In this document: one piece after another, positions 1 to 44,133 of the stretch
Layout of the letters: each line of letters opens with the position of its first letter
Position numbering within the stretch: position 1 is the first letter of the stretch
Assembly (NCBI GenBank): GCA_003158195.1
Contig: PMHP01000157.1
Location: 585-44,717 of the forward strand
Length of the DNA stretch: 44,133 bases
Source: Vulcanimicrobiota bacterium
Lineage (GTDB): Bacteria > Vulcanimicrobiota > Vulcanimicrobiia > Vulcanimicrobiales > Vulcanimicrobiaceae
Direction: 5' to 3'
Program-made: the position numbers and the translations under genes
The notes under the pieces: model-generated
What the model saw: the letters and a program-made list of their open reading frames with translations, nothing else
Databases searched by the model: none
What the model was told of the DNA's origin: nothing

Positions 1-2
1 CC

Positions 3-86
3 GGCACGGTCTCGATGATCCAATACAATCACTACGCCTTGTTGCTGACGACGGAAGACATCTTCGGGGTCGCGCCGCTCGGCTAG
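3..86 (+). CDS. C-terminal tail of a phosphoesterase / phospholipase C-like protein (partial)
   Basis: Only the last 27 codons and a TAG stop are in the window; the gene enters from the left edge. The reading frame contains YNHYALLLTTEDIFG followed by a short tail ending PLG. This resembles the C-terminal motif of bacterial acid phosphatase / phospholipase C-type phosphoesterases, which typically read YNHYSLLRTIEDxFGL. The call rests on that motif alone. The catalytic part is outside the window, so neither substrate nor export can be judged. Confidence 0.5.
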   Translation, partial: GTVSMIQYNHYALLLTTEDIFGVAPLG

Positions 87-158
87 AGATGGCCGCTCAC
101 GCAACCGTTTGATCGGAATGGACTTTACAGACGCGTGTTGACGGCGTGGTCCGCTATC

Positions 159-569
159 CTAGTGGTGGCCCAGCAGCAAGACCGGGCTGCGCCGACGAAC
201 GGCTGCGAGCGCCGCCATGTCTCCGGCGTCGGCGGTTAAGATCGCCGAACCAGCGGAAGCGTCGGCGGTAGCAACGATGATCGCATCGATTGTGTCCCGC
301 AAGGGGCGCCTCGCACGATAACGCAACGCCCCTGCCTCGCGCGCCAACTCTTCCGAAAGCTCGACCATCGTCGGTTCGAGAACACGCAACACGTTATTGA
401 GTGCGGCATCGCGTGCACTGCCGGTCGTCGATTCGGCTATTACGACCGTGGGGACGGCAATTTCCGTTTTTTCTTCGATTGCGCGCTCGAGGTAGCGGCG
501 GACTCCGCTTTTTTCTTCGGCGAGCGCTGAGAGCGCGCAAGAGTCCAATACGAGACGGTTTGCTCCCAA
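159..569 (-). CDS. vapC: PIN-domain toxin, VapC-like endoribonuclease
   Basis: A 136-residue protein made of one PIN domain. Members are Mg2+-dependent ribonucleases that cleave tRNA or rRNA and are held inactive by a cognate antitoxin. The expected acidic residues are visible: D9 in LVLDSC, E46 in VIAES, D92/D95 in RDTIDAI and D114 in LTADAGD. The conserved LVLDS strand begins at residue 6, so the ATG at 569 must be close to the true start. It lies downstream of, and overlaps by about 130 nt, the antitoxin gene read in another frame, which suggests coupled translation. The family is secure; the RNA target is unknown. Confidence 0.85.
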   Translation of the reverse strand: MGANRLVLDSCALSALAEEKSGVRRYLERAIEEKTEIAVPTVVIAESTTGSARDAALNNVLRVLEPTMVELSEELAREAGALRYRARRPLRDTIDAIIVATADASAGSAILTADAGDMAALAAVRRRSPVLLLGHH

Positions 570-775
570 AGGCGATCTCCTTCGCGGCGGCCCTCTTCAC
601 TAATCGGGTTTCGCGCTTCCATTTCGTCGAGCAATGCCTTGAGGCGCATGCGCGTGAGCTCTTGCTTCAACGCGTCGTCAATGAGAAAAGACACGGTCAC
701 GTGAGGCGCTAGCCGACGGATCTCTTCTAACGTCTGCTCGTCAACTGTTACCGAGAGCTTCTTGACCTTGCCCAT
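440..775 (-). CDS. vapB: Ribbon-helix-helix-type antitoxin, partner of the PIN toxin
   Basis: A 111-residue protein. The N-terminus (KLSVTVDEQTLEEIRRLAP, then VSFLIDDALKQEL) has the beta-strand plus two-helix look of CopG/RHH-type antitoxins, which dimerise, bind their own operator and sequester the toxin. The first ~68 residues look like a normal antitoxin. The Lys/Ser-rich remainder runs inside the toxin gene in another frame and may be dispensable. A perfect palindrome (784-803) lies 8 nt upstream of the ATG, consistent with autoregulation. The usual vapB length is 70-90 residues, so either the overlap is genuine or the 3' end has been extended by a small indel. Confidence 0.72.
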   Translation of the reverse strand: MGKVKKLSVTVDEQTLEEIRRLAPHVTVSFLIDDALKQELTRMRLKALLDEMEARNPISEEGRREGDRLWEQTVSYWTLARSQRSPKKKAESAATSSAQSKKKRKLPSPRS

Positions 776-783
776 TTCACACT

Positions 784-803
784 TATCCTACCACGGTAGG
801 ATA
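784..803. promoter_or_regulatory. Palindromic operator of the vapBC operon
   Basis: Perfect 9-bp inverted repeat TATCCTACC / GGTAGGATA with a 2-bp centre, 8 nt before the antitoxin start and inside the predicted promoter. Position and symmetry suit binding by an RHH dimer pair. That the antitoxin binds here is inferred from how the family usually works. Confidence 0.6.
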
Positions 804-813
804 GGCCACGCAA
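785..813 (-). promoter_or_regulatory. Predicted sigma-70-type promoter for vapBC
   Basis: On the minus strand a weak -35 TTGCGT (813-808) is spaced 17 bp from -10 TAGGAT (790-785). The -10 ends only 9 nt before the ATG, so the transcript would be leaderless or nearly so. The palindrome occupies the spacer and the -10, so repressor binding would block polymerase. Confidence 0.4.
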
Positions 814-820
814 ATAGTTG

Positions 821-845
821 CCCCTCGACAAGCTCGGGGTGACAC
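821..845. repeat. Short solo copy of the dispersed TGTCAC...GCTC repeat (R1)
   Basis: Contains the CGACAAGCTC-GGGTGACA motif that forms one arm of the longer elements at 4425-4513, 14903-15004 and 35904-35996. Here only that arm is present, between the antitoxin promoter and the 3' end of the sugar permease gene. Confidence 0.5.
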
Positions 846-868
846 GACCCGCATTTGTTGCGGTGATG

Positions 869-1915
869 CTAGCGCGACAGGTAGCGTTTGCGGAGTTCGT
901 CGGCGACGACGGCGAGGAGGATTACGGCACCGAGGACGATGTCTTGGGTGTAGGACTCGATGCCGAGCAGGTTCATGACGTTGTTGAGCAGACCGATGAG
1001 CAACGCGCCGAAGAACGTTGAGACGACGCTGCCGCGGCCGCCGGCGAGGCTGGTGCCGCCGACGACGACCGCGGCGATCGATTGCAATTCGCTGCCGATT
1101 CCGGTGTTCGGCGAACCCGATTCGAAGCGCGCCATCAAGAGCAGTCCGGCGATCGCCGCGCAACCGCCGGAGATCACGTAGACGAGGGTCTTCACCCGAG
1201 CGACGTTGATCCCGGCGAGCCGCGCGGCTTCTTCGTTGCCGCCGATGGCGAAAACATATCGGCCGAAGCGCGTGCGCGTCAACAGAATCGCGAACAAAGC
1301 GACGAGCACCGCCATCCAGAGCACGGGAATCGGAATTCCCGGCAGGCCGAGCGCGTGCAGCGGACCCTGAAGAAAAAACCCGGTTCCCATCGCATCGAAC
1401 GCCGTCGAGTTCACCGCGACCGGCCGGCCGTGCGCGAGTTTGAAGGCGAGGCCGCGCGCCATCAGCATCATCGCAAGCGTGGTGATGAACGGCGGAAGGT
1501 TTAATCGAACGACCGGCACCGCGTTCACGAAGCCCGCGGTGCAGCCGACCGCGAGTCCGACGATGAGGGTCGCGACGACGAGCGCGAAACCCTGGAGCGG
1601 CACAGCGTTCGCGAAGCTCGCCATCACGACGCCGGTCAGCTCGATCAGCGAGCCGACCGAGAGATCGATGCCGGCCGTGATGATGACGAAGGTTTGACCG
1701 ATCGCAAGGATTGCATTGTAGGTGATCTGGCGCAGCACGTTCGTGAGGTTGCCGGGTGTCAGAAACGCGCCGTGGGAGAAGACGTTGACGATCGTAACCA
1801 CGATCGCAAGCGCTACGATCGCGCCCCCGGTTCGTAAAAGACGCGCGCGCGCCGCCCTCGCGTGCTCGGCCTCGGCAGTGGCCTCGAGTTGCGCGGTGCC
1901 GGGCGCTTCGGCCAC
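869..1915 (-). CDS. rbsC: Sugar ABC transporter permease, RbsC/BPD_transp_2 family
   Basis: A 348-residue inner-membrane protein with eight or more hydrophobic segments after a charged N-terminal tail. Recognisable family features include [15 protein letters not shown] near residue 80 and [12 protein letters not shown] in the C-terminal third, both typical of ribose/xylose/galactoside-type importers. It would form the channel for the monosaccharide delivered by the upstream lipoprotein and powered by the double ATPase. It starts at GTG (1915), 16 nt after the stop of the ATPase gene, as third gene of the operon. The transported sugar cannot be read from sequence; the symbol denotes family only. 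Confidence 0.9.
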
Positions 1916-1931
1916 TACGCGGCGACCCCGG

Positions 1932-3413
1932 TCACGCGGCGACCCCGGTCGCGACGGCGATCACCGCGTCGGGGGTCGCCTCGCCGCGCGCGAACTCCGC
2001 ACGGATGCGGCCATCACGCACGACGAGGACGCGATGCGACATCCCGAGCACCTCGGGCAGCTCGCTCGAGACCATCACGATGCCGGCTCCGCGCCGAAGC
2101 AAGTCGACCATAAGCAGGTAGATCTCGGCCTTCGCGCCCACGTCGATTCCGCGCGTCGGCTCGTCGAACAGGTAGACGAGCGCGTCGCCGATCAGCCACT
2201 TCGAGAGCACGACCTTCTGCTGCGTGCCGCCGGAGAGATTGCGCACGATCTGCTCGCCGCTCGGCGTGCGAATGCGCAGCTCGGCGATCTCGCGCGCGGT
2301 GACGGCATTCTCTTTGGCCCGATCGATGAAACCGTTACGCTCGAAGGCGTCGAGGTGTGCGAGCGTCGTATTCTCGCGCACGCTCATCCCAAGGACGAGG
2401 CCTTGGGCCTTGCGATCCTCCGTGATCAGGGCGATGCCGGCTTCGATCGCCGAATGCGGGCCGTGAACGATGACGTGCTTACCCGCGACGTCGATCTCTC
2501 CCGAGGTCGGGACATCGGCGCCGGCAATCGCGCGGACGATGTCGGTGCGGCCCGCCCCGACGAGGCCCGCAAGCCCGACGATTTCGCCGGCGCGCACCGA
2601 GAACGAGACGTCGTTCACCGGCACGCCCGCCGCCGACGAGAGCCCCTTGACCTCGAGCACCACCGGGGCGTCTGCGGCGACCGGCGGCAAGTCCGGGAAG
2701 TGCGCAGCGAGCGGGCGCCCGACCATCAGCCGGATCATCTCGTCCCGCGGCATCTCGGCCGTCGGGCGCGTCTCGACGGTCTTCCCGTCGCGCAGAACCG
2801 TGATCCGATCGGAGATGCGCGGCAGTTCTTCGAGCCGGTGTGAGATGTAGACGAACGCGACGCCCTGCGCCCGGAGTTGCCCGATCAGCGCGAACAGCGC
2901 GTCGATTTCGCGCTCGGTCAGGGCGGCGGTGGGCTCGTCCATCACGATCAGCCGGGCCTTGCGCAGGAGCGCCTTCGCGATCTCGGTCAGCTGCTGTTGT
3001 GCGACCGTCAACTTGCGAGCGGGCAGTGCGAGCGGCAGCGCAATCCGCAGCTCGGCCAGGACTTCGCCGGCGCGCGCGATCGCAGCCCGGCGGTCGAGGA
3101 AGCCGCGCGTCACCGGTTCGTGCCCGAGCAGCAGGTTGTCGACGACGCTAAGATCGGGAACCAGGTTGAACTCCTGATAGATCATGCCGATGCCGAGCAG
3201 CTCGGCCGCGCGCGGACCGTCGATCGCGACCCGCGCACCATCGATCTCGATCGTTCCCGCGTCCGCGCGATAGGCGCCGGCGAGGATCTTCATCAGCGTC
3301 GATTTCCCCGCGCCGTTCTCTCCGACGAGCGCGTGGACTTCGCCGCTCTGCGCGTCGAACGAAACGCCGTCGAGCGCGCGAACGCCCGGGAACGTCTTCA
3401 CGATGCCCGTCAT
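1932..3413 (-). CDS. rbsA: Sugar ABC transporter ATP-binding protein with two ABC domains (RbsA family)
   Basis: A 493-residue cytoplasmic ATPase of two fused ABC domains, normal length for RbsA/MglA/XylG. Domain 1 has Walker A GENGAGKST and Walker B LIVMDEPTAAL. Domain 2 has the degenerate P-loop GLVGAGRTD usual for the second half, plus signature LSGGTQQK and Walker B YLFDEPTRGID. It energises uptake through the neighbouring permease. The ATG at 3413 lies 29 nt after the stop of the binding-protein gene. The upstream in-frame residues PPLLR also fit the family, so a slightly earlier start is possible. Confidence 0.93.
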   Translation of the reverse strand: MTGIVKTFPGVRALDGVSFDAQSGEVHALVGENGAGKSTLMKILAGAYRADAGTIEIDGARVAIDGPRAAELLGIGMIYQEFNLVPDLSVVDNLLLGHEPVTRGFLDRRAAIARAGEVLAELRIALPLALPARKLTVAQQQLTEIAKALLRKARLIVMDEPTAALTEREIDALFALIGQLRAQGVAFVYISHRLEELPRISDRITVLRDGKTVETRPTAEMPRDEMIRLMVGRPLAAHFPDLPPVAADAPVVLEVKGLSSAAGVPVNDVSFSVRAGEIVGLAGLVGAGRTDIVRAIAGADVPTSGEIDVAGKHVIVHGPHSAIEAGIALITEDRKAQGLVLGMSVRENTTLAHLDAFERNGFIDRAKENAVTAREIAELRIRTPSGEQIVRNLSGGTQQKVVLSKWLIGDALVYLFDEPTRGIDVGAKAEIYLLMVDLLRRGAGIVMVSSELPEVLGMSHRVLVVRDGRIRAEFARGEATPDAVIAVATGVAA

Positions 3414-3442
3414 CCGCAGAAGCGGCGGGCCGGCCGGCGAGC

Positions 3443-4384
3443 TTACTTCGCGTCCGCTTTCGTGTACGTCCCGACCGCGACGGCGATCTTCGCAGGTGGC
3501 GTCTTGCCGGAGAAGGAGTCGTGAATCGCGTCGATCGTCTTCGCGCCGATTTGGTCGGGGTGCTGGATCGCATCGCCGTACATCGATCCCTTCTTGATCG
3601 CCGTGCGCGCTTCTTGGGTCGCATCATACCCGATCACCGCGATCTTCCCGGTCAGCCCCGCCGCGTCGATGGCGCGGGCCGCACCGAGCGCGGAATCGTC
3701 GTTGATGCCGAAGATGCCCTTGAGGTCCTTATGCGACTGCAGGATGTCTTCGGTCGCCGAACTCGCCTTCGCGCGTTCCCCGCCGCCGTCGATGTCGGCG
3801 ACGATCTTGACGTTCGGACAGCCCGACGCGATCGCGGCCTTGAAGCCCTTGACGCGATCTTGGACGCTCGTCACTTCGGGCTCATCGAGGATCGCCACGC
3901 TTCCACCCGCGGCGCCGAGCGCGGCGCACATCAACTTGCCCGCCTGACCGCCGCCCTGGACGTTGTCGCTTGCGATATGTGCGACGACCTTGCCCTGGTT
4001 CGATGCGTTCGCGATGTCCGCCGTAAACACCGGGATGCCCGCCGTGTTCGCTTCGACGATCGCACTGCCGATCGCTTGCGAATCGTAGGGCGTGAGCACG
4101 ATCGCCGCGACCTTCTGCGAGATGAAATCCTCGACTTGACTCTGCTGCTTGGAGTTATCGCGGCTCGCGTCGACGACGACGACCGTATAGCCGTACTTCG
4201 CCGCCTCGGATTTCATTCCGGATTCCATGTCCTGGTAGAATTGCGCTTCGCGATTTTGAATCGAGACGCCGATCGTCTTCCCGCCCGAACTCGTCGAGGT
4301 CGACGTCGAAGAATTCTGGCCGCTGCACGCCGCGAGCGCGACGAGTGCCGGAATCAGCACGGCAGAAAAACGAGTGACGGTCAA
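3443..4384 (-). CDS. rbsB: Sugar ABC transporter substrate-binding lipoprotein (RbsB-like, Peripla_BP_4)
   Basis: An exported binding protein. A hydrophobic signal (VLIPALVALAAC) ends in a lipobox with the lipidated Cys, followed by a Ser/Thr linker and a two-lobed periplasmic-binding fold beginning TIGVSIQNREAQFYQDM. Motifs such as PYDSQAIG, GIPVFTADI and GYDATQEA match ribose-type proteins. I chose TTG at 4384 because GGGAGG sits 8 nt upstream. An in-frame ATG at 4414 would add ten residues but would place that ribosome site inside the gene. It is first gene of the importer operon and a repeat element lies just upstream. The ligand is unknown. Confidence 0.9.
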   Translation of the reverse strand: MTVTRFSAVLIPALVALAACSGQNSSTSTSTSSGGKTIGVSIQNREAQFYQDMESGMKSEAAKYGYTVVVVDASRDNSKQQSQVEDFISQKVAAIVLTPYDSQAIGSAIVEANTAGIPVFTADIANASNQGKVVAHIASDNVQGGGQAGKLMCAALGAAGGSVAILDEPEVTSVQDRVKGFKAAIASGCPNVKIVADIDGGGERAKASSATEDILQSHKDLKGIFGINDDSALGAARAIDAAGLTGKIAVIGYDATQEARTAIKKGSMYGDAIQHPDQIGAKTIDAIHDSFSGKTPPAKIAVAVGTYTKADAK

Positions 4385-4424
4385 GCGCGATACCTCCCTT
4401 CGATTGAGATCCAAATACCAGTTT

Positions 4425-4513
4425 TGTCACGCTGAGCTTGTCGTAGCGCCGGAAGGATCCACGCTACGGTGGTCCTTCGACTTCGGGCCTGCGGCCCTAC
4501 GCTCAGGATGACA
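4425..4513. repeat. Dispersed MITE/REP-like element, copy R2 (full length)
   Basis: About 89 bp bounded by TGTCACGCTGAGC on the left and GCTCAGGATGACA on the right, an imperfect 13-bp terminal inverted repeat. It carries the internal hairpin GGGCC-TGC-GGCCC. It lies between the binding-protein gene and the PLP enzyme gene, where it may supply part of the operon's promoter region. No ORF. Confidence 0.7.
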
Positions 4514-4556
4514 AATTGTTCATTCCTTCCATGTGGTCCGGTGGGCCATGTACAAC

Positions 4557-5753
4557 TCATGCGCGTACGCGTTCCGCGAGCCCTGCGAACGCGCGCGCGA
4601 GGTCTGCGATGATATCGGCTTCGTGCTCGATGCCGACCGAGATGCGCAGTGTCGCATCGCTGACGCCGAGCGCCTGGCGTGCTTGCGGTGTCAGCGGACG
4701 ATGCGAACTCACCGCGGGATAGCTTATTGTCGTCGCGACTTCGCCGAGGCTGTGGACGATCGCGATCGTCTCGAGACCGCGCAGGAACGGATCGACCGCC
4801 GCGGAGCCGCCGGCGAGATCGAAGGCGACGATGCCGCCGGTGCCGCTCGGGTAGAGCCGTGCGACGAGTTCGCGCTGCGCGGCATGCAGTGACGGATGAT
4901 GGACCGCGGCGACCTCGGGAACCGTAGAAAGATAACGCGCGACCGCCGCAGCGTTCCGGCTGTGGCGCTCCATCCGCAGCGCCAGCGTCCGCAAGCCGCG
5001 CAGAGCAAGCCACGCCTCGAAGTGCGGCATCGTGGCGCCGGTTCGGACCAAGCGGCCCCGGATCGCCTCGATGAGATCGCGCCGCCCGGCGACGACGCCG
5101 GCCCCGACGTCGCCATGGCCGCCCAAATACTTTCCGACGCTGTGGACCACGAGGTCGGCCCCAAAATCCAGCGGCCGGCAGAGCGCCGGCGTCGCGAACG
5201 TCGCGTCGACGATCAGCGCGGCGCCGGCATCATGCGCGAGCCGCGCCAGCGCCGGCAGGTCGGCAACGTTCATGAGCGGATTGGTCAGCGCCTCGACGTA
5301 CAACACGCCCGGCCGGAGGGAGGCAAGCGCCGCGGCGACCTCGCCGAGATTCTGCTGGTCGACGTATTCGACCCGAACGCCGGCTTTACGATAGTCGTTC
5401 TCAAGTAGGGCAAAGGTCCCGCCATACAGTTCCTGGGTAGCCAAAAGGGTCGCGCCGGGCGTCAGCGCGGTGCCGACCGCGGCGTGAATCGCCGACATCC
5501 CCGCAGCCGCCCCGGCCGCCGCTTCCGCACCTTCGAGCTCTGCGATCGCCGACTCGAACTGCGCGGCGTTGGGGCCGCCATAACGCCCGTAAACGGCGCC
5601 CTGCTTGACTCCCGCGTAGATCGCCTCGACATCCGCGAGGTCGGCAAACTCGTACGACGAGGCCTGAAAAAGAGGTGGGCTCGAAGCCCGGTTGAGCGGG
5701 ATCGCCAGCCTGCCCGCGTGGACGGCAGCGGTGTCGGGGTGGCGCTCGGACAA
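4557..5753 (-). CDS. PLP-dependent Cys/Met metabolism enzyme (cystathionine gamma-synthase/lyase type)
   Basis: A 398-residue fold-type I PLP enzyme, normal family length. The Schiff-base lysine is K208 in HSVGKYLGGHGD; the phosphate-binding segment is YGRYGGPN (55-62), and LYGGTF lies at 109-114. It acts in the cytoplasm on sulfur amino acids or O-acylhomoserine. Methionine gamma-lyases usually carry Cys in the LYGC position; here it is Gly, so a synthase or cystathionine lyase role is more likely than methionine degradation. It is transcribed alone, divergently from the esterase at 5907. The exact reaction is not decidable from sequence. Confidence 0.82.
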   Translation of the reverse strand: MSERHPDTAAVHAGRLAIPLNRASSPPLFQASSYEFADLADVEAIYAGVKQGAVYGRYGGPNAAQFESAIAELEGAEAAAGAAAGMSAIHAAVGTALTPGATLLATQELYGGTFALLENDYRKAGVRVEYVDQQNLGEVAAALASLRPGVLYVEALTNPLMNVADLPALARLAHDAGAALIVDATFATPALCRPLDFGADLVVHSVGKYLGGHGDVGAGVVAGRRDLIEAIRGRLVRTGATMPHFEAWLALRGLRTLALRMERHSRNAAAVARYLSTVPEVAAVHHPSLHAAQRELVARLYPSGTGGIVAFDLAGGSAAVDPFLRGLETIAIVHSLGEVATTISYPAVSSHRPLTPQARQALGVSDATLRISVGIEHEADIIADLARAFAGLAERVRA

Positions 5754-5906
5754 CGGATCTTCCCTTCTTCGACGGTGCGTTCACGGGGCTTATCCACATT
5801 CGGGCTCTTCGCGCCTGTGCAACATGTGGAAAGCTTAAGACGCTTTTCAACGGCGAGCGCGGCCTTCCGGGACATTCTGACATTCTTGCGAATCCGAAGC
5901 CCGCCG

Positions 5907-6860
5907 ATGCCACCCGAAAAGACTCCGCATCTCGACCCGGTCATCGCCCTTCTCCTGCGGGCACTGCCGGCGCGTGACGTCGATCCCAAAAGCCCCGAGC
6001 AGGTCCGCGCCGACTTTCGCCGGCTCACGAGATTCGCGCCGTATCGCGGTTCGGGCAAGGTGGCCGGCATAGAAGACTTCGCCTTGGACGGCGGGTTGCG
6101 CGCTCGCCTCTACCGGCCCGCGGCGGCGGGACCGGTCCCGACGGTCGTCTTCTTTCATGGCGGTGGATGGGTCGTCGGCGATCTCGACGGCTACGATGCT
6201 CAGTGCCGGCGCTTACGCGACCTCACCGGCGCCGCGATCCTGAGCACCGAGTACCGGCTCGCGCCCGAGGCGCCCTTTCCGGCTGCGGTCCAGGACTGTT
6301 TGAACGCGACGCGGTGGGCCGCACGCAACGTCGCGCGACTCGGCGGCGATGCTAGCCGGCTGGCGGTCGCCGGCGACAGCGCCGGAGCGAATCTCGCGAC
6401 GGTCGTCGCGCAAGCGCTGCGCGGCGAAGTTGCATTGCGCGCCCAACTGCTGCTCTATCCCGCGCTCGACTCCGTCGGTTTGCGTTCGGGTGAAGCGTCC
6501 GCACGATTTCCTTCGCACGCGCGCTATGCGAGCGGTTACTTCCTGACGCTGCGACGCATGAACTGGTACGCGGATCGCTACGTGCCGAACGAAGACGATC
6601 GCGCCGACCCGCGGGCCTCGCCGCTGCGCGCGCCGGAGTTCGCAGGTCTCGCACCGGCAGTGATCGCGACGGCCGGGTTCGATCCATTACGCGACGAGGG
6701 CCGCGCGTATGCGGCCGCTTTGCGCGCTGCGGGCATTGCGACGACGTACCTCGAGTTTGGATCGCTCGTGCACGGCTTCTTTGCGCTCGCATCGTTTTCG
6801 CCCGGCGCGCGGCGCGCGGCGCAGGCATGTTGTGCTGCATTTAAAAGCCTGCTCGAATGA
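5907..6860 (+). CDS. Alpha/beta hydrolase, HSL-family esterase/lipase
   Basis: A 317-residue protein of the hormone-sensitive-lipase group (Abhydrolase_3). The oxyanion-hole motif HGGGW begins at H84, nucleophile S158 is in GDSAGAN, the catalytic acid is D259 in GFDPLRDEG, and the catalytic base is H289 in VHGF. No signal peptide is visible, so it is probably cytoplasmic and acts on short- to medium-chain esters. The ATG at 5907 begins the family-like sequence; the open frame runs further upstream but that stretch looks non-coding. It overlaps the next gene by 4 nt (ATGA), suggesting co-translation with the glycosyltransferase-like gene. Confidence 0.88.
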   Translation: MPPEKTPHLDPVIALLLRALPARDVDPKSPEQVRADFRRLTRFAPYRGSGKVAGIEDFALDGGLRARLYRPAAAGPVPTVVFFHGGGWVVGDLDGYDAQCRRLRDLTGAAILSTEYRLAPEAPFPAAVQDCLNATRWAARNVARLGGDASRLAVAGDSAGANLATVVAQALRGEVALRAQLLLYPALDSVGLRSGEASARFPSHARYASGYFLTLRRMNWYADRYVPNEDDRADPRASPLRAPEFAGLAPAVIATAGFDPLRDEGRAYAAALRAAGIATTYLEFGSLVHGFFALASFSPGARRAAQACCAAFKSLLE

Positions 6861-8353
6861 AAGACCGAGTCGCGCTCGTGGTCGCGGCGCTTGCGGGCGC
6901 GCTGCATTTGGCGACCGCGAACCGCTACGACGTCTTCCGCGACGAACTGTACTTCATCGTCTGCGGGCGTCATCCGGCGTTCGGCTACGCCGATCAGCCG
7001 CCGCTCGTGCCGCTATTCGCCGCCGGGTTGTACGCGCTGGGCGCGCAAACGTGGCTGCTGCGCCTCCCGGCAATTTTGGCCGCGGCGGGACTCGCGGCTC
7101 TTACCGTCGCGTTCGTGCGCTTGCTCGGAGGCCGCGACGGCGCGGCCTGGATCGCCGGCATCGCGGTCGCCACCGCGCCGATGCTGATGGGCCTGACCTC
7201 GACGTTGAACACGACGGCCTGCGAGCCGTTGTGCTGGACCGCGATCGCATATCTGCTGGCGCGCGCCGTGTTGCGCGACGAGCGCCGCTCGCTCGTGTGG
7301 GCCGGCGTCGTCGCGGGGGTGACCATGGAGGTGAAGTACGCGTTGCCATTGTGGCTTGCGGCGCTCGCGATCGGTCTCTTGCTCACCCCCGAGCGGCGCA
7401 TCTTTGCGCGGCGCGAGCTGTGGATCGGGATCGCGCTCGCGACGGCGATCGCGTTACCGTCCGTCATCTGGCAAGCGCTCCACGGTTTTCCGTTCGCCGA
7501 ACTCGTTCACAACGCGCACCTCAAGGACCAACCCGCTTCGCCGCTCGGATTCGTGGCCAATCAGGTGCTCGTCATGAACCCGCTCTTCGCGCCGATTTGG
7601 CTTGCGGGCATCGCGGCGCCGTTTGCGTTTCGCGATCTGCGCGCGGCGCGATTCCTATCGGTCGCGTTCGCCGTCTGCGCGGTGGCGATCGTTGCCAGCC
7701 ATGGAAAAGACTACTACCTCACGCCCGCCTACCCGCCGCTTCTTGCGCTCGGCGCGATTGCGATCGAGCGGCTAATCCGCAACGCGTACGTCCGCGCTGT
7801 CTATCTCGGCGCCGCCCTCGTGCTCTCCGCCGCGATCGCGCCGCTGGCGTTGCCGATCCTCTCGCCGCCGGTGTTGCTTGCGTACGAGCGCGCGATCCAT
7901 CTCACCGCAAACGCGCAAGAACGGGCCGACGTCGGCAACGCGATGCCGTCGCTCTACTCCGATATGCTCGGCTGGCACGACTTCGTCCGCGAGGTCGGCA
8001 TGGCGTTCGACAAGCTTACCCCGGCGCAGCAGTCCGAGACGTCGATCCTTGTCGACAACTACGGTGAAGCGGCCGCGCTCGACATCTACGGGGCTCCCTA
8101 TCACCTCCCGCCCGCGCTCTCGGGACATAACCAATATTTCCTCTGGGGCCTGCGCGGCCAGCATCCCGTCGACGTGTTGCGGATCACGAGCGACGTTCCC
8201 AGTATGCGCCCCTACTGCGCGATCGTGCAACTGCTCGGCATCACGGGATCCACCTACGCTCGCTCGTTTGAAAACGGCAAGGCGATCGCGTTTTGCGTTC
8301 GCGTGCACCCGCCGCTCCAAACGCTTTGGCCGCTTGAAAAAATGTTTATCTGA
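6857..8353 (+). CDS. Glycosyltransferase family 39/ArnT-like membrane protein
   Basis: A 498-residue polytopic membrane protein with about ten hydrophobic segments, then a soluble C-terminal domain of about 130 residues. The N-terminal loop with YDVFRDELYF, followed by DQPPLVPL, is the acidic first-loop signature of PMT_2/ArnT-like glycosyltransferases that use polyprenyl-phosphate sugars. The reaction would be transfer of a sugar to a lipid, protein or glycan on the outer face of the inner membrane. It begins at ATG inside ATGA, overlapping the esterase stop. A second similar protein follows after one base. Donor and acceptor are unknown. Confidence 0.8.
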   Translation: MKDRVALVVAALAGALHLATANRYDVFRDELYFIVCGRHPAFGYADQPPLVPLFAAGLYALGAQTWLLRLPAILAAAGLAALTVAFVRLLGGRDGAAWIAGIAVATAPMLMGLTSTLNTTACEPLCWTAIAYLLARAVLRDERRSLVWAGVVAGVTMEVKYALPLWLAALAIGLLLTPERRIFARRELWIGIALATAIALPSVIWQALHGFPFAELVHNAHLKDQPASPLGFVANQVLVMNPLFAPIWLAGIAAPFAFRDLRAARFLSVAFAVCAVAIVASHGKDYYLTPAYPPLLALGAIAIERLIRNAYVRAVYLGAALVLSAAIAPLALPILSPPVLLAYERAIHLTANAQERADVGNAMPSLYSDMLGWHDFVREVGMAFDKLTPAQQSETSILVDNYGEAAALDIYGAPYHLPPALSGHNQYFLWGLRGQHPVDVLRITSDVPSMRPYCAIVQLLGITGSTYARSFENGKAIAFCVRVHPPLQTLWPLEKMFI

Positions 8354-8354
8354 A

Positions 8355-9974
8355 ATGCCACGCAGCTTGGATCGGCGATCCGAAGTCATTGCCCTCGCAT
8401 GTGCCGCGTTGTCGATCGTCGCGATCGGCTGGTCGCGATGTTACGATCCGTTTTCCGGAGACCAAGCGCTCTTTCTCATCGGCGCCGACAAATTGCATGC
8501 CGGCGGCGTGATGTATCGAGATTTCTGGGACATCAAGCAACCCGGGGTCTTCCTTTTCTTCCTCCTCGGAGGCGGGATCTTCGGTTTCGATCAGATCGGC
8601 GAACATGCGGCCGATCTCGTATGGCAGCTCGCATTCGCAGCCGTGCTCGTGTTCGCACTCCGTGCGTGCTTTGCAAGACAACAATTCGTGGCGGCGTTCG
8701 CTCCGATCGCCGTCATCGGCGCCTATTACGCGGGAAGTTCGTCATGGCACCTCATGCAAGTGGAGGAGCTTGTGGGCTTGCCGCTTTTCTGCTGTGCGTG
8801 GTTGCTCGTGGAAGCTCTTCGCACGTCGTCGCGAAAACTCGCGATCGCTTCCGGCGTTTGCGGCGGCATCGCACTCGTTTTCAAGCTCATCTTCTTGGTC
8901 ATTCTGGGCGGATTGGTTCTAGCCGCGCTTGTCGCCGCGCGCGCGACGGTATCGAAGAACGCCATGCGTGGAACGCTAGCGTCGTGGCTGGCGGGAATTC
9001 TTCTGCCCGTTTCGGTGGTCGTCGCTTACACGATCGTGCACGCTACCGAGGCCACGACGTTCGACACGACGTTCGTCGTTCCAATTCAAGTGTTCTTCAC
9101 GACGGAGATGCATGCGCCCCTCGCGCGACTCGCCGACAGCGCCGTACGATTCGTGCTGTACTTTCGAGGTCTCATCCTCCTGGGTCTTATCGGGCTCTTC
9201 GCCGCCGGCCGGATTTCGTCGCAAGCCAAGACGTGGAGGCTCGTCTGCATCGCATGGATCGTCGGCGACGTAATCGTCATCGCGATCCAGATATCGTCGT
9301 GGTGGCAATATCATTTCTTGCTGCTGATCCCGCCGTTTGGGATCCTCGCGACGATCGGGCTGGCGTACCTGGTTAGTAGCGGGCGAGCCGGGCTCAAGGG
9401 TGCCGTCGCGTCCCTCGTGGCTGCGGGTGTCGTCGCATACGTAGCAGTACCGTTGCCCCAAGGGGCGATCGGAACGCTCCTGCTCGTCGCTCGAGAACGG
9501 CCTTTCGAGTCCGCCGGTTCCCTCGAACGCTATCGCATCGCGTCGAACGGCGAGTACGCCGATGCGCTCGAAGACTCGGGGTTCGCAAGACGTCGCACGG
9601 CCGGAGCGACCGTCTATGTCTTCGGTAGTCCCCTGATCTACGTGGACTCGAACGCCCAACAAGCGCTCGCCATGAACAGCTGGGGGATCCAACTCTTCAC
9701 GCCGGCCCTCTGGAAACGAGCGGTTGCAGAGCTGTGCGTTGCCCGGCCCAAGTACGTCTTCGTCTTCGACCGTTTCTTGTGGCACTTGCGGACGGGCGAT
9801 CACGGCGCGACGATGAGTGTTCTTTCTCGCGACTACGCGCCGGCCGAACAGACGAAGGACGGCCAATGGTTCGTCCGCAACTCCGTTCGCCAATCTTCCT
9901 TTTGCGCGAGAACCAGCTTAGCGGCGACGTTTGCGGGAAGCGCTGCGCGAAGGAATCAATCTTTGGTTGCCTAA
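8355..9974 (+). CDS. Second GT39-like polytopic membrane glycosyltransferase
   Basis: A 539-residue membrane protein starting at ATG one base after the stop of the previous gene. The N-terminal helix is followed by CYDPFSGDQALF and then YRDFWDIKQPGVF, the periplasmic acidic loop and D-x-KQP motif seen in family 39/83-type transferases. About ten hydrophobic segments follow, then a C-terminal soluble domain from about residue 385. The tandem pair probably arose by old duplication or serves one glycosylation pathway. The last ~25 residues, rich in Ser/Arg, look poorly conserved. Confidence 0.72.
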   Translation: MPRSLDRRSEVIALACAALSIVAIGWSRCYDPFSGDQALFLIGADKLHAGGVMYRDFWDIKQPGVFLFFLLGGGIFGFDQIGEHAADLVWQLAFAAVLVFALRACFARQQFVAAFAPIAVIGAYYAGSSSWHLMQVEELVGLPLFCCAWLLVEALRTSSRKLAIASGVCGGIALVFKLIFLVILGGLVLAALVAARATVSKNAMRGTLASWLAGILLPVSVVVAYTIVHATEATTFDTTFVVPIQVFFTTEMHAPLARLADSAVRFVLYFRGLILLGLIGLFAAGRISSQAKTWRLVCIAWIVGDVIVIAIQISSWWQYHFLLLIPPFGILATIGLAYLVSSGRAGLKGAVASLVAAGVVAYVAVPLPQGAIGTLLLVARERPFESAGSLERYRIASNGEYADALEDSGFARRRTAGATVYVFGSPLIYVDSNAQQALAMNSWGIQLFTPALWKRAVAELCVARPKYVFVFDRFLWHLRTGDHGATMSVLSRDYAPAEQTKDGQWFVRNSVRQSSFCARTSLAATFAGSAARRNQSLVA

Positions 9975-9983
9975 CGGCGCGAC

Positions 9984-11996
9984 ATGTTACGTGCGGCGAT
10001 TTTCGTTGTGCTCGGCGCGCTCGCTTTCGGCTCGCTCGGCTTAGCGGCAGACACGCAACCGCGCAGCCTTACGCTCGATGACGTTAAGCGAATGGTTAGC
10101 GTCTCGAGCCCGGCGTTTTCCCCCGACGGCAAATCGATCGTGGTGGTCGTGTCGCGAATGGATTATGGCCACGATCGCTATCGCAGCGAGCTAGACGTCG
10201 TCTCGATTGCGAGCGGCGAGCGGCGCGCGCTGACCTTCGAACGCACGGAACTGGGCGCGCCCCGCTTTTCTCCGGACGGTAGCCGGCTCGCATTCGTCGC
10301 GGGTGACGACCGGCATCACGGCCAGGTGTGGGTGATGCCGATGAGCGGCGGCGACGCGGTGCGCATCACGAGCGCGCCCGAAGGCGTCGAGCAGTATTCG
10401 TGGCGGCCCGATGGCGCCGCGATCGCGTACGTGGCCGCGGACGCAGCACCGAAAAAGACCGGTGACGTCGCCCAGAACCAAGACCTCTTCACTCTCGGCA
10501 ACGACGATCTGTTCGTCCAGTCGGAACCGATGCCGTCGCACATCTGGCTCGTCCCGAGCACCGGCGGCAACCCCAGAAGACTGACGCGCGGCGCGTGGAG
10601 CCTCCCGGTCGCCTATCCGCCCGGTCCGCCGAGCGCTCCAATCTCGTGGTCACCCGACGGCAAGTCGATCCTGTACACGCGCCTGCCGAATCCACACGAC
10701 GGTGACGCGTACCTCAGTACGCTTTGGGCCCTCGACGTTGCAGGCGGTGTCAGTCGCAAGCTCACGCAGCACGATAAGTTCGAAAGTTTCGGAACCTTCG
10801 CACCTAAGGGCGACCATTATTCGTACCTCTATCCGCGCGACGGCGACCCGAACAACGAATTCGAGGTGACCGTCGCCTCAAACGGCGGGGAGAAGGTCGT
10901 CACGCGCGACCTGGATCGCAATTTCTTCCGGGCGCTCTGGATGCCCGACGGCACCTCGCTGCTCGTTGGCGGCAACGATACCGAGCGCGCCTCCTTATGG
11001 ATCCAGCCGCTCGATGGCCCGGCGAAAAAACTCGATCTCGGCGACGCTTCCCCGCGCACCGGTTTCTGGCTCGACGCCGACGTTGGACCCGACGGTGCGG
11101 TCGCCTTCGTGGGCACGACTCCCTCCCGGCCGCAGGAACTCTACTATGTCGCCGGCATCGATGCGAAGGTACGCCGGTTAACCGATTTTAACGCCGCTAC
11201 CGAGCAGCTCGCGCTCGCAAAGCCGCAAATGCTGACGTGGACGAGCGACGGATTTAGCGATAACGGCGTGCTTTGGTCGCCGCCAGATGCGTCACCCGGC
11301 ACGAAGCTACCGCTGGTCCTGATCATTCACGGCGGCCCGACGTCTGCATCGCTCTTGACCTTCGATACGTTCGCGCAGGTCATCGCTTCGCGCGGCTACC
11401 GGGTCTTCGAGCCGAATTATCGCGGCAGCGACCACCTCGGTAACGCCTACATGCGCGCGATATTCAACGATGCGGGCGCCGGCCCCGGAAGGGACGTCGC
11501 GGCAGGGCTTGCGACGGTGCGCGCGCTCGGCGGCGTCGACGCTGCGAAGATTGCCGTGACCGGCTGGTCGTACGGCGGATACATGACGTCGTGGATGATC
11601 GGCCACTACGGCGGCTGGCGCGCGGCGATCTCGGGCGCCGCCGTCAACAATTTGTTCGACGAGTACAACCTTGCGGACGGCAACGTGTCGAACCGGTTCG
11701 GCTTCGCGAACTTCGTCTCGCCGTACCGGAGCGAAGCCGCGCTGCGGCTGTATCTCGCGCAGTCCCCGATCTCTTATGCGCGTAACGTTCATACGCCGAC
11801 GCTTATCCTGACCGACTTGCGCGACGCGCGCGTCCCGCCCACGCAGTCCTTTGAGATGTACCACGCGCTGCAGACGAACGGTACGCACGTCGAATTCAAG
11901 GCATGGCCGATCGCAGGACACAATCCAACCGATCCCGTCCGCTCGCTTCAACGCCTCAGCGTTTGGACGCAGTGGCTCGATCGGTGGCTGAGGTAG
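9984..11996 (+). CDS. S9 family peptidase (dipeptidyl/acylaminoacyl peptidase), exported
   Basis: A 670-residue serine peptidase. The N-terminal signal peptide (about residues 1-21) is followed by a beta-propeller made of WD40-like PD40 repeats with FSPDGxxI signatures (for example PAFSPDGKSI and PRFSPDGSRLAF). The C-terminal alpha/beta-hydrolase domain starts near residue 430. The nucleophile is S529 in GWSYGGYM, with Asp in LTDLRDARVPP and His in AGHNPT completing the triad. It would cleave short peptides in the periplasm or outside the cell. It starts 9 nt after the previous stop. Specificity is not predictable. Confidence 0.92.
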   Translation: MLRAAIFVVLGALAFGSLGLAADTQPRSLTLDDVKRMVSVSSPAFSPDGKSIVVVVSRMDYGHDRYRSELDVVSIASGERRALTFERTELGAPRFSPDGSRLAFVAGDDRHHGQVWVMPMSGGDAVRITSAPEGVEQYSWRPDGAAIAYVAADAAPKKTGDVAQNQDLFTLGNDDLFVQSEPMPSHIWLVPSTGGNPRRLTRGAWSLPVAYPPGPPSAPISWSPDGKSILYTRLPNPHDGDAYLSTLWALDVAGGVSRKLTQHDKFESFGTFAPKGDHYSYLYPRDGDPNNEFEVTVASNGGEKVVTRDLDRNFFRALWMPDGTSLLVGGNDTERASLWIQPLDGPAKKLDLGDASPRTGFWLDADVGPDGAVAFVGTTPSRPQELYYVAGIDAKVRRLTDFNAATEQLALAKPQMLTWTSDGFSDNGVLWSPPDASPGTKLPLVLIIHGGPTSASLLTFDTFAQVIASRGYRVFEPNYRGSDHLGNAYMRAIFNDAGAGPGRDVAAGLATVRALGGVDAAKIAVTGWSYGGYMTSWMIGHYGGWRAAISGAAVNNLFDEYNLADGNVSNRFGFANFVSPYRSEAALRLYLAQSPISYARNVHTPTLILTDLRDARVPPTQSFEMYHALQTNGTHVEFKAWPIAGHNPTDPVRSLQRLSVWTQWLDRWLR

Positions 11997-12005
11997 CACC
12001 GTCTT

Positions 12006-12776
12006 ATGCAGAGCGATATCAGCGAATCGTCCGTCTATACGGCTTTGCGACAAGAAATGACGCAAACGCTCTTCGCGTTTCGCCAATTGCTCATCGGCGA
12101 ATTAGCCGCATACGCGGCGCTCATCGGAGGCCTCCTTACGATAGCCGGCGCGAAAGACGTCTACGCTTTTACCTTTCCGGCGGTCGTGTTTATTTACGGG
12201 ATCATCGCCTTCCTGATCGTCACGACGACGGTTATCGGGCACACCTGGTTGGGTACGGTGTTTCGGCAAGGGTCGTACATTTTGGTGGCGTTCGAGCTAC
12301 CGCTCCTGCTAAGCAAAGGCGCGGGATCCAAGGACCGCGGCAAGCTCTGGATCATGGCGAATCGAGCTGAAGCTTTCCGTAAGGGACAACACTTCGCGGG
12401 ACGCAAGGTCAACCCAGGTACCGATGTCCAGTCGTTCGTCGTCCGTCAGATTGGCTTGTTCGTCCTTTCGAGCCTCATATTGGCGATCATCGTTCCCGCT
12501 CGCCGTCACGACTTTTTTGCATCGGGGCCATCCTTTGTCGACCGTCTGCTGATTGGTTTCGCCGTCGTCGTCGCTGTCGTAACGGTAGTCGCGCTGGTTC
12601 GTGAGTTCGTGAAATCGCGGAACACGCTGGCCGAGCACGTTCGAAGCTGGGTCGCTTACGTCTCAGATCGTAAAAAGTTTGACGACGCACTTTTGGAATC
12701 GTACGGAATCGACAAAGCGGCGCTCGAAAAAATGTATGGCGAACCACCAGCCGCTACGCAACAACAAAAGGTCTGA
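12006..12776 (+). CDS. Unrecognised integral membrane protein, four predicted helices
   Basis: A 256-residue protein that I do not recognise. Hydrophobic stretches lie near residues 28-47, 55-77, 147-165 and 177-199, in two hairpins joined by a basic loop. The N-terminus and the ~55-residue C-terminal tail are hydrophilic and probably cytoplasmic; the tail has alternating charge (ESYGIDKAALEKMYG). GAGGTAG, partly inside the previous stop region, serves as ribosome site for the ATG at 12006. The 3' end overlaps the convergent amidohydrolase gene by 23 bp. Confidence 0.75.
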   Translation: MQSDISESSVYTALRQEMTQTLFAFRQLLIGELAAYAALIGGLLTIAGAKDVYAFTFPAVVFIYGIIAFLIVTTTVIGHTWLGTVFRQGSYILVAFELPLLLSKGAGSKDRGKLWIMANRAEAFRKGQHFAGRKVNPGTDVQSFVVRQIGLFVLSSLILAIIVPARRHDFFASGPSFVDRLLIGFAVVVAVVTVVALVREFVKSRNTLAEHVRSWVAYVSDRKKFDDALLESYGIDKAALEKMYGEPPAATQQQKV

Positions 12777-13944
12777 GCGGCCGGCCGTTCGATGCGACGA
12801 ACGCGACGCGGCGCAGCGCGGCGATATCGCGCGTCGGGTCGCCGCTGACGGCTACGACGTCTGCTCGGGCACCAGGCCGCACGGCGCCGAGTTCTGCGCG
12901 TCCGAGGACGCGCGCGGCGGTTGAGGTCGCGGCGCGCAACGCCTCGATCGGCGCTAGGCCGTAGTCGACCAAGAGTTCGAGTTCGCGCGCGTTCTCGCCG
13001 TGCGGGAAAACGCCGATGTCGCTTCCGTTTGCGATCGTTACGCCGCTTGCAAGCGCACTAGCGAAGGCCTGGCGTTTTTGCGCTGCCGCCGGACCGTCCG
13101 GCGGAGCCTTGCGGTAAGCCCAAATCGCATCGTAGGCAGCAATGGTTGGCACGTACGCGACGCCGCGCTCGGCCATCAGCGCAAAGACTGCGGGCGTACC
13201 TTCGTTTCCATGTTCGATCGTTGCGACGCCGGCCAGCGCCGCGCGCCGCATCCCCTCGGCCGTGTTCGCATGTGCGGCGACCGGGCAACCGGAGTCGGCG
13301 GCGATGCGCACGATCAGGGTGAGATCGTCTTGCGAAAAGGCCGGGCGCGAGATGCCGCCCGGGCCATGGCGGCTGTCGGCGTAGACTTTTATCCATTCGG
13401 CGCCCCGCGAAATCTGACGGCGCACGACGGCATAGATCGACTCCGGGCCATCGACTTCGTCCGCGCCCTGCAGCACGCAACAATCGGGTACGAACCCGGC
13501 CGGACCGTAGAGGCTACGCGCGACGATCGCGCGGGTCACCGGTACGACGTGCGGTCCGAGGATCGTCCCTTCGTCGATCGCGCGGCGGAGGCCGACGTCG
13601 GCTTCGCCGGCGCCTTCGGTGCCGAGGTCGCGCACGGTCGTGAAGCCTGCTTCCAACGTGCGTTTTGCTGCAGCGACCGCGCGCGCGACGCGCAGCGCGA
13701 CATTGTCGCGCAGAATCTGATCGTCCCACGAGCGCACATCGTACGGAATTAACAGCAGGTGCGTGTGTAAATCGATCAGGCCCGGAAGCAACGTCGTCCC
13801 GGCAAGATCGACGATTTCGTCTGCTTCCGCTTCGTGGTTGTCCGGACCGGCGGCGACAATGCGCTCTCCCTCGATGCGAACCGCCCAACCCTCGTGGCAC
13901 CGTTCGCCGTCGAATACCGCGTCCGGCCGCAGAAGCATCGCCAT
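12754..13944 (-). CDS. Metal-dependent amidohydrolase (imidazolonepropionase/Xaa-Pro dipeptidase-like)
   Basis: A 396-residue amidohydrolase-superfamily enzyme. Metal-binding motifs appear in order: LIDLHTH (His 60 and 62), a candidate carboxylated lysine in EWIKVYADS, AAHANT, IEHGNEG and NGSDIGVF. It also has the N-terminal and C-terminal beta-sandwich expected of the family (PGARADVVAV near the end). It hydrolyses a C-N bond in a cyclic amide or dipeptide-like substrate in the cytoplasm. The chosen ATG (13944) lies 8 nt after the SDR stop; an ATG two codons later is also possible. It forms a pair with the SDR upstream. Confidence 0.85.
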   Translation of the reverse strand: MAMLLRPDAVFDGERCHEGWAVRIEGERIVAAGPDNHEAEADEIVDLAGTTLLPGLIDLHTHLLLIPYDVRSWDDQILRDNVALRVARAVAAAKRTLEAGFTTVRDLGTEGAGEADVGLRRAIDEGTILGPHVVPVTRAIVARSLYGPAGFVPDCCVLQGADEVDGPESIYAVVRRQISRGAEWIKVYADSRHGPGGISRPAFSQDDLTLIVRIAADSGCPVAAHANTAEGMRRAALAGVATIEHGNEGTPAVFALMAERGVAYVPTIAAYDAIWAYRKAPPDGPAAAQKRQAFASALASGVTIANGSDIGVFPHGENARELELLVDYGLAPIEALRAATSTAARVLGRAELGAVRPGARADVVAVSGDPTRDIAALRRVAFVASNGRPLRPFVVA

Positions 13945-13952
13945 AGCGGCGT

Positions 13953-14765
13953 CTACGTTCCCATCATCAGCGAAAACCACATCCCCGAACCGAGCAGGTT
14001 CGTACCGCCGTCGCAGACGAGCACGGTGCCGGTAATGTACGACGCAAGCGGAGAGGCCAAGAACGCCGCGACGCCACCGATGTCGTCGACGTGACCCAGC
14101 CGCCCGAGCGGCACGAGTTTGGCGACGTTCTCCTTCCCGCCACGCGCCGGCGCGAGCCGCCGCATTCCTTCGGTGTCGTCGATCGGCCCCGGGACGACCG
14201 AGTTCGAGCGGATGCCGTACTTGGCCCAATCGACGGCAAGATCCTTCATGAGCATGTCGACGCCGGCTTTCGCCGCGCCGACGTGCGCTTGCATCGGGTG
14301 CGGCGAGAATGCTTGACCGGCAGAGACAAAGACGATCGAACCCTTCGTCTCCTTCAGCTGCGGGAAGGCTGCGCGCGCCGCGTTGAACGATCCGAGCAGA
14401 TCGATGTCGATGACGGATTTGAAGCCGTTCGGGCTCAGCGCCTCGGCAGCTGCCGGAAAATTTCCGGCCGCTCCGCACACGAGGGTCGACATCGATCCAA
14501 GCGCGCCGCGAGCGCCCTCGATCGCACTTTCGAGCGCCGCGTAGTCGCGCACGTCGGCACTCTGCGCGAACACCTCGGCACCCAGTGCGCGCAGTTCGCC
14601 CGCCGCGCCGTCGAGCCGCTCCTGCGAGCGCCCGCAAATCGCGATCTTCGCACCGAGCGCGGCGAAACTTTTCGCGATGCCGAGGTTGATCCCGCTTCCG
14701 CCGCCGGTAACAAAGACGTGTTTTCCGGCAAAAAGATCCTTCGAAAAAACATCCGTGAGGGTCAT
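13953..14765 (-). CDS. Short-chain dehydrogenase resembling 2,4-dienoyl-CoA reductase
   Basis: A 270-residue SDR with nucleotide-binding motif VTGGGSGINLG. Instead of the canonical Tyr-x3-Lys it reads QAHVGAAKAGVD, keeping Lys but lacking Tyr. It also has AAGNFPAAAEALS and SVIDIDLLGSFN. These are features of the DECR/SPS19 branch, which reduces dienoyl-CoA with NADPH during oxidation of unsaturated fatty acids. ATG at 14765 is preferred over TTG at 14834 because it begins a normal SDR N-terminus. The next gene (amidohydrolase) starts 8 nt downstream. The reaction is a family inference. Confidence 0.82.
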   Translation of the reverse strand: MTLTDVFSKDLFAGKHVFVTGGGSGINLGIAKSFAALGAKIAICGRSQERLDGAAGELRALGAEVFAQSADVRDYAALESAIEGARGALGSMSTLVCGAAGNFPAAAEALSPNGFKSVIDIDLLGSFNAARAAFPQLKETKGSIVFVSAGQAFSPHPMQAHVGAAKAGVDMLMKDLAVDWAKYGIRSNSVVPGPIDDTEGMRRLAPARGGKENVAKLVPLGRLGHVDDIGGVAAFLASPLASYITGTVLVCDGGTNLLGSGMWFSLMMGT

Positions 14766-14902
14766 GTCGCTTGCTCTGCGCCGGATCGCTTCACCCCGCC
14801 TTCCGGCGGCAGGGCGATTGAGTATCCGTCCCAATTATGGGCCACGCTACGCCGGCCATCGACCGGAATCAAAAAGCTTCAACAGCTGCCGCTCTGAAGC
14901 TA

Positions 14903-15004
14903 TGTCACGAGCTGAGCTTGTCGGAGCGCCGACGGGACTTGGCCCTTGGCCTTGCACCGTCTGCCCTTCGACTGCGCGCCTGCGGCGCTTCGCTCAGGGT
15001 GACA
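14903..15004. repeat. Dispersed MITE/REP-like element, copy R3 (full length)
   Basis: About 102 bp from TGTCACGAGCTGAGC to GCTCAGGGTGACA, with internal hairpin GCGCC-TGC-GGCGC. The hairpin differs from R2 by compensating changes in the stem. The element forms the 3' end of the small gene at 14905-15285. Confidence 0.7.
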
Positions 15005-15285
15005 AGGCGGCGTTTGTGGTGAAAGGCTATCAACGTCTCGTTCGCTTCGTCGTAAGAAGCGCAACCATGCTGAACCCAGAGGGTCAGCGCATTTTTGAGC
15101 AACGCGCGTTCTTGAGTCGCACCGACTTGTTCGAGCGCTTTTCCCATCTCCCCTATTCGCGTTGGACCCTTGTTGCAAAACGTGAGCAGGTGCCCATCCA
15201 TCATGATGCTGCCGAGATATTCGTCGGCGTCGTAAACGACACGTTCGTCGCCGGACAGAGGGTCGGCAGCCGTTTGCGCATTCAA
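14905..15285 (-). CDS. Small uncharacterised protein with repeat-derived C-terminus
   Basis: A 126-residue protein. The core (EYLGSIMMDGHLLTFCN, then KALEQVGATQERALLKNAL and a segment up to HHKRRL) looks coded and faintly resembles DUF4375/DMP19-type proteins; that similarity is weak. The last ~35 residues (LSEAPQARSRRADGARPRAK and so on) are encoded entirely by repeat copy R3, so the native stop was probably lost on insertion. The only canonical start is TTG at 15285, yet protein-like sequence continues upstream to a TAG 25 codons earlier, so the 5' end may be damaged too. Real gene or recent pseudogene; undecided. Confidence 0.45.
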   Translation of the reverse strand: MNAQTAADPLSGDERVVYDADEYLGSIMMDGHLLTFCNKGPTRIGEMGKALEQVGATQERALLKNALTLWVQHGCASYDEANETLIAFHHKRRLVTLSEAPQARSRRADGARPRAKSRRRSDKLSS

Positions 15286-15425
15286 AACAGCCTCTGCGAG
15301 TGCGGCATCCTCGTCGGCGTCGAAGCGAGACCGCGATACGTGAAGGCGGCGCTACATGGCATTCGGCGTTCTAACGGCGACGACTGAGACCCTTTGCTCT
15401 CTCCCGCGTTAGTATCGGCCTTAGC

Positions 15426-17207
15426 CTAAATAAATGGCGGGGCTTGCGCGCGGCGGAGATCCTCGATGTCGCCGTCGCCGGCGATGACGCGTGCAACCGC
15501 ATCGCGGAGCGCTTTCGTCGCAATCGTATCGAAGGCGATGCCGGTCGCATGGGCGAGCCCCCCGAGGGTTGCCCGTTCGTCGGGTGCGTATGCTTCGAGA
15601 TTCGTCTTTTCGCCGCACGCGAGCACGCCGAGCAGCTCCCCGCGCACGATCATCGGGAACGCGATCTTGCCGCAGAAAGCGGGGCGTTCCACCTCTTCTG
15701 CGACTTCGTCGAGGTCGACCGCTTCCCCAGAGGCGCACATGCGCACGACCGCGGCGTCGTTGCGCGAAACCGGTGGCGCCGGCGAGATCGTAGCAACCTG
15801 GGCGACATAGGAGCCGTTTCCGTCGCGCAGATAGAGCGCTGCTCCGCCGGCCTTTGCGTGCCGTTCGAGTGCCGTGATGACGCGCGTCGCGAGGATTTTC
15901 GGATCGTCGACGTAGGCGGCCTCACGGGCGACCCGGCGCAGCGCCGCTTCGGCGCGATGGCGGTCGCGGAAAAACACGTTGTCGACAAATGAATCGACGC
16001 GCATGTGAATGCGTCCGAGCGAGACCCCGATGCCGAGCGCGACCAGCGCGCCGATCACCGCGCTCTGAACGTGACCGAGCGATGAAACGTACTTGCCGAG
16101 AACGAACTCGAGCAAGCTGAAGGCCGCAACGATGAGAGCGGAAATGATGCCGAAAACGAGCGCGCGATTGACGACAAACCCAATGTCGAGGAGCCGATGA
16201 CGCAAGATGGCATAGGCCGTGCCGAGTGGAATCGCGAGGATCGCTAGAACGAACGGTTCGACGACGAATTCGGTAACGCCCAATTGTTGCAGGATGGCCG
16301 CCACGATCAGGCCGCCAAGCCCGATGCCGGTTGAAACGGCGATCCAGCGGACGCGCTCGCGATCGGCCGGTTCAGCCTCGCGACTGCCGAGCGCAAATGC
16401 AGTCCCCAGCGCGACGATCGAGCCGGCTAAGAAGACGTTCATCAGCGCGCCGATCAGTGTCACAAAAGCGCCGCGCACGAGCCCGGCCCACGTCAATGCC
16501 AAGAGCCCGCCGACGATAACCGGTGCCGCGAAGATGATCGCGTCATTGAGGCGGGCGATTGTGCGGCGCGGACCGCCGGTGCTCGGCCGCGGAAAGAGCG
16601 TCGCGAAGCGAATTGCCTGGAGAATCGCAAAGGCTATGACGATCGGCTGCAGGACGGCGAGCACGACCGCGAGCGGAATCGGGTACCACGGCCATCGCGA
16701 GATCGTTCCGAACGCAAATGCGGCCAGAAATGTTGCCAGAGCGCGGGCCTCGGCGCGATCGGGGCGGCGGACAACGATCAACGCGGCGACGAGAAAAAAG
16801 ACGATGCGGATCGCCTGAATCGCGTAGACTGAGCTGTAGGCCGCGATCGCTGCTTCCCATGAAGGCGGCGCGGTCGCGGCAGCCCGAAGCGAGACGCGGC
16901 GATCGACTCCGCGCGCGTGCATGAGAAGTGTGAGCGGCGCGTTCGGCGGCGCACCGGGATAGAGCAGCAGAAAACGGCTCCGTATGTCGTCGACAGCCGG
17001 CACGATGCGATCCCCGGTCGCGAGGCCGGCGCGAGCCGCCGGGGAGTCCGGCTCGACGCTGGTAACGACGAACTCGTGTGGACCGTCGGCGCGAGCGCTT
17101 AGCCCGAAGTCTCCGCCCGGTCCCGCGTTCAAGATATCGCCGGCAGTCAGGCCGAGGGCGATTCCAATCGCGACGAGCGCCACGAAACGCCACAACCACG
17201 TGGGCAT
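15426..17207 (-). CDS. Membrane sensor with PDZ, multi-helix and GAF domains, no kinase domain
   Basis: A 593-residue protein. Order: N-terminal membrane helix (about 5-25); PDZ-like domain (about 30-105, with FVVTSVEPDSPAARAGLATG); about eight membrane helices (125-400) ending in the AYAILRHRLLDIGF segment common to bacterial multi-TM sensor kinases; linker FFRDRHRAEAALRRV; GAF domain (about 430-570). Related sensors continue into HisKA and HATPase domains, but this protein stops shortly after GAF with no histidine or ATP-binding box. It may pass a signal to a separate kinase or cyclase. No regulator gene is adjacent. Domain reading is confident; function is unknown. Confidence 0.78.
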   Translation of the reverse strand: MPTWLWRFVALVAIGIALGLTAGDILNAGPGGDFGLSARADGPHEFVVTSVEPDSPAARAGLATGDRIVPAVDDIRSRFLLLYPGAPPNAPLTLLMHARGVDRRVSLRAAATAPPSWEAAIAAYSSVYAIQAIRIVFFLVAALIVVRRPDRAEARALATFLAAFAFGTISRWPWYPIPLAVVLAVLQPIVIAFAILQAIRFATLFPRPSTGGPRRTIARLNDAIIFAAPVIVGGLLALTWAGLVRGAFVTLIGALMNVFLAGSIVALGTAFALGSREAEPADRERVRWIAVSTGIGLGGLIVAAILQQLGVTEFVVEPFVLAILAIPLGTAYAILRHRLLDIGFVVNRALVFGIISALIVAAFSLLEFVLGKYVSSLGHVQSAVIGALVALGIGVSLGRIHMRVDSFVDNVFFRDRHRAEAALRRVAREAAYVDDPKILATRVITALERHAKAGGAALYLRDGNGSYVAQVATISPAPPVSRNDAAVVRMCASGEAVDLDEVAEEVERPAFCGKIAFPMIVRGELLGVLACGEKTNLEAYAPDERATLGGLAHATGIAFDTIATKALRDAVARVIAGDGDIEDLRRAQAPPFI

Positions 17208-17255
17208 TGCCGGCTGCCCCCTTTCGTTAATGATGTTCTACGTCCGAACGCTCCA

Positions 17256-17300
17256 GGGCCCTGCGGGCCGGGGGCCCACGTCGCGTTGCGCAAGCGCGAC
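17256..17300. terminator. Two hairpins between the FMN-protein gene and the PDZ-GAF gene
   Basis: GGGCCC (17256-17261) pairs with GGGCCC (17272-17277), and GTCGCGTT (17280-17287) pairs with its near-complement ending at 17300. They lie directly downstream of the minus-strand gene ending at 17314. No clear U-tract follows, so a terminator role is tentative. Confidence 0.35.
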
Positions 17301-17313
17301 GAAAACCGTCATA

Positions 17314-17889
17314 TCAATTGCTTAGCGTCCCTGCGGCTAAACCGAGTTCGCCCAACTCCTCGAGCGTGTAACGCGGGGTAATGTGCTGTTGGCAATTCCA
17401 ATCGAAGCCCTCTACCGCAAACACGATCCCCCGCTCGATTCGCGGATCGTAACTTGGCACGGTAAGGCTTTCCAAGAGCTCTGCATCTTCCGCTGCTTCG
17501 ACGATGTGCGCATGAGCCAAGATCTTCAGGCGCGATTGCGAGGGGTAGTCCATGAGGAAGAGCGCGACGCGGTCGTTCGTCTCGAGATTTCCGACTGAGA
17601 TGAACTGCTTGTTCCCTGCGAGATCCGCGAACCCGATCGTACGCTCGTCGAGGACGCGCAAAAAGCCCTTCGGGCCGCCCCGGTGCTGCACGTACGGCCA
17701 GCCCGTCTCGGAGACAGTCGCGAGGTAGAAGCTGTCCCGCGATTCGATGAACTCTCGTTCCTGCGGGCCAAGCGTCTCGGCTGGACCGGCCTCCGCCATT
17801 CGCCGCGCATACGCGCGACGCGAACCAAAGCGCTCCTGAAGCGCTTGGGCGTGCGGGGTAAAGGCGATTTGGGCAAAGCGGGATGGCAT
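17314..17889 (-). CDS. Pyridoxamine 5'-phosphate oxidase-like FMN-binding protein
   Basis: A 191-residue split-beta-barrel flavoprotein homologue. The core from about residue 48 reads SRDSFYLATVSETGWPYVQHRGG, then FADLAGNKQFISVGNL, DRVALFLMDYP and LKILAHAHIV, the usual order in the PNPOx-related/general-stress-protein group. These proteins bind FMN, F420 or heme and reduce or oxidise small molecules. ATG at 17889 is preferred because GGAG sits 7 nt upstream and family sequence begins there. It is divergent from the ComM gene. The substrate is unknown and vitamin B6 synthesis should not be assumed. Confidence 0.82.
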   Translation of the reverse strand: MPSRFAQIAFTPHAQALQERFGSRRAYARRMAEAGPAETLGPQEREFIESRDSFYLATVSETGWPYVQHRGGPKGFLRVLDERTIGFADLAGNKQFISVGNLETNDRVALFLMDYPSQSRLKILAHAHIVEAAEDAELLESLTVPSYDPRIERGIVFAVEGFDWNCQQHITPRYTLEELGELGLAAGTLSN

Positions 17890-18004
17890 GGCGCTGCTCC
17901 GGAGACGGGTGTACCACGCATAACCTCCGACGGGTTGCGACTCGGCGCGCCGTAGCCCTTGCGACTCCCAGGCTCGGTCGCGATAACCAGGCCGGAGGAC
18001 TGCA

Positions 18005-19537
18005 GTGCTCGCTCTGGCACATTCGGCTGCGATGCTTGGCATCGACGGCTTCGTCGTTCGCGTCGAGGCGGATAGCGCTCCCGGGACGCCCGGGTTCGCC
18101 ATTATCGGGCTCCCCGACAGCGCGCTTCGTGAAGCGCGGGATCGCGTCCGCGCGGCCGTCATAAACTCCGGCTATCAGTTTCCGGCGGGACGCGTGCTCG
18201 TCAACCTCGCACCGGCGGACATCCGCAAAGTCGGGCCCGGCTTCGATCTTCCGATCGCGCTCGCGCTGCTCGCGATCGACGAACAGCTCGATACGCTCGC
18301 CCTCGGGCGTTTCGTTGCGCTCGGCGAACTAGCGCTCGACGGAACCCTGCGCGCGACCCGCGGCGTGCTGCCGATGACGATCGGGGCACGCAACGCCGGC
18401 TTTGACGCCCTCATCGTGCCGAGCGCGAATGCGTCCGAGGCCGCACTGGTCGACGGCGTGCGGATATATGCCGTCGATGCACTCCACGACGCGGTCGCGG
18501 TCGTGCTCGGGCACGGAGAGAAATACCATCACCGCCCGGGCGCGCCCCCGACCGAGGCGACGCCAAGCGCGCAGGGCGATTTCAGCGACGTGCGCGGGCA
18601 AAGTTCCGCGAAGCGCGCGCTCGAGATCGCGGCGGCCGGCGGTCACAATGCACTGTTGGTCGGGCCGCCGGGATGCGGCAAGACGATGCTCGCGCGCCGC
18701 TTGCCCTCGATCCTGCCGCAGATGACAGCGCACGAAGCCCTCGAGGTCACGAAGATCTATAGCGTCGCCGGTTTACTCGCGCGCAACGCCGGCATCGTCG
18801 GAACGAGACCATTTCGCGCGCCTCATCACACAATCTCGCAGGTCGCGCTCTGCGGCGGTGGTAGCAGCCCGCGACCCGGGGAGATCTCGCTCGCGCAAAA
18901 CGGCGTCCTATTCCTCGACGAGCTACCGGAATATTCGCGCGCGGCGCTCGAGGTTATGCGTCAGCCGCTTGAAGAGGGCACGGTCACGATCGCACGCGCC
19001 GCCGGAAGTTTCACGTATCCCGCGCGCTTCGCGCTGGTTGCTTCGATGAATCCGTGCCCGTGCGGATTTCGCGGCACGCGCACGAACGATTGCCGCTGCG
19101 ACGACGCGACCGTCGCGCGCTACGTAGCGAAGCTCTCGGGTCCATTGCTGGATCGAATCGACCTGCACATCGACGTCGCGCGCGTCCCTTTCGACGACAT
19201 GGTCGCGCGCGGCGTCGCCGAATCGTCGGCCACGATACGCGCGCGAGTCGAGGCCGCGCGCGCCGTGCAGCGCGAGCGCTATGCCGGGACTGCGTTTTAC
19301 ACGAACGCCGGCGTCGCCGGCAGCGCCGTCAGGCGCTTCTGTACGCTCGATTCCGGCGCGACGGAGTTGCTGCGCACCGCAGCTGCAAAAGGCTATCTCT
19401 CCGCGCGGGCGCTCGATCGAATCGCTCGGGTCGCGCGAACCATCGCCGATCTGGCGGGCGCGCCGACGGTCGATGCCGCGCACGTCGCCGAAGCAATCGG
19501 CTACCGTTCGCTCGAACGCCGCGGCCTTGCAGCATGA
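18005..19537 (+). CDS. comM: YifB/ComM family Mg-chelatase-like AAA+ ATPase
   Basis: A 510-residue protein with the three expected parts: N-terminal ChlI-type domain (GTPGFAIIGLPDSALREARDR), central AAA+ module and C-terminal Mg_chelatase_C domain. Walker A is VGPPGCGKT near residue 220, Walker B is GVLFLDELPE, and ASMNPCPCGF with a downstream CRCDD marks the cysteine-rich insert. ComM is a hexameric helicase that promotes branch migration during natural transformation. GTG at 18005 has GGAGG 6 nt upstream. Usual length is about 505, so the gene is intact. It is followed by a hairpin and a convergent secreted-protein gene. Confidence 0.95.
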   Translation: MLALAHSAAMLGIDGFVVRVEADSAPGTPGFAIIGLPDSALREARDRVRAAVINSGYQFPAGRVLVNLAPADIRKVGPGFDLPIALALLAIDEQLDTLALGRFVALGELALDGTLRATRGVLPMTIGARNAGFDALIVPSANASEAALVDGVRIYAVDALHDAVAVVLGHGEKYHHRPGAPPTEATPSAQGDFSDVRGQSSAKRALEIAAAGGHNALLVGPPGCGKTMLARRLPSILPQMTAHEALEVTKIYSVAGLLARNAGIVGTRPFRAPHHTISQVALCGGGSSPRPGEISLAQNGVLFLDELPEYSRAALEVMRQPLEEGTVTIARAAGSFTYPARFALVASMNPCPCGFRGTRTNDCRCDDATVARYVAKLSGPLLDRIDLHIDVARVPFDDMVARGVAESSATIRARVEAARAVQRERYAGTAFYTNAGVAGSAVRRFCTLDSGATELLRTAAAKGYLSARALDRIARVARTIADLAGAPTVDAAHVAEAIGYRSLERRGLAA

Positions 19538-19567
19538 ACCGCGCGCAGCGCCGCTTTGCGGCGGTTA
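19536..19567. repeat. 32-bp direct repeat, left copy
   Basis: Starts GAACCGCGCG and matches 20175-20206 at 28 of 32 positions by hand alignment. The two copies flank the secreted-protein gene. This one spans the ComM stop region and the stop of the secreted-protein gene. Confidence 0.5.
19549..19563. terminator. Hairpin between convergent comM and the secreted-protein gene
   Basis: CGCCGC-TTT-GCGGCG, a perfect 6-bp stem, 11 nt after the comM stop and immediately after the stop of the opposing gene. It could terminate both. No strong T-run follows on the plus strand. Confidence 0.4.
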
Positions 19568-20125
19568 GGGCAACCCGACCGTCACCGCGCCGAACTTCGA
19601 GAAGTCGATCGCTTCGCGCTCGTGCGGAGCGACCAGATCGAGATGATGGATGCCGTCGGCATCCTCATACAAGGTTGCTGTGACGCGGCCCACCGGTGCC
19701 GTCCAAGATCCGACGATGACGCGGGTCCCCAGGCCGCGCCAGAGTTCGATGTGATCGTTGCACGAGCCGTCCTTCGTCCCCGGCGCATACGCCGTCCAAG
19801 GCTCGAACGAGGAGAGCCCTGGCCCCGGCGGCGCGCCCATCAGGCGCATCGGGCCGCCGGCGGACCTCCGCCACATCTTGCTGCCGATGACGAACACTTC
19901 GTCTTGAGCGCTCGTCGAGTGGAGGCGGTCGGGCGAGACCACATCCACCGTCGTCGCAGCCGCCGTGCCGGGATCGATCACGGCCCGGAACGATTTCTGG
20001 GCGGCGATTTTAGCCCACTTTCTACGACAGAGATCGAACTGTTCCGAATCGGCGTGCGCGGGCGCCGAAAGCAGCGGAACGAACGCGCTCGCGGTAAGCA
20101 ATACGGCAAGGACGCTTCTTTGCAT
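19565..20125 (-). CDS. Exported protein of unknown function
   Basis: A 186-residue protein with a clear Sec signal peptide (MQRSVLAVLLTASAFVPLL, cleavage likely after APAHA). The mature part begins DSEQFDLCRRKWAKI. It has scattered beta-rich segments such as DEVFVIGSKMWRR, then GTRVIVGSWTAPVGRVTATLY and GIHHLDLVAP. It contains two Cys (in DLCRRK and GSCNDH), which could form a disulfide. I recognise no family. It is flanked by 32-bp direct repeats and is divergent from the lipid kinase gene. Confidence 0.75.
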   Translation of the reverse strand: MQRSVLAVLLTASAFVPLLSAPAHADSEQFDLCRRKWAKIAAQKSFRAVIDPGTAAATTVDVVSPDRLHSTSAQDEVFVIGSKMWRRSAGGPMRLMGAPPGPGLSSFEPWTAYAPGTKDGSCNDHIELWRGLGTRVIVGSWTAPVGRVTATLYEDADGIHHLDLVAPHEREAIDFSKFGAVTVGLP

Positions 20126-20174
20126 GCTCTCAAGTCTAGCAGAGTTTGCGAGAAATGCACTCACCGCCCGCCTC

Positions 20175-20206
20175 GAACCGCGCGTAGCGCGGCTGTGCGG
20201 CGGGTA
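20175..20206. repeat. 32-bp direct repeat, right copy
   Basis: Matches 19536-19567 at 28 of 32 positions. It contains the small hairpin CCGCGC-GTA-GCGCGG and ends on the first base of the lipid kinase start codon, so it also carries that gene's ribosome-binding region. Confidence 0.5.
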
Positions 20207-21111
20207 TGCTGACTCGGATGCGCGCCACACTTATCGTCAACGCCGGCTCGGGCCGTTCCGGCCGACGCAAGGCCGACGAACTCCCCGCGATGCTCGCGGC
20301 GCGCGGGATTCACCTCGATGGTTTCTGGGCGGTTGAAGACGAAGGCGAACTGCGCAAACGCGTCCAGCGCGCCGTGAAATTGGATGCGGACACCGTGATT
20401 GTCGGCGGCGGGGACGGCTCGATGACCACCGCCGTCGACGTGCTTGCGAAGCGCAGTAAGGTTCTCGGCGTGCTGCCGCTCGGCACCGGCAACAGCTTCG
20501 CGCGCACGATCGGCCTCGACGACGACCTCGCGGGCGCGATCGACGCACTGGTGGCTCGACGCATCGAGTGCGTCGACCTTGGAATCGTCGCCGGCACCTA
20601 CTTCGCGAACTTTGCGACGATCGGGCTATCGGCCGAGATCGCGGAAGAGGCATCGCGGCCGCTGAAGCGCGCGATCGGCGCGGCATCGTACGTCATCGCG
20701 GGGCTGTTGCCGTTCATGAGGGCCAAGCCGTTCCGCGCGACGATCGTCGTGGACGGCGAAAAAAACCGAATGAAGACACAGCAAATCGTCATTGCGAGCG
20801 GCCGCTATTTTGGGCATCAACCGATCGCCCCCGATGCGACGGCCGTCGACCACCGCCTCGCGTTCTTTACGACAACGGGCGTGTCGCACGCCGAAGTCGC
20901 ACGGATGTATCTCGCGATGGGACTCGGCGTGCAGGACAGCCTGCCCGACGCGATCGCGTTCTCGGCGCGCGAGATTCGCGTGAAGACGAAGCCGCGCCAG
21001 AAGATCAGCGTCGACGGCAATCGTCTCGGCAAAACCCCGGCGACCTTTCGCGTCGTGCCTCGGGCGCTCAACGTCATCGTCGGCCCGAGATTCGACGCGG
21101 TCAGTCGATGA
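20206..21111 (+). CDS. Diacylglycerol/lipid kinase, YegS/DagK family
   Basis: A 301-residue cytoplasmic or membrane-associated lipid kinase. The N-terminus has LIVNAGSGRSGRRK, the catalytic GGGDGSM lies near residue 68, and LPLGTGNSFA near residue 92 is the second family signature. The C-terminal half holds the beta-sandwich with ISVDGN. It phosphorylates diacylglycerol or a related lipid with ATP. ATG at 20206 or 20218 is possible. Its stop overlaps the PAP2 start (ATGA), pairing a lipid kinase with a lipid phosphatase in one transcript. Confidence 0.9.
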   Translation: MLTRMRATLIVNAGSGRSGRRKADELPAMLAARGIHLDGFWAVEDEGELRKRVQRAVKLDADTVIVGGGDGSMTTAVDVLAKRSKVLGVLPLGTGNSFARTIGLDDDLAGAIDALVARRIECVDLGIVAGTYFANFATIGLSAEIAEEASRPLKRAIGAASYVIAGLLPFMRAKPFRATIVVDGEKNRMKTQQIVIASGRYFGHQPIAPDATAVDHRLAFFTTTGVSHAEVARMYLAMGLGVQDSLPDAIAFSAREIRVKTKPRQKISVDGNRLGKTPATFRVVPRALNVIVGPRFDAVSR

Positions 21112-21704
21112 GCGCAAGCGTGCTCTCGGTCGCGGCCGTCGCGTGTTTCGCCGCCTGCGCCGCTCTCGGAGCCTACGTGCGCGCCCACCCGGCATCGCGC
21201 CTCGACGCTCTCGCCGTGCGGCTACGCGGCCGCGCGACGCGACTTGCCGCATTCTTTACACGGCTGGGCCGGTGGTATGCGGTGCTCGGGCTTGGGATCC
21301 TTGCGGCGCTCGTCGCGCAGCTTACCGGCTCGGGTGCGTTGCTCGTAGTAGCGTTGCTCGTGTCGCAGATTCTCGCGCAAGGCGTCATCTCGCGGGTCAA
21401 GGCGCTCGTCCGGCGCCCACGCCCCGACCGGTGGCTGGTGCGCTTCGAGCCTGACCTTTCCTATCCGAGCGGCCACTCCGCGACGAGCATCATCTTCTTC
21501 CTGCCGCTCGCCTATCTCGCGCTGCACGCCCGCTTCGTTCCACCGCTGGTTGCGGATTCCGTCGCAGCCGCGCTCGGGGCATGCGTCATCGGCATTCCCT
21601 GGTCGCGCATGGCGCTCGCCGCGCACTACGCAACCGACGTCATCGGGGGGATCCTGTTCGGCGGCGGGTGGTTGTGCGCAACCCTCGCGATCATCTACCG
21701 CTAA
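21108..21704 (+). CDS. PAP2-superfamily phosphatase
   Basis: A 198-residue membrane protein with about five helices. All three PAP2 motifs are present: KALVRRPRP (motif 1), PSGHSA (motif 2) and SRMALAAHYATDVIGG (motif 3, catalytic His and Asp). These enzymes dephosphorylate phosphatidate, undecaprenyl diphosphate or similar lipids at the outer face of the membrane. The ATG overlaps the lipid kinase stop by 4 nt. The 3' end overlaps the convergent Rieske gene by 4 bp. It could act against the product of the kinase next to it, though undecaprenyl recycling is equally possible. Confidence 0.9.
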   Translation: MSASVLSVAAVACFAACAALGAYVRAHPASRLDALAVRLRGRATRLAAFFTRLGRWYAVLGLGILAALVAQLTGSGALLVVALLVSQILAQGVISRVKALVRRPRPDRWLVRFEPDLSYPSGHSATSIIFFLPLAYLALHARFVPPLVADSVAAALGACVIGIPWSRMALAAHYATDVIGGILFGGGWLCATLAIIYR

Positions 21705-22588
21705 CGAACGGGCGCACGTACCTCGACCGAGCCGTCGACGACGCGCGTCTCAAATCGGGCTTGGGGAAACGACGCCGGGCCTTCGATGACCGCTCCGTCC
21801 TCGAGCGAGAAAACAGAACCGTGCCACGGACAGCGCACGCAGGCGTCTCCCTCGAGCGTCCCTTCGCGCAGCGGGCCGCCGCGGTGCGTGCAAGCGCCGG
21901 AGATGGCGAAGACGGTCTGACCGCGCCGAAACAGCAACAGTGCGATACCGTTAACGCCGGCGGCACTCATACCGCCGTCCTCGATCGCGTCCAGCGTCGC
22001 AACCCGCGTGAAGCCGTCCGGCGGATCCAGCGGCTCCGCCGTATGCTTCGTCCCGAGTTGGTAATTGGCCATCAGTTCACCGCCGAGATATGCGGCGAAG
22101 GTCGCGACGGCATAACTCAGATACGCTACGGCGATGCCGGCGCCGCGTCTGTCCGCGCGCCGCAGGAGAAGTGAAACGACGTAGCCGGCGACCGCAATAC
22201 CGTTTGCCAGCGCGTGGCCCATCCCGAGCGTTCGCGGCTCGTCCTTGGTATCGGCCCAATCCGCGTAGCCGGTGGCGACCGCAGCGACGCTGCCGAGCAA
22301 GCCGAGACCGAGCGTTGCGTCGGAAGCGAGCGCAACGTCGGATCCGGCGAGTTCGACCGCATCAAGGACAGCTGTAACAGTCCACGCCCCGATTGGAATA
22401 TCCGTCAACACGGGGTGCAGTGCGTGCCCGAGAAACGTTCCGTTGAGGACGTACTTGACCGGCGGACCGCCCGCATCCCGGAGGCCAAGCATCACGGGCT
22501 GCCACGTCTCCCCGAGTTTCGCGAGGATCGAGTTGCGCGCGAGGCGATCGGTCAAGCGATCGTTCAGGGACTTCTCCGGGTTTAGCAT
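21701..22588 (-). CDS. DUF2231 membrane domain fused to Rieske [2Fe-2S] domain
   Basis: A 295-residue fusion. Residues ~45-175 form a four-helix DUF2231-type membrane domain (GHALHPVLTDIPIGAW is its signature). Residues ~195-295 are a Rieske ferredoxin with cluster ligands in GACTHRGGPL and CPWHGSVFS. The arrangement suggests a membrane-anchored electron carrier. ATG at 22588 is chosen over TTG at 22615 since family sequence starts soon after. It is divergent from the methyltransferase at 22670. The redox partner is not identifiable here. Confidence 0.88.
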   Translation of the reverse strand: MLNPEKSLNDRLTDRLARNSILAKLGETWQPVMLGLRDAGGPPVKYVLNGTFLGHALHPVLTDIPIGAWTVTAVLDAVELAGSDVALASDATLGLGLLGSVAAVATGYADWADTKDEPRTLGMGHALANGIAVAGYVVSLLLRRADRRGAGIAVAYLSYAVATFAAYLGGELMANYQLGTKHTAEPLDPPDGFTRVATLDAIEDGGMSAAGVNGIALLLFRRGQTVFAISGACTHRGGPLREGTLEGDACVRCPWHGSVFSLEDGAVIEGPASFPQARFETRVVDGSVEVRAPVR

Positions 22589-22669
22589 AGCCGTTTCGTA
22601 CCCGGATTGCCGCAACTCAACGTTGCCGGCGGCGGGGTGCCTCCGTCGGGTTCAGAGAAGGGCGACCCG

Positions 22670-23323
22670 ATGGTTAACGCACGACGCTCGAGGCTCGGGG
22701 CGCGCGTGTCCGGGCGGCGCGCCGGGCAGCGGTTCGACGCCGAGCACGGCGTCGCGACGGAGGCGTTGCTGTTCCTTGGGGATCTCGACCCGGAAGCGAT
22801 TGGGCCGAACATCGCGCACGCGACGCACTACGAGCCAACGCCGGTCGGCGATTTCGCGGCATTGATCGCGCACGTTCCGTTTCCGCTCGACGATGCAACC
22901 TTCGTCGACCTCGGGGCCGGGATGGGGCGCGCTGTCCTGCTCGCCGCGCGCCGTCCGTTCCGCCAAGTCATCGGTGTTGAGATTTCGCGCGCACTCTACG
23001 AGATCGCGCGCGACAATCTGGCACAGGTCGCGTCGAAGGCGCTGCGCCGCCGCGACGTGCGGCTCGTCTGCGCCGATGCGGCAACCTACCGGTTTCCTCG
23101 CGGACCGCTCGTGGTCTATCTCTTCAACCCGTTTGACGCAACCGTGCTCTCCGGAATCCTCGACCGCTTAGCTGCAGGCCCGATGCGCGAACTCGCAATC
23201 GTGTATCACACCCCGGCCGAGCGCGCGACCGTCGAGACGCATCCGGCATTCGAACTCATCGCCGAAGAGCGCTTCGGAACGGTCTATCGCCGGTGTCGGG
23301 CATCTTCTTCCTCGACGATCTGA
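22670..23323 (+). CDS. Class I SAM-dependent methyltransferase
   Basis: A 217-residue methyltransferase. Motif I is FVDLGAGMGRAVLLAA, followed by GVEISRALYEIARDN (acidic ribose-binding residue), CADAATYRFP (motif II/III) and VVYLFNPFDATVL (motif IV). The VDLGAGMGR form is shared with DOT1-like and small bacterial methyltransferases of unknown substrate. ATG at 22670 is chosen; an upstream start would add a Gly/Pro-rich stretch. The 3' end overlaps the convergent membrane-protein gene by 40 bp. The substrate is unknown. Confidence 0.82.
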   Translation: MVNARRSRLGARVSGRRAGQRFDAEHGVATEALLFLGDLDPEAIGPNIAHATHYEPTPVGDFAALIAHVPFPLDDATFVDLGAGMGRAVLLAARRPFRQVIGVEISRALYEIARDNLAQVASKALRRRDVRLVCADAATYRFPRGPLVVYLFNPFDATVLSGILDRLAAGPMRELAIVYHTPAERATVETHPAFELIAEERFGTVYRRCRASSSSTI

Positions 23324-23982
23324 CCGACGCCCAGCTGACGCGAAGCAATCGCCCCAAACGATCGCCGCGGCGGCTGGAGCGCGCGCAGGAACAAAACGAA
23401 TCCAGCGACTGCAGAAACGACGAAGGTCAGGGCGGCGGCCCCGATGTAGGCGGATCCGTTCGGCCCGAGGCCGGCGATGCGATCGACGTTAACAAATGCG
23501 AATCCGATGCTTGCGGCTGCGACCAAAAAGCACGCGCCCGAAGCAATCCAAAAAAGGATTTGCGGCGGATGCGATGCGGTAAAAACCAGGCCGGACGGTT
23601 GCCGTGACGCGGCGGCGCTAGCGGGCGGCGGCGAGGCTCCGGAGGCACCGGCGGCCGCCCTCTGCACGTCGAAGACGATCTCGGGCGCCTGCTGCGACTC
23701 GTAGTCGAAATGCAAGTGCAGAGACGGGCCGTCGTAGCGCGTCTCGGGAGCTGCGATGTATCGGGGCGCGTCCCATTCCTGCGAGATGACGGCGAGGGGA
23801 GTTTTGCCGTCAAGCACCGACCACGTCGCTCGACCGCGCACCACAGGCAAGTACCCGGAACGAATTACGGCTTCGAGGAGCGCTTGCAAGGTGCTCCCCG
23901 AGGGGACTTTCAGCGACTCTTCGTGCGGCGCATCGACATCGTCGCCCATCGCGACGCTCTCACGCGTCAGCTTCAACTTCAT
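23284..23982 (-). CDS. Unrecognised protein with soluble N-terminus and two membrane helices
   Basis: A 232-residue protein. Residues 1-110 are soluble and beta-rich (SLKVPSGSTLQALLEAVI, ATWSVLDGKTPLAVISQEW). An Ala/Pro/Ser linker (about 111-130) leads to two hydrophobic helices (about 144-165 and 177-200) and a charged tail. I find no family. It sits 10 nt downstream of the exported protein gene at 23993, so the two are probably co-transcribed. It converges on the methyltransferase with a 40-bp overlap. Confidence 0.7.
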   Translation of the reverse strand: MKLKLTRESVAMGDDVDAPHEESLKVPSGSTLQALLEAVIRSGYLPVVRGRATWSVLDGKTPLAVISQEWDAPRYIAAPETRYDGPSLHLHFDYESQQAPEIVFDVQRAAAGASGASPPPASAAASRQPSGLVFTASHPPQILFWIASGACFLVAAASIGFAFVNVDRIAGLGPNGSAYIGAAALTFVVSAVAGFVLFLRALQPPRRSFGAIASRQLGVGQIVEEEDARHRR

Positions 23983-23992
23983 CTTTACGTTT

Positions 23993-24526
23993 CTAGTGCG
24001 ATATGCCGCGCGGGACCATCGCGCGCATGTCGTTTACCCAGCGCCCGTACTGAGCCATCGTCGGAATTTGCCCCGACGGAAGCGGCACGTGCTGCGAGAA
24101 GGCGACAACGTAGGCCGGCTTCTCGCGATCGGCGGCAAAGTACACCACGACGTACTCGGTATCCGAACCGGAGGAGAGGAGCAGCCGCGTGGCGGCCTCT
24201 TCGGCGTGCAGCGGTTTCTTGGGCCTCACCCATTGCGGGTTTGCACCGGGGCCTAGGTACGGTTTCACGATGGCCATGTATCGCCCCGTCGCACCGGCCA
24301 GCGTGTGAACGTCGCCGTACTTGAGGATCGTGACCATGTTCTGCCAGCGATCGACCGTCTCACCGGAGCGTAAGAACTCCGTCTTCGATGACGTCGCGTC
24401 TTTCGCGGACCACGCTTGGCAATACGATTGTCCGTCGAGTTTGAAGCAAGGGCCCGAAGACGCGGCCGAAGCCGGAAGTGGCGCCAGGGCGGCGGCTGCG
24501 ACGAGGAGGCGGAAGGCTTGATTCAT
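23993..24526 (-). CDS. Exported protein of unknown function
   Basis: A 177-residue protein with a Sec signal peptide (MNQAFRLLVAAAALAPLPASA, cleavage about residue 21). Two Cys near the mature start (GPCFKLDGQSYCQAW) may form a disulfide. The rest alternates strands and helices (TEFLRSGETVDRWQNMVTIL; DTEYVVVYFAADREKPAYVV). I do not recognise a family. It is first gene of a likely two-gene unit with 23284-23982. A promoter-like sequence lies about 50-77 nt upstream. Confidence 0.72.
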   Translation of the reverse strand: MNQAFRLLVAAAALAPLPASAASSGPCFKLDGQSYCQAWSAKDATSSKTEFLRSGETVDRWQNMVTILKYGDVHTLAGATGRYMAIVKPYLGPGANPQWVRPKKPLHAEEAATRLLLSSGSDTEYVVVYFAADREKPAYVVAFSQHVPLPSGQIPTMAQYGRWVNDMRAMVPRGISH

Positions 24527-24575
24527 GCTCGTGACCCGCTCTTTCTGGGCAGTGTGCGTGCAAGGGATACGGTAA

Positions 24576-24603
24576 ATGCTACGCTATCAGCCCATCGTCT
24601 CAA
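24576..24603 (-). promoter_or_regulatory. Candidate promoter of the 23993-24526 gene
   Basis: On the minus strand TTGAGA (24603-24598) and TAGCAT (24581-24576) are separated by 16 bp, about 50 nt before the ATG. An inverted repeat (CGTCTC-gttg-GAGACG, 24607-24622) lies just upstream. Judged by eye only. Confidence 0.3.
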
Positions 24604-24790
24604 AGCGTCTCGTTGGAGACGGTTTGGGACGGTGCGGCGGCTAGACTCGAACCATGGCCGCCGCCCGATGAGGGTGAACCTGGTCTTAAGCGGCCTCATA
24701 GACACCGGCAGCGAAACGCGCCTCGCCCCCTCTTTAGCTCCGCCCTGCCTTCGCACCCGCGCATGCCGCGCAGCCCCCACGGGAGTGAAC

Positions 24791-25612
24791 ATGGATAGAT
24801 CGAGGATGTCGTGCGTTCTGCGGTGCCTGCGGCTATTGCTCGTGGCCGGTGCCGTCGCCGTTGCAAGCGGCGTGGGTGCGTTTGCATCGGTGACCTGGCC
24901 GCCGGCTCTCGTGAGCGCGCTCTTCAACGACGGCGATGCCGCGATCGAGACCTGCGCGCAATCGAGCCACGCGGCTTCGCACGCCGCGTATGCCCAGACG
25001 AACTTCAATCTCCACACCGTTGCTTTGCGGAGCGGCCCGCAGATGTTCGTCCTCGAGGGCGGCGGCAGCTGCGTGTGCGGCCAGAACTGCAAGGTCGAAA
25101 TCTTTGCGCGGCAGGGGGACGCGTACACCTCCGTGCTCTCGACCTACGGCATCTCAGCCGAGGCGCGGCCCGATGGAAGCGCCGTGATCACGGTCCACGA
25201 CAGCGCGGATGTGATCTTCCGGGCCACGTATCGCTGGAACGGCACGAAGTACGTCGACGTCCACGATGAGGAGGTTCTCTACGCACGGAATATCGCAAAG
25301 CCGGCGTTGCGGAAAATCGCGTTCGCACCGGGCGCGTCCTCCGAGGTGGTCACGGGCACGAAGCTGGCCGCCGGTTTCGAGGACCACTACCAACTCGACG
25401 GGGCCGCCGGCCAAACGGCGACCTTTACCCTTGTCGCTCGCGATACGCACTTCGACTCGGTGACGATCATCGCCCCAGGCGGAACCGAACTCGGCACCTT
25501 CCAACGCGGAACGCTATCCGTCAAGCTGCCCGAGACGGGCACGTACGCTCTCCTGGTTAACGGCGCCGACGAACAGTTTTCCAAGTATGCCTTGGAGATC
25601 GCCATTCACTAA
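24791..25612 (+). CDS. Exported protein with C-terminal PPC-like domain
   Basis: A 273-residue protein. The signal peptide spans about residues 1-33 (LRLLLVAGAVAVASGVGAFA). A Cys-containing middle (SCVCGQNCKVEIF, three Cys) is followed by a beta-rich segment. The final ~95 residues resemble a bacterial pre-peptidase C-terminal (PPC) domain: GQTATFTLVARDTHFDSVTI, then a Leu-Pro-Glu-Thr-Gly-Thr-Tyr segment and LLVNGAD. PPC domains usually accompany secreted enzymes, but none is attached here. GGGAG lies 5 nt before the ATG. The stop overlaps the next start by one base. Confidence 0.78.
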   Translation: MDRSRMSCVLRCLRLLLVAGAVAVASGVGAFASVTWPPALVSALFNDGDAAIETCAQSSHAASHAAYAQTNFNLHTVALRSGPQMFVLEGGGSCVCGQNCKVEIFARQGDAYTSVLSTYGISAEARPDGSAVITVHDSADVIFRATYRWNGTKYVDVHDEEVLYARNIAKPALRKIAFAPGASSEVVTGTKLAAGFEDHYQLDGAAGQTATFTLVARDTHFDSVTIIAPGGTELGTFQRGTLSVKLPETGTYALLVNGADEQFSKYALEIAIH

Positions 25613-26235
25613 TGGGAAGCGGCGCACGTTTAATGGCTCCGGCGAGTACGATCGCCGGCCTGCTCTCAGCCGCCTTCGTGGCGTCGACCGGCACGGCCGA
25701 CGCGGCGAAGACGATCCCGTATGCGGCGTGGGGATCGTTCGTAGAGACCGATCCGGTCGCTCGGTGTTACGGGTTTCTGCCGTCGCTCGAACAGCCGTTG
25801 CGGAAGGAGAACGTGCCCGACACGGTCGAGGTCGACGACGCGACCTACACGCGCCTCAGCTATGGAGCGGCGGCCGACGCGCTCTTAGCAACGCGCGTCA
25901 TCACCGACGACCCCCGCTGGTTGGATGCCGCGCTTACCGTCGAGCGAGACGGTGACGCCGTATCCTTTCTCCAGCAGACGGGCGGCTGGATCGACCGAGG
26001 ATTCGTCGTGGCGCGCGGCGCCCTGCCGGGAATCGTCCGAGGCGCGAGCACGTTTCCGCAACGCGTGAGCCGCGCGTTTCCGCCGCGCCTCATCCCGAAA
26101 ACACCCGACGATTTGGGATGCGGAATGCACGAACTTCTCGTGATGGATGAAAAGTTTCCGCAGCGCCAGAGCTATCTGGTCTTCATCTTCCGCGCCGGCA
26201 GCTTGGTCGCCGCGGCGGAAGTCGACAACCTTTAA
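25612..26235 (+). CDS. Exported protein of unknown function, operon partner of the PPC-like protein
   Basis: A 207-residue protein with an N-terminal hydrophobic signal (TIAGLLSAAFVASTGTADA). The mature part has WGSFVETDPVARCYGFLPSL, DATYTRLSYGAAADALLATR and a C-terminal LVFIFRAGSLVAAAEVDNL. Two Cys are present (ARCYG, GCGMH). No family recognised. Its ATG shares the last A of the previous gene's TAA, which is strong evidence of coupling with the PPC-like protein. The next gene downstream is convergent. Confidence 0.72.
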   Translation: MGSGARLMAPASTIAGLLSAAFVASTGTADAAKTIPYAAWGSFVETDPVARCYGFLPSLEQPLRKENVPDTVEVDDATYTRLSYGAAADALLATRVITDDPRWLDAALTVERDGDAVSFLQQTGGWIDRGFVVARGALPGIVRGASTFPQRVSRAFPPRLIPKTPDDLGCGMHELLVMDEKFPQRQSYLVFIFRAGSLVAAAEVDNL

Positions 26236-26277
26236 CCGCCGGCGGAGCCGTCGTGAACGATCCGATTCGGATCCGCC

Positions 26278-26364
26278 TCACTTGGCTCGCCTGCGCGACC
26301 GGAACGGCAACGCGAGGAGGATGGCGGCCGCGAACATCGCGATGATTCCGAGAATTAGGAATAG
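26278..26364 (-). pseudogene. In-frame coding continuation after the TGA of the 26365-27030 gene
   Basis: Directly after the TGA the same frame reads LFLILGIIAMFAAAILLALP followed by FRSRRAK and a second TGA. This is a textbook membrane helix with a positively charged cytoplasmic end, and it completes a two-helix hairpin with the end of the upstream ORF. No start codon suits it as a separate gene. It is best explained as the original C-terminus cut off by a Trp-to-stop type change or a sequencing error. Confidence 0.5.
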
Positions 26365-27030
26365 TCACTTGCCCCGAACGGGGAGTGCTGCTACCGCGGT
26401 GAGGACTACCGTTGCGGCGTTCATGTACGAGGCTGCCCGCGCGTCGCGCGTTAGCTGTTCGAGCGGTCCCTGACCGAATCGCGGTCCGCCTGGCGTGAGC
26501 ATCATGAGGCGACCGTGCTGCGCGGGCAACGGCGGCAATGCGGGCTGAGTCCAGGCGCCCACATGTGCAGCGAAATCCCCCGCCACACCAAGCCATGCGT
26601 CCGTTGCCGCGTGCAGCGCCGGAGGTGCGGCGCCGGATTCGACCAGCGTCGCGCCGCCGGCATGATTGAGATAGCGAACGGAGCCGTCGCGGTACGCGGC
26701 GAGCACATCGAGGCCCGCCCCGACAGGCACTTCCGCAATTGCCGCGAGCACCGTTGCCGCGTCGGCGGCGGACGGCGCAATGCCGTGCGCGCGAAGGAAA
26801 TGCCACGCCTGGAGCGTTTGCCGCGACTCGAGCCCCGTTGATTCTGCGATCGAGCGCCAAGCGGCCACGGCCGCCGGAACGTCGCCGGCAGAGAGGCTCG
26901 TCTGCGCGTTCCGAAACGTTAGCCATGGCTCGCCGTCTTCCGGCGCATCTTGCAGCCACTGCTCTGCCGGCGCGTCGCCAAAGAGAAGGGGCCGGAGCAC
27001 GGAGGCGGCACCCGAACGTTCACGATCCAT
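26365..27030 (-). CDS. Unrecognised protein, apparently truncated before a C-terminal membrane hairpin
   Basis: A 221-residue protein. The soluble helical part (SLSAGDVPAAVAAWRSIAE resembles a TPR-like helix pair) is followed by a beta segment (DVLAAYRDGSVRYLNH). It ends in a hydrophobic helix (AATVVLTAVAALPVRGK) and a TGA. The same frame continues past this TGA for 28 codons that encode another membrane helix and an Arg-Arg tail, so the gene seems broken by a nonsense change. Its start overlaps the 27020-27211 gene by 11 nt, implying one operon. I recognise no family. Confidence 0.62.
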   Translation of the reverse strand: MDRERSGAASVLRPLLFGDAPAEQWLQDAPEDGEPWLTFRNAQTSLSAGDVPAAVAAWRSIAESTGLESRQTLQAWHFLRAHGIAPSAADAATVLAAIAEVPVGAGLDVLAAYRDGSVRYLNHAGGATLVESGAAPPALHAATDAWLGVAGDFAAHVGAWTQPALPPLPAQHGRLMMLTPGGPRFGQGPLEQLTRDARAASYMNAATVVLTAVAALPVRGK

Positions 27031-27211
27031 ATTGATCCTCTAAGCCCCGTTTTTTGCGGTCTTGGAGCAACTCCCGCAGCCGAGCCGCGTCGCGAACGAT
27101 CCAGAGCTCCTGGGAACGCACGTCGCGAATCCGAGCACGCAGCTGATCGCCCTCGTAGTAGAACACGACGACGTAGGGAGACGTGCGCGGGAATTCCTCA
27201 TCACTCGGCAC
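27020..27211 (-). CDS. Small unrecognised protein upstream of the 26365-27030 gene
   Basis: A 63-residue protein. The sequence (SPYVVVFYYEGDQLRARIRD, QELWIVRDAARLRELLQDR) alternates strand and helix and looks like real coding. It starts at GTG (27211). Its stop lies 11 nt inside the next gene, a typical operon overlap. It could be a small regulatory or accessory subunit; no family is recognised and the start is uncertain. Confidence 0.5.
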   Translation of the reverse strand: MPSDEEFPRTSPYVVVFYYEGDQLRARIRDVRSQELWIVRDAARLRELLQDRKKRGLEDQYGS

Positions 27212-27273
27212 GAAGCGTCCGCTCCGATCGAGACCCGAGCCTCTTCATGTCCCGATGCTAGCGGATTATCGTC

Positions 27274-28237
27274 TCAAGTCGTCCCAGACGCGGTAGCGGA
27301 GAGGCGGGACAAACGCTCGAGCACCGTTCGGCCGAGGGCTACGGCGGCACGCCGCGACAGTTCCCGGCCCGAGCTCATCTCGCGGTCGAACGCGTCCTCC
27401 CCCGACAGCTGTTCGGCCGCGTTTCTGGCGCGCTCGGAAACTTGGGCGATGGAAGCGGCGTCGATGCCGGGCTCGTCCAGCCGTGCTGCGCCGAGCAACC
27501 GCGCCGCGTCGCGCCCCTTGCAGGCTTGCGCGGCCAGCGCGGCAAGCCCGGTGAACGCGAATCTCAAGGTCGGCCAGCGCTCGAGCACGCTCGGTCGCGC
27601 CCTGCATGAGCGCCACGTCGGCCAGGTCACTGACGATGCCGGCCACTGCGCGAAGATCGCCGTTATGGCGCCGAATTGTAAGCGCCCGTTCGAGCGAGCG
27701 CCGGGCAGCATCATATCGGCCGGCCATAAAATCGTGGGCGGCGATACAATTGGTGATGGCCGCAATCTGCGTCTCGGCGCCCGCTTCTTCGACGCATCGC
27801 AGCGCGAGCGCGTAGGTCTCGAAGGCGCCCGGCCGTCCCAGAGCCGAGAGCAAGTACGCGCGGTTCGAAAGGAGCACACCTTCGTTTCTCACGTCGCCGG
27901 AACGTCGAGACAGCCTGAGCGCCCGCTCGATGAGCGGCTCCGATTCCGCGTATCGGCGCAAGAACAGCAATATCGAAACTTCCTCGTTCAATGCGAGCGC
28001 AAGATGCCGCTCCAATCGCAGATCCTTCAAACCCGCAGGCGCAGGGCGCACGTAGTCGAGCGCGATTGCATAGTTTCCACGCGCGTTTTCGAGGCCGCCG
28101 AGACAAAGCAGCAGCCGCGCTCGAGCTGCGGAGCCGGCAGGTGCCCGTTCGAGTGCGGCCCGCGCCCAAGAGACACCATCGGCCAGATACCCGCGGCGTG
28201 GGAAGTAGAGCCGAAGGCCGAAAATGAGGTCGAAACC
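27274..28237 (-). pseudogene. Truncated and frameshifted TPR regulator (AfsR/LuxR-type C-terminal region)
   Basis: Remnant of a large transcriptional activator. Residues from RGYLADGVSWARAALERAP through GDLRAVAGIVSDLADVALMQ form TPR-like repeats. Near 27555-27575 coding moves to another frame, where GLAALAAQACKGRDAARLLG and the terminal EDAFDREMSSGRELSRRAAV match the usual C-terminus of such regulators. The N-terminal DNA-binding and NTPase parts are missing: homology stops near 28237, where a plus-strand NHL fragment begins. Two independent lesions mark it as a pseudogene. Confidence 0.7.
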
Positions 28238-28238
28238 G

Positions 28239-28421
28239 ATGACCCAGCTGAACGGCCCATTCGGCGTTAACTTCGATTCGTCGGGCAACCTCTATGTCGC
28301 ACAGTTCAACAGCTCGGTGCTCGTGTTTCCGCCCAATTCGAGCGGCAACCAGCCGCCGACCGCCGTCATCTCCGGCTCAAACACGACCTTCGATCTTCCC
28401 ACCAACGCGGTGCCTCACTAG
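28239..28421 (+). pseudogene. NHL/SMP-30-like beta-propeller gene fragment
   Basis: About 60 codons encode NGPFGVNFDSSGNLYVAQFN followed by SSVLVFPPNSSGNQPPTAVI, a repeat typical of secreted NHL-type beta-propellers. The frame has no signal peptide and only about one propeller blade, and it stops at PTNAVPH where a further blade would be expected. It begins where the opposing regulator remnant ends and its TAG overlaps the stop of the convergent MFS gene. Confidence 0.6.
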
Positions 28422-29581
28422 TCACGAATTGATCGCGGAGGAGCGGGCGGGGTCGGTCCATCGCCGGTGCATAGCGTAAGGTCGGCGACGAGACCGACGA
28501 CCAGGCTTGCGGCGCACGTCCAGACGACGCCGCTCCATCCGAAGCGCTCGAGCGCCAGTCCCGGCAGGGTCGATCCCAGAACTGCGCCCACATAGTAGAA
28601 CGTGGTGTAGAGCGCGTTCGCGCCACCTTTCGCGGTCGTCGCGGTAACGTTGACGTAGGCCGGTGCGATCGCTTGCGCTGCAAACATGCCGATGCACAAG
28701 ACAATCGTGCCCGCGGCGATCGCGGTAAGCGCGCCAAGCGCGGTCAGCGCGATGCCGCACAGCGCGACGACGAAGCCCGCCGCGATCAGGACGCGCCGCG
28801 AATAGCGGCCCGAGAGTCTTCCGGCAAGCGGCGCGGTGAAAACCCCAGCTAAGTACGCGGCGTAAAACCACGCGATCGTTCCGGTCGACAGCGAGAACGG
28901 CGGCGCGCTCAGCAGGTAAGGCAAATACGTAAAGATTCCGATGAATCCGAAGAACAGCGTCGCGGCAACGAGAAACGCGCCAAATAGTCGCGGGTTTCCA
29001 ACGTGTGCGCCCATCTCGCGGTAGGCTGCGGCGAAACCGTTGTGCGTTTCGGCTGCCTTCGGTTCTTCGAGCGCAAAAAAGAGTGCCGCGGCGGCAAGCA
29101 GCGTTACCGCCGCAAAAACATAAAACGGCGTGCGCCAGGACGATGCCTGCGCGATCAAGCCGCTACCGACGCGCCCGACGAGGCCGCCGAAAACCGTCGC
29201 CCCGATGTACGCGCCGACGAGCGAGCCCGGATCCTCTCCGCCTCGCAAATCCCCCAGATACGCGATCGCCACCGCCGAGACCGAGGGCACGAGCACTCCC
29301 TGTACGGCGCGGAGCGCGACGAGCGCTGTAAATCCCGGCGCGAAGCCGCACGCCAGCGTGGCGAGCGCGAGCAACGCACAGCCGGCCGCCATGACCTTCT
29401 TGCGGCCGAGCGCGTCACCCAGCGGCCCGTAGGCGCTTGAAGCGAGCGCAATCGTGAACACGACCGACGACACCGTCGTCCCGGCGACCGCAGCAGAGAC
29501 GCCATATTCCGCGCTCAGCAGCGGCAGCAGGGGCTGCGTGACGTACATGTCGGCGAAAACCGCGACCGCGGCTAATGACAC
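28418..29581 (-). CDS. MFS transporter (YnfM/drug-efflux type)
   Basis: A 387-residue inner-membrane transporter with 12 hydrophobic segments. The loop 2-3 motif is GPLGDALGRKKVM, and helix 1 carries FADMYVTQPLLPLLS, typical of the YnfM-like branch exporting arabinose, drugs or similar compounds. It starts at GTG (29581), 29 nt after the stop of the SDR gene, so the two may be one transcript. Helix 1 would be better framed by a start a few codons upstream, but no canonical codon is there. The exported compound is unknown. Confidence 0.88.
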   Translation of the reverse strand: MSLAAVAVFADMYVTQPLLPLLSAEYGVSAAVAGTTVSSVVFTIALASSAYGPLGDALGRKKVMAAGCALLALATLACGFAPGFTALVALRAVQGVLVPSVSAVAIAYLGDLRGGEDPGSLVGAYIGATVFGGLVGRVGSGLIAQASSWRTPFYVFAAVTLLAAAALFFALEEPKAAETHNGFAAAYREMGAHVGNPRLFGAFLVAATLFFGFIGIFTYLPYLLSAPPFSLSTGTIAWFYAAYLAGVFTAPLAGRLSGRYSRRVLIAAGFVVALCGIALTALGALTAIAAGTIVLCIGMFAAQAIAPAYVNVTATTAKGGANALYTTFYYVGAVLGSTLPGLALERFGWSGVVWTCAASLVVGLVADLTLCTGDGPTPPAPPRSIRD

Positions 29582-29610
29582 CGCGGCGACACTGAGCGTC
29601 TGGGCCTTGA

Positions 29611-30369
29611 TTACGACGCGGTCAGCCCCCCGTCAATAACAAATTCCGCACCCGTTACAAACTGCGATTCGTCGGAAACCAAATACACCAGCAGGTCGGC
29701 GATTTCTTCGGGGCGCCCGAAGCGGCCGAGCGGGACTTGCGCGAGCAGCGCAGCCTTCGTGTGCTCGCGATCGCGCGCGGCCGCGAGCATCCCTTCGACC
29801 ATCGGTGTCTCGATGAAGGTTGGATGGACCGAATTACAGCGGATGCCGTACTTGCGATACGCGCAGTGCAGAGCGACCGACTTGGTGAGTAACCTCACCG
29901 CACCCTTCGAGGCGTTGTACGCGACGAGGTTGCGGCCGCCGACCAGCCCGGAGACCGACGAGATGTTGACGATCGATCCGCCGTGTGCTTTCATCGCGCG
30001 CACACCGTATCGGCAGCCGAAGAATACGCCGTCGGCATTGACCGCGAACGTTCGATGCCACTCCTCATTCGTGCACGCTTCGATGTCCGCCATCGAGCCG
30101 ACGCCCGCGTTGTTGACGAGCGCGTCGAGCTTGCCGAAACGCGCGACCGTCTCGTCGACGACCGCCGCCCAGCGCGCATCGTCGGTCACGTCGAGCGCGG
30201 TCGCGTGCAGCGCGGGGTTCCCTTCGGCGGCTGCTTCGGCTGCCGCGACGTTGACGTCAGCGACGACGACCGTCGCACCCTGTTCGGCGAAGCGCTTCGC
30301 GCTTGCGAGTCCAATGCCGCTTGCCGCGCCCGTGACCAGCGCAACCTTTCCAGAAAGTCGTCCACCCAT
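29611..30369 (-). CDS. Classical short-chain dehydrogenase/reductase
   Basis: A 252-residue SDR. Cofactor motif VTGAASGIGLAS with downstream VVADVN (Asp favours NAD+), NNAGVG, catalytic Ser in ISSVSG, YNASK (Tyr and Lys) and the end VIDGGLTAS are all present. It is an NAD(P)-dependent alcohol or ketone oxidoreductase of the 3-alpha/20-beta-HSD or cyclopentanol dehydrogenase type. It is followed closely by the MFS exporter gene and is divergent from the secreted protein at 30436. The substrate is not predictable. Confidence 0.92.
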   Translation of the reverse strand: MGGRLSGKVALVTGAASGIGLASAKRFAEQGATVVVADVNVAAAEAAAEGNPALHATALDVTDDARWAAVVDETVARFGKLDALVNNAGVGSMADIEACTNEEWHRTFAVNADGVFFGCRYGVRAMKAHGGSIVNISSVSGLVGGRNLVAYNASKGAVRLLTKSVALHCAYRKYGIRCNSVHPTFIETPMVEGMLAAARDREHTKAALLAQVPLGRFGRPEEIADLLVYLVSDESQFVTGAEFVIDGGLTAS

Positions 30370-30435
30370 CGCGAGCGCTTTCGGTGCGCCGCCGCGAATG
30401 ACTGCCGATAAGAAAGCCAGGTGGAGGCATCGACT

Positions 30436-31041
30436 ATGTTCGCGCTCTTGATTGCCGGCGCTCTCGCCGCGACGGCGGCACCGGCGCCCGAACCGTCGGC
30501 AACAACCACGCCGGTTCCGGCCTTCGTGACGTCGGGAAAGCCCTCGCCGTTGCCCTCGACGTCACCATCGCCGGTGTGCGAAACCGTGAAGGTCGCACCG
30601 GTCGACACGCTCGACTCAAAGAACGCACAACCCGGGCAAGCGTTCCACTTCAAGGTCGCAAGCATCGAGTCCGGCGCCGGCACGTTCCCGAAGGTCGCTA
30701 CCGGCACGGACGGCGTCGCGCTGATCTCCGTCGTGCGGCGCGGGAGCATGGGTGGCGCACCCGGTCTTCTCGTCCTCGAAACGCGCTACGTCGTCGCTTC
30801 CGACGGCACGCACGTTCCCGCGGTCCTCGTGCGCACTGTTTCGGGACTGTTCATGGGCAAGTCACACAACTCGCCCCCGGGCGTCGGCTGGCTGCCCTTC
30901 GTCGGCTACGTTGCGGGAACGTACGATGCCCTCCATAAGGGCGGCGACGTGTCGTTTGGCCCGAACGATGTGCTAACGGTCGCCCTCGGTGACGACGCCG
31001 TGACCGGCGCCTGCTCCATCCCAAGCCCCAAGCCGCACTGA
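30436..31041 (+). CDS. Exported protein of unknown function with Pro/Ser/Thr-rich linker
   Basis: A 201-residue protein. A short signal peptide (MFALLIAGALAATAAPA) is followed by a 40-residue Pro/Ser/Thr/Ala linker and then a compact C-terminal domain (VKVAPVDTLDSKNAQPGQAF, GLLVLETRYVVASDG). There are two Cys (VCETVK and GACSIP). The ATG at 30436 has GGAGG 8 nt upstream, which decides it over the GTG at 30421. I do not recognise the family. The phosphoribulokinase gene follows after 45 nt. Confidence 0.72.
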   Translation: MFALLIAGALAATAAPAPEPSATTTPVPAFVTSGKPSPLPSTSPSPVCETVKVAPVDTLDSKNAQPGQAFHFKVASIESGAGTFPKVATGTDGVALISVVRRGSMGGAPGLLVLETRYVVASDGTHVPAVLVRTVSGLFMGKSHNSPPGVGWLPFVGYVAGTYDALHKGGDVSFGPNDVLTVALGDDAVTGACSIPSPKPH

Positions 31042-31086
31042 CCTACGCCGGCAGGTCAATCGCAAGCAGCGCCGATAGTGCCGTTC

Positions 31087-32013
31087 ATGTCCAGCAGACC
31101 CGTCATGATCGCCGTCGGCGGTGACTCCGGCACCGGGAAGATGACCCTGTGCCGGGGCTTCGATCTTATTTTCGGCGATCGCATCGGGACGATCAGCCTC
31201 GATGACTATCAGTCGCTCGACCGCGCGCAGCGCAATTTAGTCGGCTTCAGTTCGGCCGACCCGCGCGCATATAACTTCGCCGCGATGGAAGAAGACCTGT
31301 GGGCGCTGCGCGAGGGTCGTGCGATCGAGAAGCCGATCTACGACCACTCGAACGGTACCTTCACCACGACCGAGCACATCGAACCCAAAGAGATCATCGT
31401 CGTGCAGGGACTCTTTCCATTGTTGACGCGCACCCTGCGCAGCCTCTACGACGTCACCGTTTGGCTCGATCCCGAACCCGGACTGAGAGCAGATTGGAAG
31501 CTGCAGCGCGATACATTGCGCCGCGGCTACTGGCGCGACGACGTCGAGATTGAGGTCGAGCGTCGCATGCCCGACAGTGAGAAGTACGTCGCACCGCAGG
31601 CCCGCTATGCCGATCTTACGTTGACGTTCTACCAGCCATCCGACTGGAGCGAACACCAGGACCCGGCTCGCCTCTCGGCCCGCATCCGCAAAGGCGGCCG
31701 CTTTCGTCCGCTCGACTACTCGGAGTTCGAAAGCGAATCGACCTCGATTCGCCAATTGAAGACGGCCGAAGGCGGTTATCCCGAGACGATCATCGAGCTT
31801 GACGGACGGATCGCACCGGCGAGCGCCGGTCTCGTCGAAGATCGGCTGTGGTCGCATTTAGACGTGCATGGACAGCCGCGACCGGCGCAGCTCGGCGAGT
31901 TCGAAGACGCGCAGGGCAAGCTTAAGGTGGGTTACACGCTGGCGCTCTCGCAATTGCTGATCGCCCGCCGCGTCGTGCTCGTCGAGAGCGACCTGTTGGA
32001 GATGGTGCCATAA
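31087..32013 (+). CDS. prk: Phosphoribulokinase, class II (cyanobacterial/plant-type) homologue
   Basis: A 308-residue kinase. Class II PRK signatures are clear: SLDDYQSLDRAQR, ADPRAYNF, KPIYDHSNGT, IEPKEIIVVQGLFPL and MPDSEKYVAPQARYADL. PRK makes ribulose-1,5-bisphosphate from ribulose-5-phosphate and ATP, feeding RuBisCO. The P-loop reads GDSGTGKMT: the Ser/Thr that normally follows Lys and coordinates Mg2+ is Met19, although the next residue is Thr. I chose ATG at 31087 over GTG 31078. No RuBisCO or other Calvin-cycle gene is in the window, so this could also be a PRK-like kinase with another substrate. Confidence 0.8.
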   Translation: MSSRPVMIAVGGDSGTGKMTLCRGFDLIFGDRIGTISLDDYQSLDRAQRNLVGFSSADPRAYNFAAMEEDLWALREGRAIEKPIYDHSNGTFTTTEHIEPKEIIVVQGLFPLLTRTLRSLYDVTVWLDPEPGLRADWKLQRDTLRRGYWRDDVEIEVERRMPDSEKYVAPQARYADLTLTFYQPSDWSEHQDPARLSARIRKGGRFRPLDYSEFESESTSIRQLKTAEGGYPETIIELDGRIAPASAGLVEDRLWSHLDVHGQPRPAQLGEFEDAQGKLKVGYTLALSQLLIARRVVLVESDLLEMVP

Positions 32014-32035
32014 CGCGTCCCCGCGAGCTCGGGCG

Positions 32036-32803
32036 CTGAATTTCGCGAGCGATCTGTTCATCGGAGGCGCCGCGTTCGTCGCGAGCGCAATCAACGCAGG
32101 CGCCGGCGGCGGCAGCTTCATCTCGTTCCCGGCGATCCTCGCGTCGGGCGTCGCGCCGATCCCCGCGAACGCGACCAACAACGTCGCGATGTGGCTCGGC
32201 TCGCTCGCCTCGACCGGCTCTTTCCGTTCGGAGATCGACGTCCCGCGAGGAACGCTCGTGCGCATGTTGGTGGCGAGTACGGGCGGCAGCATTGCCGGAG
32301 CAATCATCTTGCTGCGCACGCCGAACTCGACGTTCGCGGGGCTAATTCCGTTTCTCTTGCTCGCCGCAACGGCAATTTTCATCGCCGGCCCGGCGCTCAC
32401 GCGGGCCTCCCAGCACGCCGAGGTAACGCTGACCCCCGATTCGCCGGCCGGACTCGTGGCGCAAACGTGCATCGCAGTCTACGGTGGATTCTTCGGCGCC
32501 GCGGCGGGCATTCTGATGCTCGCGCTGCTCGGGGTTCTGGGGATGCACGATCTGCGCCGCGCGAACGCCTTCAAAGTTCTCTTGGCGACGACGATCAACG
32601 GGGTCGCCGTCGTCCCGTTTGTCCTCGCAAAGGTCATTGCGTGGGAACCGGCCGCATTCATGAGCACGGGGGCGATTGCCGGCGGATTTCTCGGGGCTCA
32701 CCTCGTCAAACGTCTCTCCTCGGAAACGGTACGCGCCTTCGTGATCGTCGTCGCGTGCACGATGACGCTGTATTTTTTCTGGCTGGACTACATTCGGAGG
32801 TAA
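32036..32803 (+). CDS. TauE/SafE family membrane permease, apparent CTG start
   Basis: A 255-residue membrane protein with about eight helices. The family opening (AINAGAGGGSFISFPAIL, then APIPANATNNVAMWLGS) is encoded from about 32066, upstream of the first canonical start (ATG 32189). The only plausible start is CTG at 32036, giving normal family length. The second half repeats the motif (TCIAVYGGFFGAAAGILMLA). Members export sulfite, sulfoacetate or other organic anions. It follows prk by 22 nt and may share its transcript. The start remains an inference. Confidence 0.78.
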   Translation: MNFASDLFIGGAAFVASAINAGAGGGSFISFPAILASGVAPIPANATNNVAMWLGSLASTGSFRSEIDVPRGTLVRMLVASTGGSIAGAIILLRTPNSTFAGLIPFLLLAATAIFIAGPALTRASQHAEVTLTPDSPAGLVAQTCIAVYGGFFGAAAGILMLALLGVLGMHDLRRANAFKVLLATTINGVAVVPFVLAKVIAWEPAAFMSTGAIAGGFLGAHLVKRLSSETVRAFVIVVACTMTLYFFWLDYIRR

Positions 32804-32825
32804 AGAAGCGCCGGCAAGGGACCCC

Positions 32826-33581
32826 TCACTCCCGGCGCTGCATCGCGTAGAACACGTATCCGAACGCGTTACCGTAACGGCGAACGATATCTATCTCCAT
32901 TTGCTGGTCGCCAAGAAACTGCAGCGCTGCCGGGTCTCGAGCGAACCGCTGCCGCAGCGCGGCGATCTTCTCCTCCAGCGGTGTCAGGTAATCCTCAAAC
33001 CATGCGTCGGCGGCAAGCACGAAGTCAGCGACGAGCCCCAAACCACAACGTTCGATCGTGGTGCGATTCTGCTCGATCGATGCCATGGCCGGGTAAGCTC
33101 GACCCCAGAACTCATGCGCGGCCCCGGGAGGTGCGTCGGTTAGCCACGTAAGTTCTGAAACGACAATGTAGCCGTTGGTACGAACGAGCGGACGCCACAG
33201 TCGCAGGCCGATCTCAAAGCCGATGATGTAAATCGACCCCTCAGCCCAAATCAGATCAAACGACTCGCGCTCGAAAGGGAGCGCATCCATGGAAACTTGC
33301 AAGGTGACGATTCGCTCGGCCAGACCTGCAGAACGTGCGCGGCTCTCCAGTTCATCGAGGTAAGGCCGGTGGGTATCGATCGCGGTGATCGTACCCTTTA
33401 GATTTCGGGCGAGCGCAATTGTCTGAGCTCCCGGGCCGCATCCAATGTCGAGAACTGCGCCGAACGCCGGAAGAGCGGGGAGGAGATGCAGTGCTCGCTC
33501 CGTTGCGGCGTCGTTTCCCGGGGCCTCCCGCGGCAGTCCCTGATGCAGATCGAAAAGGTTCACGGATGTATCACCCGTCAC
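32826..33581 (-). CDS. SAM-dependent methyltransferase, last gene of the SDR-queA operon
   Basis: A 251-residue class I methyltransferase. Motif I is VLDIGCGPGAQTIALA, followed by AIDTHRPYLDELE, MDALPFERESFDLIWAEGSI and GYIVVSELTWL. The N-terminal LFDLHQGLPREAPG segment is common in small bacterial methyltransferases of unknown substrate. GTG at 33581 is chosen because it overlaps the queA stop (GTGA), matching the ATGA overlap between the two genes before it. Length is normal. Confidence 0.87.
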   Translation of the reverse strand: MTGDTSVNLFDLHQGLPREAPGNDAATERALHLLPALPAFGAVLDIGCGPGAQTIALARNLKGTITAIDTHRPYLDELESRARSAGLAERIVTLQVSMDALPFERESFDLIWAEGSIYIIGFEIGLRLWRPLVRTNGYIVVSELTWLTDAPPGAAHEFWGRAYPAMASIEQNRTTIERCGLGLVADFVLAADAWFEDYLTPLEEKIAALRQRFARDPAALQFLGDQQMEIDIVRRYGNAFGYVFYAMQRRE

Positions 33582-34585
33582 ACAATAAGGTGAACGTCGC
33601 CGAACTCGTGCCAAAGGTAATCGCCGTCCAGCGCAACGCGGTACGCCCGATCGAGTGCCGCGGGTGGCGCGAATGCGGCGAGCATCTGGAGGTGACTTGC
33701 GCGCGGTTCATGGAAGCCGGTGAGGATACCGTCGACGGTGCGCAGGCCGCGCTCGGGCGTGACGACGAGGTCGGTCCAACCGTTCGACGCGACGACTTCG
33801 CCGCCCGCGGCCGCGCTCTCGAGCGCACGCACGACGGTCGTGCCGATCGCGATGACCCGGCGCCCTTCACGGCGTGCGGCGTTGACCGCGAGCGCAGTCG
33901 CAGGCGTTACGGCGAAAGGCTCGGCTTGCGGCGGCTCGTGCGCTTCCGGGCTCGAAACGCCGGCATGCAGGGTCACGCTTGCGATCCGTACGCCGCGGCG
34001 GCTCAACGCATCGAGCGTGCGGCGTGCGAACGGACGGCCGGCGGACGGCATCTCCGCGGAGCCGGGAGTGCGTGCGAAGATCGTCTGATAGTAGCCGATC
34101 GGATAGGGCGCATCGACGTACTTGTAGCGGATCGCCGAACCGTTGTGATGGAGGTACTCGACGATCGGTTCGGGGACGTCGATGCGCGCGTACCAAAGGC
34201 GTGGCGCGTCGTCGTCCAGGGGCGCGACCAACGTCGCGCTGCCCGAGTCGGGCAACACGAGCTGCTCGCCGGCGGCGGCCGGGCCGCGTGGCTCGACGAT
34301 CCACAGGGTACTCGCGACGCGCGACGAGAGGTGTAGCGCGAGCGGCCTGCCGTCGGCACGCGTCGCTTCGAGCGCGGCCGGGAGTGTTGCGGAGTCGTTG
34401 ACGACCAGCAGATCTCCCGGTTGCAGCAGCGACGGCAATTCGACGAAGAGGCGATGTTCGGCTGCGCCGGTACGTCTATCGCTTACCAGCATGCGCACGC
34501 CATCGCGAGGCAGGCCGCGCAACTCCGGCGGCCGCCGCGCTTCGAGATGCTCGGGCAGCTCGAAGCTGATGTCGAGTGCGGTCAT
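33578..34585 (-). CDS. queA: QueA-like S-adenosylmethionine:tRNA ribosyltransferase-isomerase
   Basis: A 335-residue protein. Family landmarks: LLVVNDSATLPAAL, AEMPSAGRPF (cf. AAPTAGLHF), VTLHAGVSSPE, GTTVVRALE and VDGILTGFHEPRASHLQMLA. QueA transfers the ribosyl part of SAM to preQ1-tRNA to make epoxyqueuosine. This copy diverges from classical QueA at several motifs (for example HAGVSSP for HVGLGTF) and no other queuosine gene is nearby, so a related reaction is possible. It overlaps both neighbours by 4 nt. Confidence 0.82.
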   Translation of the reverse strand: MTALDISFELPEHLEARRPPELRGLPRDGVRMLVSDRRTGAAEHRLFVELPSLLQPGDLLVVNDSATLPAALEATRADGRPLALHLSSRVASTLWIVEPRGPAAAGEQLVLPDSGSATLVAPLDDDAPRLWYARIDVPEPIVEYLHHNGSAIRYKYVDAPYPIGYYQTIFARTPGSAEMPSAGRPFARRTLDALSRRGVRIASVTLHAGVSSPEAHEPPQAEPFAVTPATALAVNAARREGRRVIAIGTTVVRALESAAAGGEVVASNGWTDLVVTPERGLRTVDGILTGFHEPRASHLQMLAAFAPPAALDRAYRVALDGDYLWHEFGDVHLIV

Positions 34586-35322
34586 GCGGGCGCCGTAACT
34601 GCCAGCAGGGACGGCAGTTCGATGCGCGCGTAGGCGTCGCGGTCGCTCGCGATCGCGCGCATCAGCGCGACGGCGACCTCCTCGGGCGAAGGCATCGCGG
34701 CGAAGTCCGCATCGGGCTCCGCGTCGCGGTGCATCTTCGTATCCATGCTGCCGGGATCGACGACGAGGATCGAGACACCAAAGCCATCGAGTTCAGCCGC
34801 AAGCGTTCGCGAAAAATGTTCCAGTGCTGCTTTGCTTGCGCCGTAGCCGCCCCAGCCGGGATAAGCGTTGACGGCCGCGTCCGAAGAGACGTTCACGATC
34901 GTCCCGCCGGAGCGCAGCAAGAGCGGCAGCGCATGCTGCATCAGGTGCAGCGGCGCGAAGGCGTTCGTCTCGAACAGCCGCTGAAATACCGCGGGCGAGA
35001 GATGCTCGAGCGGCGGAAGCGGCACCAGACCCAAGGTCGATGCGTTATTGACGAGCAGATCGAGCCGTCCAAAAGCGTCCGACGCGCGCGACACGAGCCG
35101 GTGAACGTGCTCGAGTTCCGTTACGTCGCCCGCAATCGCTTCGACTTGCGTGCGTTCGCGCAGCTCGCTCGCCGCCTCTTCCAGAGCCGCGGCGTCACGC
35201 GCGGTAATCACGAGGCGTAACCCTCGCGCGGCAAGCTGGCGCGCAACGGCCCGCCCAAAACCCTGCGACGCTCCGGTGATGAGGGCCACGTGCCCTGCCT
35301 CAAACCAACTGAACTCTTCCAT
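34582..35322 (-). CDS. Short-chain dehydrogenase, first gene of the queA operon
   Basis: A 246-residue classical SDR with ITGASQGFGRAVA, TARDAAALEEA (Arg, NADPH preference), NNASTLG, catalytic Ser in NVSSDA, YGASKAALEHFS (Tyr/Lys) and VVDPGSMDT. It is an NADPH-dependent oxidoreductase of unknown substrate. Its stop overlaps the queA start as ATGA. The fixed neighbourhood suggests a shared process with the QueA-like enzyme, possibly nucleoside or tRNA modification; that is inference. Confidence 0.88.
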   Translation of the reverse strand: MEEFSWFEAGHVALITGASQGFGRAVARQLAARGLRLVITARDAAALEEAASELRERTQVEAIAGDVTELEHVHRLVSRASDAFGRLDLLVNNASTLGLVPLPPLEHLSPAVFQRLFETNAFAPLHLMQHALPLLLRSGGTIVNVSSDAAVNAYPGWGGYGASKAALEHFSRTLAAELDGFGVSILVVDPGSMDTKMHRDAEPDADFAAMPSPEEVAVALMRAIASDRDAYARIELPSLLAVTAPA

Positions 35323-35378
35323 GCCGCAAGTGTAGTGCCGTAACGTCCGCGGCGAATCGCCCCTTCGGGCACGCGCGC

Positions 35379-35398
35379 CCCTGGCCGTTCGGCCAGGG
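35379..35398. terminator. Strong hairpin downstream of the GNAT gene
   Basis: CCCTGGCC-GTTC-GGCCAGGG, a perfect 8-bp stem with a 4-nt loop, 25 nt beyond the stop of the minus-strand GNAT gene and upstream of the SDR-queA operon. No U-tract follows, so the type of terminator is unclear. Confidence 0.5.
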
Positions 35399-35423
35399 CG
35401 TCGCTTGCTGCGGTGCGCAGCCG

Positions 35424-35900
35424 CTACGCCGTGGGCGCGGCCTCGAAGGTCAAAACATATCGAATGAAGTCGTCATGCGCGCAGAAATGGTCGTACACGC
35501 GCCGGGCACGATCGTTACTTTCACGCGTCATCCAATAGAGTCGCCCCCAATGCTGCGCGCGCCCGAGCCCAACCAGATGCTCCAGAATCGCACGACCGGC
35601 GCCGGTGCCGCGAGCTTCCGGCCGAACGAAGAGATCTTCAAGGTAGCACGCAGGCAGCTCGCTCCACGTGTACGGATGGACGATATAGTTCGCAAAGCCG
35701 GCGGCTTCGCCCGTCGACCCGCTCGTAGCCACGAGCCCGAATATGGAAGAATCCGCAGCGAGGATCCGTCTCCACGTTGCGTCGGTCACTGCGTCGGAAA
35801 CACGTGCCTCGTAAAAATCGCAATACCCCCGCCACATCTCGAGCCACGCATCTCGATCTTGCGAAATCGTTGGCCGCACGATATACCGGTCGTTACCCAA
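35424..35900 (-). CDS. GNAT family N-acetyltransferase
   Basis: A 158-residue acetyltransferase. Motif A (acetyl-CoA pyrophosphate loop) is VRPEARGTGAGRAIL, preceded by the beta-4 strand YLEDLF and followed by LYWMTRESNDRARRVYDHF (motif B). It transfers acetyl from acetyl-CoA to an amine on a small molecule or protein. TTG at 35900 immediately follows repeat element R4. The open frame extends 16 codons into the repeat, but that part is repeat sequence and probably not native. The strand YIVRPTISQDRDAW is a normal GNAT N-terminus. Confidence 0.82.
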   Translation of the reverse strand: MGNDRYIVRPTISQDRDAWLEMWRGYCDFYEARVSDAVTDATWRRILAADSSIFGLVATSGSTGEAAGFANYIVHPYTWSELPACYLEDLFVRPEARGTGAGRAILEHLVGLGRAQHWGRLYWMTRESNDRARRVYDHFCAHDDFIRYVLTFEAAPTA

Positions 35901-35903
35901 AAT

Positions 35904-35996
35904 TGTCAGCCTGAGCGCTGCGCCGAAGGCGCGAAGTCGAAGGGCCAACGGAGTATGGCCACATCCCGTCGGCGCTTCGACAAGCTCAGCGTGACA
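35904..35996. repeat. Dispersed MITE/REP-like element, copy R4 (full length)
   Basis: About 93 bp with ends TGTCAGCCTGAGC and GCTCAGCGTGACA, in the opposite orientation to R2 and R3. The internal hairpin is GCGCC-TTC-GGCGC, the same pairing with a changed loop. It directly abuts the GNAT gene start. Confidence 0.7.
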
Positions 35997-36209
35997 CGAG
36001 CAACTACAATGCGAAGCGATCGCACAGTATCAGCCATGCTGCGAATCTGACACACTTTCCGGCCCTCGTAAAGTGCCACTTTTTCTCTTAGGCAGGGGTC
36101 CACTCTGACGCCGCGTACTGCGATATAAGACGGACGTGCGCGGCATTCATATCATTCGAAGATCCAGGACGCCGCTGCATCGCCAGTCGGAATCATAGGG
36201 AGAACCTGC

Positions 36210-36899
36210 GTGGCCTGCTCGGTTATAGAGCTCAGACAATATACGCTTCGTCCAGGTCGACGGGACGTCTTGATCGACCTCTTCGATCGCGAGTTCATCG
36301 AATCTCAAGAAGACCTCGGCATGCGAGTCATCGGACAGTTTCGCGTGCTCGACGAGCCCGATCAGTTCTTCTGGGTGCGCGGCTTCACCGACATGCAAGA
36401 ACGCGACGCGAGTTTGCGCGCATTCTACGGGGGACCCGTTTGGCGGGAGCACCGGGACGTCGCAAATGCGACCATGGTCGATTCGGACAACGTCCTGTTG
36501 TTGCGCCCGTCGCGACCAGATTCGGGCTTTGATCTCGTGCAGACCGAACGACCGCCGCTTGGGCGCGATAGAGCGAGGGACCGGCTCTTCGTTGCGAACA
36601 TTTTCTACTTCCGCGAGCCGATCGAGCACAAGTTCGCCGAACATTTTGAGCGAGTGATGCTGCCGGAGATCCTCCGTACGGGCATGGACGTACGGGCGTA
36701 TTTCGTATCCGAGCACAGTGCCAACACCTTCCCTGCGCTGCCGGTTCGCGAGGACGAAAACGCGTTCGTGTGGTTTGGTGTCTTTTCCAGCGGCGCTGCG
36801 TATAAGGATCAGCCTGTCGCCGGCCCGTTCGCCGACGCTATGCGCCGGCCACCCGAAATCAAACGATTGGCGCCGACGTCACGCTCGCTGCTGCGCTAA
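36210..36899 (+). CDS. NIPSNAP family protein
   Basis: A 229-residue protein with two dimeric alpha-beta-barrel repeats. The N-terminal repeat starts with VIELRQYTLRPGRRDVLIDL and contains FFWVRGFTDMQERDASLRAF and YGGPVWREH, a clear NIPSNAP signature. The second half repeats the pattern less clearly (ENAFVWFGVF). The molecular role is poorly defined, with proposed links to monooxygenase-like folds. GTG at 36210 has GGGAGA 6 nt upstream. It is transcribed alone and convergent with the response regulator gene, 10 nt away. Confidence 0.87.
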   Translation: MACSVIELRQYTLRPGRRDVLIDLFDREFIESQEDLGMRVIGQFRVLDEPDQFFWVRGFTDMQERDASLRAFYGGPVWREHRDVANATMVDSDNVLLLRPSRPDSGFDLVQTERPPLGRDRARDRLFVANIFYFREPIEHKFAEHFERVMLPEILRTGMDVRAYFVSEHSANTFPALPVREDENAFVWFGVFSSGAAYKDQPVAGPFADAMRRPPEIKRLAPTSRSLLR

Positions 36900-36909
36900 A
36901 CGGCAGAAC

Positions 36910-37527
36910 TTACAGGAGGCCGCGTTGTTGGGCGATTGCGACGGCTTGGGCGCGGTTGCCGGCGCCTAAGCGCGCGAGGATCTCGCCGACGTGGAACTTG
37001 ACGGTGCGCTCGGCGATGCCGAGCCGCGCCGCGATGGCTTTGTTTGCGAGGCCGTCGGCGAGCAGTTTGAGGATCTCGCGCTCGCGTTCGGTAATCCGCT
37101 GGTGGCGCGGCGCGCGCATCGCTTCGAGGGCTTGCGCTGCAATCGTCGCATCCATGCGCGCACGGCCTGCGGCGACGGCACGCACCGTTTCGAGCAACTC
37201 GTCGCTTGCGGTGCCCTTGATGACGTACGAGTCGGCGCCGCGCGAGAGTGCCGTGCCGACGCGCTCTTCGCCCGCGTACGCCGAGAAAATCACGACGCGC
37301 GTACCCGGCGACACCGTCTTGATCTTGCCGATCGCTTCGAGCCCGCTTTGGTCGGGCAATTCCAAATCGAGCAGAAGCACGTCGGGGCGCTCCCGTTCGG
37401 CCAGCGCGATCCCCTCGCCCGCCGTGCCGGCCGCTCCGACGACCTGAACGTCGCCGGCATCGCCGAGGGTCGCGACGATGCCGTCCCGCACGATCGGGTG
37501 GTCGTCGACGACCGCAACGCGGATCAT
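36910..37527 (-). CDS. NarL/LuxR-type response regulator, third gene of the hemQ operon
   Basis: A 205-residue two-component regulator. Receiver domain: acidic pair D8/D9 in VVDDHP, phosphoacceptor D54 in LLLDLELPD, and conserved Lys in SYVIKGT. C-terminal GerE helix-turn-helix: ITEREREILKLLADGLANKA, then IAERTVKFHV and LARLG. Phosphorylation by the adjacent kinase would drive dimerisation and DNA binding. It overlaps the kinase stop by 4 nt (ATGA). Target genes are not evident here. Confidence 0.94.
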   Translation of the reverse strand: MIRVAVVDDHPIVRDGIVATLGDAGDVQVVGAAGTAGEGIALAERERPDVLLLDLELPDQSGLEAIGKIKTVSPGTRVVIFSAYAGEERVGTALSRGADSYVIKGTASDELLETVRAVAAGRARMDATIAAQALEAMRAPRHQRITEREREILKLLADGLANKAIAARLGIAERTVKFHVGEILARLGAGNRAQAVAIAQQRGLL

Positions 37528-38663
37528 GGCGTGACCGGCACGCGCACGTCGACGCGCGTCCCGCCGCCGGGCCGCGCCCCGATCGTAAACGTCCCGCCGA
37601 GCGCCGCCGCACGCTCTTGCATGCCGACGATCCCGTAGCGACCGTCGCCCGCGCCCGGCGCGATGCCGTCGCCGTCGTCGTCGATCGTCAGCGCTACCGC
37701 CGCGCCGTCGCCGCCGAGCGACAGCTCGACCCGTCGCGCCCCCGCGTGGCGGCGAACGTTGGTGAGCGCCTCCGACGCAATTCGGAACAGCGCAACCTCG
37801 GCCGCGTGGGCGAGCGTCGCCGGCGAACGATCGTGGAAGGTCGCGATGATCCCCGTTTCGGAGGTGAAGCCGCGTGCCAGCGCTCCCAGCGCGCTCGCGA
37901 GCGGTTTCCCGCCAAGCGGATCGGAGCGCAAGGTCAGCACCGATTCGCGCGCGTCGCCGAGCGCTTCGCGCGTCACCGCGAGCGCCTTTTCGATGCGCGC
38001 GCGCGCTTCGTCGTCCCCCTCGCGCAACTGCCGCAGGGCCCCTTCAAGCTGTAGTGCGATCGCGGTCAGATCTTGCGCGAGCGTATCGTGGATGTCGCGC
38101 GCGAGTCGCGTGCGTTCCTCGGTCCGCGCTAGCCGTGCCGCGCTTTCGCTCAAGTGCGCGCGATCGACGGCCATCCCGACGTGGGCGCCGAGCGCCGAAA
38201 GCAAATGCAGGTCGGGCTCGTCGAGCGCGCGCCAATGCGGGCCGCTGAGGTTCATGATTCCGAGCAGGCGCGCACCGACACGCAGGCCGACGCTCGCATG
38301 ATACTTCATGCCGGCGGTGAGATCGCTCTCGTCCGTGTTCGCCGCCTTGCGCAGCCGGCTGCACTCGATGACGTCGACGTTCTGCGAAACGAAGTCGCCG
38401 TCGAGAAACGATTCGAAGCACCAGCAGTTGCTGCCGGTCATCTGCACCGGCTCTTGCAAGTACGGCGGGAGCTGCCACGACGCGGCGAGATAGAAACGCC
38501 GCGTCTCCTCGTCGAAGAGCCAAATCCACCCCGAGCCAAGGCCGAGGAACCGCGTGACGATCTCGAGCGTACGCTCGAGCGCGAGCGGCGCATTCCCGGC
38601 ATCGCCTAAAGCTTCGGCGACTGCCTCGAAGACGAGAACGTCGCGCCGGCTCGCATCCGTCAG
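37524..38663 (-). CDS. Soluble histidine kinase with Cys-containing GAF domain, apparent CTG start
   Basis: A 379-residue NarX/DegS-type kinase with no membrane segment. The GAF domain (about 15-170) holds C80 and C82 in NCWCFESF and C101 in ECSRL, possible metal, heme or redox ligands. HisKA_3 has H192 in RDIHDTLAQDL. HATPase_c shows N-box SEALTNVRRHA and G-boxes DDDGDGI and RYGIVGMQERA. No ATG, GTG or TTG lies near the domain start. CTG at 38663 overlaps the hemQ stop as CTGA, mirroring the ATGA overlap with the regulator. An ATG at 38873 would bury 70 codons in hemQ. Confidence 0.86.
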   Translation of the reverse strand: MTDASRRDVLVFEAVAEALGDAGNAPLALERTLEIVTRFLGLGSGWIWLFDEETRRFYLAASWQLPPYLQEPVQMTGSNCWCFESFLDGDFVSQNVDVIECSRLRKAANTDESDLTAGMKYHASVGLRVGARLLGIMNLSGPHWRALDEPDLHLLSALGAHVGMAVDRAHLSESAARLARTEERTRLARDIHDTLAQDLTAIALQLEGALRQLREGDDEARARIEKALAVTREALGDARESVLTLRSDPLGGKPLASALGALARGFTSETGIIATFHDRSPATLAHAAEVALFRIASEALTNVRRHAGARRVELSLGGDGAAVALTIDDDGDGIAPGAGDGRYGIVGMQERAAALGGTFTIGARPGGGTRVDVRVPVTP

Positions 38664-39529
38664 CGCAGCACCGCGGGCTCGGGTGCCGTCAGCAACTGCG
38701 CGGACGCATCGCCTTCGAGGAAATGCGGCAGCTCGGCAAGCGAAAACTGCAAGCCGGTATAGAACGGCCCGAACGCCGCGTAGCGCGCACTCGATTCGTC
38801 GAAGCGCATCTCGTAGATCAGTTTCTTGAAGACGAGCGGGTCGTCGGCGTAGAGATCGACGCCCCACTCCCAATCGTCGAAGCCGATCGAGCCCGAGATG
38901 ACTTGCGTGACGAGGCCGTGGAACGAGCGGCCGATCTTGCCATGCTCGACCATCAACCGGGCTCGCTCCTCATACGGGAGCTGATACCAATTGAGCGCCT
39001 CGCCGCGCTTCTTGTCCATCGGATAGAAACAGACGTAGCGCCGCTGCGGCACCTTCGCCCACAGCCGGGCCGCGTTGCGCGGCTGATTCGCCTGCTCGGC
39101 GATCGCCGCGTCGAATGCTTCGATCCATTCCGGCGAGTGCGGCTTGAGCCCGCGATCGCGGAGTTCCGCGTGAATCCGGCCGCTGGCCTCGTAAAGTCCC
39201 AGTTCGAGGACGGACACGTACGACGCATGCGGCTCGAGATAATCCCGAAGAGCGCACTTATCGAAACCGGTCTGCACGGCCCCGAGGTCGTCGAAACGTT
39301 TTGCGTAGTGCGTGAGCATCAGATCGCTCTTGTGGCCGAGCAGTTGCGCGACCGAAACGTCACCCTCCGCCGATGCTGCAAGCGGCGCGAGAAACTCTTG
39401 GGCTTCGCGCGCGACCGCGGCGCGCCGCTCGGGCTGGAGGGCGTCAAACCGGCGCCGCTCGAAGCGGAACATACGGTGCAGGATCGCCCAGCTGTCGAGC
39501 GTCTCGGGAACATCGGGGTGACGCATCAT
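38660..39529 (-). CDS. hemQ: HemQ coproheme decarboxylase / chlorite dismutase-family protein
   Basis: A 289-residue protein. Residues from about 170 carry the family core: YVCFYPMDKKRGEALNWYQL with the catalytic-type Tyr, LMVEHGKIGRSF with the heme-ligand His, ISGSIGFDDWEWGVDL and LIYEMRFDESSARYAAFGPF. HemQ decarboxylates coproheme III to heme b, the last step of the coproporphyrin-dependent pathway. The match is much closer to HemQ than to true chlorite dismutase. The start is ATG 39529 or 39526. It is first in an operon with a kinase and regulator, joined by 4-nt overlaps. Confidence 0.88.
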   Translation of the reverse strand: MMRHPDVPETLDSWAILHRMFRFERRRFDALQPERRAAVAREAQEFLAPLAASAEGDVSVAQLLGHKSDLMLTHYAKRFDDLGAVQTGFDKCALRDYLEPHASYVSVLELGLYEASGRIHAELRDRGLKPHSPEWIEAFDAAIAEQANQPRNAARLWAKVPQRRYVCFYPMDKKRGEALNWYQLPYEERARLMVEHGKIGRSFHGLVTQVISGSIGFDDWEWGVDLYADDPLVFKKLIYEMRFDESSARYAAFGPFYTGLQFSLAELPHFLEGDASAQLLTAPEPAVLR

Positions 39530-39733
39530 CGCCAAGTTCGACGAACGGGCGGCCGAACCGTTCCCCGCATCGGGATCGATCTGAAAATTTCGTGCTGCCT
39601 GCCGCCTTCGAAGGCCTCACACAGCGAAACCTCCTCGCGGCAGCCGTCGTTCGCCGACAAGGCTTCCATGAAGCCGAGGGTAAATTCGCGTGGAATCTCT
39701 TACGGCGAAGTTGCCTCGGGGAGGTCAAAGCCC

Positions 39734-41023
39734 ATGCGTTCAAGTGGCTTGTTGCTAGCCTGCATATGTCTTGCCGCATGCTCCGGGTCGGGACCGACGC
39801 TCACGCCGCCGCCAGTCATTGCGCGCGGGTCGCTGCAAAGCTACACCGAGGTCGGCGTACTGACGACAACGCAGTTGGCGGCTGCTCCCGACGCGCCATT
39901 TATCACGCCGTTTGGCGGAGCGCCGCAATGCAGCGTGGCGGTGTACCGAGTGAAATACACGACGGTCGGCGTGAGAGGGGCGCCCGCGAACGCCAGTGCC
40001 GGCGTCTTCATTCCCCAGTCGGGCTGCGCCGGTCCCTATCCGCTGCTGGGCTTCGGACAAGGCACAAACCTTTTCAAGCTGCCGCCGATCAACAGCACAA
40101 TACCGGACGAGCAAACCTTGGATCTGGCGCTCGTGTACGGCAGCCAAGGCTACGTGGCGGCCGCCACCGATTATCTCGGGCTCGGCCTTTCAGCATATTC
40201 CTATCACCCGTACCTTCAGGCACAAACCGAAGCGAGTGCGGTGGTCGATTCAATGCGCGCGGCGCGCAATCTCGCGAAGGTATTGGGGGTTTCGCTATCG
40301 GGTCAGGTGATGCTCGCAGGCGCCTCTCAAGGCGGTCACACCGCGATGGCCGCGCAGCGCGAGATCGAAGCGCACAACGCGTCGGAATTTCAGCTGGCCG
40401 GCGACGCGGCAACCAGCGGCCCGTATGACTTGCTGAGCAGCGTGAACTTCGTTATCGACACGCAAAATCCGGCCGGCCCGGGGCTCCTGGCGTACCTTTT
40501 GACCGGCTTCCAAAACACGTACGGCAACCTTTACGGGAGCGGTGGCGCGACCACCGTTTTTCAAGCCCCATATGCGAGCACTATCGATACGCTGCTGCCG
40601 TTGCCTACCGCGTCGCAGGCCCCGGAACTTGCGACGGACTTGCCGGCGGAAACCACGTCGCTGCTGCAGCCCGCCTTTCTGACGTCGCTTGGCGTTTCAT
40701 CATCGCCGGTTGATTTCGATATTGCGGAGAACTCGCTCTTAGGCGGCTGGAAGCCTGTTGCTCCCGTCTATCTCTGTGGCGCGCACATCGACCCGCTCGT
40801 GACCTACACGAACGCCACCGAAGCGCAGGCCTATTTTACGGGGCTCGGCGCGACCTCGACAATCGTCGACGACAGCTCGTACGTGCCTTCGTCGTTTACC
40901 GGCAACCTTATTCACGTTGCTGATTGCATCATCTGCGAAGCGCTCAGCCGCGCGAACTTCTTGGACACGCTGAAAGCCGACTGGTCATCGCGTCGGTCGC
41001 TCCGGGCGCAAGCAGCGCGCTAG
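39734..41023 (+). CDS. Secreted lipase-like alpha/beta hydrolase lipoprotein
   Basis: A 429-residue protein. The signal peptide ends in a lipobox (LACICLAAC, Cys lipidated) and a Ser/Gly/Pro linker follows. The hydrolase domain contains YPLLGFGQGTN, GYVAAATDYLGLG and nucleophile motif LAGASQGGHTAMAAQ. Asp (CGAHIDPLV) and a late His (NLIHVAD) could complete a triad. It resembles fungal/bacterial secretory lipases (LIP family). GGGGAGG lies 8 nt before the ATG. The frame is open far upstream but that part is a shadow of hemQ. The ROK kinase gene follows after 10 nt. Confidence 0.82.
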   Translation: MRSSGLLLACICLAACSGSGPTLTPPPVIARGSLQSYTEVGVLTTTQLAAAPDAPFITPFGGAPQCSVAVYRVKYTTVGVRGAPANASAGVFIPQSGCAGPYPLLGFGQGTNLFKLPPINSTIPDEQTLDLALVYGSQGYVAAATDYLGLGLSAYSYHPYLQAQTEASAVVDSMRAARNLAKVLGVSLSGQVMLAGASQGGHTAMAAQREIEAHNASEFQLAGDAATSGPYDLLSSVNFVIDTQNPAGPGLLAYLLTGFQNTYGNLYGSGGATTVFQAPYASTIDTLLPLPTASQAPELATDLPAETTSLLQPAFLTSLGVSSSPVDFDIAENSLLGGWKPVAPVYLCGAHIDPLVTYTNATEAQAYFTGLGATSTIVDDSSYVPSSFTGNLIHVADCIICEALSRANFLDTLKADWSSRRSLRAQAAR

Positions 41024-41033
41024 CTCGACGGCG

Positions 41034-41966
41034 CTGCCTCACGCGGCCAAACTCAGAAACATCGGGATCGACCTCGGCGGCACGAAGATCGAGATCGTCG
41101 TACTCGACGCCGAGGGCGCCGAACGCGTGCGCCGGCGCATTCCAACGCCGGCCGGCGATTACGCAGCGACGATTGCGGCCGTTGCAAGCCTCGTCGCCGA
41201 CACCGAACGCGAGATCGGAGCGGTGTGCCCGGTCGGGATCGGTGCGCCGGGCGCGATCTCACCGCTCACCGGCCTCGTAAAGAATGCCAACAGCACCGTT
41301 TTGATCGGCCGCCCGCTTCGCGACGATCTCGCACGCGCGCTCGGCCGGCCGATCCGGATCGCTAACGACGCCGATTGCCTCGGGCTGTCGGAGGCCGCCG
41401 ACGGCGCGGGCGCGGGCGCACGGATCGTCTTCGCCGCGATTCTTGGAACCGGCGTCGGCGGCGGTATTGTCGTCGACGGCGCGCTCGTCACCGGCCCAAA
41501 TGCGATCGGAGGCGAGTGGGGCCACAATCCGCTGCCATGGCCGAGCCCGAGCGAGTTGCCCGGCCCCCGGTGTTATTGCGGTAAATCCGGCTGCATCGAG
41601 ACGTGGCTCTCCGGTCCGGGCTTCACGCGCGACGCGTCATCCGGCCGCGCGGAGGCTTACGCCGATGCGAAGGCCGCGATTGCGGCCGCCGGCGCCGGCG
41701 ATGCGCACGTAGTTGCTGCGCTCGACCGCTACGTCGACCGGCTCGCGCGCGGGCTAGCCACGATCGTAAACGTCGTCGATCCGCACGTCGTTGTCGTCGG
41801 CGGAGGAATGTCGAACGTTCCCAACCTCATCGAGAGCGTCGCCTCAGCGCTCGCGAACTACGCGTTCAGCGACGCGATCGCAACGCGCATCATGCGCGCC
41901 GCGCATGGCGATTCAAGCGGCGTCCGCGGCGCGGCGCGGCTGTGGCCCTTCGACTGCGCTCGCTGA
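41034..41966 (+). CDS. ROK family sugar kinase (glucokinase-like), apparent CTG start
   Basis: A 310-residue kinase. The ATP phosphate-binding motif GIDLGGTKIEIVVLD begins near residue 11, upstream of the first canonical start (GTG 41127). CTG at 41034 restores a normal ROK length. Further landmarks: IANDADCLGLSEA (catalytic Asp), GTGVGGGIV, and zinc ligands GGEWGHNP with CYCGKSGCIE. ROK kinases phosphorylate glucose, fructose or N-acetylhexosamines. The last residues (WPFDCAR) are encoded by repeat copy R5. No sugar transporter is adjacent. Confidence 0.88.
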   Translation: MPHAAKLRNIGIDLGGTKIEIVVLDAEGAERVRRRIPTPAGDYAATIAAVASLVADTEREIGAVCPVGIGAPGAISPLTGLVKNANSTVLIGRPLRDDLARALGRPIRIANDADCLGLSEAADGAGAGARIVFAAILGTGVGGGIVVDGALVTGPNAIGGEWGHNPLPWPSPSELPGPRCYCGKSGCIETWLSGPGFTRDASSGRAEAYADAKAAIAAAGAGDAHVVAALDRYVDRLARGLATIVNVVDPHVVVVGGGMSNVPNLIESVASALANYAFSDAIATRIMRAAHGDSSGVRGAARLWPFDCAR

Positions 41967-41998
41967 GCGCCGCTCAGCGAGCTTCGCTCAGGGTGACA
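41946..41998. repeat. Dispersed repeat, partial copy R5 with long hairpin between convergent genes
   Basis: Only the right-hand unit of the element is present (CCCTTCGACTGCG to GCTCAGGGTGACA). It carries an enlarged hairpin: GCTCGCTGAGC (41958-41968) pairs perfectly with GCTCAGCGAGC (41972-41982) across a 3-nt loop. It contains the stop codons of both convergent genes and could act as a bidirectional terminator. Confidence 0.65.
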
Positions 41999-42951
41999 CC
42001 TGCAACGGCGGCGAGGAGGGCGGCCGGATCGTTGCGGTACCGCTCGCGGGCCGACGGGTCGCGCGCGACGAGTTCGGTGAGTTGTGTGAAGACGGCGTTG
42101 ACCGGCGTTGCGACCCCGGCGCGCGCACCGGCGGCAGCCACGGCGCCGTTGAGCACGCCGACTTCGGTGAGGCCGCGGCCGGCGCGCACATCGAGCAGCA
42201 GCGACGGCGGCTTGTGACCGCGCGCCCCGGCGATGCGATTGGCGAGCAACCTCTCGGCAAGCGGCCGCGGCAAGGTGGCGACGGCTTGCAGCGCCCGCAG
42301 CGGGTAACGCGGCAGATCGACCGCTCGCAAATCCAGCGCCGCCATCACCGCGCGCGTCTCGCGCATCGCGTCGATCTCGAGGCCGAAGGGACCGTCGAGT
42401 TTCACGAGCCGCGCCGGAAGGATGTCCAAGATCGCGCATGACGCATTCGCGACGACGTTGAGCGCGAGTTTCGACCATTTGAGCGCACGATAGTCCGAAA
42501 CCACCTTAAGCGGGATCGGCGTGCGCCCCAACGCGGCGAGCAACCAGTTGTGCGCGACACCGCCGACCGGCGCAAGCGCGAGGCCGCCGCGGTTAGCGGC
42601 GACGATCGTTCCGTCGGGGCGGCGTTCGAGCGGCACCGTCAGCGCGCCGGCGACGATCCGGTCTGCACCAAACGCACCCGCCAACCGCTCTTCGTTGCCG
42701 ACGCCGTTTTGCGGCGTGAGCAAGGTCGCGTCGGAGCCCGCCGGCAACGCGCGCCGCAGCGTTTCGATCGCTCCGTCCGTATCGTAGGACTTTACCGCGA
42801 TGATTGCGAGATCGGCGGCAACCTCGCGAACGTCCTCGATGCGTCGCGGTGCGTAGTGCACCTCACAGCCGGCTGCTTGAAGGGCATTGCCGAGGTACGT
42901 TCCGACGGCGCCCGCGCCGACGACGTAAACAACGATCGCCGGTCGCCTCAG
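41974..42951 (-). CDS. panE: 2-dehydropantoate 2-reductase (ApbA/PanE), apparent CTG start
   Basis: A 325-residue NADPH-dependent ketopantoate reductase of pantothenate synthesis. The Rossmann motif [15 protein letters not shown], essential for cofactor binding, lies upstream of the first canonical start (GTG 42861). CTG at 42951 overlaps the dut stop as CTGA and gives normal length. Other motifs: AVKSYDT (catalytic Lys region), [10 protein letters not shown] and [13 protein letters not shown]. It is last gene of nrdR-dut-panE. Its final residues (VTLSEAR) are encoded in repeat R5. Paralogues with other 2-oxo substrates exist. Confidence 0.88.
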
Positions 42952-43388
42952 CCGCCCGTGCTGCCGAAGCCGCCCACCGAGCGCGCGGTCGTCTCGAGCT
43001 CCTGCGTCTCGTCATACAGCGCGCGTGCGACCGGGGCCAGCACGAGTTGCGCGATCCGGTCGCCACGACGAACCGTATAAGGTTCGGTACCGAAGTTTAC
43101 CAGCACGACACCGACCGGGCCGCGGTAATCGGAATCGATCGTCCCCGGCGTGTTGAGCAGCGTGACCCCGGCGCGCAGCGCGAGCCCGCTGCGCGGGCGC
43201 ACTTGCATTTCATATCCGGCCGGAACCGCGAGCGAGAACCCCGCCGGGATGAGCGCGCGCGCCCCGGGCAAGAGCGTCAGCTCGTCACGCACGGCCGCGC
43301 AGACGTCGGCTCCGGCGGCGCCTTCGGTCATGTACGCGGGCAGCTCCAAGCCCACGCCTTCGGGCAAGCGCTTGATCGCGACGCGCAC
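42948..43388 (-). CDS. dut: dUTP diphosphatase
   Basis: A 146-residue trimeric dUTPase with all five motifs: [11 protein letters not shown] (1), RPRSGLA (2), [15 protein letters not shown] (3, catalytic Asp), [12 protein letters not shown] (4) and [11 protein letters not shown] (5, the Gly-rich C-terminal lid). It hydrolyses dUTP to dUMP, preventing uracil incorporation and supplying dTMP synthesis. GTG at 43388, 7 nt after the nrdR stop, fits best; TTG at 43406 is an alternative overlapping nrdR. Linkage to nrdR places it with dNTP supply. Confidence 0.95.
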
Positions 43389-43395
43389 GCCGCGC

Positions 43396-43839
43396 TCACT
43401 TGGCAAGCTCGGCCAACTCCGCTTGAAAGCTTCCGATGTCGTCGAACGAACGGTAGACGCTCGCGAACCGGATGTAGGCGACCTTGTCCAGCCGCTTTAG
43501 CGATTCCATCAGTTTCTCGCCGAGCATCGTCGTCGGCACCTCGTTCTCCCCGCGCGAGAAGAGCTCGCGCTCGAGTCCGGCCACGACCTCTTCCATCTGC
43601 GCGCCGGAAACCGGTCGCTTCTCGCACGCACGCTGCAATCCGGTCAGGACCTTCTCACGGTTGTATTGCTCGCGCCGGCCGTCTTTCTTGACGACGAACA
43701 GGCGCGGGGCTTCCATCCGCTCGTACGTCGTGAACCGGCTCTTGCAGTCGAGGCATTCCCGCCGGCGGCGCACGACACTCTCGTCGTCGCGAGAATCGAC
43801 GACGCGGGTCTCGCTCTTACGGCAGGTAGGACAGATCAG
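43396..43839 (-). CDS. nrdR: Transcriptional repressor NrdR, apparent CTG start
   Basis: A 147-residue repressor of ribonucleotide reductase genes. The zinc ribbon is CPTC (residues 3-6) with CLDC later; then [18 protein letters not shown] and an ATP-cone domain ([20 protein letters not shown]). NrdR binds ATP/dATP and represses nrd operons. The first Cys pair is encoded upstream of the first canonical start (GTG 43773). The only in-frame candidate after a TAG is CTG at 43839, with GGGAGG 10 nt upstream, giving the normal ~150-residue length. No nrd gene is in the window. Confidence 0.92.
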
Positions 43840-43933
43840 GTGCGGCTCGCCTCCCTAGGGTCGGGGCCGGTGCCGCCCCGATGCGCTCCCGGGAGATCGA
43901 GCCGGCACGGCGTCCCAATCGTTCCCAAGAAGC

Positions 43934-43954
43934 GGCCCCACTAGATATGGGGCC
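43934..43954 (-). other. Hairpin at the predicted 5' end of the nrdR transcript
   Basis: GGCCCCA (43934-43940) pairs perfectly with TGGGGCC (43948-43954) around a 7-nt loop. It starts 8 nt after the predicted -10, so the nrdR mRNA would begin with a stem-loop. It could instead be a weak terminator for the upstream DUF5679 gene. Confidence 0.4.
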
Positions 43955-43961
43955 TCTCCGA

Positions 43962-43991
43962 AGTATAAGCCACAACTCCTTCCGGGGGCAA
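43962..43991 (-). promoter_or_regulatory. Predicted promoter of the nrdR-dut-panE operon
   Basis: Minus-strand -35 TTGCCC (43991-43986) and -10 TATACT (43967-43962) with 18-bp spacing. The start would fall near 43955, leaving a leader of about 115 nt before the nrdR CTG. No NrdR-box pair was recognised. Confidence 0.45.
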
Positions 43992-43999
43992 ACGACCTG

Positions 44000-44133
44000 C
44001 TAGGAAGCGCCGATCTTGAACATCTTCGTACCGCAGACCGGGCACTTGCCCTCGGTCGCGGGGCGGCCGTTCTTCATCTCGATCTTGACCGCGTCTTTCA
44101 TCTCGCGCTTCGTCTTGCACTTCACGCAATAAC
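44000..44133 (-). CDS. DUF5679-type small zinc-ribbon protein (N-terminus beyond window)
   Basis: The last 43 codons and a TAG are visible. The protein reads YCVKCKTKREMKDAV, then KNGRPATEGKCPVCGTKMF, with paired CxxC motifs (YCVKC, CPVCG) forming a zinc ribbon. This matches the short (~45-55 residue) DUF5679 proteins of high-GC bacteria; only the first few residues lie outside the window. The function of the family is unknown. It lies upstream of nrdR on the same strand, with a promoter between. Confidence 0.8.
   Translation of the reverse strand, partial: YCVKCKTKREMKDAVKIEMKNGRPATEGKCPVCGTKMFKIGAS

Follow-up and report, generated by a model that had tools for sequence, protein, structure and literature searches.

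The window, a 44,133-nucleotide stretch of DNA from a Vulcanimicrobiota bacterium, contains a gene for a membrane receptor that has the layout of the input half of the histidine kinase ComP and that stops at the place of the kinase. The kinase-less ComP-type receptor family to which its product belongs is real and is widespread in its class. What is new is the kinase-less form of a layout that is already known, and no description of such a family was found among the papers listed by searches of open-access full texts.

Layout and topology of the window protein

The gene (15426..17207, minus strand, as are all of the receptor features given below) is an open reading frame of 593 amino acids with an ATG start and a third-position GC content of 0.758, preceded by a probable ribosome-binding stretch, AAGGGGG (17217..17223), inferred from the upstream sequence. 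Its product consists of a first transmembrane (TM) helix, a PDZ domain, nine more TM helices, a GAF domain and a tail, and then a stop codon, which confirms the description in the initial annotation of a sensor without kinase output; a Pfam scan with E values up to 1 reveals no HisKA or HATPase domain. Pfam likewise finds no peptidase domain and, unlike in the membrane-bound one-component regulators, no DNA-binding domain in the protein's own chain.

TM helix 1 (residues 3-27; 17127..17201) is placed by a hydropathy peak at position 17 of a 52-row family alignment, A1, and by a helix at residues 3-27 of a low-confidence structural model. It is followed by the predicted periplasmic PDZ domain (residues ~31-115; 16863..17117), which carries the loop G32-D-F-G35 and which is recognized both by the Pfam model PDZ_6 (residues 47-69, 29 bits against a cut-off of 27) and by a family profile comparison with DegP, RseP and DegS. 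TM helices 2-10 (residues ~117-400; 16008..16859) are assigned from hydropathy and loop charges on A1 and include the cytosolic loop motif RLLDIGFVVNRA (residues 338-349; 16161..16196), whose columns are near-invariant and which is common to the kinase homologues, as aligned with the kinase pair A4; residues R338, D341, F344 and R348 of this segment, to which the initial annotation had already pointed, are retained in 49-51 of the 52 rows. A linker from TM10 (residues 401-435; 15903..16007), the most conserved region of the family, leads into the cytosolic GAF domain (residues ~436-560; 15528..15902), for which the Pfam match extends over residues 439-558 with 28.4 bits against a cut-off of 22.4. 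The last 33 residues (561-593; 15429..15527) form a non-conserved C-terminal tail, lowest in identity, at the place of the kinase.

Hydropathy on A1 gives ten TM segments, with peaks at 17, 136, 165, 191, 229, 264, 297, 326, 358 and 391, when the one- and two-residue fragments around 306-337 are merged and one short segment inside the GAF domain is omitted. Ten long helices are also present in the TM region of the low-confidence predicted structure (AlphaFold2 with two sequences, mean pLDDT 39.0), and the earlier estimate of about eight helices was too low. The PDZ domain sits between peaks 17 and 136, that is, in the TM1-TM2 loop. The mean number of basic residues in A1 is 1.5 before TM1; for the loops TM2-3, TM4-5 and TM6-7 it is 2.5, 3.3 and 3.3, but it is low in the loops TM3-4 (0.2), TM5-6 (0.6) and TM9-10 (0.9); this count covers the resolved loops, which the two flanking TM8 are not. 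Because basic residues alternate across the resolved loops, the PDZ domain is predicted to lie outside and the GAF domain inside.

The family profile matches the DegP, RseP and DegS chains across the PDZ domain, with a best E value of 7.2e-11, and by sequence type the PDZ of the window protein is of the DegP/RseP, HtrA-type; those three are proteases, whereas the window protein has no peptidase domain. Across the family the loop tends to read G-x-[FYLW]-G: of the 52 rows, 36 have G32, 45 agree at position 34 and 43 have G35. This conservation is compatible with a putative binding of C-termini, and so with the proposal in the initial annotation that the PDZ domain may sense the ends of periplasmic proteins.

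The same arrangement of ten TM helices with a PDZ domain after TM1 is known from Bacillus ComP. In the portions of PMC9620489 that describe it, BaComP has ten predicted TM helices with both ends inside, an 85-residue PDZ-like loop between TM1 and TM2, and a cytosolic alpha/beta part of ~155 residues after the TM helices. ComP, compared here by its description and not by alignment, as L133 and L134 are below, continues to HisKA and HATPase_c domains, whereas the window protein stops. A survey of PDZ proteins (PMC6411480) has ComP among the non-protease PDZ families, and GAF domains are absent from its main text. A further likeness is to the XrtA/PEP-CTERM histidine kinase PrsK (TIGR02916), of which positions 2-395 match window residues 127-508 (E 1.8e-7, NCBIfam); the match, which scores 30.1 bits where the cut-off is 300, covers the TM region and most of the GAF domain but not the PDZ, and the window protein lacks the kinase.

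Distribution and common end point of the family

With the single protein as the query, members turn up in 65 of 98 genomes, its own genome counted. The A1 profile matches, at E 1e-40 or better, 98 of the 113 genomes in the taxonomic families f1 and f3 (87 of 99 in f1, 11 of 14 in f3) and none of the 36 remaining genomes of the phylum (0 of 4 in f2, 0 of 32 in other families), with nine candidates scored per genome and the rows of A1 partly drawn from these same genomes. Families f1 and f3 are two families of one class, of the Candidatus Eremiobacterota type. A set of 24 chosen genomes yields 113 matches at E 1e-30, spread over 18 of them, and copy numbers reach 25 in G009 (22 of them stand-alone), 13 in G025 and nine each in G030 and G071. 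The window's own genome has three members, the window gene, L035, which is cut by a contig end, and L034 on contig C218; the closest relative of the window protein, L033, is 80% identical to it. Many members, such as L037 and L190, have no PDZ or GAF domain above the Pfam cut-off and were assigned by the profile alone. A tree of the TM9-GAF columns (122 rows) was rooted at its midpoint because the kinase outgroup dropped out with too few aligned columns.

In genomes of genus g19, three to five receptor genes, contig-end pieces included, stand in tandem (L098, L100, L101, L102); L098 and L100 each have three full genes plus cut ones at the contig ends, and L101 has four plus one cut. Two members are split into two frames (L043 in G017, 6609-8386, and L119 in G012, 5241-6976) and are either broken genes or products of sequencing errors. 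A search of plasmids gave no match.

The end point of the window protein is shared by nearly all of its relatives. The fetched loci contain 164 distinct members, of which 147 span the module, reaching from profile position 70 or lower to 540 or higher. The median extension of these 147 beyond the match is 9 residues, and 144 of them stop no more than 60 residues past the module. The 17 non-spanning members are fusions (L078, L094, L095, L114, L115), split or cut genes, and genes with short or divergent ends (L045, L061, L116, L190). The three exceptions with more than 60 residues are two true fusions to a BTAD domain (L040 and L113) and an assembly gap (L036); in L036 an S74 chaperone domain seems to follow, but this fusion was rejected, as a run of unknown bases bridges two genes. 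Fusions are over-represented among the 164 members because loci were chosen from the best matches and, deliberately, from long open frames.

All but one of the 113 matches were read in the DNA, and the remaining one (G012:C5:37657) has a 593-aa frame. Open frames of at least 780 aa belong to 12 of them, six of which are true fusions, while in the other six (L034, L037, L039, L041, L116, L117) the extra length is all on the 5′ side and the frame stops no more than 57 residues past the match. Pfam finds no HisKA or HATPase_c domain in any of these 12, nor in L190, which continues for 74 residues past its match. A local truncation or frameshift of a kinase gene in the window was rejected, as an unrelated DMP19-like gene lies 140 bases past the receptor's stop codon, and no kinase remnant was seen by eye in three frames 3′ of it. 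In the locus of the 80% relative (L044) the receptor ends at the same place, give or take one residue, with an opposite-strand abhydrolase gene 13 bases further on. Relatives in which a kinase follows in frame, with the truncation confined to the window, were not found among the members read. The small DMP19-like gene directly downstream (14905-15285, minus strand; E 6.9e-9) is overlapped by a plus-strand open reading frame that a simple gene caller favoured.

Kinase-bearing homologues and natural fusions

All of the homologues found that do have a kinase belong to another family of the phylum, f13. A search of 31 genomes with the TM part of one of them, L133, returns seven strong matches, each of them in f13, and eight weak matches in f1 or f3, all within the present receptor family and including the window protein. 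HATPase_c is above the cut-off in five of the seven f13 homologues (L133, L134, L210, L211, L212), and the next gene is in each case a Response_reg-LuxR regulator, recognized by Pfam for L210, L211 and L212 and by eye for L133 and L134. A profile of L133 and L134 aligns with positions 89-570 of A1 (hhalign probability 97.1, E 5.2e-11), the R-L-x-D-I-G motif included. Because these distant homologues with HATPase_c exist, the receptor module is the input half of a ComP-type kinase. Within the phylum, as far as sequence comparison goes, the module is kinase-bound in one family (f13) and kinase-free in the window's class. The other two f13 homologues, both of 654 aa (L213, 2217-4181, plus strand; L214, 1816-3780, minus strand), have no kinase domain above the Pfam cut-off, one having a trace of HisKA_3 below it and the other nothing; they are either divergent kinases or another kinase-less branch.

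In the window's class it is with transcriptional and STAND outputs that the module, or its GAF end, is fused. Six of the 113 matches in the 24 genomes are fusions, none of them to a kinase: two are to winged helix-turn-helix (wHTH)-BTAD parts, three to STAND NTPases and one to a GGDEF-STAND combination. The BTAD fusions, L040 (G012, f1) and L113 (G071, f3), match the profile over its full length and then continue for more than 700 residues to a terminal BTAD domain, which scores 22.3 and 31.2 bits respectively (cut-off 22.1); the winged helix is below its cut-off of 26.2 in both (18.5 and 24.3 bits). Their extra parts resemble each other (E 2.2e-78), and in the TM9-GAF tree the two group with a support of only 0.21. 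In the STAND fusions L094 and L095 (G009), L114 (G025) and L078 (G072) the last two TM helices and the GAF domain precede the NTPase, for which NB-ARC is above the cut-off in three; L095 (20.2 bits, cut-off 23.5) was assigned to the group because it resembles L078 (E 2.2e-133). All four, L078 included, form one clade with a support of 1.0 that extends across both taxonomic families, and because of this single clade they may represent one event. The 1388-aa product of L115 (G009, 5812-9978, plus strand) has a PDZ domain, TM helices, a GAF domain, a GGDEF domain (125.9 bits) and a STAND-like part resembling L078 (E 5.1e-33), and so joins a ComP-type input to a diguanylate cyclase domain.

STAND homologues are themselves numerous in some of these genomes, with at least 24 at E 1e-20 in G000 (46 of 54 candidates scored), 24 in G014 and 14 in G009. 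The multiplied STAND NTPases (G000, G014; L145, L146, L150, L156, L158) differ in their N-terminal domains, among them a class III cyclase (L146, and also at L078), a helix-turn-helix (L150) and a TIR domain (L145). Because other STAND proteins have a cyclase, helix-turn-helix or TIR domain at that place, the two TM helices and GAF domain that precede the STAND part in the fusions may serve as an anchor or an effector and not as a receptor that feeds it. At the L078 locus, a single case, a cyclase-STAND gene and the gene of a stand-alone receptor are arranged divergently, and the 2TM-GAF-STAND fusion lies two genes on.

Possible partners of the receptor

The signal is probably passed to another protein, because the sensor has no kinase and the family is multiplied to more than 20 copies in some genomes. 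We slightly favour the explanation that the window protein is a ComP-type receptor without catalytic output, one member of a large family, which acts in trans on a separate effector, perhaps of the STAND/SARP type. A signal from outside or from the membrane would be sensed by the PDZ domain and membrane bundle and relayed to the GAF domain by the conserved loop and linker, and the face of the GAF domain would act on a separate cytosolic effector, such that many receptors with differing input parts might share few effectors. The earlier proposal of a stand-alone sensor with a signalling partner holds in its first part, the kinase-less form being the rule among spanning members, while no partner was identified.

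That such an effector would more likely be a STAND/SARP-type regulator than a histidine kinase is suggested by the natural fusions, as a lead only. Ten of 106 receptors have a STAND gene within 10 kb, against ~5.4 expected, but six of these ten belong to G009, where copies are clustered, and within 5 kb there are 4 against 3.1 expected; for BTAD the 10-kb figure is 1 against 2.9 expected. These expectations are rough, as they presuppose uniform placement and take no account of contig ends or of clustering. The 106 receptors of this set are the 113 matches without the six fusions and the second piece of a split gene, and 25 of the 106 BTAD rows (23 of G092 and two inside fusions) were left out. 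Across the 24 genomes the number of receptors correlates at best weakly with that of STAND homologues (Spearman coefficient 0.40, p 0.054; 0.33, p 0.13, without G092) and does not follow that of BTAD homologues (0.07).

The alternative that the receptor serves as the input subunit of histidine kinases whose genes lie elsewhere, switching the kinase in trans as NreA does NreB, is possible if somewhat unlikely. As far as the relevant part of PMC8139620 describes it, NreA is a nitrate-binding staphylococcal GAF protein that acts on its effector in trans, and by analogy the window protein may do likewise with its GAF sensor; NreA, however, is single-copy with a named kinase, whereas the window family has a PDZ domain, ten TM helices, many copies and no kinase gene alongside. 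The homology of the module to kinase input halves speaks for a kinase in trans, and the 27 HATPase_c matches in G000 count against our preferred explanation in the same way. The window itself also has a compact pair of genes for a LuxR-type response regulator and a GAF-HisKA_3-HATPase_c kinase (36910-38441, minus strand), but this is ~20 kb from the receptor, and the regulator (36910-37527) is the nearest one identified among the window genes scanned, so the initial remark that there is no adjacent regulator stands. The seven genes scanned around the receptor (within 12754-21111) contain no two-component domain, its neighbours being PNPOx, DMP19-like, SDR, amidohydrolase and YifB genes.

Other receptors present the same picture. 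If anything, HATPase_c genes are scarcer beside them than chance placement would predict: in the six genomes with complete lists (127 HATPase_c places), none is within 3 kb of the 66 stand-alone receptors where ~3.8 were expected, 2 are within 5 kb (5.7 expected), 3 within 10 kb (10.4) and 11 within 20 kb (19.8), the expectations being rough values for uniform placement. Nor does the number of HATPase_c genes track that of receptors (Spearman 0.09, 24 genomes), and no kinase fusion is present among the 113 matches. A scan of immediate neighbours covered 117 of 119 (those under 1300 aa, two being left out), and because none of the best 25 of 97 neighbour families listed is a two-component family, any such family has at most one neighbour.

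Two candidates from the neighbourhoods were rejected as partners. Alpha/beta hydrolases are 7 of the 117 immediate neighbours and have no consistent position. A DUF1858-like protein follows the receptor on the same strand in nine loci, with gaps of -32 to 52 bases, but 29 of the 30 genomes searched have it, among them five (G004, G011, G027, G061, G065) without a receptor at E 1e-30. The domain name is a weak one: one of the three proteins scanned matched, with 22.6 bits where the cut-off is 32.2. One strong match to this protein is found in nearly every genome of the class searched, and it has a GCSNC motif and lies near genes that by eye are RapZ-like and YvcK-like (L053, L054, L055, L056, L057, L058, L059, L061, L062).

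It is quite unlikely that the receptor has no downstream partner and acts at the membrane itself, for example as a ten-helix transporter or enzyme gated by PDZ and GAF domains. The ten TM helices and the lack of any linked partner found would agree with this, as would a match of residues 258-326 to a Na+/H+ antiporter subunit model (E 0.031), which is probably hydrophobic chance. Against it, the homologues are kinase inputs, and the mean pairwise identity of TM2-8 (0.20) is below that of every other of the seven regions of A1 but the tail (0.156, the lowest). The linker has the highest value (0.427), followed by the motif with TM9-10 (0.39) and the GAF domain (0.33), and the N-terminus with TM1 (0.29) and the PDZ domain (0.26) are among the less conserved. 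Shared downstream partners would lead to just such a conserved inner face alongside varied sensor parts, although a structural constraint of the GAF fold would also produce it.

Comparison with the 80%-identical L033 indicates that the window gene is under purifying selection, because dN is 0.123 and dS 0.454 (dN/dS ~0.27); of the regions compared, the linker and GAF domain (residues 401-560) have the lowest dN, 0.077 (dN/dS ~0.15), against 0.207 for the PDZ domain. A decaying kinase, that is, a truncated paralogue being lost, might agree with the broken members such as the G017 copy L043 and the G012 copy L119 and with the absence, from the 15 kb surrounding the 80% relative (L044), of a counterpart to any other window gene, but it is barely credible, being contradicted by these selection data and by the end point common to 144 of 147 members.

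Taken further, a receptor that acts in trans on a separate effector would make the ComP input module GPCR-like, with more than 20 receptors in some genomes, of variable sensor parts and conserved cytosolic face and none with an enzyme of its own, converging on a few shared STAND/SARP-type regulators in place of two-component kinases; we offer this extension as speculation that is unlikely as it stands. Bacterial membrane sensors usually contain an output domain or adjoin a gene for one, and a conserved, strongly multiplied receptor family with neither suggests a signalling route that is missed by surveys that count kinases. The question that it raises is what the GAF face binds, and the BTAD and STAND regulators seen in the fusions are the first candidates.

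Follow-up and report, generated by a model that had tools for sequence, protein, structure and literature searches.

In Escherichia coli, the infC gene starts with AUU. The closest described systems are those of Staphylococcus aureus, in which infC has the near-cognate start AUA, and in which ccpN and cvfC1 are read from a conserved AUA and a conserved AUU, respectively, each with a strong Shine–Dalgarno (SD) sequence, the weak codon giving a reporter output of around 10% of that of AUG in poor medium (PMC13009471). CUG is seen as a start codon that bacteria scarcely use: it makes up 0.024% of bacterial initiation codons and gives 0.86% of the AUG output in E. coli (PMC11497404), and CTG was not enriched in a mycobacterial selection, even with an SD sequence (PMC4633059). 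At the level of gene arrangement, 4-nt ATGA and GTGA overlaps are known to couple adjacent genes by termination–reinitiation (PMC10666635). Our literature searches gave nothing on start codons in Eremiobacterota and nothing relevant on NrdR with a CTG start.

Here, we analyse a window (the whole stretch of DNA under study, 44,133 nucleotides) from a Vulcanimicrobiota genome, the family of which consists of soil bacteria that are for the most part uncultured. An earlier reading of the window, made from its letters and referred to below as the sequence-only reading, had proposed five CTG starts. The most striking point of the present analysis, which was absent from that reading, is that nrdR carries CTG at its start almost throughout the family.

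Materials and methods

The window is part of contig C41 of a fragmented draft genome (4.03 Mb in 248 contigs, around 79% complete), which the relatives of its nrdR assign to Vulcanimicrobiota (Candidatus Eremiobacterota). The set of relatives consisted of around 75 further loci of this group taken around nrdR. Three loci named Rhodospirillales bacterium (L031–L033) have an nrdR that is 89–92% identical to that of the window and look like misnamed Vulcanimicrobiota. Gene calls covered 1.6 Mb from a single-contig relative, 0.8 Mb from the window genome and 1.1 Mb from the nrdR loci. The sequence-only reading had proposed aligning orthologues at the start codons and counting CTGA overlaps against chance, and both were carried out. 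An NTGA overlap was counted when its frame was correct and no standard start lay within 12 codons of it. Start-codon changes were placed on a 63-genome tree, for which NrdR and PanE were combined. A coding model retrained on genome G008 alone, with which the ATGA overlaps went down to 7%, most likely as a result of wrong-strand open reading frames, was discarded in favour of the counts given below.

The start codon of nrdR

All five CTG codons are found at the positions and in the frames that had been reported, and the proteins read from them are NrdR, PanE/ApbA, a ROK kinase, a GAF/HisKA_3 kinase and TauE. The nrdR coding sequence lies on the minus strand at 43396..43839, stop included, and its putative start codon, CTG at 43837..43839, occupies the M-x-CPxC position both in the orthologue column and in the TIGR00244 match, which begins at residue 2 of the window protein and position 2 of the profile. 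The reported GGGAGG is present on the same strand at 43850..43855, 10 nt before the CTG. Across 75 Vulcanimicrobiota loci, including the window genome, the start column reads CTG in 70, GTG in four and ATC in one (L053); outside the family the same column holds GTG in the sister family within the order, and in other families of the class it is ATG. The second position of nrdR is taken by ATC, ATT, ACC, ACT, CTC or AAC, so that CTG is the sole constant start candidate. Downstream, a standard start is first met 12–65 codons after the CTG, by which point the first CPxC pair has been passed, so that initiation there would remove the first pair of cysteines. When any codon conserved at a conservation jump was searched for, many internal columns were returned, and nrdR alone among the large clusters showed a non-standard start so strongly.

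Such constancy might reflect drift on a low-expression gene, with CUG merely tolerated and without a regulatory role, and the independent appearance of CTG in panE, TauE and other genes, with no sign of a special role, would fit this explanation. However, on the same tree the start codon changed twice in nrdR and 21 times in panE, and of all the findings this contrast argues most strongly for selection having kept CTG in nrdR. Drift is also at odds with the SD-like motif that accompanies the codon in 78 of the 80 CTG copies of nrdR, against an SD motif at around 26% of inferred starts genome-wide, the motif list for nrdR being somewhat wider. We regard drift as possible but rather unlikely.

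Upstream of nrdR, on the minus strand, the window contains an NrdR-box-like palindrome, GGCCCCATATCTAGTGGGGCC, at 43934..43954 and a −10-like TATACT at 43962..43967. The latter belongs to a TATAAT/TATACT motif that is found 20–130 nt upstream in 73 of the nrdR loci, and a palindrome of the NrdR-box type precedes nrdR in most members of the family. A second and weaker NrdR-box signal, seen at the level of the family (mean 7.5/16 versus around 4), lies 32 bp farther upstream, and 32 bp is the known spacing of tandem NrdR boxes (PMC2892513). From these motifs nrdR is probably autoregulated, which would fit a repressor that is held scarce.

The other four CTG codons

The panE/apbA gene, read from CTG, occupies 41974..42951 on the minus strand, and its candidate start, CTG at 42949..42951, forms a CTGA overlap with the dut stop (42951–42948). 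This CTG is five codons upstream of the start column of the orthologues, at which the window has ATC (42934..42936, minus strand) with GAGG 9 nt upstream. The dut–panE overlap is widespread in the family, being ATGA in 25 cases, GTGA in 24, CTGA in three and ATAA in one, and CTG occupies the panE start column itself in other members, in four scattered rows of the 63-genome tree. Because the overlap with dut is conserved, we lean towards CTG as the panE start of the window, with ATC a somewhat less favoured candidate and either of them possible.

The window panE raises the question of whether near-cognate starts (ATC, ATA, ATT and CTG) may be tolerated generally in these bacteria, in which case panE would start at ATC and some of the CTG calls would be near misses. 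The ATC of nrdR at L053, an ATA at the conserved panE start column of L045 and the GAGG-preceded ATC of the window panE speak for such a tolerance; these are, however, single cases, and at conserved start columns no other non-standard codon comes near CTG in frequency. General tolerance of near-cognate codons is thus a doubtful explanation.

The sensor histidine kinase gene extends over 37524..38663 on the minus strand when read from CTG (38661..38663), which is found in the second of the two reported CTGA overlaps (38663–38660, with the upstream gene). In a comparison limited to five sequences with offsets of a few codons, locus L039 (from the genome of L292) shows the same CTGA overlap, L293 has CTG, and L294 and L295 have GTG nearby. 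The sequence-only reading had held that in all five genes an N-terminal motif is encoded upstream of every ATG, GTG or TTG. This is correct for four genes; the kinase has an in-frame TTG farther upstream, at 38873, which lies within the preceding gene in arginine-rich sequence that looks non-coding.

On the plus strand, the TauE/SafE-family permease gene occupies 32036..32803 when read from its CTG at 32036..32038. The three closest relatives have CTG, CTG and ATG at this column, and elsewhere CTG is found in L326, L331 and L347 and GTG, TTG or ATG in many others. Four further orthologues of the TauE family (L324, L327, L336 and L343) show no clear ATG, GTG or TTG at the start column, which reads ATC, ATA or another codon.

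The ROK-family, fructokinase-like kinase (41034..41966, plus strand) is a gene with an unsettled start. The CTG proposed for it (41034..41036) is not supported by the orthologues: the aligned start position holds CTC (41052), six codons downstream, none of 11 orthologues has CTG at the proposed position, and most have ATG or GTG at the column that reads CTC in the window genome.

Orthology thus upholds CTG in nrdR, TauE and the kinase, does not uphold it in the ROK gene and allows CTG or ATC in panE. In panE, TauE and the kinase CTG alternates with ATG, GTG and TTG, and in nrdR it is itself conserved. Five such starts in 12 kb, which had been taken as typical of the lineage, are a local cluster and unrepresentative of the genome.

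CTG starts across the family

In the gene calls, overlaps of the counted geometry numbered 110 of 367 for ATGA, 134 of 491 for GTGA, 21 of 168 for TTGA and 28 of 623 for CTGA, and the same geometry placed over TAA or TAG (NTAR) as a control within these genomes gave 14 of 1477. The excess of CTGA over this control is around fivefold (odds 4.9, p = 9e-7). Two high-GC control replicons, Sinorhizobium pSymB and the Methylorubrum AM1 megaplasmid, gave CTGA in 1 of 219 cases (p = 0.002). After subtraction of the background, CTG makes up around 8% of the NTGA overlap starts, about as many as TTG. By orthology in nrdR, TauE and the kinase, and family-wide in the CTGA overlaps, the CTG pattern is more than a product of chance.

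An orthologue vote assigned ten starts to CTG, seven to TTG, 107 to GTG and 226 to ATG, which places CTG at around 3% of starts; limited to genes with no standard alternative within 15 codons it leaves four CTG starts, all of them panE, and the vote alone is weak. An EM start finder that considered all 61 codons placed CTG third in the single-contig genome in two runs, at 4.4–4.7%, and was dropped as an estimate of the CTG rate with noise of 2–7% from second-codon and composition effects. In comparisons with curated profiles, CTG-started fmt aligns from residue 2 to profile position 2 and a CztS-type kinase from 3 to 3, with a diglucosyl diacylglycerol synthase aligning from 3 to 5 and pyrF from 5 to 4. 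In the single-contig relative (L268:16636–17622), the CTG start of fmt, the product of which formylates the initiator tRNA, is part of a CTGA overlap.

The view that CTG starts are routine in the lineage is too strong, in that they concern a few per cent of genes, and the starts themselves are very probably real. Gene callers limited to ATG, GTG and TTG would miss them, as had been predicted, though in no more than some per cent of genes.

It is highly improbable that these starts stem from errors in sequencing or assembly, or from CTG codons that fall in frame by chance in GC-rich DNA. The window genome is a draft in many fragments, CTG makes up around 3% of codons and the ROK call resembles a chance hit, but the same nrdR column is found in around 70 genomes assembled separately, as well as in a single-contig genome of 3.5 Mb, which refutes this explanation for nrdR, and the CTGA overlaps exceed their in-genome control. 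Hardly any weight can be given to translation from an upstream in-frame ATG, GTG or TTG with CTG as a leucine codon in an N-terminal extension, since the standard starts that lie upstream in 36 of the 70 CTG copies of nrdR are not conserved, in the other 34 no such start separates the CTG from the upstream in-frame stop, the SD motif directly precedes the CTG, and leucine codons at this column are all CTG, a codon that elsewhere in nrdR accounts for 27% of those for leucine.

How CUG may be used

We consider it likely that CUG is a genuine, if minor and merely tolerated, start codon of this family and that selection maintains it in nrdR, probably so that a repressor stays scarce. Initiation would take place at the CUG and methionine would be inserted there, with the ordinary fMet-tRNA (anticodon CAU) decoding CUG as a fourth NUG codon with a mismatch at the first position. 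Either an SD sequence or, at a 4-nt stop–start overlap, the terminating ribosome would position initiation at the codon, and most CUG starts may be interchangeable variants of AUG, GUG and UUG at sites where the ribosome is placed anyway.

The initiator tRNA and IF3 gave no sign of an unusual initiation machinery. An initiator-type tRNA arm, GGGCTCATAACCC, is present in most of 61 genomes, including that of the window, with the usual CAU anticodon, the GGG/CCC stem and an anticodon arm of ordinary appearance. No initiator tRNA with a CAG anticodon was found in the 61 genomes, all pattern matches being the CAT version, and such a tRNA was rejected as the cause of CUG use. Loss of IF3 was likewise rejected, with IF3 found in 57 of the 61 genomes. 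Given the low published output of CUG, its strong use would need either a greater permissiveness of the lineage or a benefit from low output.

For nrdR we favour the latter. A single fixation of the CUG may have occurred at the base of the family or close to it, and the codon would have been held since, most likely to limit the NrdR repressor in a second tier of control below the transcriptional feedback by NrdR. The output of NrdR would then be lowered by the CUG, and selection would act on the level of NrdR. A broader version, in which initiation in the family has shifted so that CUG is comparable to UUG throughout the lineage and nrdR is locked to CUG as a translational set-point of the dNTP regulon, is put forward only tentatively.

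Comparison with known systems

The family provides a natural system for studying what limits initiation at CUG. In its genomes, some per cent of gene models have an incorrect 5′ end, and an nrdR called from ATG, GTG or TTG either lacks the first part of its zinc ribbon or carries a spurious extension.

The dut–panE and kinase overlaps share 4 nt in the same NTGA geometry as the overlaps known to couple genes (PMC10666635), with CTGA in place of ATGA or GTGA, and the genes here may be coupled in the same way. The sporadic CUG starts of other bacteria (PMC11497404) involve the same codon and the same first-position C–U mismatch with fMet-tRNA, whereas in this family CTG is about as frequent as TTG, and one gene has it fixed in around 70 genomes. 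As in infC, a near-cognate start is proposed to be held in nrdR for regulation; however, NrdR is not an initiation factor, so that, unlike in infC, start discrimination offers the codon of nrdR no way of closing a feedback loop. The nrdR start resembles the AUA of ccpN and the AUU of cvfC1 in that the non-canonical start is conserved and a strong SD sequence accompanies it, and differs from them in its codon, CUG, in its gene and in being found in a family of another phylum, where it is known from sequence. The closest precedent is ccpN, which, like nrdR, encodes a transcriptional repressor, and in which the AUA start is accompanied by an extended SD sequence (PMC13009471).
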